This document shows, piece after piece, positions 1-64,000 of a stretch of 64,000 nt of DNA (the stretch's first letter is position 1; each line of letters starts with the position of its first letter). The position numbers and the translations under genes are program-made. This DNA comes from Pontivivens nitratireducens (lineage in GTDB: Bacteria > Pseudomonadota > Alphaproteobacteria > Rhodobacterales > Rhodobacteraceae). The stretch is taken from positions 62,001 to 126,000 of the forward strand of contig NZ_JACJUQ010000005.1 in assembly GCF_014235845.1 (NCBI RefSeq). Reading direction: 5' to 3'. The notes under the pieces are model-generated. The model saw only the letters and a list, made by a program, of their open reading frames with translations, was not told the origin of the DNA and ran no database searches.

Positions 1-23
1 TCCGACACAAAGGGAGGAACCTC

Positions 24-1367
24 ATGTCGAAATCGAACTTCAGCCGTCGCGGTGTGCTCAAGACTGGCGCGGCCTTTGGCGGCGTTCTCGCAGCGCCGAC
101 ATTCTTCACGTCCGCGGCCAACGCGTTCACCAACGCGCCGGGCGCGTCTTCCGTGACATTCGGCTTCAACGTGCCGCAGTCCGGCGCCTATGCCGACGAA
201 GGTGCGGACGAACTGCGCGCATACCAACTGGCCGTGAAGCACCTGAACGGTGAGGGTGACGGCGGAATGCTCAACACCTTCTCGTCACGTGCGCTGGACG
301 GCACCGGCATTCTGGGTCGCAAGGTCGAGTATGTTACGGGCGACACGCAGACCAAATCCGACGCTGCGCGTGCCTCTGCCCGCTCGATGATTGAGCAGGA
401 CGGCGCAATCATGATCACCGGTGGTTCGTCCTCGGGCGTGGCCGTGGCGGTTCAGGGTCTGTGCCAGGAAGCTGGCGTGATCTTCATGGCGGGTCTGACC
501 CACTCGAACGACACGACCGGCAAGGACAAGAAGGCGAACGGCTTCCGTCACTTCTTCAACGCCTACATGTCTGCGGCTGCCCTGGCACCCGTGCTGTCGG
601 CCAACTATGGCAATGACCGCAAGGCATATCACCTGACGGCAGATTACACCTGGGGCTGGACGCAGGAAGAATCCATCGCGGCCGCGACCGAAAATCTGGG
701 CTGGGAGACAATCAACAAGGTGCGCACCCCGCTGGGCGCCGGCGATTTCTCGCAGTACATCACGCCGATCCTGAACTCCGGTGCCGATACGCTGATCCTG
801 AACCACTATGGCAATGACATGGTGAACTCGCTGACGCAGGCGGTTCAGTTCGGTCTGCGCGACCGTCAGGTCAACGGCAAGGACTTCCAGATCGTCGTTC
901 CCCTCTACTCCCGCCTGATGGCGCAGGGTGCGGGCGAAAACGTGAAGGGCATCTTCGGCTCCACCAACTGGCACTGGTCGCTTCAGGATGAGGCTTCGCA
1001 GGCCTTTGTGCGCGCGTTCGGTCAGGAATACGGCTTCCCGCCGTCCCAGGCTGCGCATACCTGCTACGTGCAGACGCTGCTCTATGCGGATGCTGTGCAG
1101 CGCGGTGGCGACTTCAACCCGTGCGCGGTGGCCGAAGCCCTCGAAGGGTTCGAGTTCGACGGTATGGGCAACGGGCCGACCCTGTATCGTGCCGCCGATC
1201 ACCAGTGCTTCAAGGACGTTCTGGTGGTGAAGGGCAAGGACAACCCCTCCAACCAGTTCGACCTTCTGGAAGTGGTGGATGTCACCCCGGCCGATCAGGT
1301 TACCTATGCACCCGATCACCCCATGTTCGCCGGTGGTGAGCTGGGTGAGTGCAACCCGGGCGCGTAA
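24..1367 (+). CDS. Tat-exported LIV-type ABC transporter substrate-binding protein
   Basis: Periplasmic solute receptor of a branched-chain-amino-acid-type (type I periplasmic binding fold) ABC importer, 447 residues. The N-terminus has a twin-arginine motif (SRRGVLK, residues 7-13) and a hydrophobic stretch ending near ANA at about 34, so export through Tat as a folded protein is expected. An AGGGAGGA ribosome site at 11-18 supports this start. It heads an operon with two permeases, two ATPases and acetyl-CoA synthetase. The ligand cannot be read from sequence; the synthetase suggests an organic acid rather than an amino acid, which is inference. Confidence 0.9.
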   Translation: MSKSNFSRRGVLKTGAAFGGVLAAPTFFTSAANAFTNAPGASSVTFGFNVPQSGAYADEGADELRAYQLAVKHLNGEGDGGMLNTFSSRALDGTGILGRKVEYVTGDTQTKSDAARASARSMIEQDGAIMITGGSSSGVAVAVQGLCQEAGVIFMAGLTHSNDTTGKDKKANGFRHFFNAYMSAAALAPVLSANYGNDRKAYHLTADYTWGWTQEESIAAATENLGWETINKVRTPLGAGDFSQYITPILNSGADTLILNHYGNDMVNSLTQAVQFGLRDRQVNGKDFQIVVPLYSRLMAQGAGENVKGIFGSTNWHWSLQDEASQAFVRAFGQEYGFPPSQAAHTCYVQTLLYADAVQRGGDFNPCAVAEALEGFEFDGMGNGPTLYRAADHQCFKDVLVVKGKDNPSNQFDLLEVVDVTPADQVTYAPDHPMFAGGELGECNPGA

Positions 1368-1375
1368 GCACCTTC

Positions 1376-1400
1376 GGGCCGCCTTGCCTCGGGGCGGCCC
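1376..1400 (+). other. Intercistronic GC-rich hairpin after binding-protein gene
   Basis: Perfect 8-bp stem (1376-1383 with 1393-1400) around a 9-base loop, starting 8 bases after the binding-protein stop and followed by no T-run. This suits a 3' stabiliser or partial attenuator giving more binding protein than permease, rather than a full terminator. Confidence 0.6.
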
Positions 1401-1430
1401 ATCCCCCTCATTCAACACCGGGAGCATCAG

Positions 1431-2459
1431 ATGGGCGATATCGTCCTGCAAATTCTCAATGGCCTCGACAAGGGTTCCGCATATGCGTTGATCGCCCTTG
1501 GCCTCACCCTTATTTTCGGAACGCTCGGCGTTGTGAACTTCGCCCATGGCGCATTGTTCATGCTGGGCGCATTCGTCACCGTTACGTTCACCAACCTGCT
1601 CAGCTTCGAACGCGTCACCCTGTCCGAGACGGAAACGACGGCCTGGGGATCCCCGCTGGAAATCCGCGAGCCCGTGCTTCAGGCATGGTTCGGGGATTTC
1701 GGCCTGTGGTTGATCGACTATTCGGTGCTGGTGTCAATCCTCGTCGCGATCCCGATCATGTTCATCATCGGAGTGGTGATGGAACGCGGGCTTATCAAGC
1801 ATTTCTATTCCCGCCCCCATGCGGAACAGATCCTCGTGACCTTCGGCCTTGCCATCGTGTTGCAGGAAATCGTGCGCACGTTCTATGGCGCGAACTCGAT
1901 CTCGCAATCGGCACCCGACGCGTTGCGCGGAATGATGGATTTCGGGGTCGTTCTGGGATTCGAGCCTGGCATGGTGCCCTATCCCACATGGCGTTTCGTC
2001 TATTTCTTCTTCGCGGTGGTGGTCATCGGTGGCGTCTTTGCCTTTCTGCAATTCACCACCTTCGGAATGGTCGTGCGGGCCGGCATGGCGGATCGGGAAA
2101 CCGTGGGCCTGCTGGGCATCGACATCGACAAGCGGTTCACCTTCATGTTCGGTCTGGCGGCCACGGTCGCGGGTCTGGCGGGGGTGATGTACACGCCGAT
2201 CCTGTCACCCAACTATCAACTGGGCATGGATTTCCTTGTGCTGAGCTTCATCGTGGTCGTGGTTGGGGGTATGGGTTCGCTGCCCGGCGCGGTGGCGGCG
2301 GGGTTCCTGCTGGGCATCCTGCAATCCTTCGCCTCGATGAACGAGGTAAAGGAGATCATTCCGGGCATCGACCAGATCATCATCTATCTCGTCGCCGTCA
2401 TCATTCTGCTTACCCGACCCCGGGGCCTGCTGGGCCGCGCGGGCGTGATGGAGGACTGA
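1431..2459 (+). CDS. LIV-type ABC transporter permease (LivH-like)
   Basis: Inner-membrane channel subunit, 342 residues, many hydrophobic helices. The family signature GVVNFAHGALFMLGAF lies near residues 33-48 and the EAA-like conserved loop precedes the last helices. It is longer than the usual 290-300 residues because of an extra segment at about 60-95 between the first helices. It sits 63 bases after the receptor gene, across a hairpin, and 3 bases before the second permease, so the two permeases are co-translated. Confidence 0.9.
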   Translation: MGDIVLQILNGLDKGSAYALIALGLTLIFGTLGVVNFAHGALFMLGAFVTVTFTNLLSFERVTLSETETTAWGSPLEIREPVLQAWFGDFGLWLIDYSVLVSILVAIPIMFIIGVVMERGLIKHFYSRPHAEQILVTFGLAIVLQEIVRTFYGANSISQSAPDALRGMMDFGVVLGFEPGMVPYPTWRFVYFFFAVVVIGGVFAFLQFTTFGMVVRAGMADRETVGLLGIDIDKRFTFMFGLAATVAGLAGVMYTPILSPNYQLGMDFLVLSFIVVVVGGMGSLPGAVAAGFLLGILQSFASMNEVKEIIPGIDQIIIYLVAVIILLTRPRGLLGRAGVMED

Positions 2460-2462
2460 GCC

Positions 2463-3656
2463 ATGTTCGGATCCAAGATCTCCGACACTACGACGCTGAT
2501 CCTGTTCGTGATCGTGGTCGCCTTGATTCCGCTGCTCGCGGCACCGTTGGGGGCGGGCTACCCTGCGCTGATGCAGTTCTTCGCGATTTTCGGCATCCTG
2601 GCGATCGGCTTTAACATCCTGTTCGGCCTGACCGGCTATCTCAGCTTCGGGCATGCGGCCTTTCTGGGGGTCGGTTCCTATTCGGCGGTGTGGATGTTCA
2701 AGCTGTTAAGCATGAACGTGATCCCGGCGCTGATCCTGTCAATCCTGATCGCGGGCGTGTTCGCTCTCATCATCGGGTTTGTCAGCTTGCGCCGGTCCGG
2801 TATCTACTTTTCGATCCTGACGCTGGCCTTCGCGCAGATGAGCTACAAGCTGGCCTATTCGGTGCTGACCCCGATCACCAACGGTGAAACAGGTCTGCAA
2901 CTGGCGCTGGACGATCCGCGGATTCTGGACAGTGCCCGCACCAGTGGCCAATTGCCGACGCCCAACCTGTTCGGTCTGGATATGAATGCGACGCGCGTGG
3001 TCGATGTCCTGGGTCTCGAAGTGCAGCTGAACTTTGGCTACTTCTTCTCGGCGGCGTTTCTGGTGCTGGCATTCTGGATCGCGATGCGCATCTTCCGCTC
3101 GCCCTTCGGTCTGATGCTCAAGGCGGTGAAGACCAACCAGAACCGGCTGAACTATACCGGCGTCAATACCCGGCCCTACACGCTGGCGGCGTTCGTCATC
3201 TCCGGCATGTATGCGGGTCTGGCGGGCGGATTGCTGGCCTGCATGGACCCCCTCGCCGGGGCGGAGCGCATGGTCTGGACCGCATCGGGAGAGATCGTTC
3301 TGATGACGATCCTGGGCGGTGCGGGCACCTTGCTGGGGCCGATCATCGGTGCGACCGTCATCAAGTTCGCCGAGGCCAAGCTGTCCAAGTTCAACGAGGG
3401 CGTCGTGCATGGCTGGTTCGATTTCCTGCCTGACGGGCTGGCGGACGTGCTGACATGGGTCGTGGCGAAATTCGTCGGTGATGGCTGGCACCTGACGCTG
3501 GGTCTGGTCTTCATGCTGGTCGTGACGTTCCTGCCCGGCGGTCTGGTCGAGGGCGCACGCCGCATCGGCGGTTATCTGGGGCGGCGCGGTCAGAAGGAAG
3601 ACCTCGAACAGCTCGGCTCCAACGTGCAGGGTGGCAAGACCACCGCTGCGGAATAA
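2463..3656 (+). CDS. LIV-type ABC transporter permease (LivM-like)
   Basis: Second inner-membrane channel subunit, 397 residues, with the LivM signature [18 protein letters not shown] near residues 58-75. It partners the LivH-like subunit directly upstream. The C-terminal 60 residues are hydrophilic and cytoplasmic. There are 12 bases to the ATPase gene, with a GGGAGAGGGAC ribosome site. Assignment to family is firm; substrate is unknown. Confidence 0.9.
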
Positions 3657-3668
3657 GGGAGAGGGACG

Positions 3669-4427
3669 ATGGGTATTCTCGAAGTCCAGAACGTAAACAA
3701 GCGCTTCGGCGGTTTGCAGGCGCTCGACGATGTCAACTTGAATGTTGAGGAAAACACGGTCCACGCCATCATCGGACCGAACGGCGCGGGCAAGTCCACG
3801 CTGCTCAACTGCTTCGTCGGGCGGCTGACGCCCGACACCGGCACCGTGATGTTCGACGGGCAGAGCCTGATCGGGCGCAAACCGCACGAGATCAACCAGA
3901 TGGGCGTCAGCCGCGTTTTTCAGACGCCCGAGATCTTCACCGATCTGACCATTCTGGAAAACGTGATGATCCCGTCCTTTGCCAAGCGTGACGGGGCGTT
4001 CAAACTGTCCCCCTTCGCGGCGGTGAAGGCCGAAAGTGCCATTCGCGATCATGCCGAGGATATGCTGGGTCAGGTCGGAATGCTGGAAAAGCGTCATATG
4101 GTGGCCTCCGCCATGTCTCGCGGTGACAAGCGGCGGCTGGAGATGGCGATGTGCCTGGCGCAAAGCCCCAAGCTGCTGCTGCTGGATGAGCCGACGGCCG
4201 GCATGGCGCGCGCGGACACGAACGCGACGATCGACCTGCTCAAGCAGATCGCAGACAGCCGTCCGATCACCTTCGTGGTCATCGAGCACGACATGCACGT
4301 CGTGTTCTCTCTCGCCGATCGGATTAGCGTGCTCGCACAGGGTCACGTGATCGTCGAGGACCACCCGAGCAACATCAAGGGCAACCCCAAGGTGCGCGAA
4401 GCGTATCTGGGCGACGCGCACGAGTGA
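3669..4427 (+). CDS. LIV-type ABC transporter ATPase (LivG-like)
   Basis: Cytoplasmic ATPase, 252 residues. Walker A GPNGAGKS is at 36-43, Walker B LLLLDEPTAGM is present, and the switch histidine lies in VIEHDM. The ABC signature is unusual: MSRGDKRRLEMA stands where LivG proteins normally have L-S-Y/H-G-Q/E-x-R, so only the glycine and basic pair are kept. LivG subunits tolerate variation here, so activity is still likely. Confidence 0.9.
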   Translation: MGILEVQNVNKRFGGLQALDDVNLNVEENTVHAIIGPNGAGKSTLLNCFVGRLTPDTGTVMFDGQSLIGRKPHEINQMGVSRVFQTPEIFTDLTILENVMIPSFAKRDGAFKLSPFAAVKAESAIRDHAEDMLGQVGMLEKRHMVASAMSRGDKRRLEMAMCLAQSPKLLLLDEPTAGMARADTNATIDLLKQIADSRPITFVVIEHDMHVVFSLADRISVLAQGHVIVEDHPSNIKGNPKVREAYLGDAHE

Positions 4428-4436
4428 GGACGAAAC

Positions 4437-5186
4437 ATGACTGAAACTTCTACTCTGAGAGCGCCTGAGCATCCTTCCTCGCCTGCCTATTTCTCCTGCG
4501 TCGACATGCACGCCTATTATGGTGAAAGCTACATCGTGCAGGGCATCAGCATGAACATCCGGGAGGGCGAGATCCTCGCCCTGCTCGGGCGGAACGGCGC
4601 GGGAAAGACCTCCACGCTCAGGGCCATTGCGCGGGCGGGCTCACCTATGGTCACGCATGGCGAAATCTGGCTGGATCACCAGCCTCTCCATGAGATGAGC
4701 GCGCATGAGGCCGCACGTGCCGGCGTGGCACTGGTGCCCGAGGATCGCCGCATCATTCAGGGCCTGACCGTCGAGGAAAACCTGCAACTGGCCCAGATCG
4801 CCCCGCCCAAGGGCTGGTCCATCGAGCGTATCTACGAGTTGTTCCCCCGTCTGGGTGAGCGGCGCAAGCAGGAGGGTGTCACCCTGTCGGGCGGTGAGCA
4901 GCAGATGCTGGCCATCGGTCGCGCCCTGGCCCGTGACATCAAGTTGCTGTTGCTGGACGAACCTTATGAGGGACTGGCCCCCGTGATCGTCCACGAAATC
5001 GAGCGCACATTGCGTGAAATTCGCAGTCTGGGCATCACCACGGTCATTGTGGAACAAAATGCAGTGGCGGCGCTGAAGCTGGCAGACCGGGCGATAATCC
5101 TCGATACCGGTACTGTTGTCTATGATGACACGGCCCAGCACCTGCTGGATAACAAGGACATGCGTGAGCAATACCTCGCCATTTGA
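4437..5186 (+). CDS. LIV-type ABC transporter ATPase (LivF-like)
   Basis: Second ATPase of the importer, 249 residues, with Walker A GRNGAGKT, canonical signature LSGGEQQMLAIGRAL, Walker B LLLDEPYEGLAP and the LivF-typical VEQN in place of a switch histidine. About 15 N-terminal residues precede the first strand. It starts 9 bases after the LivG-like gene and ends 54 bases before acetyl-CoA synthetase with no terminator between them. Confidence 0.9.
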   Translation: MTETSTLRAPEHPSSPAYFSCVDMHAYYGESYIVQGISMNIREGEILALLGRNGAGKTSTLRAIARAGSPMVTHGEIWLDHQPLHEMSAHEAARAGVALVPEDRRIIQGLTVEENLQLAQIAPPKGWSIERIYELFPRLGERRKQEGVTLSGGEQQMLAIGRALARDIKLLLLDEPYEGLAPVIVHEIERTLREIRSLGITTVIVEQNAVAALKLADRAIILDTGTVVYDDTAQHLLDNKDMREQYLAI

Positions 5187-5240
5187 CCTGCATCGCTTCG
5201 GCCCTGTCCCGAAGCGCAAGAAAAGTTCTGGAGGGATCCG

Positions 5241-7184
5241 ATGAAGGATATCTACGAACCTGCCGCCGATCTGATCGCAAATGCGCATATCGATGCCGCG
5301 GGATACAAGGAAAAATACGCCGCGTCCGTTGCCGATCCGGAGGCGTTCTGGGCCGAGGAGGCAAAGCGCCTCGACTGGATCAAGGCTCCGACGAAAATCA
5401 AGAACACGACCTTCGCCTACCCGGATGTCTCGATCAAATGGTTCGAGGACGGCGAATTGAACGTTGCCGCGAACTGCATCGACCGGCACCTGGAAACCCG
5501 CCCGGATCAGACCGCGATCATCTGGGAGCCCGACGACCCGCAGGAGGACGCGCAGCATATCACCTATCGTGATCTGCACGCGAATGTCTGTCGGATGGCC
5601 AATGTGCTCAAGGATCTGGGCGTGGGCAAGGGCGACCGCGTCATCCTCTACATGCCGATGATACCGCAGGCGGCCTATGCGATGCTGGCCTGCGCGCGGA
5701 TCGGCGCGATCCACTCCGTCGTGTTCGCCGGGTTCTCATCCGACGCGCTGGCAAACCGGATCAACGGATCGCAGGCGAAGGTGGTCATCACCTCTGACGG
5801 GGCGCCGCGCGGCGGCAAGGCCACGAACCTCAAGGACAACGTCAACCAGGCGCTGCTGCATTGCGATGACAGCGTGCAATGTCTGGTGGTCAAGCGGACG
5901 GGCCAGCAGATCGCCTGGCGGTCCGAGAACGACATCTGGCTGCATGAGGCCGAGGCGTCCGTCGCGGACACCTGCGCGCCGGAACCGATGAACGCGGAGG
6001 ATCCGCTGTTCATCCTCTACACCTCCGGCTCCACCGGGATGCCCAAGGGGGTCGTGCACACGACGGGCGGCTATCTGCTCTACGCCGCGATGACGCATCA
6101 GTATACGTTCGACTATCACGATGGCGACGTGTTCTGGTGCACCGCCGATGTCGGCTGGGTCACAGGGCACAGCTATATCGTCTACGGTCCTCTGGCGAAC
6201 GGGGCGACCACCGTGATGTTCGAGGGCGTGCCGACCTGGCCGGACGCCTCGCGCTTCTGGCAGGTTTGCGAAAAGCACAAGGTCACGCAGTTCTACACCG
6301 CCCCGACCGCGATCCGTGCGCTGATGGGCAAGGGCGCGAAGTGGGTCGAGGGCTGCGATCTGTCATCGGTCCGTATTCTGGGCACCGTGGGGGAGCCGAT
6401 CAATCCCGAGGCCTGGACCTGGTACAACGATGTCGTGGGCAAGGGGAAATGCCCCATCGTCGACACGTGGTGGCAGACGGAGACCGGCGGCCACCTGATC
6501 ACGCCGCTGCCGGGCGCTATTCCCACGAAACCGGGTTCTGCCACGGTGCCGTTCTTCGGCGTGCAGCCCGAGGTCCTAGATGCTGCGACCGGTGAGATCC
6601 AGACGCAGACGGAGGCCGAGGGCGTGCTGGTCATCAAGGACAGCTGGCCCGGCCAGATGCGCACCGTCTGGGGTGACCACAACCGGTTCGTGAAGACCTA
6701 TTTCGCAGACTACAAGGGCTACTATTTCTCGGGCGATGGCTGTCGCCGCGATGCGGATGGCTACTACTGGATCACGGGCCGCGTGGACGATGTCATCAAC
6801 GTCTCCGGTCACCGGATGGGCACGGCGGAGGTTGAAAGCGCTCTCGTCGCGCATTCCGCCGTATCCGAGGCTGCGGTCGTCGGATTCCCGCATGAGATCA
6901 AGGGGCAGGGCATCTATTGCTATGTCACCCTGATGGACGGGCGTGAGCCATCGGACGAGTTGCGGGCCGAGTTGCAGAACCACGTACGTGCCGAGATCGG
7001 CCCGATTGCCAAGCCTGATGTGATCCAGTGGGCGCCGGGCCTGCCCAAGACGCGGTCCGGCAAGATCATGCGCCGCATCCTGCGCAAGATCGCTGAAAAC
7101 GACTATGGTGCGCTGGGCGACACATCCACCTTGGCCGACCCATCGGTCGTGGATGATCTGATCGCGAACCGGGCCGACGGCTGA
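5241..7184 (+). CDS. acs: Acetyl-CoA synthetase (AMP-forming)
   Basis: Activates acetate with ATP and CoA through an acetyl-adenylate; cytoplasmic, 647 residues, the usual Acs length. Visible motifs are the P-loop [15 protein letters not shown], the [10 protein letters not shown] pocket, WWQTETGG, the hinge region [13 protein letters not shown] and the C-terminal catalytic lysine in [13 protein letters not shown], which is the acetylation-controlled lysine in this family. A GGAGG ribosome site lies 7 bases before ATG. Being last in the LIV-type transport operon suggests it activates the imported acid; propionate or another short acid is possible. Confidence 0.93.
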
Positions 7185-7200
7185 CATTCTGATATATCGA

Positions 7201-7223
7201 AGGGGCGCTGCGGCGCCCCTTTT
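7201..7223 (+). terminator. Rho-independent terminator of the transporter-acs operon
   Basis: A 7-bp GC stem (7202-7208 with 7213-7219), 4-base loop and TTTT run, 17 bases after the acs stop codon. Confidence 0.85.
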
Positions 7224-7319
7224 CGTTTGGAGGATAATTTTTGATTTCCGCGGGACAGTCGGTGCTTTCGCCTTATCCTGTACGGTGATTTCCACGCCCA
7301 ACAATTTCGGGAGCGTTCC

Positions 7320-7589
7320 ATGCGCCAGTTTCTCATTCTTCCCGCACTCCTCCTCGCCGCATGTGCACCGCCGCCGCCGGTGGAGCCTGAGGTCGTGGTC
7401 TCCACCTGCGATCCTGCCGGATACGATGAGTTCATTGGGCAGAACGAGGAGATTTTCGCACGCTCGACATTCCCCGCACCCATGCGGATCATCCGTCCGG
7501 GGCAGTCCGTGACGATGGATTTCAATCCGGAGCGGCTGAACTTCACCCTCGATGACAGCGGCACCATCGTGCAGGTCTATTGCGGCTGA
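7320..7589 (+). CDS. Small I78-family peptidase-inhibitor-like lipoprotein
   Basis: An 89-residue exported protein with a lipobox LAAC (cysteine 15) after a short hydrophobic leader, then a proline-rich linker. The remainder matches the potato-inhibitor-like I78 pattern: RIIRPGQSVTMDFNPERLN, then a D-S-G-x-I turn and a terminal VYCG, with the two later cysteines placed to form a disulfide. Predicted role is inhibition of serine proteases at the membrane or in the periplasm. It stands alone between a terminator and a convergent gene. Confidence 0.75.
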   Translation: MRQFLILPALLLAACAPPPPVEPEVVVSTCDPAGYDEFIGQNEEIFARSTFPAPMRIIRPGQSVTMDFNPERLNFTLDDSGTIVQVYCG

Positions 7590-7615
7590 TCGGGGCGACA
7601 ACGAGACCGGCATTT

Positions 7616-7646
7616 GATCGGGGCGCGCCCGCGCGCGCCCCGGATC
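7616..7646. terminator. Bidirectional terminator-like hairpin
   Basis: A 9-bp GC stem (7620-7628 with 7633-7641) extended by GATC/GATC around a one-base bulge, lying between the convergent lipoprotein and SDR genes, with a short TTT on the right and AAAT on the left. Confidence 0.6.
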
Positions 7647-7652
7647 GTTTGG

Positions 7653-8573
7653 TCAGACCGGATCCCAGCAGAAGATGTCGCCCGATACGTCGAGCGGCTG
7701 GAAACTGGACCGCAGAGCCGGAATGGCCCGATCGCGCACAGTTTCGATATCCCAGCCGTCCCCGCTATGGACGGAGCGCACCGGACGCGGTTGCGACATC
7801 AGGAATATCTCGTTGTGACGCACGGCGAAAATTTGTCCGGTGATGTCTGCCCCCGCATCCGAGGCCAGATGCAGGGCTAGGGGGGCGATTTTCTCCGGCA
7901 CCATTTCCTTCATCCGGTTGACGCGCTCCTCCTGCTCGGGGCTGTCCACCTTGATCGAGGAGGTCATGCGGCTCCACGCGAAGGGGGCGATGCAGTTCGA
8001 CCGGACGTTCCAGCGCTTGAGGTCCAGCGCGATGGATTTCGACAGCGCGGCTATCCCCAGCTTGGCAGCGGAATAGTTTGCCTGCGCCAGATTGCCGATC
8101 AGGCCGGAGGTCGAGGTCATGTGGATCAGGCTGCCGCTTTCCTGCTGACGAAACACGTCGGCTGCGGCGCGGCTGGTGTTGAACGCACCGTAGAGGTGGA
8201 CCTTAACCACGGCATCGAAATCCTCGTAGGTCATCTTGTGAAAGAAGCAGTCGCGCAGAATGCCGGCGTTGTTGATGACGGCGTCCAGCCTGCCAAAGCT
8301 GTCGGTCGCCTGCGTGACCATTGCCTTCGCGCCATCCGGCTCCGCCACACTGTCGCCGTTGGCAACGGCCTTTCCGCCCAGCTTCTCGATCTGGGCGACC
8401 ACGGTTTCGGCGGCTTCGCTCGACTCGCGCTTGCCGTCCAAAGATGCGCCGAGGTCATTGACCACGACACTGGCGCCGGCCTTCGCGGCCTGAATGGCAA
8501 GGGCGCGGCCGATGCCGCCGCCTGCTCCGGTTACCAGGATGACTTTTCCATCAAGGGGGAGTTGTTCCGACAT
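7653..8573 (-). CDS. SDR-family (3-hydroxyacyl-CoA dehydrogenase-like) oxidoreductase
   Basis: NAD(P)-dependent short-chain dehydrogenase, 306 residues. Cofactor motif TGAGGGIG is at 15-22, NNAG at 101-104 and the catalytic YSAAK with Tyr167 and Lys171. The VVNDLGASLDG stretch after the first Rossmann unit and the 60-residue C-terminal tail resemble the dehydrogenase part of peroxisomal multifunctional enzyme 2, so a 3-hydroxyacyl-CoA substrate is likely. Start chosen at 8573 because CGGAGGAT lies just upstream; an earlier in-frame start at 8624 would overlap the IclR gene. It is co-directional with and downstream of that regulator. Confidence 0.85.
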   Translation of the reverse strand: MSEQLPLDGKVILVTGAGGGIGRALAIQAAKAGASVVVNDLGASLDGKRESSEAAETVVAQIEKLGGKAVANGDSVAEPDGAKAMVTQATDSFGRLDAVINNAGILRDCFFHKMTYEDFDAVVKVHLYGAFNTSRAAADVFRQQESGSLIHMTSTSGLIGNLAQANYSAAKLGIAALSKSIALDLKRWNVRSNCIAPFAWSRMTSSIKVDSPEQEERVNRMKEMVPEKIAPLALHLASDAGADITGQIFAVRHNEIFLMSQPRPVRSVHSGDGWDIETVRDRAIPALRSSFQPLDVSGDIFCWDPV

Positions 8574-8601
8574 GTATCCTCCGTCTGTTTGAAGTTTGAA
8601 A

Positions 8602-9375
8602 TCACGGTTCGGTCTTTCGGCCAAAGACCCCGCGTTCGATCTGTTCGGCCGCCGTCTTCAGCGATGAGGCCACAGCGGCGAGGCTATCCGCGCCCTGCTG
8701 ACCGGCGATGGTGATACTGCTCATACCGATGCGAGGTGTCCCCTCGGCATCGCAGGCGAGCGTGGCGACAATTTCGAGCCCGCGAAAAAGGTTGCGATCA
8801 TAGGCGTGCCCGGTTTCACGCGCCGTCTGCACGTCCTGCCAATAGCTCTCGAATCCCGGCGCATCCTGCCAGCGCACGGTGTCATACCCTGTACGGGTCT
8901 GCTGCTCCGTCAGGTTCATCGCCGCGGCATAGACCCGCCCGATGGCACCGCCGAAAACAGGCAGTCGGCTGTTGCGAGAGATGACGGCCTGCACGATCCG
9001 CTCCGCCGTGAAGCGGTCGATCAGTACGATCCGGTCGTTTTGCGTGATCTGCCACAGGGCGATCATCACCTGATGCTCCTGCGCAATCTCGTTCATCAAG
9101 GGACGTATCAGGTGGGTCGGATTTGCGCCGAGCAGGGGGGCCGCGAATTCCATGATGCCCATTCCCAGCAGGTAGTTCTTGGACAGCGGATCGAAACTGA
9201 CCAGCCCTTCGTGGGTCAGCGTGCGCAGGATGTTGAATGCCGACGATACGTTCAGACCTGTCTCGCGCGCAATCTGGGTCGCGCCCATGGGCCGCCCCTG
9301 GGACGCCAGCAGCCGCAGGATCACCGTTGCGTTCTGCACCGCAGGAACAAATTTTTGACGAAGGTGATCGGACAT
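8602..9375 (-). CDS. IclR-family transcriptional regulator
   Basis: A 257-residue regulator with an N-terminal winged helix (about 10-70, containing MGATQIARETGLNVSSAFNILRTL) and a C-terminal IclR effector domain. It is transcribed away from the acyl-CoA dehydrogenase operon and 28 bases upstream of the SDR, so it probably controls both sides through the shared 93-base gap. The effector is likely an acyl-CoA or aromatic/branched acid; this is inference from the neighbours. Confidence 0.9.
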   Translation of the reverse strand: MSDHLRQKFVPAVQNATVILRLLASQGRPMGATQIARETGLNVSSAFNILRTLTHEGLVSFDPLSKNYLLGMGIMEFAAPLLGANPTHLIRPLMNEIAQEHQVMIALWQITQNDRIVLIDRFTAERIVQAVISRNSRLPVFGGAIGRVYAAAMNLTEQQTRTGYDTVRWQDAPGFESYWQDVQTARETGHAYDRNLFRGLEIVATLACDAEGTPRIGMSSITIAGQQGADSLAAVASSLKTAAEQIERGVFGRKTEP

Positions 9376-9397
9376 GATATTTCCCTTATGGAATAAT

Positions 9398-9413
9398 ATT
9401 CAGTATACAGAAT
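9398..9413. promoter_or_regulatory. Candidate IclR operator
   Basis: A 16-base near-perfect palindrome (ATTCAGTATACAGAAT, one mismatched pair) preceded by GAATAATATTC at 9391-9401, itself a palindrome. Both sit in an AT-rich gap between divergent iclR-type and acyl-CoA dehydrogenase genes, where a divergent operator is expected. Confidence 0.55.
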
Positions 9414-9468
9414 TTCATTGATACGACAAGAGGTGCGTACTCCGCGCCTCGGAGGAGGAGAGCCAAAA

Positions 9469-10635
9469 ATGCTGACAGGTGTGGAAGAGGACGTATTCGC
9501 GCAGTTGGTGACGGCGGTGGACCGATTCGCGAAGGAAAGACTGATACCGGCCGAGCGTCAGGTTGAGGAGGAAAACGAAATCCCTCCCGAGATCGTCGCG
9601 GAAATGAAGGATATGGGCCTGTTCGGTCTGTCGACACCGCAGGAATTCGGCGGCATCGGCGTCAGCGCCAGTCAGGAGGCGGTGCTGATCGAAACCCTGT
9701 GCTACGCCTCTCTCAGCTTTCGGTCGCTGATCGGCACCAATGTCGGGATCGGCGCGCAGGGCATCGTGATGGACGGCACGCCCGAGCAAAAGGACGAATG
9801 GCTGCATCGTATCGCGGCGGGCGATGTCATCACCTCGTTCGCCTTGACGGAGCCTGACAACGGTTCGGACGCGGGGGGCATTCGCACATCGGCCCGGCGC
9901 GACGGCTCCGATTTCGTCATCAACGGCACCAAACGCTATATCACGAACGCGGTGAAGGCCGGGGTCTTCACTCTGTTCGCCCGGACGGACCCGGACAAAT
10001 CCGGCGCAGACGGCGTCACCGCTTTCCTCGTTCCGGCCGATACGCCGGGCATCACTGTCGCCAGGCCGGACCGCAAGCTGGGTCAGCGCGGGGCGAAAAC
10101 CTCCGACGTGATTTTTGACGATGTGCGCATTCCCGAAAGCGCCATCCTGGGCGGGCCAGACAAGCTGAACCAGGGCTTCCGTACCGCGATGAAGGTGCTG
10201 GACCGGGGCCGTATCCATGTCGGCGCGATGTCTGTCGGGCAAGGGCAGCGAATGCTGGATATCGCCACGGACTATGCACTGGATCGCAAGCAGTTCGGCA
10301 AACCGATCGGGGAGCATCAACTGGTTCAGGGCCTGCTGGCCGATTGCCAGGCCGATCTGCACGCCGCACGCGCACTGGTCAGGGCAACGGCGGATACCTT
10401 CGATCGAGAGGGGAAGGCCATTCTTCAGGCGTCGTGCACCAAGTATTTCTGCACCGAGGCGGTGGGCCGCATCGCCGACCGCGCATTGCAGGTTCACGGC
10501 GGGGCGGGATACATGGCCGAATATGATATCGAGCGTCTGTACCGCGATGTGCGCGTCTTGCGGATCTACGAAGGCACCAGCCAGATCCAGCAGATGATCA
10601 TTGGGCGGCGCACCCTGGCGGAGCGTGCGGCATGA
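9469..10635 (+). CDS. Acyl-CoA dehydrogenase
   Basis: FAD enzyme that makes the 2,3-double bond in an acyl-CoA and passes electrons to ETF; 388 residues, standard length. The catalytic glutamate is in RIYEGTSQIQQ near the C-terminus, the medium/short-chain position, and the FAD/substrate motif TEPDNGSDAG is present. Start placed at 9469, with GGAGGAGGAG upstream, rather than the in-frame 9418. It leads the divergent operon and overlaps the next gene by 4 bases. Confidence 0.9.
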   Translation: MLTGVEEDVFAQLVTAVDRFAKERLIPAERQVEEENEIPPEIVAEMKDMGLFGLSTPQEFGGIGVSASQEAVLIETLCYASLSFRSLIGTNVGIGAQGIVMDGTPEQKDEWLHRIAAGDVITSFALTEPDNGSDAGGIRTSARRDGSDFVINGTKRYITNAVKAGVFTLFARTDPDKSGADGVTAFLVPADTPGITVARPDRKLGQRGAKTSDVIFDDVRIPESAILGGPDKLNQGFRTAMKVLDRGRIHVGAMSVGQGQRMLDIATDYALDRKQFGKPIGEHQLVQGLLADCQADLHAARALVRATADTFDREGKAILQASCTKYFCTEAVGRIADRALQVHGGAGYMAEYDIERLYRDVRVLRIYEGTSQIQQMIIGRRTLAERAA

Positions 10636-11066
10636 GCAACGAAAACACCCCACGCAGGCTCGACCAGATGCCGCCGCAATCCGCATATTCCGTGCTAACG
10701 GGTATCGAGCTGGTCAGTGTCACCCCCGACGAGGTGATCTGCCGGATGAAGGTGACGGACGATCTGACCAATCGCAACGGCGCGCTGCATGGCGGCGCGG
10801 TGATGACGCTGGCGGACAATGCCGCCGGAACGCTCGCTTTCATCAACATTCCGGCGGAAAAATCCAACACGACGGTCGAGGCGAAGACCAATTTTCTGCG
10901 CGGCGTCAGCGTTGGCGACATTGTGACGGCCCATTGTGTGCCGCTGCACCGGGGGCGCACGACTGTCGTGTTGCAGACCACGATGACGCGCGGCGATGGC
11001 AAGACCGTTGCCGTGACCACCCAAACTCACCTGATCCTGAACTGGTCGGAGGAACGATCCAAATGA
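10632..11066 (+). CDS. PaaI-type hotdog thioesterase
   Basis: A 144-residue single hotdog-fold protein. The helix motif NGALHGGAVMTLADNAAG is the PaaI/YdiI acyl-CoA thioesterase active-site pattern, followed by the VEAKTNFLRGV strand. It probably hydrolyses stalled CoA intermediates of this pathway and recovers CoA. ATGA overlaps with both neighbours show translational coupling. Confidence 0.85.
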   Translation: MSNENTPRRLDQMPPQSAYSVLTGIELVSVTPDEVICRMKVTDDLTNRNGALHGGAVMTLADNAAGTLAFINIPAEKSNTTVEAKTNFLRGVSVGDIVTAHCVPLHRGRTTVVLQTTMTRGDGKTVAVTTQTHLILNWSEERSK

Positions 11067-11437
11067 CCCAAGCCGATACCAAGGGCCCGCAGGCCACATA
11101 CGAGGATTTCCTGGCACAGGGGAAATTCATGATCCAACGCGCGAAATCCACAGGGGAATACGTGTTCTATCCGCGCGTGACGACCGCGACCGGCGCGACC
11201 GATCTGGAATGGGTCGAGGCAGGCGGGGGTGGAACGCTCTATGCGATCACTGTCAACCGTACCCGCAGTGGATCGAGCAACGTGGCCCTGGTCGATCTGG
11301 ATGAGGGCGTGCGCATGATGTCCACGCTGCCCGGTGTGGAAACAGCCGAGATCGGATCCCGGCTGACCGCGCGGATTGAGAACGAAGGCGAGACGCCGCG
11401 CGTCGTGTTTGATCTGGCAAAAGGAGACTCGGCATGA
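11063..11437 (+). CDS. DUF35 OB-fold protein lacking zinc-ribbon cysteines
   Basis: A 124-residue protein that would partner the thiolase-fold gene downstream, as DUF35 proteins do. It keeps the family core DLEWVEAGGGGTLYAITVNRT and the OB-fold strands after it. The N-terminal zinc-ribbon region (about 20-45) has aligned text but no cysteine; indeed the whole protein has none, so the usual four zinc ligands are gone. Start at 11063 by ATGA overlap; a longer reading frame from 10601 is only the shadow of the preceding genes. Confidence 0.8.
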   Translation: MTQADTKGPQATYEDFLAQGKFMIQRAKSTGEYVFYPRVTTATGATDLEWVEAGGGGTLYAITVNRTRSGSSNVALVDLDEGVRMMSTLPGVETAEIGSRLTARIENEGETPRVVFDLAKGDSA

Positions 11438-12579
11438 GCATGCGGGGAAAATCAGCCATCGTCGGAATGGCCACCGCCGGAATAGGAGAGGCACCGGGCT
11501 ATTCCGCAATGGAACTGCTGGGGCAGGCCGCCGTCGCAGCCGTGGCCGATGCTGGCCTGAAGTTGCAGGACGTGGACGCGGTGTTCGCGGCGACATCCTC
11601 GCACGCGTTTCCGACGATGAGTGTGGTCGAATATCTGGGGCTGAAGCCGAAATTCTTCGACGGCACGAATGTCGGCGGCTCCAGCTTTGAATTGCATCTG
11701 CTACAGGCGACGATGGCGCTGGACGCGGGCCTGTGTGACGTGGCGCTGGTCTGCTATGGCTCGAACCAGCGCACGGCGGGCGGGCGCCTCGTGTCGATGA
11801 GCGAGCCGCAATGGCATGAGACGCCGTACAATCCCCGGCATCCGATCACGGCCTATGGGCTGGCCGCCAGCCGGCACATGCACCAGTACGGCACCACGCG
11901 TGAGCAACTGGCCGATGTCGCACTGGCGGCGCGCGGATGGGCGAACCTGAACCCCGAGGCCTTCGCCCGGGGGCCGCTGACGAAGGATGACTTGCTGTCT
12001 TCGCGGATGATCTCGGACCCATTGACCAAGGCGGATTGCTGTCTGGTGACGGACGGGGCCGCCGCCGTCATCCTGACCCGCGCGGATCGCGCCAAGGATC
12101 ACCACGCGAAACCGGTATATTTCATGGGCGCGGGCGCTGCGAACTATCACCGCTCCATCGTTGCGATGCCGGATCTGACCACTACGGCGGCCGTGGACAG
12201 TGGCCCGCGCGCGTTCGAGATGGCGGGCGTGCAACGCTCCGATCTGGACCTCGTGATGCTGTATGACGCGTTTACGATCAACACGATCCTGTTCCTCGAA
12301 GACCTCGGCTTCTGCCCCAAGGGCGAGGGCGGGCGGTTCGTCGAGGATGGCCGCATCGCACCCGGCGGCGAACTGGCCGTGAACACCAATGGCGGGGGAT
12401 TGTCCTGCGTTCATCCGGGTATGTACGGCCTGTTCCTGATCGCGGAGGCGGTGGAGCAGATCCGCGGCACCGCGGGGGAGCGTCAGGTTGACGACTGCAA
12501 TCTGGCCCTGTGTCACGGCAACGGCGGCACGTTGTCCAGCCAGTGCACTGCCATCCTGGGATCGGAGGCTGCATTATGA
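11434..12579 (+). CDS. Thiolase-fold protein (SCP2-thiolase/Ltp2-like) without the nucleophilic cysteine
   Basis: A 381-residue thiolase-superfamily protein. The segment that normally holds the acylated cysteine reads GTNVGGSSFELH (77-88), with glycine/serine instead. The general-base His327 (in CVHPGMYG) and the second cysteine region CHGNGG (Cys360) are kept, as is LYDAF near 277-281. With a DUF35 partner this fits either the SCP2-thiolase group or thiolase-fold retro-aldolases such as steroid Ltp2, so C-C cleavage of a hydroxyacyl-CoA is possible. Confidence 0.75.
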   Translation: MSMRGKSAIVGMATAGIGEAPGYSAMELLGQAAVAAVADAGLKLQDVDAVFAATSSHAFPTMSVVEYLGLKPKFFDGTNVGGSSFELHLLQATMALDAGLCDVALVCYGSNQRTAGGRLVSMSEPQWHETPYNPRHPITAYGLAASRHMHQYGTTREQLADVALAARGWANLNPEAFARGPLTKDDLLSSRMISDPLTKADCCLVTDGAAAVILTRADRAKDHHAKPVYFMGAGAANYHRSIVAMPDLTTTAAVDSGPRAFEMAGVQRSDLDLVMLYDAFTINTILFLEDLGFCPKGEGGRFVEDGRIAPGGELAVNTNGGGLSCVHPGMYGLFLIAEAVEQIRGTAGERQVDDCNLALCHGNGGTLSSQCTAILGSEAAL

Positions 12580-14657
12580 CGGACCTGAGCCATGTGGATG
12601 GATTGCTGACCCCCCGATCCGTTGCGGTGATCGGGGCGTCAGAGGATGTCACCCGCATCGGGGGCCGCCCCATCGCGGCGATGCTGAAGGCCGGATACAA
12701 GGGCCGCATCCTGTCCGTGAACCCCAAGCGGGAAACCGTGCAGGGATTGCCCTGCTATGCCGATATAGACGCATTGCCGGTTGCGCCGGATGCCGCCCTG
12801 ATCGCCGTCCCGGCCAAGCTGGTGCCCGAAACGATCGTGGCGCTGGGCCGCAAGGGGTGCAAGGCCGCGACGCTGTTTTCCGCCGGGTTCGCAGAAACCG
12901 GGGAGGAGGGCGAGGCCGCGCAGCGTGAGTTGGTGGCCTTGGCGAAATCCTGCGGAATGCGCCTGCTGGGGCCGAATACGCTGGGCGTCTACAATGTCGA
13001 TATCGGCTATTACGGCACGTTTTCGTCCTCTCTCGACACCGGGTATCCATTGCCCGGCAATATCGGCATCGCCAGCCAGTCCGGTGCATTCGGGGCGCAT
13101 CTGGGTGCCTTGGCGCGGGATCGGGGGCTGGGATCCTCGATCCTGATGACCACGGGGAACGAGGCGGACATCACCGTCGCGGATGCGATCCGCTGGATGG
13201 CGCAGAGCGATGGCATCGACGTGATCTGCACCTATATGGAGGCCGTCAACGATGCGCCGGCCCTGCTGGACGCGCTCGACGCGGCACGCGCGGCTGGCAA
13301 GCCCGTGATTGCGCTGAAATCGGGGCGCTCCATCGTGGGGGCGCAGGCCGCCGCCTCGCACACGGCCTCGCTGACCGGTGACGCGGTCGTCGCTGATGCA
13401 GTGCTGAAGGCACATGGTGCCATCATCGTGCGCGATTCCGAGGCCATGATGGACATTGCCTATGTCGCCTCCAGAAAGATCTTCCCCACCCGCGATACGT
13501 TCGGTGTCATCACCGTCAGCGGTGGTGCCGGCATCGTCATTAGTGACGAGGCGGAGCGGATCGGTTTCGCGATGCCACCCATGCCGTCCGAGGCGCAGGC
13601 CCGCCTCAAGGCCGTGCTGCCCTATGGCTCCCCGGTCAATCCTCTCGATTGTACGGCGCAGGCGCTGAATGATCCGTCCTTGCTGGAGAAGTTCACCCGT
13701 GCCGCATTGGAGGAAGGGGGCTATGGCGCGGTGCTGTGCTTCTTTACCTATGTGGCGGGCAGCCCCGCGATGTCGGATATCATCCTCAAGGCTGTGAAAC
13801 CCCTGCGTGAGGCGTACCCGGACCGCATTATCGCCTTTTGCGCATTGGGAGAGCCGGAGGTGCTCAAGGAATATGACGATCAGGGCATTCTGATCTTCAA
13901 CGATCCGTGTCGCGCGGCGCGGGCGATCCATGCGATTTGCGGCTTCCGCCAGGCCACGCCCCGTGCCATCCCGTCTGCGCCTCCGGTAACACTGCCCGAC
14001 ACCACACCGGACGAAGCTGGCGCGAAGGAAATCCTCGCCGGGTGCGGTATTGCCTGCGCCCCGGAGCAGGCCGTGCAAACCGTCGAGGAGGCTGTCGCCG
14101 CGGCCGGGACATTCGGATATCCGGTGGTGATGAAAATCCTCTCGCCGGATATTTTGCATAAATCCGATATCGGCGCGGTCAAACTGGACCTTGGCGATGC
14201 CGATGCGGTTCGTGCAGCCTATACCGATATCGGCGCGGCGGTGGCGAAACATGCGCCGGATGCCAGGGTCAGCGGAATGTTGGTTGCCAAGCAACTGTCG
14301 GGAGGCGTCGAATGCCTGATGGGCATCAACCGCGACCCGGCGTTCGGGCCGGTGGCGGTCTTCGGGCTGGGCGGTATCTTCGTCGAACTGCTCAACGATG
14401 TTGCCGTTCAGGCCTGTCCGTTCGGTGCGGAATCGGCCCGTGAGATGATCCTTTCCATTCGCGGGGCCTCAATCCTGAAGGGCGCGCGCGGGCAGTCGGC
14501 GGTGGATATCGACGCGCTGGCGCAGATGCTGTCGCAATTGTCGATGTTCGCCGCCGGGGCAGGGGATCGTCTGGTTTCGGTCGACCTCAACCCTGTGCTG
14601 GCCCTGGCCGAGGGGGCCTATGCGCTGGACGCGGTGATCGAAATGGAGGACCGCTGA
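12576..14657 (+). CDS. Acyl-CoA synthetase, ADP-forming (acetate-CoA ligase family)
   Basis: A 693-residue fused Acd-type ligase. The N-terminal CoA-binding Rossmann domain starts with SVAVIGASEDVTRIGGRP, the middle succinyl-CoA-synthetase-like domains include the phosphohistidine-type SHTASLTGD segment, and the C-terminal third (from about 480) is an ATP-grasp domain with VVMKILSPDILHKSDIGAV. It would activate the acid substrate of the island with ATP giving ADP and phosphate. Start at 12576 by ATGA overlap with the thiolase-fold gene. Confidence 0.88.
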   Translation: MTDLSHVDGLLTPRSVAVIGASEDVTRIGGRPIAAMLKAGYKGRILSVNPKRETVQGLPCYADIDALPVAPDAALIAVPAKLVPETIVALGRKGCKAATLFSAGFAETGEEGEAAQRELVALAKSCGMRLLGPNTLGVYNVDIGYYGTFSSSLDTGYPLPGNIGIASQSGAFGAHLGALARDRGLGSSILMTTGNEADITVADAIRWMAQSDGIDVICTYMEAVNDAPALLDALDAARAAGKPVIALKSGRSIVGAQAAASHTASLTGDAVVADAVLKAHGAIIVRDSEAMMDIAYVASRKIFPTRDTFGVITVSGGAGIVISDEAERIGFAMPPMPSEAQARLKAVLPYGSPVNPLDCTAQALNDPSLLEKFTRAALEEGGYGAVLCFFTYVAGSPAMSDIILKAVKPLREAYPDRIIAFCALGEPEVLKEYDDQGILIFNDPCRAARAIHAICGFRQATPRAIPSAPPVTLPDTTPDEAGAKEILAGCGIACAPEQAVQTVEEAVAAAGTFGYPVVMKILSPDILHKSDIGAVKLDLGDADAVRAAYTDIGAAVAKHAPDARVSGMLVAKQLSGGVECLMGINRDPAFGPVAVFGLGGIFVELLNDVAVQACPFGAESAREMILSIRGASILKGARGQSAVDIDALAQMLSQLSMFAAGAGDRLVSVDLNPVLALAEGAYALDAVIEMEDR

Positions 14658-14658
14658 C

Positions 14659-14994
14659 ATGGCGATCGAGCAGGCGCTCTACTACCGCTGGAACGGCGAC
14701 ACGAATCCGCTGCACATGGACCCTCGTGTCGCACAAAAGGCCGGGTTCGAGCGCCCGATCCTGCACGGGCTGTGTACCTTTGGCGCGGCGGCGCAGGCCT
14801 TGCTGGCGGTTCTGTGCTCCTATGGCGCAACACGCTTCGGCTCGATGGACGGACGATTTACTGCGCATGTTTTCCCGGGTGAGACGCTGCGCACGGAAAT
14901 CTGGAACGACGGGTCGTTCCGAACCCGTGTCGTCGAACGCGACAAGATCGCCATCGGCAACGGATTGTTCAAGCTCAGGAGGGATGCGGCATGA
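14659..14994 (+). CDS. MaoC/hydratase-2-type enoyl-CoA hydratase (single hotdog)
   Basis: A 111-residue protein carrying the R-specific hydratase motif YRWNGDTNPLHMDPRVAQKAGF with the catalytic pair Asp14 and His19, then PILHGLCTFG. It corresponds to the C-terminal hotdog of hydratase 2 and is shorter than PhaJ (about 135 residues), lacking an N-terminal strand region, so it presumably works as a dimer. One base separates it from the upstream stop and it overlaps the crotonase by 4 bases. Confidence 0.8.
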   Translation: MAIEQALYYRWNGDTNPLHMDPRVAQKAGFERPILHGLCTFGAAAQALLAVLCSYGATRFGSMDGRFTAHVFPGETLRTEIWNDGSFRTRVVERDKIAIGNGLFKLRRDAA

Positions 14995-15752
14995 CCGTCA
15001 AGACAGACATACGCGACACCGGCGTGATGGTCATCACGCTGAACCAGCCCGAGCGCCGCAATCCGATCGGGCATGAAGTACGCCGCGCCATAGTGGCCGC
15101 GCTGTCGCAGGCCGAGGGTGACGATACCATTCGTGCCGTCGTGCTGACCGGTGCGGGTGGGCAATTTTCGGCCGGCGGGGATGTCCGCGACCAGCGTGAT
15201 CGCAGCATGGCCGAACAGCGCGAAAGATTTGCATGCGTCAAGGATATGGTCGAACGGATGGTTCGCTTCTCCAAGCCCTTGGTCTCAGCGGTCGAAGGGT
15301 GGGCTGCGGGGGGCGGCTTCTCGGTCGCAGTGGCGTGCCCTACGGTCGTTGCGGCCCGCGATGCGAAATTCGTGACCAGCTTTACCAAGGTGGGCCTGAT
15401 CCCCGACATGGGCCTGTTGGGAACGTTGCCTGCGCGGGTCGGCCCGGCGCGTGCCCGCCGGATCATCCTGAACAATCGCCCGATCGGGGCGGAGGACGCG
15501 TTGGCAATCGGCATTGTCGATGAAGTTGCGGAGGCCGGCGGCGCATTGGAACTTGCCTGTACCATTGCGGCGCAAGAAGCTGCCGGTGCGCCGCTGCCAC
15601 GGCAGTTCATCAACGATTGGTTCGCACGTGACGTTAGCGCCGCACTGGACTATGAGCATAGCTTGCAGCCGATTCTTCTAAACAGCGCCGACGCTGCCGA
15701 GGGTCGCGCGGCATTCCTGGAAAAACGCGCCCCGAACTACAAGGGGCGTTAG
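14991..15752 (+). CDS. Enoyl-CoA hydratase/isomerase (crotonase family)
   Basis: A 253-residue crotonase-fold enzyme. The oxyanion-hole segments FSAGGDVRDQ and EGWAAGGGFS are present. The active-site loop reads FTKVGLIPDMG, with an aspartate as in PaaG-type enoyl-CoA isomerases rather than the glutamate of typical hydratases, so double-bond isomerisation is at least as likely as hydration. It ends the divergent catabolic operon. Confidence 0.85.
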   Translation: MTVKTDIRDTGVMVITLNQPERRNPIGHEVRRAIVAALSQAEGDDTIRAVVLTGAGGQFSAGGDVRDQRDRSMAEQRERFACVKDMVERMVRFSKPLVSAVEGWAAGGGFSVAVACPTVVAARDAKFVTSFTKVGLIPDMGLLGTLPARVGPARARRIILNNRPIGAEDALAIGIVDEVAEAGGALELACTIAAQEAAGAPLPRQFINDWFARDVSAALDYEHSLQPILLNSADAAEGRAAFLEKRAPNYKGR

Positions 15753-15768
15753 GCGCCTGCGGGGGCAA

Positions 15769-17199
15769 ATGCCGAAACCACAGAACTCCACATCCCTTGC
15801 CGGGGCCCTGACCACGCTGCATCGTGGCCTGATGCCGTTTGTCATGCTCGCGGGCGTCACATTGATCTTCGTCGAGTCTGTCTGGCTTACGATCGTGGCG
15901 AACCTGGCACTGGTTGTTTTTCTGGCGATGGGGTGGCGACGCTTCAGTGTAGGTACGTGGGTTCCCGTGCTGCTGTCACTCGCGACGTTTGCGTTGGCCT
16001 TGTGGAAGGGTGTTTCAACCGAGGTCTTGCTGGATGCGCTGGGACGGATGCTGTTTCTGGCGGCGCTGATCTCGATGATGGGCACGCTGCGCTCCGCTGC
16101 GGCGCTGGCACCCGAGGTGATCCAGGCGGGCACGTATCTGACCGGGCAGCCCGCCTCGCGGCGCTATATCGCGCTAACCTTCGGGGGGCATTTGTTCGGT
16201 GTTTTGATCAATTTCGGCGGTCTTGCGCTGCTGCTCGATATGGCCACCCGCTCCATGAAGTCGGAGGCGAGCCTGAATCTGCCCGCCGCGATACGGGAGG
16301 TAAAGCTCAAGCGCATGACGCTGGCGATCGTACGGGGGTTCGGGCTGATATCGCTATGGTCGCCGCTGGGCTTCTCCGCGAATGTGATCCTGATCACGCT
16401 GCCCGGACTGACCTATCTGGATTTCGGCCCGGTAGGGTTCGTCATGTCCTTCGTCTTCATCGCGATCGGCTGGAGCTTCGACCAGATCGAACGGCGCAGG
16501 ATCGGCACGGTTGCCGTGGCACGGCCCAAACCGCCAGCGGGGTCGTGGCTGGGGGCGGTGATGCTGGTGGGGCATGTGCTGGCGTTGGGTCTGCTGATAT
16601 TCGTGGTGCATGGAATCTTCCCGTTGAGCTTTCAGGAAGGGTTGATGACGCTGATCCCGACCTACGCCTTTTTCTGGGTCATCTGGTCAACCAGAACGGC
16701 CCCCCGGGCGGGGCTGCGTGAGGCCGGAAAAATTGTCATGCAACGGCTGCCCAATTCCGCGGGGGAGGTCGGCGTATTCGCCTCCGCCGGGTTCCTGTCC
16801 GTCATGTTGTTGGCGCTAATCCCGGTGGAATCTTTGCGCCTGATCATCGCGGATTTCGGTTTGGGCGCAATCTCCCTGGCGCTGTGTATCGTGTTCGGCA
16901 TCGTGCTCATGGCATTTGTGGGGATCAATCCCATCGTCTCCGCTTCGGTTCTGGGGGCGGTCGCGTCACAGCTTGCCGTGCCGGGGTTGAGCGATGCGGC
17001 AATCGCGTTTTCCATCATCGGTGGATGGACGACCGTGATCGGGCTTTCGCCGTTCATCACGACAATCATCTTCTGCGCCGCCATAATCGAACGCCCGCCA
17101 ATCCTGATCGGCCTGAAGTGGAACAGGGCCTATTCCCTAACAATCCTGACGTTGTGGTGCGCGTTCCTGATCACTCTGATGCTGACGGGCGCGGTCTAG
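15769..17199 (+). CDS. Multi-spanning membrane permease-like protein, family not recognised
   Basis: A 476-residue inner-membrane protein with roughly ten or more hydrophobic segments. Two similar re-entrant-looking stretches, SLWSPLGFSANVI (about 200) and GLSPFITTIIFCA (about 425), each preceded by a glycine-rich helix, suggest the inverted-repeat design of the ion-transporter superfamily (ArsB, CitMHS, DctM). It lies 16 bases after the crotonase, so uptake of the operon's substrate is a reasonable guess. Its stop overlaps that of the convergent CaiB gene by 4 bases. Confidence 0.6.
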   Translation: MPKPQNSTSLAGALTTLHRGLMPFVMLAGVTLIFVESVWLTIVANLALVVFLAMGWRRFSVGTWVPVLLSLATFALALWKGVSTEVLLDALGRMLFLAALISMMGTLRSAAALAPEVIQAGTYLTGQPASRRYIALTFGGHLFGVLINFGGLALLLDMATRSMKSEASLNLPAAIREVKLKRMTLAIVRGFGLISLWSPLGFSANVILITLPGLTYLDFGPVGFVMSFVFIAIGWSFDQIERRRIGTVAVARPKPPAGSWLGAVMLVGHVLALGLLIFVVHGIFPLSFQEGLMTLIPTYAFFWVIWSTRTAPRAGLREAGKIVMQRLPNSAGEVGVFASAGFLSVMLLALIPVESLRLIIADFGLGAISLALCIVFGIVLMAFVGINPIVSASVLGAVASQLAVPGLSDAAIAFSIIGGWTTVIGLSPFITTIIFCAAIIERPPILIGLKWNRAYSLTILTLWCAFLITLMLTGAV

Positions 17200-18326
17200 C
17201 TGCCGAATTCGGCGCGGATGCTGGCCGTATGCTCGCCGAGTGCCGGTATGCTGGCGTTCTGACCGCGACGCGCGCCGTCTGTGATGGCGGGGGCGGCCGG
17301 GTGGGTGACGCTGGCCCCCGCAGGCGTGGCTGTACGGGTCGTGGCGAGGTGGGGATGCGCGATCAGGCCCGTCATGTCCTTCACCCCAGCGAAGGCCACA
17401 TTCGCATCCAGCAATACGCGGGTGATTTCCTCGTTGCTGCGCCGCGCGATGGCGGCGGCAACCGTGGCATCCACAATGGCACGATTGGCGAGGCGCGCCT
17501 TGTTGGTGGCGAACTGCGGATCGGAGGCCATCTCCGGTGCCTCCAGAACCTTCTGCGCGAACAGCGTCCATTCCCGGTCATTCTGAATCGACAGCAGCAC
17601 GTCCTGCCCGTCCGCCGTGGTAAACACGCCATATGGCGAGATGGACGGATGGGCCAGGCCGATGCGCTGCGGCGTCTGCCCCGATGCGGCATGGAGGTAC
17701 GGAACCGCCAGCCAGTCCGCGATCACGTCGAACATGGAAATGCGGATGTCGCAGCCCCGTCCGGTGATGCCGCGCTGGATCAATGCCTCCAGAATCGCGG
17801 ACTGCGCCGCGGCGCCACTGGCGATATCGACGATCGAGATGCCGACGCGGGCCGGTTCATCAGGCCCACCAGTGATGGAGCAAAGCCCGGATTCCGCCTG
17901 AATCAGAAGGTCGTAAGCCTTGCGCGTCGCATAGGGGCCGGTATCGCCATATCCGCTGATGCCGCAGGTTATCAGGCGGTCGTTTCGCTGTCGCATTGCC
18001 TCAGGGCCCAGCCCCTTGCGTTCCAGTGCGCCGGGTTTGAGGTTGTGGACTAGGACATCCGCCTTGTCGATCATCGCCAGCAGAAGCTTGTGATCCGTGG
18101 CGTCGTCCATGTCGATCACGACGGATTCCTTGCCACGGTTGAGCCAGAGGAAATAGCTGCTTTCGCCATCCGCCGCTTGGTCGTAGCCCCGGGCGAAATC
18201 ACCTTCGGGTCGCTCAACCTTGATCACACGCGCCCCCGCATCGGCCAGACGGGAGGTGCAATATGGCGCGGCCACCGCTTGCTCGATCGACACGACGAGA
18301 ACGCCGTCCAGCGGACCTTTGGACAT
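17196..18326 (-). CDS. Class III (CaiB/BaiF) CoA-transferase
   Basis: A 376-residue formyl-CoA-transferase-fold enzyme that moves CoA between carboxylic acids. The catalytic aspartate that forms the acyl anhydride is Asp139 in the YDLLIQAESG motif. It is transcribed with the LysR gene upstream. Beside a CitE-type lyase and an HTD2-type hydratase, the best analogy is itaconate/C5-dicarboxylate CoA-transferase (Ict), but succinate donors and other acceptors cannot be excluded. Confidence 0.88.
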   Translation of the reverse strand: MSKGPLDGVLVVSIEQAVAAPYCTSRLADAGARVIKVERPEGDFARGYDQAADGESSYFLWLNRGKESVVIDMDDATDHKLLLAMIDKADVLVHNLKPGALERKGLGPEAMRQRNDRLITCGISGYGDTGPYATRKAYDLLIQAESGLCSITGGPDEPARVGISIVDIASGAAAQSAILEALIQRGITGRGCDIRISMFDVIADWLAVPYLHAASGQTPQRIGLAHPSISPYGVFTTADGQDVLLSIQNDREWTLFAQKVLEAPEMASDPQFATNKARLANRAIVDATVAAAIARRSNEEITRVLLDANVAFAGVKDMTGLIAHPHLATTRTATPAGASVTHPAAPAITDGARRGQNASIPALGEHTASIRAEFGS

Positions 18327-18375
18327 GTGAGCTTCCTTTCTGCCGGCCTTGCGTGACCATCGCGATAGCTTAAAC

Positions 18376-18413
18376 CAAGCGAAACCATGCTTGTAAGGCC
18401 AATTGGAAATTTC
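18376..18413. promoter_or_regulatory. Possible operator upstream of the CaiB gene
   Basis: CAAGC-N8-GCTTG at 18376-18393, about 50 bases upstream of the start, and the palindrome GAAATTTC at 18406-18413, both in the 111-base gap between the LysR and CaiB genes. Either could be a LysR-type site; the match is short. Confidence 0.3.
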
Positions 18414-18437
18414 AGAAATGCCTTTTCGGCATGACTG

Positions 18438-19364
18438 TCAGAGCGTGGTGCCAGGCCACTGGCCCGAAGTCACCAGATGGTGCACCTCGGAGGTAAGGAA
18501 TGCCGAGAATTCTGACGCTACGCGCGATCCGGGGCGGTTGAGCGGGGTCATCAAAACCAGCGTCCTGTCAATCGTCCTGCGGATGATCGGACGGGCGATC
18601 AGTGTCCCCGCCCGGACCTGATGAATGACGCTGACCAAAGGCAGAACGGTGGAGCCGAGGCCGCGCTCGACAAAGGCCAGCATGGTCGGCAGGATATCAA
18701 TTTCCAGAACGACGTTGAGGTCGATCTTCTCGCTTTGCGCAATGGATTCGACGCGCCCGCGCAGACCGTGTTCCGGGTTTGGCAGGATGAGGGGCAGGCG
18801 CAGCGCGTCCTGAGCCAGGATGGGCGTGCCATCCACCCCGTCTGAAAATTGCGCGGCCTGGATCAGGAAAAGTTGTTCCAGAATAATTGGTTGCGTCTTT
18901 ATTGACGGGGATTTCTGCCCCTCGTAGGCCACACCCAGATCGATCTTTCCCCGCAACAACCAGTCCTGTACGTGGCCGCTGAAGCCGGAGACGATGCGCA
19001 GGTTCACATCGGGGTACAGGTCGAGGGCGCGCTCGATCAGATGGGTTGCCAGAACCTCCGCCACGGTGGGCGGCAATCCCAGTGTCAGGGTGCCGGACAG
19101 CGTCTTCTTGTTGCCCGAGAATTCACCGGCCAGATCCTCCATGCTTTCCAGAATGACGGAGGCCCGCCGGGCAAGTCGCAGGCCCTCCTCCGTCGGCATG
19201 ACACCCCGCCCGTGACGGCGCAGCAGGGAAACGCCCAGTTCCGCCTCCAGCGCCTTGACCTGACGGCTCAGCGCGGGTTGCGCGATATGAAGGCGGTCAG
19301 CGGCGGCGGTGATGCTGCTCAATTCCACGATCTGTACGAAATTGCGGAGTTGGCGAAAATCCAT
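18438..19364 (-). CDS. LysR-family transcriptional regulator
   Basis: A 308-residue LTTR: winged helix at residues 1-60 (MDFRQLRNFVQIVELSSITAAADRLHIAQPALSRQ pattern), then the two-lobed effector domain. It diverges from the TAXI-TRAP operon and reads into the CaiB gene, the classical place for a regulator that senses a pathway acid or CoA ester. In known itaconate loci a LysR protein (RipR/ItcR) has this role. Confidence 0.9.
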   Translation of the reverse strand: MDFRQLRNFVQIVELSSITAAADRLHIAQPALSRQVKALEAELGVSLLRRHGRGVMPTEEGLRLARRASVILESMEDLAGEFSGNKKTLSGTLTLGLPPTVAEVLATHLIERALDLYPDVNLRIVSGFSGHVQDWLLRGKIDLGVAYEGQKSPSIKTQPIILEQLFLIQAAQFSDGVDGTPILAQDALRLPLILPNPEHGLRGRVESIAQSEKIDLNVVLEIDILPTMLAFVERGLGSTVLPLVSVIHQVRAGTLIARPIIRRTIDRTLVLMTPLNRPGSRVASEFSAFLTSEVHHLVTSGQWPGTTL

Positions 19365-19417
19365 TCATGCCTCATTTGTATCTCTGATATAGCCATAATG
19401 CATTTGCTACATGAATG
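19362..19417. promoter_or_regulatory. Long-spaced inverted repeat in the LysR/TRAP divergent region
   Basis: CATTCATG (19362-19369, covering the LysR start codon) and its exact complement CATGAATG (19410-19417) flank an AT-rich 40-base stretch that must hold the LysR promoter. It may serve autoregulation by a LysR tetramer; chance is not excluded. Confidence 0.3.
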
Positions 19418-19432
19418 ACCATCTTTCACGGT

Positions 19433-19466
19433 GGGCGGGAAGGCAAGTCCGCTTTCCGGCCCGCCC
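19433..19466 (+). other. 5'-leader hairpin before the TAXI receptor gene
   Basis: GGGCGGG (19433-19439) pairs with CCCGCCC (19460-19466), with further inner pairing GGAAGGC/GCTTTCC. It lies about 95 bases upstream of the start codon, in the untranslated leader. Confidence 0.4.
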
Positions 19467-19559
19467 CGGGCTCGGATGACCGCTTTGCTGTTCGGATACG
19501 GTCAACAGGCCGGTCGGAACGGTGTGCAGGCAAGGGCCTTCGCCATAGGGAGAATGAAC

Positions 19560-20687
19560 ATGAAGAAAAATATCCTGCGTTCCACGATCGGCGCGCTCAT
19601 GACATGTGCGGCGTTGCCCGCATTTTCACAGGAACTGCCCGATACCATGGTCTGGACGTCGTATGATGTCGGTTCCGCCGGATATGCCGAGGCATCGGCG
19701 ATTGCAGACGCATTCGGACGGGAATTCGGCACGCGCGTTCGCATCCAGCCCTCGGGCAGCAGCATCGGGCGCCTTCAGCCGCTGCTGCAGGGGCGGGCTG
19801 ATTATGCATTCCTCGCAACGGAGGCTTTCTTCGTCTCCGAAGGAGCGTTCGATTTCGCGACGCCGGAATGGGGTCCGCACCAGTTGCGCGCCATCGCGGG
19901 CCGCCCTGCCGGCATCACGCTGATCGCTGCTGGCGACGCCGGTATTGATACGGTCGAGGATGCACGGGGCAAGCGTATCGCCTTCGTCGCGGGCAACCCG
20001 TCGGTGAACGTGAAGTGCGAAGCAATTCTGGCCTTTGGCGGGCTGACGCTCGACGATGTCGAAATCATCATGTTCCCGACCTATGGCGCGGCGATGTCGT
20101 CGATGACCCGCAACGAATCCGACGCGACCTGCACGACGCCGACCACCAGCCAGTTGTACGAACTGGCCGAGAGCCCGCGCGGCATCCACTACGCCCCGCT
20201 TGAGGCGGATAACGAAGCCGGGTGGGAGCAGCTGCTTAAGGTTCTTCCCATCATGACGCCATCGGATGAAGACGTCGCCGCCGGCCTGCCCGAAGGTGAA
20301 ATCGCCAAGATGGCGGCCTATCGCTATCCCGTCATCACCACCACCGATGACAGGGACGAGGACGATGTCTATGCCTTCATCAAGGCGCTGGACGAGACTT
20401 ATGACCTGTACAAGGACGGCACCGCCGCGATGAGCCGTTGGTCACTGGACATGTCCGGTCGTCCGGCCATCGACATTCCGTTTCACGAGGGGGCAATCCG
20501 CTACCTGCGCGAAATCGGCGTGTGGACTGAGGAAGACGATGCGTGGAACGAGCAGCGTGTGACGCGGCTGAATACGCTCAGCGAGGCGTGGGCGGAATTC
20601 CACGATGAGAACAGCGACATGTCAGAGGAGGATTTCTCCGCCGCGTGGATGGAGCGCCGCGCCGAGGTCGTTTCCTCGCTGAACTGA
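19560..20687 (+). CDS. TAXI-family TRAP transporter substrate-binding protein
   Basis: A 375-residue periplasmic receptor with a Sec signal (hydrophobic 4-20, ending AFSQ). It has the TAXI features TSYDVGSAGYAEASAIADAF and GSSIGRLQPLLQGRADYAF. It binds the solute and delivers it to the fused permease downstream. Start at 19560, six bases after GGGAGA; an in-frame ATG at 19554 is too close to that site, and a longer frame from 19431 lacks a ribosome site. The substrate is probably a dicarboxylate, judged by the neighbours. Confidence 0.88.
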   Translation: MKKNILRSTIGALMTCAALPAFSQELPDTMVWTSYDVGSAGYAEASAIADAFGREFGTRVRIQPSGSSIGRLQPLLQGRADYAFLATEAFFVSEGAFDFATPEWGPHQLRAIAGRPAGITLIAAGDAGIDTVEDARGKRIAFVAGNPSVNVKCEAILAFGGLTLDDVEIIMFPTYGAAMSSMTRNESDATCTTPTTSQLYELAESPRGIHYAPLEADNEAGWEQLLKVLPIMTPSDEDVAAGLPEGEIAKMAAYRYPVITTTDDRDEDDVYAFIKALDETYDLYKDGTAAMSRWSLDMSGRPAIDIPFHEGAIRYLREIGVWTEEDDAWNEQRVTRLNTLSEAWAEFHDENSDMSEEDFSAAWMERRAEVVSSLN

Positions 20688-20707
20688 TCGAGACCCAAGT
20701 CGCGATA

Positions 20708-20733
20708 CCCCCCGGCGTTTCGGCGCCGGGGGG
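20708..20733 (+). other. Intercistronic hairpin between receptor and TRAP permease
   Basis: A perfect 10-bp stem (20708-20717 with 20724-20733) and 6-base loop, 20 bases after the receptor stop, without a T-run. It is the strongest of the hairpins that follow binding-protein genes in this window. Confidence 0.65.
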
Positions 20734-20763
20734 GCAGTTCATCAGTAGGTCAGGGACGGTCTA

Positions 20764-22710
20764 ATGAAATCAGAGAGCACTTCCCCAGGCGCCGACGCGC
20801 CCGATTTCGCGACGAATGCGTCATCAGGACCCAGCGCGATCATGCGCTGGCCTGTCATGGCGTTGGGCGCGCTGGGTGTCCTGTTGGCCGTCAACCAGCA
20901 ATTCCTGCTGAACCTGTTCGGGTTTCAACCGCTGGGGAACGCATATCTCTATTATCTGATCGGGATTTTTCTGGCAGTGACCTTTCTGGCGCTGCCGATT
21001 TCCAGCAACCTTGCCGGGCGTTTGCACTGGGTCAACGTCCTGCTGGCGATCGCCGCGATGGTCAGTGGCGGTTGGCTGGGGCTGCACGGGCTCGATATCA
21101 TCTCACGCGGGTGGGAATACGATGCGCCGCTGATGGCGGACATCATGGCCACGATTCTGATTTTCCTGGTGCTTGAAGGCGTGCGCCGCGCTGGCGGGCC
21201 GGTCCTGCTGGCCACGGCGCTGCTGTTCGGGACCTTTCCGCTCTATGCCGGGCATATGCCGGGTTTCCTTTGGGGAACGCAGTTTTCCGCGATCGAGACC
21301 GTCCGCGCGCACGTGTTGGGGGTGGAGAGTATCATCGGCATCCCGATGCAGGTGGTCGCGGAACTGGTCATCGGCTTCGTGATCTTTGGCTCGGTTCTGG
21401 TCATCACCAAGGGCAGCGACTTCTTCATGGAGCTTGCCTCCGCGTTGTTGGGGCACAGCCGTGGTGGCCCGGCCAAGGTGGCGGTCATCGGTTCCGGCAT
21501 ACTCGGCTCTCTGTCGGGCAGCGTCATCTCGAACATTCTGACATCCGCACCGTTTTCCGTGCCGACAATGCGGCGGGTGGGGTATCCTGCCAGCTATGCC
21601 GCAGCGGTGGAGGCATGTGCGTCGACCGGGGCCACGTTGATGCCGCCGGTCATGGGCACGGTTGCCTTCGTCATGGCATCGTTTCTGGGCGTGCAATATT
21701 CCACCATCGTGATTGCCGCCGTGATCCCCGCGATTCTGTTCTATGTGGCACTGCTGTTTCAGGTGGACATGTACGCCGCGCGGCGCGGGCTGCACGGTCT
21801 GCCGCGATCCGAAACGCCGAAGATCCTGCCCGTTTTGGCCAAGGGCTGGCCCTATCTGCTGAGCCTCGCGGTGCTGATCTTCGTGCTGATGGTCCTGCGC
21901 ATGGAGTCGCGTTCACCCTATTATGCCTCGATTGTGATGATCGTCGCCACGTCCTTTCGCAAGGAAACGCGCCTGACCTATCAGCGGTGCAAGGCGTTGC
22001 TTCTCGATATCTCGTTGAACGTGGGCAAGCTGGTCGCGATCCTGGCCGGGATCGGCCTGGTCGTGGGGGGGCTGTCCTATACCGGGGTGGCCGGTGCCTT
22101 CAGCCGTGAGCTGCTGCTTTATGCCGGCGGGAACACCGCGCTGATGCTGCTCGCCGGTGCTGTGACCAGCTTCGTTCTGGGCATGGGGATGACGGTGACG
22201 GCGTGTTATATCTTCCTGTCCATCCTACTGGCGCCCGCGCTGGTTCAGGCCGGGCTGAACCCGATCGCGAGCCACCTGTTCATCCTGTACTGGGGCATGC
22301 TGTCCTATATCACGCCGCCGGTCGCACTGGCTGCGATTACCGCCGCGAACGTCGCGGGGTCCAAACCGATGGAGACGGGATTCCGTGCCATGCGGCTGGG
22401 TCTGCCGTTGTTCGTCCTGCCCTTCATCTTCGTCTATGACCCCGCCCTGATCATGGAGGGGACGGCGATAAATATCGTGGAGCGGATCTTCCTGACGACG
22501 GTGGCGATCTGGGCGGTTACATCCGCGTTCGAAAGCTGGATATACAAGGTCGGACGGATCGGCGTGGTCAGCCGTATCGCATTTGCCGCCGGGGGTGTGC
22601 TGATCATCGTGCCGGAGCTATTGACCAGCATTGCGGGCGCGATCGTTCTGGGCGTCGTGATCGCCGTCAACCTGATGCTGAAGCGGCGCAAGCCGGCGCA
22701 GGGCATGTGA
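20764..22710 (+). CDS. TRAP transporter permease, fused DctQ-DctM type
   Basis: A 648-residue inner-membrane protein combining the small four-helix and large twelve-helix TRAP subunits, the form normally found with TAXI receptors. Recognisable stretches are GHSRGGPAKVAVIGSGILGSLSGS-like membrane motif at about 235-258, the ASTGATLMPPVMGTVAF loop and the second-half SYITPPVALAAITAA loop. It uses an ion gradient instead of ATP. It is followed after 7 bases by the CoA-transferase genes, so import and CoA activation are coupled in one transcript. Confidence 0.92.
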   Translation: MKSESTSPGADAPDFATNASSGPSAIMRWPVMALGALGVLLAVNQQFLLNLFGFQPLGNAYLYYLIGIFLAVTFLALPISSNLAGRLHWVNVLLAIAAMVSGGWLGLHGLDIISRGWEYDAPLMADIMATILIFLVLEGVRRAGGPVLLATALLFGTFPLYAGHMPGFLWGTQFSAIETVRAHVLGVESIIGIPMQVVAELVIGFVIFGSVLVITKGSDFFMELASALLGHSRGGPAKVAVIGSGILGSLSGSVISNILTSAPFSVPTMRRVGYPASYAAAVEACASTGATLMPPVMGTVAFVMASFLGVQYSTIVIAAVIPAILFYVALLFQVDMYAARRGLHGLPRSETPKILPVLAKGWPYLLSLAVLIFVLMVLRMESRSPYYASIVMIVATSFRKETRLTYQRCKALLLDISLNVGKLVAILAGIGLVVGGLSYTGVAGAFSRELLLYAGGNTALMLLAGAVTSFVLGMGMTVTACYIFLSILLAPALVQAGLNPIASHLFILYWGMLSYITPPVALAAITAANVAGSKPMETGFRAMRLGLPLFVLPFIFVYDPALIMEGTAINIVERIFLTTVAIWAVTSAFESWIYKVGRIGVVSRIAFAAGGVLIIVPELLTSIAGAIVLGVVIAVNLMLKRRKPAQGM

Positions 22711-22717
22711 GGAGCGT

Positions 22718-23386
22718 ATGATGGACAAGAGATTGCCTGATCTGGCGACCGCAGTTGCCAGGATCGAGGATGGCGCACGGCTGATGATCGGTGGCTTTGG
22801 GTCCGCCGGCATCCCGTTCGGCCTGATCGACGCGCTGCTCGATCACGGTGCGAAGGGTCTGACCGTGATTTCCAACAATGCCGGTGCGCAGGAAACCGGG
22901 ATCGCGAAGCTGCTGAAGGAAGGGCGCGTGGCAAAGGTCATCTGCTCCTATCCCCGATCCCCCGGTTCCATCTGGTTCGAGCGCCGCTATGAGGCGGGAG
23001 AGATCGAACTGGAGGTCGTGCCGCAGGGCACGCTGGCCGAACGCATCCGTGCCGCAGGCGCCGGAATCGGCGGATTTCTGACGCCGACCGCCTATGGCAC
23101 ATTGCTGGCGGAGGGCAAGGAAACGCGGGTCATCGACGGACGCGGCTATGTCATGGAACTGCCGCTGCATGCCGATGTCGCGCTGTTGCGGGCCGACCGG
23201 GCGGACAAGTGGGGCAATCTGACGTTCCACGGCACCGCGCGAAACTTCAATCCGGTCATGGCGTCCGCTGCGAAATACGCAGTCGCGGAGGTGCGGGAGC
23301 TTTCCGACGTACCGCTCGACCCGGAACGGGTGGTGACGCCGGGCATCTTTGTGCAGGGCGTGGTGGAATATGGGGTACGGCCATGA
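22718..23386 (+). CDS. Two-component CoA-transferase, subunit A
   Basis: A 222-residue alpha subunit of a class I CoA-transferase (PcaI/ScoA type), with the N-terminal GGFGSAGIPFGLIDAL nucleotide-like fold and SNNAG turn. GGAG lies 3 bases before the first ATG and 6 before a second ATG at 22721, so the true start may be 22721. It overlaps subunit B by ATGA. The pair would convert the imported acid to its CoA thioester using succinyl-CoA or acetyl-CoA. Confidence 0.88.
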   Translation: MMDKRLPDLATAVARIEDGARLMIGGFGSAGIPFGLIDALLDHGAKGLTVISNNAGAQETGIAKLLKEGRVAKVICSYPRSPGSIWFERRYEAGEIELEVVPQGTLAERIRAAGAGIGGFLTPTAYGTLLAEGKETRVIDGRGYVMELPLHADVALLRADRADKWGNLTFHGTARNFNPVMASAAKYAVAEVRELSDVPLDPERVVTPGIFVQGVVEYGVRP

Positions 23387-24018
23387 ACAGTCTCACCGAC
23401 GCTCAACTGGCGGCGCGGGTTGCGCGCGACATTCCCGACGGCTCCTACGTCAATCTGGGGATCGGCAAGCCGACCCACGTGTCCAGCTACGTCCCCGAGG
23501 GACGCGAGATCATCTATCATTCGGAGAACGGCATTATCGGCGTCGGCCCGACCCCGCCCGAGGGCGAGGAAGATTTCGAGATGATCGACGCCAGCAAACG
23601 CTACATCACGACAGCCCCCGGTGCCGCGTTTTTCGAGCATGCCGACAGCTTCGCGATGATGCGTGGCGGGCATATAGATATCGCAGTGCTCGGCGCCTAT
23701 CAGGTGGCGGAAAATGGCGATATCGCGAACTGGGCGACACTGGATGAGAAGTTTCCGCCTGCGGTCGGCGGTGCGATGGATCTGGTCGTCGGGGTTCCGA
23801 CGATCTTCGTCATGATGAGGCATACGAACCGCGACGGCACACCCAAACTGCTGCGTAAATGCACCTATCCCCTGACCGGTCTGGCCATCGTCAGTCGCGT
23901 CTACACCGACCTTGCCGTTCTGGATCTGGCGCCTGAGGGTTTTCGTCTGGTTGAACTGACACCGGGCAACACGCTCGAAGAAGTGCAGGCCCTGACCGAC
24001 GCGAAAATTCATTCCTGA
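23383..24018 (+). CDS. Two-component CoA-transferase, subunit B
   Basis: A 211-residue beta subunit (PcaJ/ScoB type). The catalytic glutamate that forms the covalent CoA ester is Glu48 in the SENGIIGVGP motif, and the NLGIGKPTHV loop is present. Start at 23383 by the 4-base overlap; the longer open frame from 23209 runs over subunit A. Together with the CaiB-type enzyme on the other strand this locus has two unrelated CoA-transferases. Confidence 0.88.
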   Translation: MNSLTDAQLAARVARDIPDGSYVNLGIGKPTHVSSYVPEGREIIYHSENGIIGVGPTPPEGEEDFEMIDASKRYITTAPGAAFFEHADSFAMMRGGHIDIAVLGAYQVAENGDIANWATLDEKFPPAVGGAMDLVVGVPTIFVMMRHTNRDGTPKLLRKCTYPLTGLAIVSRVYTDLAVLDLAPEGFRLVELTPGNTLEEVQALTDAKIHS

Positions 24019-24048
24019 AGGGCAGGCATGAGCAAGCACACGGAAAAT

Positions 24049-24133
24049 CCCGCCCGATATCGGGTGGGGCATGGCGGACGGTGCATCGTTCGCACCGACA
24101 GTAAGATTCTAGGAAATCGCGGCCTTGCGGCCG
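24049..24133 (+). promoter_or_regulatory. Three consecutive hairpins in an intergenic leader
   Basis: The 159-base gap between CoA-transferase B and acyl-CoA dehydrogenase contains three hairpins: 24049-24068 (8 bp with one G-U, built on CCCGATATCGGG), 24079-24097 (6 bp, loop ATCGTTC) and 24120-24133 (5 bp, loop TTGC). They lie before a strong AGGAGAG ribosome site. This could be an attenuator, an RNA processing region or a small RNA. Confidence 0.4.
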
Positions 24134-24177
24134 AGTGACAACCGCCTTCGGGCACAGATAAAATTTAGGAGAGCCTT

Positions 24178-25341
24178 GTGAAAACCAGCGCCCCCGAGTC
24201 CCATGATGACCTGCGCGATGCATTGCGCGCATTATGTGCGGAATTCCCCGCCGAATATCACCGCAAGCACGGCGCGGCGGAGACATATCCCGAGGAATTC
24301 GTGACGTCCCTTACGCAGGCTGGCTGGCTGGCCGCGATGATCCCCGAGGAGTTCGGCGGATCGGGTCTGGGCCTGACCGAGGCGTCCATCGTGATGGAGG
24401 AGATCAACCGCGCGGGCGGCAATGCCGGCCATTGTCACGGGCAGATGTACAACATGGGCACGTTGCTGCGCCATGGATCGGCCGAGCAGAAGGCGAAGTA
24501 CCTTCCCAAGATCGCGTCGGGTGAATTGCGCCTGCAATCCATGGCCGTGACCGAACCTACGACCGGAACCGACACGACGAAGCTGAAGACCACCGCCGTG
24601 CGCAAGGGTGACCGGTATGTCGTCAACGGTCAGAAGGTCTGGATCAGCCGTATCCAGCATTCCGACCTGATGATCCTGCTGGCCCGCACCACGCCACTGG
24701 CCGAGGTCAAGCGCAAGTCCGAGGGGCTTTCCATTTTCCTCGTCGAACTGGACCAGATGATCGGCAAGGGGATGGAGGTCAAACCCATCTCGAACATGGT
24801 CGGGCATGAGACGAACGAGTTGTTCTTCGACAATCTGGAAATCCCCGCCGAAAGCCTGATCGGTGAGGAGGGCAAGGGCTTTCGCTACATCCTCGACGGG
24901 CTGAACGCCGAGCGGACGCTGATCGCGGCGGAATGTATCGGTGACGGGTACTGGTTCATCGACAAGGCCACGCAATACGCCTCGGAGCGTGAGGTCTTCG
25001 GCAGACCCATCGGACAGAACCAGGGCATCCAGTTCCCGCTGGCCAAGGCCTTCGCCCATCTGGAGGCCGCCAATCTGATGCGGTTCGAAGCGTGCCGCCG
25101 GTTCGATGCGGTTCAGGACGCAGGCGCGCAGGCCAATATGGCGAAGCTGCTGGCCGCCGATGCCTCATGGGAGGCCGCGAACGCCACGATGCAGACATTC
25201 GGCGGTTTCGGCTTCGCGGAGGAATATGATGTCGAGCGCAAGTTCCGTGAAACGCGGCTGTATCAGGTCGCGCCGATCTCCACCAATCTGATCCTGTCCT
25301 ATGTGGCCGAACATATCCTCGGTATGCCCCGCAGCTTCTAG
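24178..25341 (+). CDS. Acyl-CoA dehydrogenase (GTG start)
   Basis: A 387-residue flavin acyl-CoA dehydrogenase, beginning with GTG four bases after AGGAGAG. The usual C-terminal catalytic YEGT is replaced by YQVAPISTN. A glutamate in NAER (Glu245) sits where isovaleryl-CoA dehydrogenase keeps its base, so catalysis is likely by that residue and a branched or 2-methyl substrate is plausible. It is followed closely by the lyase gene. Confidence 0.85.
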   Translation: MKTSAPESHDDLRDALRALCAEFPAEYHRKHGAAETYPEEFVTSLTQAGWLAAMIPEEFGGSGLGLTEASIVMEEINRAGGNAGHCHGQMYNMGTLLRHGSAEQKAKYLPKIASGELRLQSMAVTEPTTGTDTTKLKTTAVRKGDRYVVNGQKVWISRIQHSDLMILLARTTPLAEVKRKSEGLSIFLVELDQMIGKGMEVKPISNMVGHETNELFFDNLEIPAESLIGEEGKGFRYILDGLNAERTLIAAECIGDGYWFIDKATQYASEREVFGRPIGQNQGIQFPLAKAFAHLEAANLMRFEACRRFDAVQDAGAQANMAKLLAADASWEAANATMQTFGGFGFAEEYDVERKFRETRLYQVAPISTNLILSYVAEHILGMPRSF

Positions 25342-25350
25342 GAGATCCCC

Positions 25351-26172
25351 ATGTCCGATACCGCTATCACCGCAGTGCCGAGTTTCCCGCTGTTCGTGCC
25401 TGCCGATCGCCCCGATCGGTTCGCGAAGGCCTGTGCTGCGGGAACCGACACCGTCATCATAGATGTCGAGGATGCCGTCGCCCCAGATAGCAAGGTGGCG
25501 GTGCGCAGAATACCCGAAGGTGCCTTGCCCAAGGAGAGAACCGTGCGGTTGTACCTGCGGGTAAATGCCGTGGACACCCCATGGTATCGCGACGATGTCG
25601 CCTTCGCGCGGGCGATGGCCTTTGACGGGGTCGTTCTGCCCAAGGCGGAAAGCGCGGCTCAGGTCGCGGCCCTGCGTGAGGCGTTGGAGCCGGGGCGCAC
25701 GATCCTCGCCCTGGTCGAGACGGTCGCCGGTCTGGCCGCGATAGACGAGATCGCGCGCGCCGCGGATCAGATCGCGTTCGGCTCCATCGACTTCGCGGAG
25801 GACATGGGATGCGCGCACACCCGGCAGACGCTGTTGCCGATCCGCAGCCGGGTCGTGATGGCCGCGCGGCTGGCCGGTCGGCCCGCGCCGATAGATGGCG
25901 TCACGCCGACGACCACGGATACCGCCCTGATGGCGGACGATGCCAAGCATTCCAATGAGATGGGCTTTGGCGGGAAGCTGTTGATCCATCCTCATCAGAT
26001 TGCGCCCTCACGTGCGGCGTTCCGGCCTGATGCGGGGGATCTGGACTGGGCCAGCCGTGTACTTTCCGCCGCCAAGAGCGGGGCGACCGTGGTCATCGAC
26101 GGTGCAATGGTTGACGCCCCCATCGTGGCGCGGGCCCGCAGAATTCTGGCTCGGGAAAGGGCCCTGACATGA
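25351..26172 (+). CDS. HpcH/HpaI-CitE-type CoA-ester lyase
   Basis: A 273-residue TIM-barrel lyase of the citrate-lyase-beta/malyl-CoA lyase group. Motifs are FVPADRPDRFAKA, DTVIIDVEDAVAPDSK (metal and substrate side), ALVETVAGL with the Mg2+ glutamate, and GSIDFAEDMG with the second acidic ligand. It would split a malyl-, methylmalyl- or citramalyl-CoA to acetyl-CoA plus an oxoacid. The 3' end overlaps the hydratase gene by 4 bases, which suggests sequential steps. Confidence 0.88.
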   Translation: MSDTAITAVPSFPLFVPADRPDRFAKACAAGTDTVIIDVEDAVAPDSKVAVRRIPEGALPKERTVRLYLRVNAVDTPWYRDDVAFARAMAFDGVVLPKAESAAQVAALREALEPGRTILALVETVAGLAAIDEIARAADQIAFGSIDFAEDMGCAHTRQTLLPIRSRVVMAARLAGRPAPIDGVTPTTTDTALMADDAKHSNEMGFGGKLLIHPHQIAPSRAAFRPDAGDLDWASRVLSAAKSGATVVIDGAMVDAPIVARARRILARERALT

Positions 26173-26996
26173 ACGACACAGCTGCAATCGACTTCGATCA
26201 TCTGAACGGTTGGATCGGCCGCACCGAAACCGTGGCGGATATCGTGACACCGGGACTGGTGGATCGGTTTCGCGCTACCTTCGGCAAGCGTCTGTATGGC
26301 GATCCGCAGAGCGTGCCGCTGGGTCTGCACTGGTGCCTGGCCCCCCCGGCTGTTCCGTTGGAGGAGATCGGGCCCGATGGCCATCCTGCGCGGGGCGGCT
26401 TCCTGCCGCCGGTTCCGCTGGAAAACCGGATGTGGGCAGGCGGTGCCGTCAGCTTCCACGCGCCCTTGCAGATCGGGGACGAGGTTACGCGCGCATCTCG
26501 CATCGCGGCGATCACGCCCAAGAACGGGCGCAGTGGGCCGCTGGTCTTCGTCACGGTTGAGCATGAACTGCATGTCGGCAATCGCCGGGTGATCGAGGAG
26601 CGTCAGGACATCGTCTATCGCCCGGCCCGCTCGGTCGAGACGGCACAGCCCGAAGCCGTGCACGACATTCCCGAGGATGCGTTTGTCGGCGATCCGGTGA
26701 CGTTGTTTCGCTACTCCGCCATGACGTTCAATGGCCACCGCATCCACTACGACTATCCCTATGTCACGCAGCAGGAGGGCTATTCCGGGCTGGTTGTTCA
26801 CGGCCCCATTCAGGCGACCTTGCTGATGAACGCCGCCGCCGCCGCCGCGCAGCAGGATGCGATCCGGATCGAGTATCGCGGTCTGTCGCCGCTGATCGCG
26901 GGGCAGTCTGTCTCGATCAAGCGCGACGACAAGCATGTCTGGCTGGAAAAGCCCGATGCCACCGTCACCTTCGACGCCCGTTATTCACTGCTCTGA
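26169..26996 (+). CDS. HTD2/MaoC-type hydratase (mesaconyl- or itaconyl-CoA hydratase-like)
   Basis: A 275-residue double-hotdog protein of the group containing mesaconyl-C4-CoA hydratase and itaconyl-CoA hydratase. The N-terminal half has the FAS1-like dehydratase pattern with LGLHWCLAPP and GGFLPPVPLENRMWAGG. The C-terminal half holds the hydratase site FNGHRIHYDYPY, then VVHGPIQATLL. Coupled by 4-base overlap to the CitE-type lyase, it should supply that lyase with its hydroxyacyl-CoA. Confidence 0.85.
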   Translation: MNDTAAIDFDHLNGWIGRTETVADIVTPGLVDRFRATFGKRLYGDPQSVPLGLHWCLAPPAVPLEEIGPDGHPARGGFLPPVPLENRMWAGGAVSFHAPLQIGDEVTRASRIAAITPKNGRSGPLVFVTVEHELHVGNRRVIEERQDIVYRPARSVETAQPEAVHDIPEDAFVGDPVTLFRYSAMTFNGHRIHYDYPYVTQQEGYSGLVVHGPIQATLLMNAAAAAAQQDAIRIEYRGLSPLIAGQSVSIKRDDKHVWLEKPDATVTFDARYSLL

Positions 26997-27006
26997 GGAT
27001 ACCACC

Positions 27007-27969
27007 ATGGCCCGAGCCGACGTAGATGCACTGAAACCGGACCTTGTCCTGCCGCTGATCGGAGCGCCGATGTTTCTGACCTCGGGCGTTGATCTGGTGG
27101 TGGCGCAGTGTTGCGCCGGGATCATCGGCACGTTTCCGGCGCTCAACGCACGTCCGGCGCAGGTTCTGGATGAATGGCTGACCCGGATCGAAACGCGGCT
27201 GGCCGATCACGAGGCGCAAACGGGCCGCAAGCCCGCCCCCTATGGCGTCAACCTGATCGTCAACGACTACAACGAAAGGCTGGAGGAAGACCTGGCAACC
27301 ATCGTTCGCCACCGGGTGCCGTTGGTCATCACGTCCCTGTCCGCCCCGGACAAGGTGGTCGCGGCGGTGCATGGATATGGCGGCATCGTCTTTCACGATG
27401 TCATCAAGGCGCGCCACGCAAAACGTGCGGTCAAATCCGGGGTGGACGGCCTGATACTTGTCTGCGCGGGGGCCGGTGGGCATGCCGGAACGCTCAGCCC
27501 GTTTGCGTTGGTCGAGGAGGTTCGCGCCTTCTATGATGGCCCGCTGATCCTCTCGGGCGCGATTGCCAACGGTCGTGCCGTGCTGGCGGCGCAGGTTCTG
27601 GGCTGCGATTTCGCCTATTCCGGCACGGTTTTCATCCCCACAAGTGAGGCGATCGCCCCCGAGGCACACAAGCAGATGATCGTCGCAGCCGAGGCGGAGG
27701 GCATCGTCTACACGCCGATGTTTTCGGGCACGCACGCGAACTACCTGACGGCGAGCATCGAGCAGGCCGGTGTCGATCCCGAGGAAGCCAGACGCGCCGA
27801 ACCGCGCCCGATGGTCGCGAAGGATCATCCAGATCGCCCCAAGACCTGGAAGGAAATCTGGGGCGCGGGGCAGGCCGTAGGCCAGTCACGATCCGTGCAG
27901 CCCGCCGCCGACGTGGTGGCCCGGTTGCACGCTGAATATCGGGACGCATGCGGGAGGGTTTCGAAATGA
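27007..27969 (+). CDS. Nitronate monooxygenase-like flavin oxidoreductase
   Basis: A 320-residue NPD/FMN-binding TIM-barrel protein (2-nitropropane dioxygenase family), with the phosphate-binding CAGAGGHAGTLSPFALVEEV stretch and the following ILSGAIANGRAVLAAQVLG. Members oxidise nitronates, but many in acyl-CoA operons have no proven role, and an enoyl reductase-like use (FabK-type) is possible. Start at 27007, ten bases after the previous stop. Confidence 0.8.
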   Translation: MARADVDALKPDLVLPLIGAPMFLTSGVDLVVAQCCAGIIGTFPALNARPAQVLDEWLTRIETRLADHEAQTGRKPAPYGVNLIVNDYNERLEEDLATIVRHRVPLVITSLSAPDKVVAAVHGYGGIVFHDVIKARHAKRAVKSGVDGLILVCAGAGGHAGTLSPFALVEEVRAFYDGPLILSGAIANGRAVLAAQVLGCDFAYSGTVFIPTSEAIAPEAHKQMIVAAEAEGIVYTPMFSGTHANYLTASIEQAGVDPEEARRAEPRPMVAKDHPDRPKTWKEIWGAGQAVGQSRSVQPAADVVARLHAEYRDACGRVSK

Positions 27970-29714
27970 GCCGGATCGAAGGGTCTGACACCTATTGCAA
28001 CGTACCTGACAGCAGGGGGCTGAACGTCTTTCGCGCGGACCCGGCGCTGGCCGCGCTGGTCCGGCTGTATGCGCCGCCGGCGTTGCATGATGTATTGCTG
28101 CCGCAGTTGGACAGGATGGGATCGCTGGTCGGGGACCGGCTGGAAACCCTCGCGCTCAGCGCGGATCAGAACACACCGAAGCTGGTGTTGCGGGCGCGCA
28201 CCGGAGCCCCGGATGAGCGGATCGAGAAGCACCCCGACTATCAGGAGCTGGAACGATTTGCCTTCGGTGAATTCGGACTGGCCGCAATGTCGCACCGGGC
28301 CGGGGTGTTCGGGTCGGATGCGCCGCTGCCGCCGATTGCGAAATACGCGCTGGTCTATCTCTTCGTGCAGGCGGAATTCGGCCTGTGCTGTCCGCTGAGC
28401 ATGACGGATTCGCTGACCCGCACCTTGCGTAAGTTCGGCTCGGACGAGCTGATCGCGCGATATGTGGATCGCCTGACTTCGCAGGACATGGATGCGCTTT
28501 ACCAGGGCGCGATGTTCATGACGGAGCAGGTCGCGGGCTCGGATGTGGGGGCGATCGAGACGACGGCCCGTCAGGATGGTGAAACATGGCGTTTGTCAGG
28601 TGACAAGTGGTTCTGCTCCAACCCCGACGCCGCGCTTGCCATGGTGTTGGCCCGACCCGAGGGGGGCGGCACCGGCACCCGCGGGCTGTCGCTTTTCCTG
28701 TTGCCGCGGCATTTGCCCGACGGGCGGCGAAACGACTACCGGATCGTGCGGCTGAAGGACAAGATGGGCACGCGGTCCATGGCCTCGGGTGAGATCGTGA
28801 TGGAGGGGGCGGAGGCGTACCTCGTCGGTGATCCGGGGCAGGGCTTCAAGCAGATGACGGACATGATAAACATGTCACGTCTGGCCAATGGCGTGCGGTC
28901 CGCCGGATTGATGCGCCGCGCGGTGGGTGAGGCCCTGTTCATCGCGCGTCACCGCACCGCGTTCGGAAAATCCCTCTCCGACATGCCGCTGATGCGCCGC
29001 CAGTTGGTCAAGATGCTGCTGCCGGCGGAGCAGGGGCGCAGCATGGTGTTCCACACCGCCAGAGTTCTGCAGCAGTCAGATGCGGGCGATGCCGAGATGG
29101 CGAAGGTGGTGCGCATCCTGACACCGCTCATCAAGTTCCGGACCTGTCGCGATGCGCGCAAGGTTGCCGGTGACGCGATGGAGGTTCGCGGCGGTTGCGG
29201 CTATATTGAGGAGTTTTCGGATGCGCGGGTTCTGCGTGACGCCCATCTCGGCTCCATCTGGGAGGGCACGAGCAATATTGTAGCCCTCGACGTGGCACGG
29301 GCGAGCCATCGGACCGGGGCGCTGGACGCGCTCACCCGGTATCTGCGCGATCTCCTGGCAGGGATGGATGCCCCCCTCGCGGCGGAACTGGACGATGCCT
29401 TGACCAGGGCGGTTGCGTTGATGGGACAAACCGCCGAGGGTGAGGCCGAAGTGCGCCGCGCGGCCAGCGCGTTGTATCACGTAACGTCCGCGATCTTCCT
29501 CGCGTGGGAGGGGGCGCAGTTGGACGACGCTGCGGTGGCCCGCGACAGGTTGAGGCTTGCGTCACTGGTGTTGAGCCATATTCTGACGCCACGCGATCCG
29601 TTGGGGGTGGTCGAGGCTGAACCCGACTGGCTCGACGGCCTTCTGCGCCGTGCGGGCATCGACGATTTCTCCACCCCCGACTTCTCCACCCCCGACGAGG
29701 GAGCATCCACATGA
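27966..29714 (+). CDS. Large AidB/ACAD11-like acyl-CoA dehydrogenase
   Basis: A 582-residue member of the extended acyl-CoA dehydrogenase group, with an N-terminal addition of about 120 residues and a C-terminal helical extension. Motifs are TEQVAGSDVGAIETTA (FAD/substrate), KDKMGTRSMASGEI and the C-terminal base in IWEGTSNIV. Start by ATGA overlap at 27966. The last residues contain a duplicated FSTPD. Either oxidation of an unusual acyl-CoA or a protective AidB-like function fits; the operon favours the former. Confidence 0.85.
   Translation: MSRIEGSDTYCNVPDSRGLNVFRADPALAALVRLYAPPALHDVLLPQLDRMGSLVGDRLETLALSADQNTPKLVLRARTGAPDERIEKHPDYQELERFAFGEFGLAAMSHRAGVFGSDAPLPPIAKYALVYLFVQAEFGLCCPLSMTDSLTRTLRKFGSDELIARYVDRLTSQDMDALYQGAMFMTEQVAGSDVGAIETTARQDGETWRLSGDKWFCSNPDAALAMVLARPEGGGTGTRGLSLFLLPRHLPDGRRNDYRIVRLKDKMGTRSMASGEIVMEGAEAYLVGDPGQGFKQMTDMINMSRLANGVRSAGLMRRAVGEALFIARHRTAFGKSLSDMPLMRRQLVKMLLPAEQGRSMVFHTARVLQQSDAGDAEMAKVVRILTPLIKFRTCRDARKVAGDAMEVRGGCGYIEEFSDARVLRDAHLGSIWEGTSNIVALDVARASHRTGALDALTRYLRDLLAGMDAPLAAELDDALTRAVALMGQTAEGEAEVRRAASALYHVTSAIFLAWEGAQLDDAAVARDRLRLASLVLSHILTPRDPLGVVEAEPDWLDGLLRRAGIDDFSTPDFSTPDEGAST
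29667..29696 (+). repeat. Two-copy 15-bp perfect tandem repeat
   Basis: TTCTCCACCCCCGAC occurs twice in direct succession near the 3' end of the large acyl-CoA dehydrogenase gene, coding FSTPD twice. It keeps frame, so copy-number change would only alter the tail length. Confidence 0.9.
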
Positions 29715-31003
29715 CGCTGGCCCAAATTCTCGCTGATTTTGCTTCGGCTCCCGTATCGCGGAACGACACGATGGCGCAGTTCGTGCGCTTCTCGCTGTTG
29801 GACTGGGCCAGCGTTGGCATCGCAGGCCGGGCGGAGCCTGTGGCGCAAGCTTCGCGTCAACTCGCACTGGCCGAGGGGATCGAACAGGCCACGCTGTTTG
29901 GGGGCGGCAAGGGGTCGGCGCGGACCGTGGCGATGGCCAATGGCGCGATCAGCCATGCTCTCGACTACGACGACACGCATTTCGGCTATGTCGGTCATCC
30001 CAGCGTGGCGATCATACCTGCCGTTCTCGCCATGGCGGAGCGTGAGGGGGTGAGCGGTGCCCGGTTCCTCGACGCGATCACCGTCGGGATGGAGGTCGTC
30101 TGCCGGATCGGAACCTGGCTGGGCCGGACGCATTATGATGCGGGGTTCCACCAGACTGGCACGTCGGGCGCGTTCGGGGCCACGGCTGCGGCCGGGCGGG
30201 TGCTGCGCCTGGACGCGCCCGCGATGGCGCATGCTCTCGCTCTGACCTCGACACGGGCGGCGGGATTGAAAAGCCAGTTTGGAACCATGGGAAAACCGCT
30301 CAATGCAGGTTTCGCGGCGGAGGTGGGCGTCACCTCGGCCTTGCTCGCGGCGGGGGGTGTAACGTCCGCGCTGGATGCGATCGAGGGTGTTCAGGGGTTC
30401 GGGCCGACCCATGCCGCGGCTGAAGATCATGCCGCGTTCGACGGGCTGGGCCAGGAGTGGCTGTTTCCAAATGTCTCCTACAAATTCCACGCCTGCTGCC
30501 ATGGCCTGCACGCGATGTTGGAAGCATTGCGGACACTGAACCTGTCGGGTCCTGTCACCTCGGTTTCCATCGAGACGCATCCCCGCTGGTTGAAGGTGTG
30601 CAACCAACCGTCACCCACGACAGGGCTTGCGGCCAAGTTCAGCTACAGATTGACCGCCGCGATGATGCTGTCCGGTGTCGATACGGCGGCGCTGGAATCC
30701 TATACCGACGAAGTCTGCGCGCGACCGGACCTGATCGCACTGCGTGACAAGGTGGAGGTGCGTGGCAACGATACGCTTGAGGATACCGAGGCGCACGTGA
30801 CCGTGGTCGCCGGTGGGCAAACCCATCAGGCGCGGAGCAATCTGATGGAGGTGACGGACATCGCTCGGATCGGCGATCGTCTGAACGCGAAATCCACGTC
30901 ACTTCTGGGCGACGCGCTGGCGCGGGACCTGCGGCACGATCTGAGCGTGCTGGAGGAGGCCCGCGATCTGTCCGCATTCACGGCGCGGATCGCCACGATC
31001 TGA
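29711..31003 (+). CDS. MmgE/PrpD-family protein
   Basis: A 430-residue member of the family that includes 2-methylcitrate dehydratase (PrpD) and cis-aconitate decarboxylase. Typical stretches are NGAISHALDYDDTHFGYVGHPSVAIIPA, the HQTGTSGAFGATAAAGRVL segment and FHACCHGLHAMLEAL. It overlaps the preceding gene by 4 bases and ends the operon. A dehydratase, decarboxylase or racemase acting on a C5-C7 tricarboxylate-type substrate would fit; the exact reaction cannot be read from sequence. Confidence 0.85.
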   Translation: MTLAQILADFASAPVSRNDTMAQFVRFSLLDWASVGIAGRAEPVAQASRQLALAEGIEQATLFGGGKGSARTVAMANGAISHALDYDDTHFGYVGHPSVAIIPAVLAMAEREGVSGARFLDAITVGMEVVCRIGTWLGRTHYDAGFHQTGTSGAFGATAAAGRVLRLDAPAMAHALALTSTRAAGLKSQFGTMGKPLNAGFAAEVGVTSALLAAGGVTSALDAIEGVQGFGPTHAAAEDHAAFDGLGQEWLFPNVSYKFHACCHGLHAMLEALRTLNLSGPVTSVSIETHPRWLKVCNQPSPTTGLAAKFSYRLTAAMMLSGVDTAALESYTDEVCARPDLIALRDKVEVRGNDTLEDTEAHVTVVAGGQTHQARSNLMEVTDIARIGDRLNAKSTSLLGDALARDLRHDLSVLEEARDLSAFTARIATI

Positions 31004-31059
31004 TGCCTAGGGCGGCCAGACGTGGAAAGACCGCCACCGCGAATCCGGGTATCGTACCG

Positions 31060-31728
31060 CTACAGGGTCAGTCTATCCAATACGATTAGATATGCTGCCT
31101 GAATATGGGCCTGACAGGCGCGTTCGGCGCCCTCAGGATCGCGTGCACTGATTGCATCGACCAGCGCGCGCACCTCTTCTACACTCACTTCCAGCCGGCC
31201 GGGTGCCGACAGTGAGCTGACACGCAGTTGCGAAATCCGATTGTGCAGTGATTGCAGAATACGCTCGACCTGAATGTTGCATGCACCGCTGAACAGCGTG
31301 GCATAGAACTGGTTTTTTCTGGCGATCACCGTTTTGATATTCGGTTTCGTGCACGCATCCTCGAAGGCCGCGAATGCTTTTTTCAGCTTTGCGATGTCGG
31401 CATCCTTGCCGAGCAGGGCCATCTGACGGGCGCAATAACCTTCGAGAAGTTGCCGCAGATCGTATATCTGACGCGCGTCCTCTGCCGTCACGGTCGCGAC
31501 TGTGGGGCCACGATGGGGCGGGCTGGTGACGATCCCCTCCGCCTCCAGCTGTCGCAGGGCCTCGCGAACGGACGTTCTGCCGACGTCGAACAATTCGCAA
31601 AGCTCCCGCTCGATAAGGCGGGCGCCCGGGGGGAACTGACCGCTGATTATGGCGGTTCTAAGCTGGTTCTCGACCAGAACGCGCAAACTGGTCGGACGCC
31701 TGGAGATAGTGAATTCGGACTCGGTCAT
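31060..31728 (-). CDS. GntR-family regulator, FCD type (first)
   Basis: A 222-residue regulator: winged helix at about 10-75 (PPGARLIERELCELFDVGRTSVREAL-type pattern) and an all-helical FCD effector domain. The ATG at 31728 has GGAA eight bases upstream; an in-frame TTG at 31746 has only a pyrimidine tract and is less likely. It converges with the PrpD gene and could repress that operon or the AbrB gene; no operator was convincingly found near it. Confidence 0.85.
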   Translation of the reverse strand: MTESEFTISRRPTSLRVLVENQLRTAIISGQFPPGARLIERELCELFDVGRTSVREALRQLEAEGIVTSPPHRGPTVATVTAEDARQIYDLRQLLEGYCARQMALLGKDADIAKLKKAFAAFEDACTKPNIKTVIARKNQFYATLFSGACNIQVERILQSLHNRISQLRVSSLSAPGRLEVSVEEVRALVDAISARDPEGAERACQAHIQAAYLIVLDRLTL

Positions 31729-31871
31729 TGGCGTGTTCCGAAACAAAGGGGGGGAGAAGCCTGATTATCATAGGCTCATTTCAGTCCGGTAAAGTCAGTG
31801 CGCAAGCATACACTAAAACGTAGTATCTGTTTACGGTGAAGTTACTGCCAAATCGTCGCGGCTTTTATTTT

Positions 31872-32888
31872 CTAGCGACGGTAGAGTCTTGCGAACGCGG
31901 GTGCGCCCACGATGACGACCAGAATGCGCAGAACGTGGTGTGCAATGACGAACGCCATGTCCGCCCCCACGATCAGGGCGAGGATCGCCATTTCGGCCTG
32001 ACCACCGGGCGCGAAAGCCAGCAGGGTTTCCAGGGCAGGGGCCAGGTCGAGCAGGTGGACCGCCTCCGCGAATACCACCGTCAGGGCCAGCAGGATCACA
32101 CAGAATCCCAAGGCTGCCGTCAGGTCGATGCGGACCTCGCGCATGGTGATGCCGGCATATTTCGCGCCCACGGTCATTCCGATGAAAAATTGCGCGGCCC
32201 AGATCGCCTCAACCGGGGGGCGATGGTGCAGGACGCCTGCCAGCGCGAAGGCTCCCGCCAGGATCATCGGCCCCAGGATGGAGGCACCGAACAGCCCGAC
32301 ACGCTCCGCCAGTTTCCAGCCGACCAGACCGCAGAAGATCATCAGCACCAGCTGCTGCCACGCGATTTCCGAGGCAGGCGCCCCCGGCGGAACCGACAGA
32401 TCGACATCCCAGTAGGCGCGTAGAATGAACGGCAGGATCGCCACGATGAACAGCACACGGGTCGCATGGACCAGCGACATGGCGCGCACGTCGCCGCCTG
32501 CTTCCTCACCAAAGATCAACATATCCTGCAATCCACCGGGCATCGCTGAATAATAGGCGGTGGGAAAGTCGAAGCCCCAGATCTTCTGAAAATAGGGAAC
32601 ACCGACCAGACCGATCAGCACGGTCATCAGCGGGATCAGGATCAGAGTCGGCCACATCGCGCCCATCGACACCAGAAGCGCCGTGGTGAACGTTGCGCCG
32701 ACCGCCACGCCCAGAATGCCGCGCATCGCGGTGTTCAGAACCTTGATGGTGTCCAGCGGTACGCCCAGCAATGCCGCCGTCAGACAGGCCATGATCGGCC
32801 CGAGCAACCATGGCAGCGGCAGATCGACATAGGAAAACGCGGCGACGCCCAGCCCGGCGATGGCGAATGTCATCAGGATGCGGATCAT
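31872..32888 (-). CDS. AbrB-family (AmoA-like) membrane protein
   Basis: A 338-residue inner-membrane protein of the AbrB/PF05145 family, two repeats of about five helices. Typical stretches are LPWLLGPIMACL near the start, LLLTFAPGGQAEMAILA-like text (here LLAFAPGGQAEMAIL) near 285 and FPTAYYSAMPGGLQDMLIFGEEAG near 100-120. The two P-G-G repeats suggest a transport or regulatory site, but the substrate is unknown. Start overlaps the stop of the GntR gene upstream by 4 bases, so both are one operon. Confidence 0.85.
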   Translation of the reverse strand: MIRILMTFAIAGLGVAAFSYVDLPLPWLLGPIMACLTAALLGVPLDTIKVLNTAMRGILGVAVGATFTTALLVSMGAMWPTLILIPLMTVLIGLVGVPYFQKIWGFDFPTAYYSAMPGGLQDMLIFGEEAGGDVRAMSLVHATRVLFIVAILPFILRAYWDVDLSVPPGAPASEIAWQQLVLMIFCGLVGWKLAERVGLFGASILGPMILAGAFALAGVLHHRPPVEAIWAAQFFIGMTVGAKYAGITMREVRIDLTAALGFCVILLALTVVFAEAVHLLDLAPALETLLAFAPGGQAEMAILALIVGADMAFVIAHHVLRILVVIVGAPAFARLYRR

Positions 32889-33529
32889 GTGCGCATCGTC
32901 ATCAGGCGGTGGCGCAGGGACGTTTTCAGGTGTTCTTCGGCGGCGCTGCCCGCACGCTCGACATCGCCCTGACGAATGGCGTCTATGATCTGCGCATGTT
33001 GCGCACAGACGATCCGCACGCGGTCCTCATCGCCCAGCGTCGTTCGACCGAGCAGGAGCATTGCGTTGGTCAGCGCCCGGGTTGATCCCAACAGGAACCG
33101 GTTGCGCGTGGCCAGATACAGACAGCGGTGGAACTGCTGATTGATCGCGGCGGCGCGGTGCGGCTGCGTACCGGCGGCTTCGATTTCTGCGTTGAGCGCT
33201 TCCATCTCCTCCGTCTCGGCCTGCAATGCGTGTTTCGCGGCCATCTGTGCTGCGGTGCGTTCGAGGACGGCGCGCATTTCGTACAATTCGACGACTTCAC
33301 CATGACCCAACTGCCGGATCACGGCACCGATGCGGGCGCGATGTTCGACGATGCCGTCGGCCTCCAGCCTTCGCAGGGCCTCGCGGATCGGAGTGCGTGA
33401 GATGTTCAGATGGTCTGCGATCTCCGCCTCACGCAAGCGGTCGCCGGGCAGAAAATCGCCCTTCGAGATCGCTTCATACAACCGGGAATAGGCCAGTTCG
33501 CCTTGTGACAGTTTCGTCAGTTCCGACAT
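32885..33529 (-). CDS. GntR-family regulator, FCD type (second)
   Basis: A 214-residue regulator with a winged helix (about 10-70, LREAEIADHLNISRTPIREALRRLEADG) and FCD domain. Start at 33529 with GGATGGGA upstream; the longer frame from 33559 would begin inside the palindromic operator. It probably represses itself and the AbrB gene that overlaps its end. Confidence 0.9.
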   Translation of the reverse strand: MSELTKLSQGELAYSRLYEAISKGDFLPGDRLREAEIADHLNISRTPIREALRRLEADGIVEHRARIGAVIRQLGHGEVVELYEMRAVLERTAAQMAAKHALQAETEEMEALNAEIEAAGTQPHRAAAINQQFHRCLYLATRNRFLLGSTRALTNAMLLLGRTTLGDEDRVRIVCAQHAQIIDAIRQGDVERAGSAAEEHLKTSLRHRLMTMRT

Positions 33530-33539
33530 ATTCCCATCC

Positions 33540-33559
33540 TTGTATCCGCCTGGATACAA
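33540..33559. promoter_or_regulatory. Perfect GntR-type operator
   Basis: TTGTATCC-GCCT-GGATACAA: 8-bp perfect arms with a 4-base spacer, 10 bases upstream of the GntR start codon. T-G-T/A-C-A ends are typical of FCD-type GntR sites, supporting autoregulation. Confidence 0.75.
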
Positions 33560-33685
33560 TGAGGGGTACAGGGCGGCGCGTCAGGTATCAAGCCTTGGTT
33601 TTCAGAAACGTCCACGCGGTCCGCTTTCGCCGGGTGTATTTGCCAAATTCAAATTAAACGCCGGCTGGCGAAACAAATTCCTTGC

Positions 33686-33699
33686 CGAAACCGGTTTCG
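33686..33699. promoter_or_regulatory. LacI-type operator
   Basis: A 14-base perfect palindrome, CGAAACCGGTTTCG, with the central CG step and A/T-rich arms usual for LacI-family sites, 31 bases upstream of the LacI-type start codon. Confidence 0.7.
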
Positions 33700-33730
33700 T
33701 ACCCAAGCCTGAGTCGTGGGAGGATAAAAG

Positions 33731-34789
33731 TTGAGCATCGACGCGGACCAGATGAAGGCCGGATCGCAACGCCTGCGCGTGACGATCTCCGACGTGTCCG
33801 AAGCTCTGGGTCTGACCAAATCGACGGTTTCACGTGCCCTGAACGGCTATGCCGATATTTCGGAATCCACCCGACTGCGCGTGCGGCGTGCGGCGGACAA
33901 GATGGGTTATCGCCCCTTGAGCCACGCCCAGGCCATCCGCACTGGGCGGACGAAATCGCTGGGTTTGGTCATTCAGATGGCGGACCACGATGCGCAGCGG
34001 CCGTTTCTGGCGGAATTCCTGTCCGGCCTGTCCCAGGGCGCGAGCGAGGAAGGCTGGACCCTGACGATCGCGGCCAGCGACAGCCCGGAAACCACGTTCG
34101 AAACGTTCAGGACCATGATCGCGGATCGCAAGGCGGACGGGTTCATCCTGCCGCGCACCATGAGCGACGACCCGCGGGTGAAGCTGCTGCGTGCCTCCGG
34201 CATTCCTTTCGTCCTGTTCGGACGCTGCGAGGATCCCGCCGGGTGCGCGTGGTACGATGTACTGGGTGAGGATGCGATGCAGGACGCCGTCCGGCATCTG
34301 GTCGCGCTTGGTCATCGGCGGATCGGCTTTATCAATGGCGGGATGCAGTACACCTACGGACATCTGCGGCGTGAGGGGTTCCTGACCGCCATGGCCGAGG
34401 CGGGTCTGAAGATCGAGCCGGAGCATATGCGCGAAAACGCGGTGACCATCCGGGATGGCGAAGGTCGTGCCCATGAAATTCTGGGTTCAAGCCCTGCGCC
34501 GACCGCCATCGTGTGTGCTGTCGATATGGCGGCGCTGGGTGTGTATCGCGCGGCGGCAGCGCGTGGATTGCAGATAGGGCGTGACCTGTCGGTCATATCC
34601 TATGACGGCATACAGGACGGCGCCCATGTAACGCCGCAACTGACGACCTATTCCGTCGATTATACCCATTCGGGCCGTCGCCTCAGCGCATTGCTGATCC
34701 GGCGGGTGATGGGTGAGCCGGTGGAGACGCTGCGCGAAACCGCGCAGGCCAGGTTCCTGAACAGGGGGTCCACCGGCCCACCCGCCTAG
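33731..34789 (+). CDS. LacI-family transcriptional regulator (TTG start)
   Basis: A 352-residue repressor: LacI helix-turn-helix and hinge at about 15-70 (VTISDVSEALGLTKSTVSRALNG), then a sugar-binding periplasmic-protein-like domain. The start is TTG, six bases after GGGAGGAT; the next in-frame ATG (33752) would keep the DNA-binding domain but has no ribosome site. It precedes the sugar transporter in the same direction and most likely represses it and itself. Confidence 0.9.
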   Translation: MSIDADQMKAGSQRLRVTISDVSEALGLTKSTVSRALNGYADISESTRLRVRRAADKMGYRPLSHAQAIRTGRTKSLGLVIQMADHDAQRPFLAEFLSGLSQGASEEGWTLTIAASDSPETTFETFRTMIADRKADGFILPRTMSDDPRVKLLRASGIPFVLFGRCEDPAGCAWYDVLGEDAMQDAVRHLVALGHRRIGFINGGMQYTYGHLRREGFLTAMAEAGLKIEPEHMRENAVTIRDGEGRAHEILGSSPAPTAIVCAVDMAALGVYRAAAARGLQIGRDLSVISYDGIQDGAHVTPQLTTYSVDYTHSGRRLSALLIRRVMGEPVETLRETAQARFLNRGSTGPPA

Positions 34790-34797
34790 GGGGCTGA

Positions 34798-34816
34798 CCG
34801 GGGCACAAGACCCCGG
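34798..34816 (+). other. Hairpin between regulator and receptor genes
   Basis: CCGGGG (34798-34803) pairs with CCCCGG (34811-34816), loop CACAAGA, 9 bases after the LacI stop, with no T-run; a partial terminator or mRNA boundary. Confidence 0.5.
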
Positions 34817-34859
34817 CCCATCGTGACTGCACAAAAACTTCAAAGGGAGAAAGACCAAG

Positions 34860-36206
34860 ATGAAACTCAAAACACTCATGATGTCGGGAGCAGCGACGGC
34901 GCTGATCCTGTCCGCCACGACCGCAAGCGCGGAGGAACTGCGCTTCTGGACGACGGAGGAGCAGCCCGAGCGGCTGGCGCTGCAGGAGCAGATGGCCGCC
35001 GATTTTTCGGAGGCGTCCGGGCACAGCGTCGATGTCATTCCGGTGACGGAATCCGATCTGGGCACCCGCGCGACGGCGGCCTATGCGGCAGGCGATCTGC
35101 CTGATGTGATCTACCACACGCTGCAATACGCGCTGCCCTGGGCGGAGGCCGGCATTCTGGACACAGACGCCGCGACCGACGTGATCGAGGCGCTGGGCGC
35201 GGATACCTTCGCACCGGGTGCGCTGAACATGGCCGCGACGATGGATGGCTACGCCTCCGTTCCGGTCGATGGCTGGACGCAGATGATCGTCTATCGCTCC
35301 GATCTGTTCGAGGAGGCCGGACTGGCCCCGCCCAACACCTATGCCAACGTGATCGCCGCCATTGAGGCCCTGCACAATCCGCCAGAGATGTACGGGTTCG
35401 TCGCCGCGACCAAGATCGACGAGAATTTCATGAGCCAGGTGCTGGAACACGTGTTCCTGGCAAATGGCGTCTCTCCGGTCGGGCCCGACGGTGTGCAGCC
35501 GCTGGACGAGGCCGCCACCATCGAGGTGTTGGAGTTCTACAAGGCCATCGCGGAAGCGTCCCCTCCGGGTGATCTGTACTGGGATCAGTCCCGCTCGCTG
35601 TACTTTGCGGGTGATGCGGCGATGATCATCTGGTCGCCGTTCATTCTGGATGAGTTGGCCGGCCTGCGCGACAGCGCCCCGCCCACCATCAACGACGACC
35701 CGACCTCCACCGATCTGGCGGCGGCGACGGGCATCGTGACCAACTTCGCCGGTCCGTCGAACCCGGACGGCGCAGCATGGGGCGACATCCGCTATTTCGG
35801 CATCACGTCCGACGCTTCGACCGATGCGGCGATGGAATTCGTGGAATATTCGTTGAGCGAGGGATATGGCGCAACCCTGGCCATCGCCCCCGAGGGCAAG
35901 TTCCCGGTTCGGCGCGGTACGGCGGACAATCCGACGGAGTTTTCCGATCTGTGGGCGACGCTGGATGTCGGCGTCGATCGCCGTGCGCCGATGGGTGATC
36001 TCTACGCGCAGGAGATGATCGACGAGATCGTCGGCGGTCTGGACGTGGCCCAGCGTTGGGGTGTCGAGGACGGTCAGCTTGCCGCTGCGTCCAAGATCAT
36101 CAACTCGCAGGTCATCAATCGTCTGGTCCGTGAGTATATCGACGGGGAGCGGGATGCAGCCGCGACCGTGGCGGAACTCAACGATGCGATTGCGTCCGTC
36201 GAGTAA
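34860..36206 (+). CDS. Sugar ABC transporter substrate-binding protein
   Basis: A 448-residue family 1 (MalE/UgpB-like) extracellular binding protein with a Sec signal (residues 1-23, ending ASA). It begins EELRFWTTEEQPERLALQEQMAADF, typical of carbohydrate receptors, and later has FAGDAAMIIWSPF. It delivers a sugar or glycosylated osmolyte to the two permeases downstream. The ribosome site is AAAGGGAGAAAG. Confidence 0.9.
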   Translation: MKLKTLMMSGAATALILSATTASAEELRFWTTEEQPERLALQEQMAADFSEASGHSVDVIPVTESDLGTRATAAYAAGDLPDVIYHTLQYALPWAEAGILDTDAATDVIEALGADTFAPGALNMAATMDGYASVPVDGWTQMIVYRSDLFEEAGLAPPNTYANVIAAIEALHNPPEMYGFVAATKIDENFMSQVLEHVFLANGVSPVGPDGVQPLDEAATIEVLEFYKAIAEASPPGDLYWDQSRSLYFAGDAAMIIWSPFILDELAGLRDSAPPTINDDPTSTDLAAATGIVTNFAGPSNPDGAAWGDIRYFGITSDASTDAAMEFVEYSLSEGYGATLAIAPEGKFPVRRGTADNPTEFSDLWATLDVGVDRRAPMGDLYAQEMIDEIVGGLDVAQRWGVEDGQLAAASKIINSQVINRLVREYIDGERDAAATVAELNDAIASVE

Positions 36207-36218
36207 ATCAAGATCGGA

Positions 36219-36242
36219 TGCGGGGCTGTTCGCGGCCTCGCA
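36219..36242 (+). other. Intercistronic hairpin after the sugar receptor gene
   Basis: TGCGGGGC (36219-36226) pairs with GCCTCGCA (36235-36242) through one G-U, 12 bases after the stop, with only two Ts following. Confidence 0.55.
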
Positions 36243-36279
36243 TTCCTGTCCTGCGTGATCCTGAGCGGAGCACTGTTCC

Positions 36280-37524
36280 ATGACCGATATCGCCCCACCC
36301 AAGGGCTCCGGCCCCCTCGCACGGCGCGAAGCGCGTCTTGCATGGGGGTTGTTGCTGCCGACAATTTCCGCCGTGGCGCTCGTCGTCGTTCTGCCGTTGC
36401 TCGCGATCTTCTGGATCTCGGTCAAGCCGGTGGGGCTGGCCGATTTGCGCGCGCCCGAGGTGGTGCTGCGCGAAGATCTGCGCGGCGGGCCGGAACAGGC
36501 AGGCGACGCGGCCGAAATCCGCTATCGATTGCGCAATTCATCGCAGGATCGGGTGATTTCGCAGGTGGGATTCACCGACACCGTGCCGGAGGGTCTGACG
36601 GTTACGCAACTGGACCCGCGCTGCACGTTGAACGGGTCGGCGCTGGCCTGCGATCTGGGCGATTGGCAGGGGGGGTATCGGGAAAACCTGATGATCCCGG
36701 TTACCGTGGAACAGGCCTATCTGGACGCCGGATTGCGTCCGCAGGACAGCGAAGCCCAGGTGCGGGGGCGGGCCTCCAGCGTGCTGACGGATTCGACGTT
36801 CACCCTGGATAACTTCGCGCGCATCTTCGATGGTGATGAATTCTGGGGCGTTCTTGGGGTGACGCTGTTCTATTCGGTCTTCGGCACGGTGGGGGCGCTG
36901 CTGTTCGGATTGTTCGCGGCCATGCTGCTGAACAAGTCCTTCAAGGGGCAGGGCATTCTGCGCGGGCTGTACCTGTTCCCCTATGTCTCCCCCGTTATTG
37001 CGGTGGCGTTCGCGTGGATCCTGCTGTTCGATCCGTTTTCCGGCTCGGCCAATGCGTTGTTGATCCAGATGGGGGTGACGCAGAACAGCATCAATTTCTT
37101 CGGTGAGAAGCCGCTGGCGCTGATTATGGTGACGCTGTTCGAAATCTGGCGCTACTTCCCGCTGAGCTTTCTGTTCATCCTCGCCCGGATGCAGAGCATC
37201 GACACCGACATGTATGAGGCGGCGGACATGGACGGTGCCTCGCCGTTCCAGAAGTTCTGGTATCTCAGCGTACCGCAATTGCTGGGTATTCTGAGCGTTC
37301 TGTTCCTGCTGCGCTTTATCTGGACGTTCAACAAGTTCGACGACATCTTTCTGCTGACCGGCGGCAATGCCGGAACGCGCACGCTGACTGTCAACGTGTA
37401 TGAGCAGGCGTTCGCGATCTCCAACATCGGCGCGGGTGCGGCTGTGGCGGTGGTCATCTTTGGCTGCCTGCTGGTGTTCTCGCTATTGTTCCTGCGCTTC
37501 ATTTCGCAAGAGGAGGGGCTGTGA
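36280..37524 (+). CDS. Sugar ABC transporter permease with a DUF11-like periplasmic insertion
   Basis: A 414-residue MalF-type inner-membrane subunit, about 110 residues longer than usual. The first helix (22-48) is followed not by the normal short loop but by residues 60-170, which read as a beta-sandwich: IRYRLRNSSQDRVISQVGF, TDTVPEGLTV and a cysteine pair, Cys115 and Cys124, closing a hairpin. That pattern is the DUF11 repeat of surface adhesins. The remaining helices and the EAA loop (EAADMDGASPFQKFWYLSVP) are normal. Confidence 0.88.
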   Translation: MTDIAPPKGSGPLARREARLAWGLLLPTISAVALVVVLPLLAIFWISVKPVGLADLRAPEVVLREDLRGGPEQAGDAAEIRYRLRNSSQDRVISQVGFTDTVPEGLTVTQLDPRCTLNGSALACDLGDWQGGYRENLMIPVTVEQAYLDAGLRPQDSEAQVRGRASSVLTDSTFTLDNFARIFDGDEFWGVLGVTLFYSVFGTVGALLFGLFAAMLLNKSFKGQGILRGLYLFPYVSPVIAVAFAWILLFDPFSGSANALLIQMGVTQNSINFFGEKPLALIMVTLFEIWRYFPLSFLFILARMQSIDTDMYEAADMDGASPFQKFWYLSVPQLLGILSVLFLLRFIWTFNKFDDIFLLTGGNAGTRTLTVNVYEQAFAISNIGAGAAVAVVIFGCLLVFSLLFLRFISQEEGL

Positions 37525-38732
37525 TGGACATGCTCAGACGGGGATATGTTACCGCACCGTTGCTGGGCATCCTGTGGATGTTCGCCATCGCGACGACCGT
37601 GGCGATCGCGATGTCCTTCGCAACCGGATCGGCTTTCCGTCCCTCCCTCTCAGGATCGGTGGTGTGGGGCGGAATTATCGGCCTCGCCTGCCTGCACGGC
37701 GCGTTGTGGCGGCCGGTTCTCGCGGCGGCTTTGGTCGTCGTCGTAACGGCACTGGGCTTTGGCCCGGTGGTGACGGGGGACGGGATCTCGGTCGTGTCCA
37801 TGCTGCTGGGTGCGATCGCCACGGCAGGATTTGCGGCCTACGGATTGTGGAGGATACTGGACGAGGTGGCGCTGGGTGAAAACAACCGTCACCTGTTCGA
37901 GGCGGCGGTGCTGCGGTTTCTGACCGGATTTGGCTACATCTTCTTTACGGCGATTGTGCTGATCCCGTTCTACGTCATGGTTCTGACCAGTCTGAAGAAC
38001 CAGGCGGAGCTGATCCAGAACCCGCTCGACTTCTCCATCGACCTTGGCAAGGGGTTCGAGCTGTTCCGTTCATATGACGAGTTGTTCACGCAGTTCAATT
38101 TCGGCACCTATCTGTTCAACTCGTTCTTCATTTCGGTGCTGACTGTATTCATCACGCTGCTGTTCGCGATACCCGGCGCCTATGCCGTGGCGCGGTTGCG
38201 GTTTAGTGGGCGGGCGACGTTTTCGCGCTCGATCCTGATGATCTACATGGTGCCGATGATCGTTCTGGCGCTGCCGATCTATATCGCGTTCTCGATGGCG
38301 GGTTTGCGCAACTCGCTGGGCGGGATCATCCTGATCTATCCGGTGACCACGATTCCGGTCGCGCTCTACATGTTGCAGGGCTATTTCCGCGGCCTGCCGG
38401 CGGAGATCGAGGAAGCCGGCCTGATGGACGGGTTGAGCCGTCTGGCCGTGATCTGGAAGATTACGTTGCCGCTCAGCCTGCCGGCGATGGCCAGCGTCTC
38501 GCTCTACGTCTTCATGATCGCGTGGAACGAGTTCCTGCTGGCGTTCATGCTGCTGGACGATCCGTCGAAATTCACCCTGACGCGGGGGATCGCGTCGTTG
38601 AACTCCTCCGAAATTCCGCGCCAGCACCTGATGGCGGGCTCCGTGATCGCGACCGTACCGATCATGGTGCTGTTCCTTGGGCTGGAACGCTTCATGACGA
38701 AAGGACTGACCGCGGGGTCGGTGAAAGGATGA
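37524..38732 (+). CDS. Sugar ABC transporter permease with an N-terminal membrane extension
   Basis: A 402-residue MalG-type subunit. Residues 1-130 form about four extra hydrophobic helices that ordinary MalG-type permeases (about 280 residues) lack; the canonical part starts at FLTGFGYIFFTAIVLIPFYV. The EAA loop EEAGLMDGLSRLAVIWKITLP is intact. ATG at 37524 shares one base with the preceding stop; an in-frame GTG at 37521 is too near the AGGAGGGG ribosome site. Confidence 0.88.
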   Translation: MDMLRRGYVTAPLLGILWMFAIATTVAIAMSFATGSAFRPSLSGSVVWGGIIGLACLHGALWRPVLAAALVVVVTALGFGPVVTGDGISVVSMLLGAIATAGFAAYGLWRILDEVALGENNRHLFEAAVLRFLTGFGYIFFTAIVLIPFYVMVLTSLKNQAELIQNPLDFSIDLGKGFELFRSYDELFTQFNFGTYLFNSFFISVLTVFITLLFAIPGAYAVARLRFSGRATFSRSILMIYMVPMIVLALPIYIAFSMAGLRNSLGGIILIYPVTTIPVALYMLQGYFRGLPAEIEEAGLMDGLSRLAVIWKITLPLSLPAMASVSLYVFMIAWNEFLLAFMLLDDPSKFTLTRGIASLNSSEIPRQHLMAGSVIATVPIMVLFLGLERFMTKGLTAGSVKG

Positions 38733-38734
38733 CC

Positions 38735-39999
38735 ATGACTTCTCTGGACGAACAGGCGCGGGCGATCCTGCGTGGCAACGATCAGGGCGGCTATACCCTG
38801 CCGACGCACGGGCTGTATCCGTATCAATGGAACTGGGATTCCGCCTTTGCCGCGTGGGGGTTCGCCACCTTCGACAATGCGCGGGCATGGGATGAACTGG
38901 ACACTCTGATGGCCAGTCAGTGGGATACGGGGATGGTGCCGCACATCATCTTTCACAAACCCGATCCGGGTTATTTTCCCGGCCCCGATGTCTGGCAAAC
39001 CGGGCAAAGCCCCGCGACATCCGGCATCACGCAGCCTCCGGTGGCCGCGATCATGGCCCGCAAGGTATGGGAAATGGACCCCAAGGCAGGGCAGGCGCGG
39101 ATGGCCGCGCTCTATCCCAAACTGCTGGCATGGCACCGTTGGTGGCATGAGGTCCGCTGTACCCACGGCCCCGCCGCGATTACCCATCCGTGGGAGTCCG
39201 GGCGTGACAACTGCCCTGACTGGGATATCGGCATGGCGGGCGTCGATGGGTCCAGCGCCGGGGAATACCAGCGGCGCGACACAGGCCACGTCAATCCCGA
39301 GATGCGCCCGACCAAGCAGGACTACGACCGCTACATCGCGATGGTGAAGTTTGGGTGCAGCGTCGATTGGGATCAGGCAAGGATCGTGCGGGACGGGCCG
39401 TTCCTGATGGCCGATCCAGGGATCACCTTCATGCTGCTGCGCGCGGATGAGGATCTGGCCGTCATGGGGCGGGCACTGGGTGAGGATGTGACGGAATTGC
39501 TCGGCTGGGCCGAGGATTTGCGCGCCGCTTTGCCCACGATCTGGAACGATGACCTGCACGCCTATGATGCGCTGAACCTCAAGACCGGCGAATTTGCGAA
39601 CATCCTGGGATCGGGTGCGTTCATGGCCTATCTGGCCGATGCGGGAAATCCGCAGCTCGACGCGCAGTTGATGCGGGTGTGGGACAAGGTCAACTACGGC
39701 ATTCCCTCCGCCGATCCGGAGGCCGCGACCTTCGACCCCCGCAAATACTGGCGCGGGCCGACCTGGCCGGTGGTGAATGCACTGCTCGCCATCGGGTTGC
39801 GCGATGCGGGTCGCGCCGATCTGGCCGAACGGTTGCGCGCGCAGACGGCAAGCCTGATCCGCAAACACGGCTTCTATGAATATTTCGATCCGCTCGACGC
39901 TACTCCCTGCGGCGGGGCGGACTTCACCTGGACGGCTGCGATCTGGTTGACCTGGGCCGGCAGGGACGTTGAAAGCGACGCTGTAAGAGGGGCTGCCTG

Positions 40000-40000
<1 letters not shown>
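38735..40000 (+). CDS. Cytoplasmic (alpha/alpha)6-barrel glycoside hydrolase, GH63/trehalase-like
   Basis: A 421-residue protein without a signal peptide. [18 protein letters not shown] near the start and the [17 protein letters not shown] and [13 protein letters not shown] segments later are typical of GH15/37/63-type barrels, close in character to mannosylglycerate/glucosylglycerate hydrolases. It would cleave an imported alpha-glycoside inside the cell. Start at 38735 follows AAAGGA by a good spacing; ATG at 38729 overlaps the upstream stop and is an alternative. The exact substrate is inference. Confidence 0.75.
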
Positions 40001-41052
<1,052 letters not shown>

Positions 41053-41060
41053 GATATGGG

Positions 41061-41093
41061 CGGCACTGCGACAGCGGTGCCGTTCGCTTTTCT
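41061..41093 (+). terminator. Rho-independent terminator of the sugar operon
   Basis: CGGCACTGC (41061-41069) pairs with GCGGTGCCG (41074-41082), 9 bp with one G-T, loop GACA, followed by TTCGCTTTTCT, 9 bases after the ATPase stop. Confidence 0.75.
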
Positions 41094-41445
41094 GTCGCAC
41101 CTTTCGACGTTAGGGGGCGAGAGCGGGGAAAACCCCGACTGACAATTGCTGCGGATTTAATCAGACTGGAAAAATTCTGTCCTAAATCTGTGCTTTTGCA
41201 ATTTGCTGATGTTTCTATGGGCAATAATTCTTGCCGCATTCGCGTTGTCGCTCAAGATAGGCGGCGCAAGAACGGGGCTAAGCCGGGACTGCATTGGAAT
41301 GTGTGGTGACGAGACGCTTGGAACCGACCCCGCCACCACACGGGTGCAACGCGACGTTGCCTGACTGAAGTAGGACGGACCGATTGCGTGGGCAATACCG
41401 GTTGTCGGCTTTGGCGGGTCCGCGTCTCAATCGCGAGACAGATAC
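41094..41445 (+). promoter_or_regulatory. Structured 350-base upstream region of urtA
   Basis: No gene is seen. It holds CGGGG-AAAA-CCCCG at 41124-41137; GGCAA-N6-TTGCC at 41220-41235; GTGTGGTG (41301-41308) with CACCACAC (41334-41341); GCAACG-CGA-CGTTGC at 41346-41360; and GTCTC-N6-GAGAC at 41424-41439, whose 3' arm covers the purine-rich ribosome site of urtA. Such spacing suits a long regulated leader. No sigma-54 promoter or NtrC site that fits consensus was found. Confidence 0.45.
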
Positions 41446-42744
41446 ATGACGAAACTTTTCCCCCTCACGGCCACGCTGTGCGCCGCCGCAATCAGCGTGG
41501 CCGCGCCCTCGATGGCTCAGGACGCGCCGTCGGGTGAGCCGATCAAGGTTGGTATCCTGCATTCTCTGTCCGGGACGATGGCGATTTCGGAAACGACGCT
41601 CAAGGACGTGATGCTGATGCTGATCGAGCGTCAGAACGCCGCCGGTGGTGTGCTTGGTCGCCCGCTGGAGGCCGTCGTCGTCGATCCCGCATCTGACTGG
41701 CCCCTGTTCGCCGAGAAGGCGCGCGAGCTGCTGGAGGTCGAGGAAGTCGCCGCCGTATTCGGCAACTGGACCTCGGTCAGCCGCAAATCCGTTTTGCCGG
41801 TGTTCGAGGAGCTCAACGGAATCCTGTTCTACCCGGTGCAGTACGAGGGCGAGGAATCGCAGCGCAACGTCTTCTACACCGGTGCCGCGCCCAACCAGCA
41901 GGCGATCCCCGCAGTGGATTACCTGATCGCGGAGGAAGGCGTGGAGCGTTGGGTTCTGGCCGGCACCGATTACGTCTATCCCCGCACGACCAATCGCATT
42001 CTGGAGGCATATCTGATCTCCCTCGGCGTGGCTGAGGAGGACATCATGATCAACTACACGCCGTTTGGTCATTCCGACTGGCAGACCATTGTCAGCGACA
42101 TCGCCGCCTTCGGCTCCGAGGGGAAGAAGACCGCCGTCGTCTCGACCATCAATGGTGACGCGAACGTGCCGTTCTATCGTGAGCTGGGCAACCAGGGCAT
42201 CTCCGCCGAGGATATCCCCGTCGTCGCGTTCTCCGTCGGGGAGGAAGAACTGGCGGGTCTGGACACGGCCCCTCTGGTCGGCCATCTGGCCGCGTGGAAC
42301 TACTTCATGTCGGTGGATACGGACGCGAACTACGATTTCATCGACGATTGGGTGGAATTCATCGGTGACGAAAATCGCGTGACCAACGACCCGATGGAGG
42401 CCCACTACATCGGCTTCAACATGTGGGTTCAGGCGGTCGAGGCGGCAGGCACCACCGATGTGGATACGGTCATCGACTCGCTGATCGGGCAGACCGTGCC
42501 CAATCTGAGCGGCGGCTATTCCGCGATGATGCCGAACCACCATATCACCAAGCCCGTGCTGGTCGGAGAGATCCAGGACGACGGTCAATTCTCCATCGTC
42601 TGGGAGACGTCGGGACTGGTCCCCGGCGATGCGTGGTCGGACTATCTGCCCGACAGCGCCGACCTGATCTCGGACTGGCGGGCGCCGTTGTCGTGCGGCA
42701 ACTACAACGTGGCGACAGCCTCGTGCGGCGGCGCGGCTGAGTAA
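41446..42744 (+). CDS. urtA: Urea ABC transporter substrate-binding protein
   Basis: A 432-residue periplasmic urea receptor with a Sec signal (1-24, ending SMAQ). It is recognisable by VGILHSLSGTMAISE, NWTSVSRKSVLPVFEE and LFYPVQYEGEESQRNVFYTGAAPNQQ-type text, which distinguish UrtA from general LIV receptors. It leads urtABCDE. Urease genes are not in the window, so urea is presumably hydrolysed by enzymes encoded elsewhere. Expression in this family normally follows nitrogen status. Confidence 0.92.
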   Translation: MTKLFPLTATLCAAAISVAAPSMAQDAPSGEPIKVGILHSLSGTMAISETTLKDVMLMLIERQNAAGGVLGRPLEAVVVDPASDWPLFAEKARELLEVEEVAAVFGNWTSVSRKSVLPVFEELNGILFYPVQYEGEESQRNVFYTGAAPNQQAIPAVDYLIAEEGVERWVLAGTDYVYPRTTNRILEAYLISLGVAEEDIMINYTPFGHSDWQTIVSDIAAFGSEGKKTAVVSTINGDANVPFYRELGNQGISAEDIPVVAFSVGEEELAGLDTAPLVGHLAAWNYFMSVDTDANYDFIDDWVEFIGDENRVTNDPMEAHYIGFNMWVQAVEAAGTTDVDTVIDSLIGQTVPNLSGGYSAMMPNHHITKPVLVGEIQDDGQFSIVWETSGLVPGDAWSDYLPDSADLISDWRAPLSCGNYNVATASCGGAAE

Positions 42745-42757
42745 GGCGTGATCTGCG

Positions 42758-42786
42758 GGGGGCGCGGACGACGCGCCCCCGGTTTT
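42758..42786 (+). terminator. Intercistronic hairpin, partial terminator, urtA-urtB
   Basis: GGGGGCGCG (42758-42766) pairs with CGCGCCCCC (42772-42780), loop GACGA, then GGTTTT. A 9-bp GC stem plus four Ts could stop part of transcription after urtA. Confidence 0.6.
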
Positions 42787-42825
42787 CGGTGCTGTGGCAC
42801 CTGACTTTAATTCCTGGAACTCATC

Positions 42826-44424
42826 ATGCTTGGCCTGCTGCGCAGAACGCTGCTGATCTTCCTGCTGACACCGTCATTTCTGATGGCGCAGGATTTCGAA
42901 AACCTAGTGACCCTGTTGCCAGAGGGCGATTTCGATGATCGCGGGCGGGTCGTGAACCAGATCGCGGTGAGCGGCGACGACAGGGCGCTGCCCTTGCTGG
43001 AGATGCTGACAAATGGTGAGCTGAGCTATTTGCGTGAAACCGGCCGCATCGTGACACTCCGCGAGGAAGGCGACGACGATGTTGCCTACGACGCGTTGAG
43101 CGATGAGCGGATCGGCGTTGTCGGGCGGCGTGACGCCCGCGACATTCGCGTGAACAATGGTTTGCGCCGCGACATCGCCGCCGCCATCGGACGCATGGGT
43201 TTGCAAAGCCCGGATCCCGCCGTGCGGCTTGACGCGGCCCAGCGGGCGTTTCGCGCCCGCGATCCCGCACAAATCGCAGCTTTGACCGACGCCCTGTCGG
43301 CGGAGTCCGAACCGCATGTCGCCACGGTGTTCGAGCAGGCGCGCGCAGCGGCGATCCTGCAATCGGATGATGCTGTGCAGGCAGACAAACGTGCGGCGAT
43401 TGCCGTATTGGCGGCGCGCGGGGACAGGGACGCCCTGTCGGCGCTGTCCCCCGCCTTGTCGGACCCGGCTTTGGTCGCGGATGCACAGGCCGCAACCGAT
43501 GAGATAGAGCGGTCCATCGCGTCATGGGGGCTGGCGCAGAACCTGTGGTACGGCATTTCCCTCGGCTCTGTTCTGATGCTTGCGGCCATCGGGTTGGCGA
43601 TCACCTTCGGCGTGATGGGCGTCATCAATATGGCGCATGGCGAATTGGTGATGATCGGGGCTTACACCACCTATCTGGTGCAGGAAACGATCCGCAATTC
43701 CTTTCCCGAAATGTTCGGCTGGTCGCTGGCCATTGCCGTGCCCTTGGCCTTTCTGACGGCAGGCGCGGTCGGGGTGGCGATCGAGCGGGGCGTGGTGCGC
43801 TATCTCTACGGTCGCCCGTTGGAGACGTTGCTGGCCACATGGGGGATCAGCCTGATCCTGCAACAGGCCGTCCGCTCGATCTTCGGCCCCAATAACCGTG
43901 AGGTCGGCAACCCTGACTGGATGTCGGGGGCGGTGGATGTCGGGCAGATGGCGATGACGTGGAACCGGATCTGGATATTGGTCTTCGCGCTGGCCGTGTT
44001 CGCGGCGCTGCTATTGGTGCTCAATCGAACGCCGATCGGTTTGCAGATGCGCGCGGTGACGCAGAACCGCAGCATGGCGGCCAATATGGGCATTCGCACC
44101 GGTTGGGTCGATGCGATGACCTTCGGCCTGGGGGCAGGGGTCGCGGGGCTGGCCGGTGTGGCGTTGAGCCAGATCGACAACGTGTCACCGAATCTGGGGC
44201 AAAGCTACATCGTGGACAGCTTCATGGTCGTCGTCTTCGGCGGGGCGGGGAACCTGTGGGGCGCGTTCGCGGGGGCATTCACGCTGGGCATCGCGACCAA
44301 GTTCATGGAGCCGTGGGTCGGCGCGGTGCTGGCCAAGATCCTGATCCTCGTCGCGATCATCCTTTTCATTCAAAAGCGGCCGCGCGGTTTGTTCGCGCTC
44401 AAGGGTCGGGCGGTGGATTCATGA
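42826..44424 (+). CDS. urtB: Urea ABC transporter permease UrtB
   Basis: A 532-residue inner-membrane subunit. As in other UrtB proteins it has a signal peptide and a periplasmic helical-repeat domain of about 200 residues (HEAT-like, with A-rich repeats DAAQRAFRARDPAQIAAL) before the LivH-type membrane domain, whose signature GVMGVINMAHGELVMIGAY lies near 260-278. The extension is normal for the family. ATGA overlap with urtC. Confidence 0.92.
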   Translation: MLGLLRRTLLIFLLTPSFLMAQDFENLVTLLPEGDFDDRGRVVNQIAVSGDDRALPLLEMLTNGELSYLRETGRIVTLREEGDDDVAYDALSDERIGVVGRRDARDIRVNNGLRRDIAAAIGRMGLQSPDPAVRLDAAQRAFRARDPAQIAALTDALSAESEPHVATVFEQARAAAILQSDDAVQADKRAAIAVLAARGDRDALSALSPALSDPALVADAQAATDEIERSIASWGLAQNLWYGISLGSVLMLAAIGLAITFGVMGVINMAHGELVMIGAYTTYLVQETIRNSFPEMFGWSLAIAVPLAFLTAGAVGVAIERGVVRYLYGRPLETLLATWGISLILQQAVRSIFGPNNREVGNPDWMSGAVDVGQMAMTWNRIWILVFALAVFAALLLVLNRTPIGLQMRAVTQNRSMAANMGIRTGWVDAMTFGLGAGVAGLAGVALSQIDNVSPNLGQSYIVDSFMVVVFGGAGNLWGAFAGAFTLGIATKFMEPWVGAVLAKILILVAIILFIQKRPRGLFALKGRAVDS

Positions 44425-45521
44425 GCAGACTTATCGACAGGCGCATGGGGTTCTTCCTGATTGCGCTGTTCATCGCGGTGGTGGCAATCCCGGTGGGCAA
44501 TCTGGTGATGGAGGGCAAGCCCGTCGCCTCCTACGTCGTGCAGTTGTCTGGCAAGTACCTGTGCTATGCCCTGCTGGCGGTGGCGCTCGATCTGGTGTGG
44601 GGCTATTGCGGCATCCTCAGCCTTGGCCATGGGGCGTTCTTCGCGCTGGGTGGCTACGCGATGGGGATGCACCTGATGCGCGAGATCGGGACGCGGGGCG
44701 TCTATGGCGACCCGGTGCTGCCGGACTTCATGGTCTTTCTCAGCTATGAGGAGCTGCCGTGGTTCTGGCTGGGCTTCGACCAGTTCTGGTTCGCGGCGCT
44801 GATGGCGATGGTGGTGCCGGGGGTGCTGGCGTTCCTGTTCGGCTGGTTCGCATTCCGCTCCCGCGTGTCGGGGGTGTATCTGTCGATCATTACGCAGGCC
44901 ATGACCTACGCCCTGATGCTGGCGTTTTTCCGCAACGAAATGGGGTTCGGCGGCAATAACGGCCTGACGGATTTCAAGGACGTTCTGGGCTTCGACCTGC
45001 AATCGGATGCGACGCGCGCCGGGCTGTTCGTGGCCAGCGCGGTGGCGCTGGTGGCGGGGCTGCTGATCGCGAAGGCCATTGCGCTCAGCCAACTGGGCAA
45101 GGTGCTGATCGGTATTCGCGACGCGGAGGACCGGACGCGGTTCCTCGGCTACCGGGTGGAGGGGTACAAGCTGTTCGTCTTTGTGGTGTCGGCCATGATG
45201 GCCGGGGTTGCGGGCGCGCTGTATACCCCGCAGGTCGGGATCATCAATCCGGGGGAGTTCAGCCCCGCAAACTCCATCGAAATCGTGATCTGGGTCGCCC
45301 TGGGCGGGCGCGGCACGTTGGTTGGTGCGGCGATCGGTGCGATTTTCGTGGCGCTGGCAAAAACCTTCCTGACCGGCTGGATCCCCGAAATCTGGTTGTT
45401 CGCGCTGGGCGGTCTGTTCGTGTTCGTGACGCTGTTCATGCCCAAGGGCATCCTGGGCGTGATCGAGGATGGCTGGGGCCGCATCAGGCGACCGACCGTT
45501 CGAAAGGAGGTCACGCCATGA
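44421..45521 (+). CDS. urtC: Urea ABC transporter permease UrtC
   Basis: A 366-residue LivM-type permease with the UrtC signature YCGILSLGHGAFFALGGYAMGMHLMR near 58-83. Start at 44421 by ATGA overlap with urtB; a longer frame from 43959 lies inside urtB in another frame. Overlaps urtD by 4 bases. Confidence 0.93.
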   Translation: MSRLIDRRMGFFLIALFIAVVAIPVGNLVMEGKPVASYVVQLSGKYLCYALLAVALDLVWGYCGILSLGHGAFFALGGYAMGMHLMREIGTRGVYGDPVLPDFMVFLSYEELPWFWLGFDQFWFAALMAMVVPGVLAFLFGWFAFRSRVSGVYLSIITQAMTYALMLAFFRNEMGFGGNNGLTDFKDVLGFDLQSDATRAGLFVASAVALVAGLLIAKAIALSQLGKVLIGIRDAEDRTRFLGYRVEGYKLFVFVVSAMMAGVAGALYTPQVGIINPGEFSPANSIEIVIWVALGGRGTLVGAAIGAIFVALAKTFLTGWIPEIWLFALGGLFVFVTLFMPKGILGVIEDGWGRIRRPTVRKEVTP

Positions 45522-46255
45522 CCGCGCAACTTTACCTGAACGGGGTGGAGCGCAGCTTCGATGGGTTCAAGGCGATCAACGGCCTGTCGCTGCACGTTAC
45601 CAAGGGCGAATTGCGCGCAATCATCGGGCCGAACGGCGCGGGCAAGACCACGATGATGGACATCATCACGGGCAAGACCCGCCCCGACAAGGGCGAGGTC
45701 TTCTGGAACGAAAAGGTCGATCTGACCAAGACGGACGAAGCTGGCTCCGCCAGGCTGGGCATCGGACGCAAGTTCCAGAAACCCACGGTCATCGAAAGCC
45801 TGAGCGTTGAGGACAATATCGCGCTTGCCTTGAAAACCGACCGCTCCGTCTTCGCCACGTTGTTTGCCAGGCGAACCGCGGCACAGGAGGACCGGATTAC
45901 CGAGTTGCTGGAACTGGTGCGGCTGGTGGCGGAGCGTTCGCGCCCCGCCGCGGATCTGAGCCACGGGCAGAAACAATGGCTGGAGATCGGGATGCTGCTG
46001 GCGCAGGAGCCGGAATTGCTGCTGGTGGATGAACCCGCTGCCGGCATGACCGATGATGAGACGATGCGCACCGCCGAATTGCTGCGCGGTCTGGCGGGTG
46101 AGCATACTGTCATCGTCGTCGAACACGACATGGAGTTCGTCCGCGCGCTGGACTGCAAGGTGACGGTCCTGCATCAGGGCCGTGTCCTGGCGGAGGGGTC
46201 CATCGACCATGTTTCCGCCAATCCCGAAGTCGTCGAAGTCTATCTGGGGCGCTGA
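45518..46255 (+). CDS. urtD: Urea ABC transporter ATPase UrtD
   Basis: A 245-residue LivG-type ATPase: Walker A GPNGAGKTT, signature LSHGQKQWLEIGMLL, Walker B LLLVDEPAAGMTDDET and VVEHDM switch. The Q-K-Q-W signature is the usual UrtD form. It is followed after one base by urtE. Confidence 0.93.
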   Translation: MTAQLYLNGVERSFDGFKAINGLSLHVTKGELRAIIGPNGAGKTTMMDIITGKTRPDKGEVFWNEKVDLTKTDEAGSARLGIGRKFQKPTVIESLSVEDNIALALKTDRSVFATLFARRTAAQEDRITELLELVRLVAERSRPAADLSHGQKQWLEIGMLLAQEPELLLVDEPAAGMTDDETMRTAELLRGLAGEHTVIVVEHDMEFVRALDCKVTVLHQGRVLAEGSIDHVSANPEVVEVYLGR

Positions 46256-46256
46256 T

Positions 46257-46952
46257 ATGTTGAACGTGGACAAGATCGACCTGCATTACGGCGCGGCGCA
46301 GGCCTTGCGCGGCGTCAGCCTGACCGCGACGCCGGGGCGGGTAATGACGGTTCTGGGCCGCAACGGTGTGGGCAAGACGACATTGTTGCGAGCCATCGCG
46401 GGGCGAAATGCTGTCTCCGCCGGGACGATCCGGTTCAAGGGGCAGGACGTGACCCGCACCAGATCCGAGGCGCGGGCCCGCAGCGGCATCGCCATGGTGC
46501 CGCAAGGGCGCGAAATTTTTCCGCTGCTCAGCGTGAAGGAGAACCTCGAAACCGGCTATGCGCGTCTGCCACGCAGGGACCGCAGCATCCCCGACGATGT
46601 GTTCGAGTTGTTTCCCGTGCTCAAGGACATGCTGGGCCGTCGCGGCGGCGATCTGTCGGGGGGGCAGCAACAACAGCTTGCCATCGGGCGGGCGCTGGTG
46701 ATGCGGCCCGACCTTCTGGTTCTGGACGAACCGACGGAGGGGATCCAGCCCTCGATCATCAAGGATATCGGGCGGGCCATCACATATCTTCGCGCAAAGG
46801 GGGACATGGCCATCGTGCTGGTTGAGCAATATTTCGAGTTCGCCCGCGATCTGGCCGACGATTACGTCGTGATGGACCGGGGGGAAATCACGCTGGCAGG
46901 GGCCGCCGCCGATATGGATGAGGATGAGGTTCTGCGGCGCATCGCCGTGTGA
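46257..46952 (+). CDS. urtE: Urea ABC transporter ATPase UrtE
   Basis: A 231-residue LivF-type ATPase: Walker A GRNGVGKTT, signature LSGGQQQQLAIGRAL (the UrtE-typical glutamine run), Walker B LVLDEPTEGIQPSIIKDI and VEQY. Start at 46257, one base after the urtD stop. It ends the urt set. Confidence 0.93.
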   Translation: MLNVDKIDLHYGAAQALRGVSLTATPGRVMTVLGRNGVGKTTLLRAIAGRNAVSAGTIRFKGQDVTRTRSEARARSGIAMVPQGREIFPLLSVKENLETGYARLPRRDRSIPDDVFELFPVLKDMLGRRGGDLSGGQQQQLAIGRALVMRPDLLVLDEPTEGIQPSIIKDIGRAITYLRAKGDMAIVLVEQYFEFARDLADDYVVMDRGEITLAGAAADMDEDEVLRRIAV

Positions 46953-47030
46953 TGGGCGCGAAAGCGGGCTGACAAAACGGCTCGACCTTGTCACAGTGCC
47001 AAAAAACAAACCCGGGCGAGGAACAGATCC

Positions 47031-48167
47031 ATGACCATCAGAACTCTCATCACGGCTGGCACGCTTGCAGCGTTGAGCGCGACCACCGCCCTTGCCGATG
47101 TGAAGGTCGGCATGATCACCACCCTTTCGGGCGGCGGTGCGGGGTTGGGCATCGATGTGCGGGACGGATTCATGCTGGCGGTTGAACAGTCGGGTCGGGA
47201 CGATATCGAAGTCATCATCGAGGACGACCAGCGCAAACCGGATGTTGCGGTGCAGCTGGCCGACCGGATGATCCAGTCCGAACAGGTCGATATCCTGACG
47301 GGCATCGTCTGGTCCAACCTCGCCATGGCGGTGGTGCCCTCGGCGGTGGCGCAGGGCAAGTTCTACCTGTCGCCCAATGCGGGGCCTTCGGCACTGGCCG
47401 GACGGGGCTGCGACCCGAATTATTTCAACATCGCTTGGCAGAACGACAACCTGCATGAGGCCGCCGGCGCATATGCCAACGATGCGGGATATACGAACAG
47501 CTTCATCCTGGCACCGAACTATCCTGCCGGTCAGGATGCGTTGATGGGGTACAAGCGCATGTATGATGGCGAACTGGGGGGCGAGATCTACACGCAGCTT
47601 GGTCAGACCGATTATGCGGCGGAAATCGCGCAGATCCGCGCCTCGGATGCGGACAGCGTGTTTTTCTTCCTGCCCGGCGGCATGGGGATTTCATTCCTGA
47701 AACAATATGCGGACAGCGGCGTCGATCTGCCGGTGGTCGGGCCCGCGTTCAGCTTTGACCAGGGCATATTGCAAGCGGTGGGCGCCGCGGCGCTGGGCGT
47801 GCACAACACCTCGCAATGGAGCAAGGACCTCGACAACCCGACCAATATCGCCTTTGTCGAAAGTTTTCAGGCGGAATTCGGCCGTCTGCCTTCGCTTTAT
47901 GCCAGTCAGGGATTCGACACGGCGAACCTGATGATTTCAGCGATGGAAGTCGCTGACGTGGACGATCAGGACGCGTTCCGCGCAGCACTTGAGGCCGCCG
48001 ATTTCGACAGCACGCGCGGCGATTTCGCGTTCGGACCGAACCACCATCCCGTGCAGGACATCCATGTGCGAAAGGTCGTGCAGGAGGGGGACGTTTTCAC
48101 CAATGTCATCGTCGCCACCGCCCTGACGGATCATGCGGATGCCTACGCGGCGGAATGCCAGTTCTGA
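47031..48167 (+). CDS. LIV-type ABC transporter substrate-binding protein (second system)
   Basis: A 378-residue type I periplasmic receptor with a Sec signal (1-22, ending ALA). VGMITTLSGGGAGLGIDVRDGFMLAVEQSG is the usual N-terminal lobe; later GCDPNYFNIAWQNDNLHEAAG resembles receptors for aromatic or amide compounds. It begins 78 bases after urtE; a TGACAA/TTGTCA repeat at 46970-46993 in that gap is weak. The ligand is unknown. Confidence 0.88.
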   Translation: MTIRTLITAGTLAALSATTALADVKVGMITTLSGGGAGLGIDVRDGFMLAVEQSGRDDIEVIIEDDQRKPDVAVQLADRMIQSEQVDILTGIVWSNLAMAVVPSAVAQGKFYLSPNAGPSALAGRGCDPNYFNIAWQNDNLHEAAGAYANDAGYTNSFILAPNYPAGQDALMGYKRMYDGELGGEIYTQLGQTDYAAEIAQIRASDADSVFFFLPGGMGISFLKQYADSGVDLPVVGPAFSFDQGILQAVGAAALGVHNTSQWSKDLDNPTNIAFVESFQAEFGRLPSLYASQGFDTANLMISAMEVADVDDQDAFRAALEAADFDSTRGDFAFGPNHHPVQDIHVRKVVQEGDVFTNVIVATALTDHADAYAAECQF

Positions 48168-48180
48168 TCTGATGCCGTAT

Positions 48181-48200
48181 CGGGCCTGATCGCAGGCCCG
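48181..48200 (+). other. Intercistronic hairpin after second LIV receptor
   Basis: CGGGCCTG-ATCG-CAGGCCCG: a perfect 8-bp stem with a tetraloop, 13 bases after the receptor stop, followed by TTC only. Confidence 0.65.
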
Positions 48201-48217
48201 TTCAACTGGAGTTCTGC

Positions 48218-49138
48218 ATGTCGATGATCCTGTTGATCGAACAGGTCCTGAATGGGCTTCAGTTCGGTGTGATGCTGTTCGTGATGGCGGCGGGCCTGAC
48301 ATTGGTGTTCGGGGTGATGGGGCTGATCAATCTGGCCCACGGATCGCTGTACATGATCGGCGCCTTCGCGGCGGCGACTGTGGCGGGGATGACGGGATCA
48401 TTCCTGCTGGCGTTGGCGGCCAGTCTGGCGGCGGCGGCCGCGGCGGGCGCGATTGTGGAGGTCGTGGTGATCCGCAGGCTCTATGCACGCGATCACCTCG
48501 ATCAGGTGCTGGCGACCTTCGCCTTGATTCTGATCTTTTCCGAAGGCACCCGCTGGCTGTTCGGATCGTTTCCGCTGTTTCTGGACGTGCCAGACTGGTT
48601 GCGCGGGCCGGTCAGTCTGCCCGGTGGTATCCTGTACCCGGCCTACAGGCTGGCCATTATCGGGGTCGGACTGGCCGTCGCGCTGGGATTGTGGGCGTTG
48701 ATCGCGCGCACGCGTCTGGGCATCCGCATCCGCGCGGGTGAGAGTGATCGGGAGATGATCGCCGCATTGGGGGTCGATATCTCGAAACTGTACACGCTGG
48801 TTTTCGCGCTGGGGGCCGCTTTGGCCGGATTGGCCGGGGCTCTGGTCGGGGCAATCCAGTCGGTGCAGGTCGGAATGGGGGAACCTGTGATGATCCTCGC
48901 CTTCGTCGTGATCGTGATCGGAGGCATCGGCTCGATCAAGGGGGCGCTGGTCGCATCATTGCTGGTCGGGGTCACGGATACGCTGGGAGGGGTGCTGCTG
49001 CCTGTTGCCTTCGCCCAGATCATGCAGCCGTCGAACGCCATGCTTGTCGGATCGGCTCTGGCCTCCATGCTGATCTACATCCTGATGGCGGTCGTGCTGG
49101 TGGTGCGACCCTCCGGCCTGTATGGGGCGCGGGCATGA
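48218..49138 (+). CDS. LIV-type ABC transporter permease (LivH-like, second system)
   Basis: A 306-residue inner-membrane subunit with the signature GVMGLINLAHGSLYMIGAF near 30-48 and the conserved loop GADIxK-like text (ALGVDISKLYTLVFALGAALAGLAGAL). GGAG ribosome site; ATGA overlap with the next permease. Confidence 0.9.
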   Translation: MSMILLIEQVLNGLQFGVMLFVMAAGLTLVFGVMGLINLAHGSLYMIGAFAAATVAGMTGSFLLALAASLAAAAAAGAIVEVVVIRRLYARDHLDQVLATFALILIFSEGTRWLFGSFPLFLDVPDWLRGPVSLPGGILYPAYRLAIIGVGLAVALGLWALIARTRLGIRIRAGESDREMIAALGVDISKLYTLVFALGAALAGLAGALVGAIQSVQVGMGEPVMILAFVVIVIGGIGSIKGALVASLLVGVTDTLGGVLLPVAFAQIMQPSNAMLVGSALASMLIYILMAVVLVVRPSGLYGARA

Positions 49139-50118
49139 TCGCGGAAAAACACCTCAACTGGCTGATCTCGGCAGTGCTGCTGGCCGTGCCGGTCGCGGCC
49201 TGGCTGGCGGGCGAGGTCTACACCGTGACGCTGGCGACGCGGGTGGCGGTGCTGGCCCTGGCCGGCGTCGGGCTGAACCTGGCGCTCGGCTCCGGCGGGC
49301 TGGTCAGCCTGGGCCATGCCGCATTCTTCGGTGCGGGGGGCTATGCGATGGGCATCCTGGCCAGTCACGCGCAAAGCTATCAACCGCTGATGGAGTGGCC
49401 CTTTCTGATCGAGGGCACGAAATCCATGCCAGTGATATGGCTGGTCGCGATTGCATCCGGCGCAATATCGGCGCTGGCGATCGGGGTGCTGAGCCTGCGC
49501 ACCTCGGGCGTGTACTTTATCATGATCACACTCGCCTTTGGTCAGATGTTCTATTATTTCGCGATCTCGTGGCCTGCCTATGGTGGTGAGGACGGGTTGA
49601 GCATCTATGTGCGTAACGGTTTTCCGGGGCTCGATACGCTGCAACCGATCCAGTTTTTTGCCTTGTGCTATGCCTTGCTGATCGTGGCGCTGGTGCTGTG
49701 CGCGCGGATCAACGCCTCACCCTTCGGTCTGGCGTTGAATGCGGTGCGGCAAAGCGCCCAGCGGGTGGAGACGGTGGGCCTGTCGCCCCTTCGCCTGCGC
49801 CTGACGGCGTTCGTCCTGTCCGGCGCGATCACCGCGTTGGCCGGGGCCCTGTTTGCTGACCTCAACCGGTTCGTCAGCCCGACGATGTTCAGCTGGCAAA
49901 CCAGTGGGGAGATCATGGTCTTTGTCATTCTGGGGGGAGTCGGGCGACTATATGGCCCGGTAATCGGCGCTGCGGTGTTCATCATGCTCGAACACTGGCT
50001 GGGGGGCGTCAGCGAGTATTGGCAACTGTTTCTGGGCGTACTGTTGCTGGGAGTCGTCCTGTTCGCACGGGGCGGATTGATCGGCGTGTTCGCCCGGCGG
50101 AGGGTCGGGCATGGCTGA
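49135..50118 (+). CDS. LIV-type ABC transporter permease (LivM-like, second system)
   Basis: A 327-residue inner-membrane subunit, signature GSGGLVSLGHAAFFGAGGYAMG near 51-72 and TSGVYFIMITLAFGQMFYYFA. It overlaps the ATPase gene by 8 bases. Confidence 0.9.
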   Translation: MIAEKHLNWLISAVLLAVPVAAWLAGEVYTVTLATRVAVLALAGVGLNLALGSGGLVSLGHAAFFGAGGYAMGILASHAQSYQPLMEWPFLIEGTKSMPVIWLVAIASGAISALAIGVLSLRTSGVYFIMITLAFGQMFYYFAISWPAYGGEDGLSIYVRNGFPGLDTLQPIQFFALCYALLIVALVLCARINASPFGLALNAVRQSAQRVETVGLSPLRLRLTAFVLSGAITALAGALFADLNRFVSPTMFSWQTSGEIMVFVILGGVGRLYGPVIGAAVFIMLEHWLGGVSEYWQLFLGVLLLGVVLFARGGLIGVFARRRVGHG

Positions 50119-50854
50119 TCCGGTTCTGGAGTTGAAGGACGTCTGCAAGAGTTTCGGTGCCCTGAAGGCGAGCGACCACGTTTCACTCGACCTGAGGGCC
50201 GGTGAAATCCATGCCTTGATCGGGCCGAACGGGGCCGGAAAATCGACCCTGATCGCCCAGATCGCGGGCAGTCTGGCACCGGACAGCGGGTCGATCCATT
50301 TCGACGGACAGGATGTGACCCATCTGGGACCGAGCGCACGGGCACGGCTGGGGCTGGCACGCTCGTTCCAGATCAGCGCCGTCGTGCCGGGATTTACCGT
50401 GGCGCAGAATATCCTGCTGGCGGTTCAGGCGCGTGCGGGACGCAGCTATACGATGTGGAGCAAGGCCGATGATATGGCCAGCGATCAGGTGGCGCGTTGG
50501 GCAGATATGGTGGGTCTGTCCGACAGGCTGGGTGCCGCCGCCTCCGATATTGCACATGGAGAGCGTCGGCGCCTTGAAATCGCGATGGCGCTGGCGATGC
50601 GGCCCAAGGCCTTCGTTCTGGACGAACCGATGGCCGGAATGGGGACGGAGGGTGTCAGCGCCATGACATCGCTCCTCGACCCGTTGCGGTTGCAGGCTCC
50701 TATTTTGCTGGTGGAACACGACATGCAGGCGGTCTTCGCGCTTGCCGATCGGGTCAGTGTATTGGTCTACGGCCGTATCATCGCCACCGGCACCGTCGCG
50801 CAAATTCGGCGCGATCCCTTGGTGCGGCAGGCCTATCTGGGGGATGAAGCGTGA
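50111..50854 (+). CDS. LIV-type ABC transporter ATPase (LivG-like, second system)
   Basis: A 247-residue ATPase: Walker A GPNGAGKST, LivG-type signature IAHGERRRLEIAMAL, Walker B FVLDEPMAGMG and VEHDMQAVF switch. Overlaps the LivF-like gene by 4 bases. Confidence 0.9.
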   Translation: MADPVLELKDVCKSFGALKASDHVSLDLRAGEIHALIGPNGAGKSTLIAQIAGSLAPDSGSIHFDGQDVTHLGPSARARLGLARSFQISAVVPGFTVAQNILLAVQARAGRSYTMWSKADDMASDQVARWADMVGLSDRLGAAASDIAHGERRRLEIAMALAMRPKAFVLDEPMAGMGTEGVSAMTSLLDPLRLQAPILLVEHDMQAVFALADRVSVLVYGRIIATGTVAQIRRDPLVRQAYLGDEA

Positions 50855-51540
50855 GCTTGCTCGAAGTGCGTGATCTCAAGGCGTCCTATGGCGGATCACC
50901 GGCCCTGTTCGGCGTTGACCTCAGCGTGGAGGAGGGCGAGGTGGTCGCTCTGATGGGCCGCAATGGCATGGGCAAGAGCACGACGATACGCTGTATCTGC
51001 CGGATGATGCCGTTAGATGTCGGAACGCTCAGCTTCGCTGGTCAGGATGTGCGATCGCTGCCCTCCCATGCGGCTGCTCGCCTCGGCATCGGTCTGGTGC
51101 CTGAAGGGCGGCGATGTTTCCCCAATCTGAGTGTTCGCGAAAACCTGATTGCCGCAGCCCGGCCCGGCCATTGGGACGCGGCACGGGTCGCCACACTGTT
51201 TCCGCGGCTGGCCGAACGCTCGGGTCAGAGCGCGGCCACCCTCTCGGGCGGGGAGCAGCAGATGCTGGCCATCGGGCGCGCGCTGATGACCAACCCGCGC
51301 ATGTTGATCCTGGACGAGGCGACGGAGGGGCTGGCCCCTCTGGTTCGGCAGGAGATTCGCGAGGTGATCGCAGGTTTGAGCGGACAGAGCGGCCTGTCTA
51401 TCCTCATCGTGGACAAGTCGCTTCGCGAACTGTCGCATATCGCCCGGCGCGTGGTTATATTGGAGCGGGGGCGCAGCGTCCTGAACGATGCGATATCCGC
51501 AGTGACCCCACAGGTGGCTGACCGATATCTGGGCGTATAG
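50851..51540 (+). CDS. LIV-type ABC transporter ATPase (LivF-like, second system; GTG start)
   Basis: A 229-residue ATPase: Walker A GRNGMGKST, signature LSGGEQQMLAIGRAL. Walker B ends DEATEG instead of the usual DEPTEG, and the switch position reads VDKS. Start is GTG overlapping the previous stop. Last gene of the second LIV-type system. Confidence 0.9.
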   Translation: MSLLEVRDLKASYGGSPALFGVDLSVEEGEVVALMGRNGMGKSTTIRCICRMMPLDVGTLSFAGQDVRSLPSHAAARLGIGLVPEGRRCFPNLSVRENLIAAARPGHWDAARVATLFPRLAERSGQSAATLSGGEQQMLAIGRALMTNPRMLILDEATEGLAPLVRQEIREVIAGLSGQSGLSILIVDKSLRELSHIARRVVILERGRSVLNDAISAVTPQVADRYLGV

Positions 51541-51934
51541 GCTGGGCGGCTGGCAGCGAACCTGTCCGAGCGATTTCTACTTTCAACGGCGGTGAGAGGA
51601 GGCGGCGAGGGGATCTGCCCCGACCGTTCCACTAGGGGTGAAAAACATCGTTCGTGCGGACGATCAGATGTGCCTTTCCGTGGGGGAAAGACATTTTGCA
51701 AACTGTGCCGATAGCGTGCGTATTTGTACCGACGCTGCGGGACAACTGAATTAATTGTCAGTCATCGCAAGGCGGATTTGGCTGTCCCAATATGCTGAAG
51801 CTTAAACGGCCTAAGTATATGCCATCGCCTCGATAAATGACCTTGCACCCCTCCGACGTCCCCGGGGTGCTCGGTTTCGCCGGAACACGGGTATGCCCCC
51901 CATTCGTGTTCCGGCATTACACCCTGAACGTTGC
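51541..51934. other. 394-base convergent intergenic region without a gene
   Basis: No coding region or known RNA is seen between the convergent ATPase and Crp-type genes. It contains small inverted repeats (CTTTCC/GGAAAG near 51675-51690; GACAA/TTGTC around AATTAATT near 51742-51760; GCACCCC 51845-51851 with GGGGTGC 51864-51870) and is more AT-rich than its surroundings in the middle. Confidence 0.5.
51879..51915. terminator. Strong 11-bp hairpin downstream of the Crp-type gene
   Basis: GCCGGAACACG (51879-51889) is the exact complement of CGTGTTCCGGC (51905-51915), loop 15 bases. It lies 19 bases beyond the Crp-type stop codon. There is no T-run on either strand, so a transcript-end protector or factor-assisted terminator is more likely than an intrinsic one. 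Confidence 0.6.
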
Positions 51935-52654
51935 TTAGGAGGCGTCGATATCTCCCATGTCGTGGGCGTGCTGGATCAATCTGTCAGGTTCGAAAAAAGT
52001 AATGCAGCCCCGCCGTGTGCCGATAATGCCCATTTGGGCCAGGACGCTCAACTCACGGCTGACGGCCTCACGGTTTGCGCCGACCTGCGCGGCGATCTCG
52101 GCATGGGTTGGGGCGGGGCGCAGTTCGCCGCCCTCGACCAGAACGCTTTGTTCCAGTCCGGCTCGCACCAGAAACAAAGTCAGACGATCCGCCAGTTTCA
52201 GTGCCGTCAATTCGAAGCTGCGCTGCGTCAGATTTCGCACCTTCTCAACCATATCGCCCAGCAGGACCTGTGCCACACCCGGTTGATCCCGTATCAGGGC
52301 GCGCAAGGTCCGGCCGGGCAGGCGTGCCAGTTCCGCCGGGGTGCGGGCGAAGATGCTGGCAGACCGTTCGCCGCCTCCGATTGCGGCGATCTCTCCGAAA
52401 TAGGTGCCGCGCTGCATCTCGCCCAGGGCGACTTCACGACCGCGCCCGGAAATCAGGATGGCCGTCAGTTGACCGCTCAACACCAGATAGAAGTCATCGG
52501 ATTTGTCCAGGTGTTGCACCACCAGTTCACCACGCTCCGGTCGCACGATGTCGACGCGGTTCGCCAGGTCAGACAATGCATCGGCGTCGAGTGAGGCGAA
52601 TATATCGAACTCCGCCAGTGATGACGGCAGATCACAACGCTTTATCATGGTCAT
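51935..52654 (-). CDS. Crp/Fnr-family regulator with an intact cyclic-nucleotide pocket
   Basis: A 239-residue regulator: cNMP-binding beta-barrel at about 15-130 and a winged helix near 170-225 (HAEIAAQVGANREAVSRELSVL). The phosphate-binding cassette reads FGEIAAIGGGERSAS with Glu88, Arg97 and Ser98, the residues that hold cAMP in Crp. The cysteines needed for an Fnr iron-sulfur cluster are missing. Since the three-gene operon nearby encodes a cyclase, it is the likely receptor for that signal. An alternative start is 52648. Confidence 0.88.
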   Translation of the reverse strand: MTMIKRCDLPSSLAEFDIFASLDADALSDLANRVDIVRPERGELVVQHLDKSDDFYLVLSGQLTAILISGRGREVALGEMQRGTYFGEIAAIGGGERSASIFARTPAELARLPGRTLRALIRDQPGVAQVLLGDMVEKVRNLTQRSFELTALKLADRLTLFLVRAGLEQSVLVEGGELRPAPTHAEIAAQVGANREAVSRELSVLAQMGIIGTRRGCITFFEPDRLIQHAHDMGDIDAS

Positions 52655-52736
52655 CCCCTATGTCCCTTTGACAGACTGGTACTATTGCAGTGAACACGAT
52701 TATCTGCCCGCGACGCGGTTAGTTAGGACAAAGCTG
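52655..52736. promoter_or_regulatory. Divergent promoter region, Crp-type gene and FAD oxidoreductase
   Basis: An 82-base gap with a good -35 (TTGACA, 52668-52673) for the rightward gene but a weak -10 (TGAACA at 52691), which suggests an activator-dependent promoter. ACTG-N9-CAGT at 52675-52691 overlaps it. No clean TGTGA-N6-TCACA site is present. Confidence 0.4.
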
Positions 52737-54665
52737 ATGACACTAGCAAGTAAAACGAAGGTTTTGATCCTGGGGGGCGGGTGCGGTGGCGTTGCTGCGG
52801 CCTATACGCTTGGCGCGACGCCCGAACGGCGCGAGACCTTCGATGTCACGCTGTGTTCGCAAGGATGGCGGATCGGGGGCAAGGGGGCCAGCGGACGCAA
52901 TGCCGCCGATCACCAGCGGATAGAGGAACACGGCCTGCATCTGTTCCTCGGGTTTTACCGAACGGCCTTCACGATGCTGCGCGATGCCTATGCCCAATTG
53001 AACGGTGTGCAAGACGGGGTGTTCCCCTCGGTTGAGGAGGCGTTCACCCCCCAGCACCACGTTACGTTATGGGCGGCCCCTGGCGATGGCGGGGGGGCGG
53101 GGTGGAAGGATTACACCCTGATGGCCCCCCGATGGCCCGGCCTGCCGTGGGATGCGGACGAGGACGATTTGCGCCAAGCCCCCGACAGGCTGGCCGAACT
53201 GATGCGGATCGAGGCCGCGCATGTCGGCGCGGACCGTTTGCGCACCCCGCTCGACCCCGACCGACATGCCCATGCGAAGCCCGAGGAGCGTGAGAGTCTG
53301 TTCGCCTGGTTCCTGGACGAGTTGCACGACATGGATTGGTCGCTGGGCTGGCACGTGTTCAGGGACCTACTCGAAATCGGGGGGGCGGTGTTGCGGGGGT
53401 ATTTCGCGGATGTGTTGCCGCATGGCTGGAATGCCTGGCATCGAATCGACCATCTGGATTTTCGCGCCTGGCTGATGATGCACGGGGCCAATGCCTCCGC
53501 CGCGTGGTCCGAGACGATCCGCGTCATCTACGATCTGGCCTTTGCGTATCGGGGCGGGGACGGGGACGATCTCTCCGACGCGGATATCGCTGCGGGCGCA
53601 TGTCTCAAGCTGATCCTCGATCTGGTGGCGGGCTATCGTGGTGCGCCGATGTGGCGCATGAACGCCGGGATGGGCGACACGGTCTTTACCCCGCTGGTGA
53701 AGTGCATTGCACGGCAAGGCGGCAAGATCAGGCTGTTCCAACGGGTCAGGGAGATCGAATTCGACGGCGACCGGGTCGTGCGGGTGCGCATGTCGGTTCA
53801 GGCCGCGCTGGCCGGGCAGGGCTATGATCCGTTCGTTCGGGTCAACGGTCTGGATTGTTGGCCCAGTTCGCCGCTTTGGGATCAGCTCTCTGCTGACACG
53901 CCGCGTGTGAACTTCGAGGATGCGTGGACGCATGTTTCGATCGCGGAGCATGTGCTGGAGGTAGGGCGCGATTTCGATCACGTCATTCTGGCGATTCCCC
54001 CCGCCGCGGCCGCACCGTTGACCGACGGGCTGGCGCGGACCAACCCCGATTGGGCGCGCATGTTGGACACGGTCGGCAGCGCGTCGGTCGCGACGCATTC
54101 CGTTCAGCTATGGCTGGACCGAACCACGGTCCAGGCCGGTTGGGCCGAGAGTGTGGAGCCGGTGTCCGGCGCCTGTGCGCCGCCCCTGGGAACATGGGCC
54201 GACATGACACATCTGATTGCCCATGAAACATGGCCATCGGGGCAGGCGAAAAGCTGTCAGTATCTGGTCAGCGTCACGGAACTGCCGCCCGACCTGCCAC
54301 CGATCACGGTCGAGGCGCCACATGTGCAGATCGAGGCGAACACGGCGGGACAGACCTTTACCAACGTATGGTTGGACGCGAATGCCCATATCCTGTGGCC
54401 AGGGATCGCGACACCGGGCGCGTTCGACCGGCAGCGGATCGTCAGCACCTACGACCACGTCAATATCTCACCCAGCGAGCGTTACGTCCGCACCCCTCCC
54501 GGCAGTGTGGTGGACCGTTTGCCGCCCGATTGGGACGGCGTGCGAAACATGAGCCTGGCCGGGGACTGGACGATCACCTCGATCAATGGCGGCTCGGCGG
54601 AGGCCGCACTGGAAAGCGGCAAGACCGCAGCCGATGCGCTGGTCCGTGCCGCAGGGGTGGCGTGA
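52737..54665 (+). CDS. FAD-dependent oxidoreductase (amine-oxidase/desaturase fold), copy 1
   Basis: A 642-residue flavoprotein: N-terminal FAD dinucleotide motif GGGCGG (13-18), GWRIGGKGASGR (43-54), EEHGLHLFLGFY, and the C-terminal FAD segment MSLAGDWTITSINGGSAEAAL. It resembles phytoene-desaturase-like proteins in layout. It shares its order of motifs with the gene at 55678-57636 and is a paralogue. Start at 52737 after AGGACA; the longer frame from 52503 crosses the Crp-type gene. Its 3' end faces the decarboxylase-like gene 9 bases away. Confidence 0.82.
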   Translation: MTLASKTKVLILGGGCGGVAAAYTLGATPERRETFDVTLCSQGWRIGGKGASGRNAADHQRIEEHGLHLFLGFYRTAFTMLRDAYAQLNGVQDGVFPSVEEAFTPQHHVTLWAAPGDGGGAGWKDYTLMAPRWPGLPWDADEDDLRQAPDRLAELMRIEAAHVGADRLRTPLDPDRHAHAKPEERESLFAWFLDELHDMDWSLGWHVFRDLLEIGGAVLRGYFADVLPHGWNAWHRIDHLDFRAWLMMHGANASAAWSETIRVIYDLAFAYRGGDGDDLSDADIAAGACLKLILDLVAGYRGAPMWRMNAGMGDTVFTPLVKCIARQGGKIRLFQRVREIEFDGDRVVRVRMSVQAALAGQGYDPFVRVNGLDCWPSSPLWDQLSADTPRVNFEDAWTHVSIAEHVLEVGRDFDHVILAIPPAAAAPLTDGLARTNPDWARMLDTVGSASVATHSVQLWLDRTTVQAGWAESVEPVSGACAPPLGTWADMTHLIAHETWPSGQAKSCQYLVSVTELPPDLPPITVEAPHVQIEANTAGQTFTNVWLDANAHILWPGIATPGAFDRQRIVSTYDHVNISPSERYVRTPPGSVVDRLPPDWDGVRNMSLAGDWTITSINGGSAEAALESGKTAADALVRAAGVA

Positions 54666-54674
54666 CCAGACGCC

Positions 54675-55673
54675 TCAGCCCGGTGCCTGCCACAGCGTCT
54701 TTCCGTTGCGGGTGGTGAAATCGAAGTTCACCCAGAACGCGAAGCGCGCCTGCGTGGTCAGCAGATCGCCGTCCCGCGTACCGGACAAGCCCAGATCGCG
54801 GGCGATCTGGTGGCTCTCGCAATCGCGGATCGTACAGGCCCACTGACCCGGCATCAGTCCGCCGCGATGTACGGCGTCCAGATGTGCAGGACTTTCGGTG
54901 ATTGCCTGATAGCAGGCCTTGGTCCAGTCCTCCGCCGCGCGAAATTGCTTGAGGTTCACGACAGGCACGATGAAATCGAACGCGAGCTTGCCGATATCCC
55001 ACACGAAGGCCGCGCCCTCCACCATGGTTTCCAGCAGACCTTGCGGGTGGCGCATCTGGTCCATGATAACGCTGAGCATACCGCCGATGTCCTGAAAGTC
55101 ATCGCGCCAGGGGCCGTGCACATCGGTGCCGGTGAGGGTGATCAGCTCCGCATTCTCGACCGCGCGGGTGGTGTCGGCGAATGTCGGAAAGATGGTAGTG
55201 CGCGCGACGAACCTGTCACCGGGATCGGTGACGAGCTGAATATCGCCCAGCGTCTTGCGGTATCCCCAGATCTCGCGCCCGACGACCAGCCCGGTATCGA
55301 CGTTGATAAACAGATAGGGCACCCAGAAGGTCAGCCGGGGAAAGATTTGCCCCTCGCGATATTCCCACAAGGGGACCCAGAACATCGCCTCCCTGTCGCC
55401 CTGCACGCCGATGGTCTGTGACAGGGATGTCGCGGCGGCCACCTCCAGAAAGGTCAGAAGGACCGTGTCGCCAACCGTCTCGTATCGCAGTTCTGGGGCG
55501 CAGGCGGCATTGAGCTGACTGTCCACAAAGGCCTGAACGCTGCGCGAATCCGCGTCGAGCGCGAAAGCATACGAGGTTGTCCCCTCCAGCCGCAAGGGCT
55601 GTGGAAAGCAGATCTCGCCGTGCCCCAGACGGTCCACGTAATCCGGCATCTTGCTGGTATCGGTCATGTCCAT
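54675..55673 (-). CDS. Acetoacetate-decarboxylase-superfamily protein
   Basis: A 332-residue protein of the ADC fold (about 90 residues longer than classical ADC). The active-site region reads GREIWGYRKTLGDIQL: Lys140 lines up with the Schiff-base lysine, but the next residue is threonine where ADC has a second lysine that tunes its pKa, and the preceding proline is arginine. Decarboxylation, or an aldol/dehydratase reaction as in some ADC-like enzymes, is possible. It is the last gene of the cyclase operon, 4 bases after the oxidoreductase. Confidence 0.78.
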   Translation of the reverse strand: MDMTDTSKMPDYVDRLGHGEICFPQPLRLEGTTSYAFALDADSRSVQAFVDSQLNAACAPELRYETVGDTVLLTFLEVAAATSLSQTIGVQGDREAMFWVPLWEYREGQIFPRLTFWVPYLFINVDTGLVVGREIWGYRKTLGDIQLVTDPGDRFVARTTIFPTFADTTRAVENAELITLTGTDVHGPWRDDFQDIGGMLSVIMDQMRHPQGLLETMVEGAAFVWDIGKLAFDFIVPVVNLKQFRAAEDWTKACYQAITESPAHLDAVHRGGLMPGQWACTIRDCESHQIARDLGLSGTRDGDLLTTQARFAFWVNFDFTTRNGKTLWQAPG

Positions 55674-55677
55674 ATCC

Positions 55678-57636
55678 TCACAGGTAATCTTCGCCGATGA
55701 CGACGCGCGGTTGGCCGCTGATCGCGCGACTGGCCTGCATACCGCTCATCACGGCGGATTCGACGCAGGTGGTGTTCAGTCCCGTGCGGATATGACATCC
55801 GGCAAGGAACAGGTTATCGAAACCGCTGCCATCTGCGGGCAGACGGTATTGCACCTGTCCGGCCGCCGCCCCGACGCAGCATTCGGAGGGATCGATATTG
55901 GCGCGAACATAGACCTGTTCCGGCGACAGAGGTTCAGGCGGGCGGGCGCACCAGGCGGTGGTGCCGTAATCGTCGATCCATTGGGTAAATTGCGCGGTAA
56001 CGTCGGCGTTTGCCACGGCCTGCGCATCCGTATGTGCAGGCGCGCTATACGCGGTAGAGGCATAGGCGCCGCAGAAATAATGGATGGACCCGGCCCCGCC
56101 CTCGACCGGCAAAAGCTGGCTCATGTCGGACCAGATATCGAACCGCTCAGGCCCCGCGACGGTGGCGGGGCGATCGTCCCAGCCCAGTTCGCTGGTGGTC
56201 TGTGGCAGCCAGACCTGTGCTGCCAGCGTCGGGATCAGCCCGGTATTTTCGACCATATCCGCGAAGGGGCCGCGCTGTGCAATCAATTCCCGCGCCAGAC
56301 CGGGTTCGTCCGGGTTGAGCTGCTTGTACCCGCCCATTGCGATGCCGAGGATCACCTTGTCGAAATCCTGGCCCCTCTTCAGGATGACCTCCTCCGTCGG
56401 ATAGGGGGGGGACCAATGGTTTTCGAAATCGACACCGGCTTTGGCCATTGCCTCGCCATCCTCGATCTGCTCCCAATAGGGATGCGCGGGCCAAGTGGGC
56501 ACGCCGTCGATGACCTTGGTTGGCCGGTAGTCGCCCAAGGTCCGCGCCTGCCGTGCCAGAGTGATACGGGCGATGGAGTTTTCGGCGGCGTCCAGATGCA
56601 GGCCTGTCGTCTTGTGAAAGAAGTTCACCTTTACCCCCCGCGCGCGCAGGACGTCATATATCGGGGCGACGGCCACCTCCGCCATGCCGGCCTTGACCGT
56701 GAACATCACCGATTCCTTGTAGGTGGTGATGATCCGCAGGATTACCCGCAGCGCCGTGCCTGTGCCCACGGACGGGCGATTGTGGTCGCCCTCAAGATAC
56801 CAGAAACAACAATCGTAGATCGCCCTCACAGGTGATGTGGTCTCGACGATCTTCGGGTCGGCGCCATGATTCTTGAGCCACTGGCGAAACTCGATCTCGT
56901 TCAGGTCGTCCAGGCTCTTGCCGCAAATCAGCACGTCCCAGGTGATGCCCGCAGCGAAGGTCGCGCCCAGATGCAGAAGATCCCTGAACAGATCGCCCAG
57001 CGGCAGGCTGCGCTGTCTTCTCGGGCGGAAGGACTCCCGAACCTCACGCAGATGTACCAGCGCCTCGGTATCGGAGCCCTCGGGCGCCTCGATCTTTTGC
57101 GCGGCACAGCCCAGATCGACGTCCTCTCTGGCCACGGCGCTATGTGTCGGATCGGTGTCGTCCTCGAAGGTGGCATGCAGAAGTTGTTTGAGCAGGGAGG
57201 CCAGTTGACTGAGCATTCCACGGATCGACAGGTTCAATTCACCCGAGCCACGCTCATCGCTATTCGTCGGCCATTCGATATTGCAGAAATCCCAGGAGCC
57301 ATCGGACGATTGCGTCCATAACGGGGTGAAGTTCTGTGGCTCGAACGCGTCGAGACCCGTTTGAAACGGGCAGTTTTCCGGGCGGTCCCATTCGGCATAT
57401 ATCTCACGCAACATCGACCAGGCATTGTCGTAGCAGCCGAACCAGAAATGCAGGCCGTGTTCCAGAATGCGGTTGTGATCGTCGCGGCCCGTGGCACATT
57501 TTCCGCCGAGCCGCCAACCCATCTGCCAGATTTCCACATCGTATCGCCGCCGTAGTTCGGGTGTGGCGCTCAGATGCCATGCTGCGGTCAATGCGCCGAA
57601 TCCTCCCCCAAGGATCGCGATCTTCTCTTTCTCCAT
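55678..57636 (-). CDS. FAD-dependent oxidoreductase (amine-oxidase/desaturase fold), copy 2
   Basis: A 652-residue flavoprotein, paralogue of the gene at 52737-54665: GGGFGA (10-15), GWRLGGKCATGR (40-51), LEHGLHFWFGCY (58-69), and a C-terminal FLAGCHIRTGLNTTCVESAVMSG that binds FAD. Start at 57636, ten bases after the cyclase stop; the longer frame from 57717 runs inside the cyclase. Sandwiched between the cyclase and decarboxylase-like gene, so all three are co-expressed. Confidence 0.82.
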   Translation of the reverse strand: MEKEKIAILGGGFGALTAAWHLSATPELRRRYDVEIWQMGWRLGGKCATGRDDHNRILEHGLHFWFGCYDNAWSMLREIYAEWDRPENCPFQTGLDAFEPQNFTPLWTQSSDGSWDFCNIEWPTNSDERGSGELNLSIRGMLSQLASLLKQLLHATFEDDTDPTHSAVAREDVDLGCAAQKIEAPEGSDTEALVHLREVRESFRPRRQRSLPLGDLFRDLLHLGATFAAGITWDVLICGKSLDDLNEIEFRQWLKNHGADPKIVETTSPVRAIYDCCFWYLEGDHNRPSVGTGTALRVILRIITTYKESVMFTVKAGMAEVAVAPIYDVLRARGVKVNFFHKTTGLHLDAAENSIARITLARQARTLGDYRPTKVIDGVPTWPAHPYWEQIEDGEAMAKAGVDFENHWSPPYPTEEVILKRGQDFDKVILGIAMGGYKQLNPDEPGLARELIAQRGPFADMVENTGLIPTLAAQVWLPQTTSELGWDDRPATVAGPERFDIWSDMSQLLPVEGGAGSIHYFCGAYASTAYSAPAHTDAQAVANADVTAQFTQWIDDYGTTAWCARPPEPLSPEQVYVRANIDPSECCVGAAAGQVQYRLPADGSGFDNLFLAGCHIRTGLNTTCVESAVMSGMQASRAISGQPRVVIGEDYL

Positions 57637-57646
57637 GCGGATGCCC

Positions 57647-60600
57647 TCAGGGATCTTGCAGCCAGACCGGAATGGGCCGACCGACAGCCTCGGTAAAGTT
57701 CGTGAAGACCTCGGCATCGCTGACGAGGTGCATTTGTCGTGCCAATCTGGCAGCGTCGGCCAGCATTTCAGTGCGTTTCGATACGTTCGTCTGGTCGAAG
57801 GCGCTGTGGAACATGGCGGCTGGTTTCGCGACGGGCATCTTCAGCGCGAACCGGCGCAAGACCTTGCGCGCACGCGCGGCCGCTGCTGCGTCGTCCAGCA
57901 GGGTCGTGGCACAACACAGCCAACGCAATGCATTGCACAGATGCCACGCGCCGGGCGGGCTCTTCTCCGCTATATCCAGCGCAAGGTGGGCGCGCTGGCG
58001 GGCCAGCGCCGTCTCACCCATAAGGACATCGGCCAGCGCCAGCGTGCACAATGCAAATGTCTCGTCCGCCTTGTTGAGCTGTGGATGTGCGACCAGTCCC
58101 GCCAGCGCCTTGTGTGCCTCGATCGGGACGGGTTCTCCGCCGGACAGCGCGGCACCGATCCGGGCTGTCTTGACCCAGACACGGATCTGGGCGCTGACGC
58201 GGCTGTCCAGCCCGGATTCCAGTTCGCCCAATGCGGGGTCGTCGCTGCGCAATTTTCCCCGTGTTAGGCGCGAATGAATGTCTGTCGCGACGCTCTGCCG
58301 CCAGCGACCGCGCGCGCCCAGTTCACCGTACAGCCGGATTGCGTCGCGGGCCGCCGGATCGGCGCGAAGCCAGTCGCCCCGGCCTGAATACAGGACCAGC
58401 GCGACCAGTGACGTAAAGGCTCTGTCATGCGGATCGCCCCCGGCCAAGGCGGTGCGTTTGGCATATCCGGCATAGGTATCCGCGAGTTTCGGCAATCGGC
58501 TTGTCTCGAACCCGATGGATAGGGCGGTATAGCCCGCGACCATTTCGCGCGTCAGCCCGACCCGTTCCGCTATGTTGAGCGATTTCAGCGTGTGCAGCAG
58601 AACGTCACCCAATTCGCCTTCGAAATAGGCGATTTCGGCCAGATCCTTGTGTGCGCTCGCGGCCATTGCAGCATAGGGGATCGTTGCGGGCGTCGCGCGC
58701 CCTCTGACCCGGTGCAGCACCTGCCGGGCAAGCGCGGGAAAAAGTTGCAGCGTCTTGATCACCACGCTGTGCGATTGCGGGTGCCCCATCGCGGTCAGCG
58801 CCTCGGACAATCGGGCCTCGGCCATTCGCAATTCGACCGCCTCCAACGCGGCGGAGCCTTCGGTCATCAACAGCTCGATTCTGCGGCGCATCGGAAGGGT
58901 TATTCCGTTGCGCTGCGCGATCAGACGCGCGTGCGAGGCGTGGGCGATGGCCTCGTCATGGGCGAAAAGGGCGCTTGCATTCCGGGCAAGGCGTTCATGG
59001 CAGGCTAAGGCCTTCTGCGCCTGATCCGCCCCGGCCCAGTGACGGGCCGCATCGGCGAGGTCGTCCTGCCCGCACCGTTCGGCCAGATGCCGGTGCAGCC
59101 TGCGCCGCGCGGCGAAGGGGAGGGCGCTGTACGAAACCTCCCGCACCAGATCGTCGCGAAAGGCGAACTGGCCGGGCTCGACTTCCCGCAGAAACTCCCG
59201 CTGCAACAGCGAGGCAAGCGCGTCTTCGATAGGCGCAAGAGGCGGCGCGTCCGGCAGGGCGGCGATGTCAGGGGCGCTGAAACGCTGTCCCAACAGGCTG
59301 GCAATCGACAGGACCTGTCGTTCCACCGGGTTGCATGTGTCGAGCCGGGTCGCCGCCAGTTCGCGCAGCGTCGCGGGCGACATGCTGCGCAGTTCCGGGT
59401 CCGCAGGCTCCGCCGTAGGCAGTCGCAATGCGCCGCCCGTCATCCTCAGCCGCCCGCTTTCGCTCAGATCGCGAACGAGTTCCCTTAGGAACAGCGGGTT
59501 GCCGCCGCTGCGCCGAAACAGATCCCGCACGGTATCGGGTTCGCATGCAGGCGCGTTCATCAAGCGGCAAATTGCGCGATCGACGCCGTCCAGGTCGAGA
59601 GGTTCGATTGCGAAGCCCCCCTCGGACGGTGGAGCCGCCTCGTCGGTGCGGACCGCAATCACCACCCGCACCCCGTCACGTGCGACACGTTCCAGCATCG
59701 CGGCGGAACTTCGGTCGAGGCACTGCGCATCGTCCAGGGCGATCAGCAAAGGTGGCAGGTTGGCCAGATCATGCAGGATCAGCTGGCTCAGGGCGGATTC
59801 CAGAAGGGATTGTTGTGGCTCCCCGCTGGGGACGGGCGCTTGCGTCACGGTCGGTGGGGAGATCAGATCACGCAGCGGGACGAACTGTCGCAAGGCCGTG
59901 ATCTGGGCTGCCGTAAACTGTGGCGCATCGTGAAAGGATGACACCAGCTCCGCCGCGATCCGCGCGATGCCTTCATATGCCAGTTGTGCCCCGTCGGGAC
60001 GCAGGGCCGGACGAACGACACGCCAGCCGGTGGCCTGTGCGATGGCGCAAAGCCCGCGCATATGTTCCGATCGCCCGATCCCCCTGGGTCCGCTGAGGAC
60101 ATGAACCGGGTGCGGCAATCGCGGGTCCGTCAGCCAATGGCTCAACGGTGAGGTGAGCGTCAGATCGTTCGCGGGCGACATATCCCGGATCCGGGCAATG
60201 GCTACGGGATCGGACCAGCCCTTTACCGAGAGAGGCGGCAGCGGCTGGGTGTCGATTGCCACGCCCGCACGCTCCGCTGTTGCTGCATCGACCAGAGGCG
60301 CGTCCGTCGCGGCCTGCATCAAACGGGTGGCGAGGGAACTGGGCCATCCGATGGCGGAGACGGTTCGCGTGGTGCGCGTTCCATGACGGCTCAGGAACAT
60401 CCGGCCATCGGCCACACCCACCGGACATCCGAGCTTCGGATCCGCCATGATGGAGACAGCAGCCCGCATCGCGCGCAATTCGCGCCCCGATGGCCCAAGC
60501 GGTGGCAGCCCGAACACGATGTGGAGCACCGTGCCTTTCTCCTCGGCCATCATGTTGACGGGAACGCCGGCCCAGGGCTCGATATGGCGGAAAATCCGGC

Positions 60601-61294
60601 CGAGACGCTCGGCAACCTGATCGGCGCGGTATTCTTCGGCATGGGCACCTGCCGTCAGATCGCATGACAGAACCGTCAGATCGCGAAACGTCGATGTGCC
60701 GTCCTCACCGGTGATCCGGGTCCAGACGCGGGTCAGCGGTGTCCGATCATGTCGGGGCGCAACGCGGGTCTGGTCCTGTTCGCCAGCAGATGGGCGGCGC
60801 AATTCACTCAATATGGTCGCGCCGGGTGCTGCGCTGGAGTTCAGGCGTGCAGCAGTCGCCGCCGCAGGGCCCGTTGCCAGCCAGATCTCGTCCGTGCCGG
60901 CATGGGTGTAACGGTCGATACCGGCACGACCGGAGGCGACGCTGATGCGGCATCGTATCTGATCGGGCAATTCGCTGTGGATGATCCGTGCGGTGTCATG
61001 CGCGGTGACGTCCATTCCGGCGCCTGGCCAGACCGCCATGACGGCATCACCGGCGAATCCGGCGATCAATCCGCCCCTGGCTTCGACGGTGCGGATGATC
61101 GTGTCGAAGAATGTTTCCAGAACAGAGGACAGGATTTCCGCACCTTGCGGGCCCTGCTTCGACAGGTTCGCGGCCAAGCCGGAAAACCCGACAAGATCGG
61201 CCTGCAGGACGGTTGCAGCGTCCCACATGATGCTGAATGTTTCTACATCGTCATGCTTTTGTAGATCCGAACCGTCCATTGGTATCCACCGCAT
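57647..61294 (-). CDS. Soluble-adenylyl-cyclase-like protein: two cyclase domains, P-loop ATPase, helical tail
   Basis: A 1215-residue cytoplasmic protein. Domain 1 (about 27-165) is a class III nucleotide cyclase with both metal aspartates, Asp33 (ADLVGFS) and Asp83 (AGDAVMAVW). Domain 2 (about 205-370) is a second cyclase fold with Asp212 but EEKG (251-254) instead of the second metal site; Arg324 of the transition-state pair is kept while the asparagine is Ser320. A STAND-type ATPase follows with Walker A GPRGIGRS (lysine changed to Arg408) and Walker B LLIALDD (516-522), then TPR-like helices from about 730. AGGGGG ribosome site at 61294. The order matches human ADCY10. Confidence 0.85.
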   Translation of the reverse strand: MRWIPMDGSDLQKHDDVETFSIMWDAATVLQADLVGFSGLAANLSKQGPQGAEILSSVLETFFDTIIRTVEARGGLIAGFAGDAVMAVWPGAGMDVTAHDTARIIHSELPDQIRCRISVASGRAGIDRYTHAGTDEIWLATGPAAATAARLNSSAAPGATILSELRRPSAGEQDQTRVAPRHDRTPLTRVWTRITGEDGTSTFRDLTVLSCDLTAGAHAEEYRADQVAERLGRIFRHIEPWAGVPVNMMAEEKGTVLHIVFGLPPLGPSGRELRAMRAAVSIMADPKLGCPVGVADGRMFLSRHGTRTTRTVSAIGWPSSLATRLMQAATDAPLVDAATAERAGVAIDTQPLPPLSVKGWSDPVAIARIRDMSPANDLTLTSPLSHWLTDPRLPHPVHVLSGPRGIGRSEHMRGLCAIAQATGWRVVRPALRPDGAQLAYEGIARIAAELVSSFHDAPQFTAAQITALRQFVPLRDLISPPTVTQAPVPSGEPQQSLLESALSQLILHDLANLPPLLIALDDAQCLDRSSAAMLERVARDGVRVVIAVRTDEAAPPSEGGFAIEPLDLDGVDRAICRLMNAPACEPDTVRDLFRRSGGNPLFLRELVRDLSESGRLRMTGGALRLPTAEPADPELRSMSPATLRELAATRLDTCNPVERQVLSIASLLGQRFSAPDIAALPDAPPLAPIEDALASLLQREFLREVEPGQFAFRDDLVREVSYSALPFAARRRLHRHLAERCGQDDLADAARHWAGADQAQKALACHERLARNASALFAHDEAIAHASHARLIAQRNGITLPMRRRIELLMTEGSAALEAVELRMAEARLSEALTAMGHPQSHSVVIKTLQLFPALARQVLHRVRGRATPATIPYAAMAASAHKDLAEIAYFEGELGDVLLHTLKSLNIAERVGLTREMVAGYTALSIGFETSRLPKLADTYAGYAKRTALAGGDPHDRAFTSLVALVLYSGRGDWLRADPAARDAIRLYGELGARGRWRQSVATDIHSRLTRGKLRSDDPALGELESGLDSRVSAQIRVWVKTARIGAALSGGEPVPIEAHKALAGLVAHPQLNKADETFALCTLALADVLMGETALARQRAHLALDIAEKSPPGAWHLCNALRWLCCATTLLDDAAAAARARKVLRRFALKMPVAKPAAMFHSAFDQTNVSKRTEMLADAARLARQMHLVSDAEVFTNFTEAVGRPIPVWLQDP

Positions 61295-61403
61295 CTGCCC
61301 CCTGTGCGCGATTCACGTCCCTGACGTTCCGGTGCACCTCTCGACCGATAGCAGAAAAGCGCCGTTCATGTATGCAAAATGCGAACATCGTCTCTGGCGG
61401 GAA

Positions 61404-61415
61404 TGTCACGTGACA
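61404..61415. promoter_or_regulatory. Candidate operator between cyclase and cpdB genes
   Basis: A 12-base perfect palindrome, TGTCACGTGACA, in the 178-base divergent gap, 57 bases before the cpdB start and 109 before the cyclase start. Confidence 0.5.
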
Positions 61416-61472
61416 GTCGTGTAGCGGAGGTATTCAATCGGGCAACCAGTCACTTTCGCGAAAGGCATTCAC

Positions 61473-63428
61473 ATGACCGCAACATTCAACATCAGCCGGC
61501 GGACCCTTTTGGCCAGCGCAGGTGCGCTGGTGGTCCTGCATCCCTTTTCGGCCATGGCGCAGGGCCGTCAGGCGCATTTGCGCATCATGTCCACGACAGA
61601 TTTGCACGTGCATGTGTACCCTTACGACTATTACGCGGATCGTCAGGTGGATACGGTCGGGCTCGCCCGGACGGCCAGCCTGATCGAGGGCATTCGCGCC
61701 GAGGCGACGAACACCGTTCTGGTGGACAATGGCGATTTCCTGCAAGGCAATCCGATGGGCGACTACATGGCCTATGAGAAGGGCCTCTCCGACGGGGACG
61801 TGCATCCCGTCATCACGGCGATGAACACCCTGGGCTATGACGCCGCGACGCTGGGCAATCACGAGTTCAACTACGGGCTGGATTTCCTGATGAAGGCGGT
61901 TGCCGGCGCGCAATTCCCCATCGTGTCCGCCAATGTGGCGAAGGGTGAGCTGGGCGCGACCCCGCAGGCCGACGATCATCTGGTGCCGCCCTACACGATT
62001 GTGGAGCGTGCCGTGACCTTGGGCGACGGCACGACGGAAACCGTCAGGATCGGGCTGATCGGCCTGTTGCCACCGCAAATCATGAACTGGGATCGCCGCC
62101 ATCTGGAGGGCAAGGCCAACACCCGTGACATCCTGCAAGCTGCCCGCGCCTTCGTGCCTGAAATCCGCGAACAGGGGGCCGATCTGGTGGTCGCGTTGAG
62201 CCATTCGGGCATCTCGACCGAGGCGCATACGGACGGGATGGAAAACGCCTCGCTCTACGTGGCGGGAATCGACGGGATCGACGCGGTCGTGACCGGGCAC
62301 CATCACCTCGTCTTTCCGGGTGAGGATTATTCGGGCGAAGGCATCGGCCAGGACACCCTGATGGGCAAGCCTGCCGTGATGGCCGGTTTCTGGGGCAGCC
62401 ATATGGGGCTGATCGACCTGATGCTGGAGCATGAGGCCGGTGAATGGCGGGTCGTGAACTCCACCACCGAGGCGCGGCCGATCTATTCCCGGGTGGAGCG
62501 TGAGGTCGAACCGCTGGTCGAAAGTTTCGAGCCGGTGCTCGCCGCCACCGCGCAGGAGCATGAGGAGACCCTTGCCTATATCCGGCGGGCCGTTGGGGAA
62601 ACGGCGGCACCGCTGCATTCCTATTTCGCGCTGGTCGCGGACGATCCCTCCGTTCAGATCGTCAGCCAGGCTCAGACCTGGTATATCGAGCAGATGATGA
62701 AGGGAACGGAGTGGGAGGGCCTGCCGATCCTGTCCGCCGCCGCACCGTTCAAGGCGGGCGGCCGTGGAGGGCCGGATTATTACACCGATGTGCCGGTCGG
62801 CCCTGTCGCGATCAAGAACGTCTCGGATCTGTATCTGTACCCCAACACCGCCCGTGCCGTTCTGATCAACGGGGCAACGGTCAAGGAGTGGTTGGAGCGT
62901 TCCGCCGCGATGTTCAATCAGGTCGCGCCGGGCGCGCAGGACGCCACGCTGATCAACCCCGACATGCCGTCCTATAACTTCGACGTCATGGACGGGGTCG
63001 AGTATCAGATCGATCTCAGCCAGCCTGCGAAATATGACCGTGACGGCGCAATCGTGAACCCGGACGCCAACCGTATCGTGAATCTGACCTATCAGGGCGC
63101 GCCGATTGACCCGGCACAGAAGTTTGTTGTGGCAACGAATAACTACCGCGCGGGCGGCGGCGGCAATTTCCCCGGGGCGGACGGTTCGACGACGATCTTC
63201 GTCGGGCCGGACACCAACCGCGATGTGATCGTGCGCTATATCGTCGATCAGGGGACCATTGACCCCAAGGCTGACGCGAACTGGACCTTCGCCCCCATGC
63301 CGGACACCACCGTTCTGTTCGACACAGGCCCCGCGGGGGCGGAGCATATGGACTCCGTGACCGGTGTGAACATCGAAGCGGCCGGAGAGGGCGACGACGG
63401 CTTCGCGCGCTATCGCATCACGCTGTAA
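61473..63428 (+). CDS. cpdB: 2',3'-cyclic-nucleotide 2'-phosphodiesterase/3'-nucleotidase
   Basis: A 651-residue periplasmic enzyme with a Tat-type leader (ISRRTLLAS, 7-15, ending AMAQ at 30). The metallophosphoesterase domain has TTDLHVHV (Asp43, His45), DNGD (Asp85, Asp88), LGNHEFNYG (129-135), SHSGI and GHHH. The C-terminal nucleotidase domain binds the base. It scavenges phosphate and nucleosides from RNA breakdown products. It diverges from the cyclase gene but is in another compartment. Confidence 0.88.
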
Positions 63429-63459
63429 CGCGCGACCTCCCGCGCGGTGCGTCTACGGA

Positions 63460-63475
63460 TGTCCCGCGCGGGACA
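63460..63475. other. 16-base perfect palindrome downstream of cpdB
   Basis: TGTCCCGCGCGGGACA, 31 bases after the cpdB stop. As RNA it gives a 6-bp stem with a CGCG loop and no following T-run; possible weak terminator or protein site. Confidence 0.45.
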
Positions 63476-63529
63476 GCCTGCTCTGTGTGGAAATCTGGTC
63501 AAATATCGCAGAATAGCTTACTTTTGTCC

Positions 63530-63556
63530 TCCCGCCCGCCAGTGAGGCGGGCGGGA
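63530..63556. terminator. 11-bp GC hairpin between convergent genes
   Basis: TCCCGCCCGCC (63530-63540) pairs exactly with GGCGGGCGGGA (63546-63556), loop AGTGA, 14 bases beyond the stop of the leftward gene, with CTTTT to its left and AAAG to its right. Likely bidirectional terminator. Confidence 0.65.
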
Positions 63557-63569
63557 AAGTGTAATGCTG

Positions 63570-64000
63570 CTATTCGTTTGTCGCTGCCTCGCCCTTGATT
63601 AGGTTCTGGAAAATCGCCAACGGACTGCTCTCGTTCTCTTCGGGAGCGGTCCTGCCAGACGCGATATTGCGGCAGGTCAGCACGGTTGAGGAGGAAAGCG
63701 TTTCACACCGTTCCAACGCCAGGGCCAACTGACCGGCATCTTCCAGCAATACGGCAGAGGAAACCCTGATCGGTTGGGCGCTATCGGGGCCATAAGCACG
63801 TTCGACCCGGGCTGCGATATTCTCGGCAAAGCGAGGGTTGCCGGTGCGTATCTCCTCCGCAGCCCAAGGGCCGGCGACATATAACCCGATGACGGCATCC
63901 TCGGGCAATCGGCGCATTGTGTCGCGCATCCGGCGTTGTTCGTCCGCCGCGAGATAGCTCATGGCGAGAGCATGCACCCCCCCCGGGTGCGGTGTGCCCG
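63570..64000 (-). CDS. Unknown protein, C-terminal part only (runs off the window)
   Basis: The reading frame is open to the edge, so this is probably the C-terminal 140 or so residues of a longer protein; a GTG at 63977 is the first possible internal start. Visible features are LPEDAVIGLYVAGPWAAEEI, a region rich in charged residues and two cysteines spaced by ten residues (CETLSSSTVLTC) near the end. No family is recognised. An eight-C run at 63977-63984 lies in the frame just upstream of the GTG. Confidence 0.55.
   Translation of the reverse strand, partial: GTPHPGGVHALAMSYLAADEQRRMRDTMRRLPEDAVIGLYVAGPWAAEEIRTGNPRFAENIAARVERAYGPDSAQPIRVSSAVLLEDAGQLALALERCETLSSSTVLTCRNIASGRTAPEENESSPLAIFQNLIKGEAATNE

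Follow-up and report, generated by a model that had tools for sequence, protein, structure and literature searches.

A candidate pathway-dedicated cyclic-nucleotide module with HpnE-like oxidoreductases and an acetoacetate-decarboxylase-like enzyme in Pontivivens nitratireducens

In the window (the whole stretch of 64,000 nucleotides of DNA from the marine bacterium Pontivivens nitratireducens that was analysed), five genes at 51935-61294 encode a Crp-type regulator, an FAD oxidoreductase (OxA), an acetoacetate-decarboxylase-like (ADC-like) protein, a second oxidoreductase (OxB) and a 1215-aa protein resembling soluble adenylyl cyclase (sAC). We give about an even chance to the reading that this locus is a cyclic-nucleotide control module dedicated to one pathway. 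The HpnE/desaturase-like FAD enzyme would oxidise, desaturate or isomerise a long hydrophobic substrate, an isoprenoid being the likeliest candidate. The ADC-like enzyme would next act on a carbonyl of the same substrate via a Schiff base on Lys140, in a decarboxylation or an aldol/retro-aldol-type step. The cyclase-AAA-TPR protein may be a STAND-type sensor with MalT-like logic and a cyclic nucleotide as its output, which the neighbouring Crp-type protein would read, setting the expression of the gene set. The well-known bacterial cyclic-nucleotide circuits are mostly global. Cyclase, receptor and two-enzyme pathway travelling together, the enzymes being fused in many relatives, would form a compact system in which to ask which signals bacterial cyclase-AAA-TPR proteins respond to. 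They would also give access to a pathway of which the literature searched for such a gene set yielded no description.

The features of the locus are as follows.

51935-52654, minus strand: Crp/Fnr-type transcription factor with a cyclic-nucleotide-binding domain (Pfam; alignment to Clr 7pza)
52655-52736: divergent intergenic stretch of 82 bases between the Crp gene and OxA, candidate control region
52737-54665, plus strand: OxA, FAD oxidoreductase of the HpnE/carotene-desaturase-like superfamily (Pfam/NCBIfam)
54675-55673, minus strand: ADC-like protein (Pfam just under the cut-off; motif-level profile alignment)
55678-57636, minus strand: OxB, FAD oxidoreductase (Pfam)
57647-61294, minus strand: sAC-like protein (profile to human sAC, AAA_16, TOMM_kin_cyc, PADLOC PycC)
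61295-61472: divergent stretch between the cyclase gene and cpdB

The gene set reported in the preliminary description is confirmed as real, and its open reading frames and strands were recovered unchanged. We took the ATG at 52737 as the start of OxA, which is convergent with the ADC gene. For OxB the listed reading frame starts at 57717, and the ATG at 57636 (MEKEK) leaves 10 bases to the cyclase stop; this gap and the 4 bases between OxB and the ADC gene bear out the tight operon spacing. The same five-gene order is kept in four drawn genomes of the genus (Monaibacterium, now Pontivivens), and in the 20 kb read from the genus genomes the flanks, an LIV-type transporter and cpdB, are shared with the nearest genome, G003, only. 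A conserved order within differing flanks suggests more than chance, and calling the module self-contained is fair within the genus.

The gene set also recurs elsewhere, in numerous relatives and in a handful of distant bacteria. We read 39 loci around Ox genes, usually about 20-26 kb each (4.7 kb for L036 and 5.0 kb for L037). An ADC-like gene or fused domain is present in 33 of them and absent from six, a class III-type cyclase lies nearby in 29, and Ox, ADC, cyclase and Crp occur together in 22. Genes in part of these loci were called by simple ORF scripts rather than taken from annotation. L001 and G003 share the same matches and were counted once, Azospirillum stands for eight plasmid records of which two were read, and G115, with a weak ADC match only, was not counted. 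Within the order Rhodobacterales, 23 of the 25 Ox-positive genomes have a neighbouring class III-type cyclase and 18 have a Crp gene (the window and G371, plus 21 and 16 of 23 further loci). All 21 cyclases of these further loci exceed the PF00211 and AAA_16 cut-offs. Thus neither the cyclase nor the Crp gene is routinely apart from the oxidoreductases. As background, scanning 12 whole genomes, about 47 Mb in total, with PF00211 yielded 25 matches, of which G965 alone accounts for 13; at about 0.5 per Mb, the chance of a match within a neighbourhood of about 14 kb is below 1%. PF00211 matches nothing except the module cyclase in G371 and on the records of Qingshengfaniella and Rufibacter.

The spread is rare and patchy. 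Ox was found in at least 5 of 398, at least 3 of 321, at least 3 of 385 and at least 25 of 390 genomes, the last being the Rhodobacterales; these counts are lower bounds because the wide searches scored two or three candidates per genome. One of four genomes in the order of G711 carries Ox, and within the plasmid collection 11 records carry copies. The 25 Rhodobacterales matches all come from one family, and because many are related they do not count as independent. Another gene, encoding a phage tail collar domain, is common to 10 loci.

The two oxidoreductases were described as paralogues, and tblastn agreed, with 32% and 47% identity in two pieces. OxA matches PF01593 at 3.3e-14. The best named matches of the Ox proteins are HpnE and carotene desaturases, all far under the cut-offs (HpnE, TIGR03467: 62.4 bits for OxA and 54.5 bits for OxB against 283.05). 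The FAD-binding signature is common to Ox, HpnE and the plant-type carotene desaturases (PDS/ZDS). By contrast with those enzymes, the Ox proteins are about 630-765 aa long and stand beside or fused to an ADC-like domain in 33 of the 39 loci. OxA and OxB each form a clade with Azospirillum (100/99 for both), and OxA orthologues are present in the genus genomes. A pair of oxidoreductases is the exception, found in only six of the 39 loci, so the twin arrangement described for this locus does not generalise. Structure prediction gave no reliable model, the mean pLDDT being 40.0 for OxB (4-row alignment) and 28.2 for the ADC-like protein (2-row alignment).

The ADC-like protein falls just below the PF06314 cut-off (28.5 against 29.8 bits). 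The ADC proteins of Azospirillum (41.3 bits) and Catenovulum (35.2 bits) pass it, as do the fused ADC domains of G371 (35.6 bits) and Qingshengfaniella (34.5 bits). Profile alignment to 3bgt, 5upb and 3c8w stayed at motif level (E 0.17-0.37) and placed Lys140 on the Schiff-base lysine motif of 3bgt. This lysine is kept in all 25 aligned ADC domains, an alignment that leaves out G386 and L089. The G711 protein has no Pfam match and yet scored 118.9 bits against an ADC profile leaving it out. An earlier search had used a profile that included the G577 and G711 proteins; repeated without both, it gave 202.9 bits for G577 and no match in two unrelated window proteins. Module ADC and acetoacetate decarboxylase have in common the GRE-x-W-G-x-x-K-type motif with its Schiff-base lysine. 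Nevertheless, the module protein is divergent from that enzyme, and acetoacetate is an unlikely natural substrate. In Rufibacter, the gene after Ox was first aligned as an ADC and then dropped; it gave no match to the ADC profile.

Ox and ADC are also found in a single chain. In 21 of the 25 Ox-positive Rhodobacterales genomes, one frame of 975-1064 aa encodes both, and homologues of OxB are joined to an ADC domain in many Rhodobacterales. Against a profile built from free ADC proteins the fused ADC domains reached just 2.1 and 7.0 bits and so form a different branch. G577, from another class, has the opposite order, ADC-Ox, in one frame that is cut by the contig end. Fusions in both orders argue that the two enzymes act in sequence.

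The sAC-like protein carries class III C1 and C2 domains at about residues 24-370, followed by an AAA_16-type ATPase at about 396-540, which scored 29.7 bits in the window protein (cut-off 32.6) and 42.3 bits in the G002 orthologue. Its long C-terminal part is taken as TPR-like from relatives alone; the window protein itself gave no TPR match. TOMM_kin_cyc (TIGR03903) matched residues 400-789 with 87.9 bits, where the cut-off is 705.75. Pfam Guanylate_cyc found no match at E<=0.001 in the genome that holds the window and none at E<=0.01 in the four genus genomes. Only a profile comparison makes the homology to human sAC clear: the A4 profile, built from four relatives, matched 4clf at 1.1e-31 across C1 and C2, and its alignments to the two human domains scored 58.0 and 53.4 bits. 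The earlier sAC-like call needs the correction that the cyclase is divergent. The metal-binding Asp33 and Asp83 are invariant in A4 and align to the sAC positions, and Lys253 and Arg324 are kept. The transition-state Asn (sAC Asn412), on the other hand, is Ser320 in the window and in G003 and Ala in G001 and G002. The C2 domain of G711 retains both Asn and Arg, the L080, L081 and L091 cyclases retain Lys, Asn and Arg, and in the Qingshengfaniella-type cyclases Glu stands at the usual Lys position and Val or Thr at that of Asn. Such substitutions may alter the activity or the product. Arg takes the place of the Walker A lysine in the window and G003.

Like the window cyclase, human sAC (ADCY10) combines C1-C2 with an AAA-type ATPase and an extended tail in one chain, and the two have the metal Asp, Lys and Arg residues in common. 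The position of sAC Lys95, a residue with a role in bicarbonate binding, is Gly79 here. Unlike sAC and the TOMM kinase/cyclase proteins, the window cyclase sits among FAD and ADC-like enzymes. Its ATPase and putative TPR-like sensor recall MalT-type STAND regulators, and TPR_MalT matched weakly, below the cut-off, in L089 and L090; the output, however, is a cyclase domain where MalT-type proteins have a DNA-binding domain. Across the loci the cyclase architecture varies: C1-C2 in the genus and G711, elsewhere a single domain, often with a zinc ribbon, a SAM domain in L089, and a kinase-AAA-GAF-cyclase in Rufibacter, which belongs to a different phylum.

The Crp-type protein exceeds the cut-offs of PF00027 (E=2.4e-17, 63.1 bits) and HTH_Crp_2 (PF13545; 2.2e-10, 40.8 bits). 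In Sinorhizobium meliloti, class III cyclases operate with the Crp-type receptor Clr (PMC10127613; see also PMC10463352, PMC4222275), whose pocket has the same Gly, Glu, Arg and Ser and whose Thr140/Thr141 are the adenine-contacting pair (PMC10127613). The module differs in having its cyclase and receptor in one locus together with two enzyme types. Aligned to Clr (7pza), the window Crp has the phosphate/ribose contacts Gly87, Glu88, Arg97 and Ser98, and the pair Thr140-Thr141 is replaced by Leu142-Thr143. The proposal that the cAMP contacts Glu88, Arg97 and Ser98 look intact thus holds, but the base contact is altered at Leu142. Of 19 Crp proteins, 15 retain the pocket Glu, and the four of the G371 group have Asp there; these four have Ala-Ser at the base-contact pair, and 14 others outside the group have Leu-Thr as in the window. 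Since catalytic and base-contact residues deviate, the nucleotide of the module is putative. With these altered residues in cyclase and Crp, nucleotide specificity becomes open to direct test.

Alignments of the divergent stretches and an inverted-repeat search gave no convincing Crp-like palindrome shared upstream of the genes, and the search found no inverted repeat in 52655-52736. Upstream of 14 Ox-ADC genes the best exact dyad occurred in 3 of 14, against at most 2 in 30 simple shuffles, the loci being related. The stretch at 61295-61472 contains one perfect 12-base palindrome, TGTCACGTGACA, at 61404-61415. We rejected it as a conserved Crp site: the G003 copy is imperfect, and with two mismatches the pattern occurs at chance level. 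The preliminary interpretation is thus partly supported: the frequent proximity of cyclase and Crp to Ox stands, while the paired oxidoreductases are untypical, the nucleotide-related residues deviate and a shared Crp palindrome was not found.

These residues also bear on how far the leading reading should be trusted. The cyclase may have decayed, leaving a protein that serves as STAND scaffold or sensor beside a Crp that works without nucleotide or binds another ligand; the enzymes would still form a real pathway. The lost Asn, the Lys and Asn replacements of the Qingshengfaniella type, the Walker A Arg, Leu142 and the failure of the Pfam cyclase model to recognise the genus proteins all favour decay, but the retained metal, Lys and Arg residues, the catalytic residues kept in G711, L080, L081 and L091 and the Gly/Glu/Arg/Ser pocket of Crp speak against it, and we regard it as unlikely. 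The same odd cyclase residues and Leu-Thr pair could instead mark a private channel, in which a nucleotide insulated from ordinary cAMP serves an undescribed isoprenoid pathway built around the FAD enzyme and ADC; we think this unlikely. Concerning the substrate, polyprenyl synthase genes beside Ox in three loci (G386, L085 and L089), an RPE65-family (carotenoid-oxygenase-family) gene in the G711 locus (7.9e-125) and FadL at the Azospirillum locus hint at an isoprenoid. The terpenoid or carotenoid proposed earlier is thus indicated only by neighbours in other genomes, and the search for a carotenoid oxygenase gave no match in the genome that holds the window. That genome has one SQS_PSY match, which passes the cut-off with 98 bits and lies on another contig, so an in-house supply of an isoprenoid-type substrate is only putative. 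FadL carries fatty acids and aromatic hydrocarbons too. A fatty or polyketide chain as substrate, with the HpnE-like label reflecting the FAD fold only, would fit this range, the missing oxygenase and the low Ox scores; set against the polyprenyl synthase and RPE65-family neighbours, we consider it rather unlikely.

The reading of the locus as a conflict or defence island, with a Pycsar-like cyclase, a STAND ATPase and enzymes making a toxic or signalling molecule, draws on a PADLOC PycC match of the cyclase protein (6.8e-12), on TIR-effector models that match the cNMP domain of Crp, on a gene for a TIR-TPR protein that lies about 5 kb from Ox in G386 and on the patchy, partly plasmid-borne spread. 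The window module nevertheless lacks a TIR or membrane effector, its three enzyme genes have no PADLOC match at E<=0.01, and the genus genomes keep the same five genes, making a defence role very unlikely. We rejected a Pycsar system as such because the window set has a PycC-like match only and no effector; a class III domain is common to PycC and the module cyclase, the profile match is weak and the domain layouts are very different. Finally, the genes could be neighbours simply because they descend together from one region, functionally unlinked. The single family behind the Rhodobacterales matches and the shared tail collar gene are consistent with this, but the link recurs with differing cyclase architectures, including that of Rufibacter, and fusions exist in both orders, so we hold shared ancestry alone to be highly improbable.

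Against the preferred reading, a pathway-dedicated control module, stand the six loci that lack an ADC, together with Catenovulum, where a class III cyclase and a STAND protein are both missing near Ox, and the L085 locus, which has no recognised signalling gene. In its favour, other loci without a cyclase carry kinase-AAA_16-GAF-histidine kinases (Azospirillum, G492) or TPR regulators (G395, L092) beside Ox. Of those without Crp, G965 has a free cNMP-binding protein, and L080 has, after the cyclase, an ABC transporter with a C-terminal cNMP-binding domain (PF00027, 1.1e-17).

The proposed cyclic-nucleotide module at 51935-61294 is a real and recurrent set of genes. All five genes proposed in the preliminary description were found where it had placed them, in the following order from left to right:

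51935-52654 (-), Crp-type regulator (Crp)
52737-54665 (+), FAD oxidoreductase OxA
54675-55673 (-), acetoacetate-decarboxylase-like (ADC-like) protein
55678-57636 (-), FAD oxidoreductase OxB
57647-61294 (-), cyclase-like protein of soluble-adenylyl-cyclase (sAC) type, 1215 aa

The gaps stated for the proposed operon also hold: OxB begins at 57636, a conserved start, 10 bases from the cyclase stop, and lies 4 bases from the ADC-like gene. OxA is convergent with the ADC-like gene and divergent from Crp over 82 bases. The G+C content is 63.4% for the module versus 62.6% for the window, and composition is no distinguishing mark. All five genes, in identical order and orientation, were present in the four genomes drawn from the genus to which the window genome belongs, that of Monaibacterium marinum (now Pontivivens at NCBI). 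In the 20 kb read at each genus locus, the flanking LIV-type transporter and cpdB gene were shared only with G003, so Crp and the cyclase mark the two limits of what is conserved. The transporter lies just left of Crp (47031-51540, +; a substrate-binding protein, two permeases and two ATPases, named by eye from the sequence). The cpdB-type gene, a 2',3'-cyclic-nucleotide phosphodiesterase/3'-nucleotidase divergent from the cyclase (61473-63428, +; PRK09420, 864 bits), is probably outside the module, because it is kept in G003 and had no match in the loci of G001 and G002. In G002 the cyclase gene occupies two frames (locus L017, about 13691-13744), for which a frameshift, a sequencing error and a real split are all possible.

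We quantified recurrence with a profile of the oxidoreductase (Ox) family. Genomes with a match numbered at least 5 of 398 for the phylum, 3 of 321 for the class to which G492 belongs, 3 of 385 for the module's own class, 25 of 390 for its own order and 1 of 4 for the order that includes G711; the draws partly overlap, and all counts are lower bounds because few candidates were scored per genome. By tblastn, Ox was also found on 11 plasmid records. Altogether 39 loci were compared: four from the genus, those of G371, G386, G395, G492, G577, G711, G873 and G965, 23 further Rhodobacterales loci, and one each from Azospirillum, Qingshengfaniella, Catenovulum and Rufibacter. These loci are not independent, since a single family supplies most of them. 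Of all 39, an ADC-like gene or domain occurred in 33, 29 had a class III-type cyclase nearby, and 22 combined cyclase, Crp and ADC. This supports the proposal that signal maker, receptor and enzymes form one unit. Only six loci carry two Ox genes; having a second oxidoreductase is a side feature. The weakest ADC calls were those of G386 (48.0 and 33.5 bits), L085 (95.0) and L089 (58.9).

Of the 23 further Rhodobacterales loci, 21 have a cyclase, and every one of these scored above the PF00211 and AAA_16 cut-offs. The background of PF00211 was 25 matches in 12 whole genomes (about 47 Mb in total, about 0.5 per Mb), and the chance of a match in a 14-kb neighbourhood was below 1%. The module cyclase was the sole PF00211 match in G371, and likewise on the records of Qingshengfaniella and Rufibacter. 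The Ox-cyclase link recurs with differing cyclase architectures, also in Bacteroidota. In the literature searched, whose reach excluded preprints and most subscription papers, we found no description of this gene set; the module is possibly undescribed, of which this negative is not proof. On the Rufibacter plasmid (L015, 6382-11502, -), a 1706-aa protein resembling the kinase-AAA-GAF proteins of G492 ends in a class III cyclase domain, and its gene is divergent from Ox. In 10 Rhodobacterales loci a phage tail collar domain-like gene (PF07484 in L070, 13042-13737) is found close to the Ox-ADC gene.

Signalling genes at the ten of 39 loci without a class III cyclase
Azospirillum and G492: kinase-AAA-GAF-histidine kinase beside Ox
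G873: PAS histidine kinase
G965: cNMP-binding protein
G395 and L092: TPR regulators
G386: TIR-TPR protein about 5 kb off
Catenovulum: only an annotated diguanylate cyclase about 2 kb off, kinase/response-regulator pair farther
G577: locus ends at the contig end
L085: no signalling gene recognised at the locus

The G386 protein (L026, 16944-18902, -; TIR domain, then TPR repeats) lies near Ox/ADC genes and shared one blastp cluster with the G395 and L092 TPR regulators. In L080 the cyclase is immediately followed, where other loci have Crp, by an ABC transporter that carries a cNMP-binding domain at its C-terminus (14832-17987), so a nucleotide receptor may be retained while its output changes.

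Pfam recognised no cyclase domain in the window protein. Nevertheless, a profile of four relatives (three from the genus) aligned with both catalytic domains of human sAC (1.1e-31). Asp33, Asp83, Lys253 and Arg324 are conserved, Ser313 and Gly79 stand at the positions of sAC Thr405 and Lys95, and the Asn412 position is Ser in the window (Ser320) and G003 and Ala in G001 and G002. AAA_16 scored slightly under its cut-off in the window protein but exceeded it in the G002 orthologue (42.3 bits). G001 and G002 have the Walker A lysine, which Arg replaces in the window and G003. By comparison with relatives the protein probably ends in a TPR tail; TPR models gave no match to the window protein. In the cyclases of Qingshengfaniella and of the Crp-linked loci that resemble it most (L070-L079, L082, L083), Glu replaces the usual Lys and Val/Thr the Asn; guanylyl cyclases typically have Glu at that Lys position. 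Asn is retained with Gln at the Lys position in G371, its relatives (L084, L087, L088) and L086, and with Ala in L089 and L090, while L080, L081 and L091 retain Lys, Asn and Arg. Because these active-site residues vary, the enzyme could make cAMP, cGMP, another product or none at all.

The Crp-type regulator has cNMP-binding and Crp-HTH domains, both above the Pfam cut-offs. We compared it with Clr, the Sinorhizobium meliloti receptor, whose pocket residues G85, E86, R95, S96 and T140/T141 are named in PMC10127613. Glu88, Arg97 and Ser98, the cAMP contacts said to look intact, match E86, R95 and S96, and Gly87 matches G85, while Leu142/Thr143 stand in the place of T140/T141. The Leu-Thr pair also occurs in the three other genus Crp proteins and in the 14 other compared Crp proteins that fall outside the G371 group; the four proteins of that group have Ala-Ser there, and Asp instead of Glu in the pocket. 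Alignment of divergent stretches, an inverted-repeat search and a dyad count upstream of 14 Ox-ADC genes revealed no convincing shared Crp site.

OxA and OxB have an FAD fold; among named families HpnE and the carotene desaturases come closest, with every score far under the cut-off. The two are old paralogues: Azospirillum and Monaibacterium are both represented in the OxA and OxB clades (support 100/99 each). Lys140 of the ADC-like protein aligns with the Schiff-base-forming lysine of acetoacetate decarboxylase. Of the 25 Ox-positive genomes in the module's own order, 21 have an Ox frame of 975-1064 aa and the rest one of 715-772 aa. The additional C-terminal domain scored above the ADC cut-off in Qingshengfaniella and G371, and tblastn found such a domain in 20 further loci. 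Against a profile of free ADC proteins the fused domains scored 2.1 and 7.0 bits, and they are a distinct branch. In G577 the order is reversed, with Ox behind a free-type ADC in a single open frame that the contig end interrupts. Fusions thus occur in both orders, which is good evidence that Ox and ADC act in succession.

Concerning the substrate, polyprenyl synthase adjoins Ox in G386, L085 and L089, in G711 the gene after Ox belongs to the RPE65 family, FadL lies between the two Ox genes of Azospirillum, and G965, L080 and L085 have an ABC transporter family in common. An isoprenoid substrate is a lead, not a result, because RPE65 had no match in the window genome and adjoins the module only in G711 (of 16 genomes or records searched, only 4 contained it), and the single SQS_PSY match of the window genome (98 bits) lies on another contig. 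A second cluster type (L026 9410-16984 of G386; L085; L089) comprises Ox, a small hypothetical gene, polyprenyl synthase and ADC-like genes, of which G386 has two, while those of L085 and L089 are very long frames that gave several matches.
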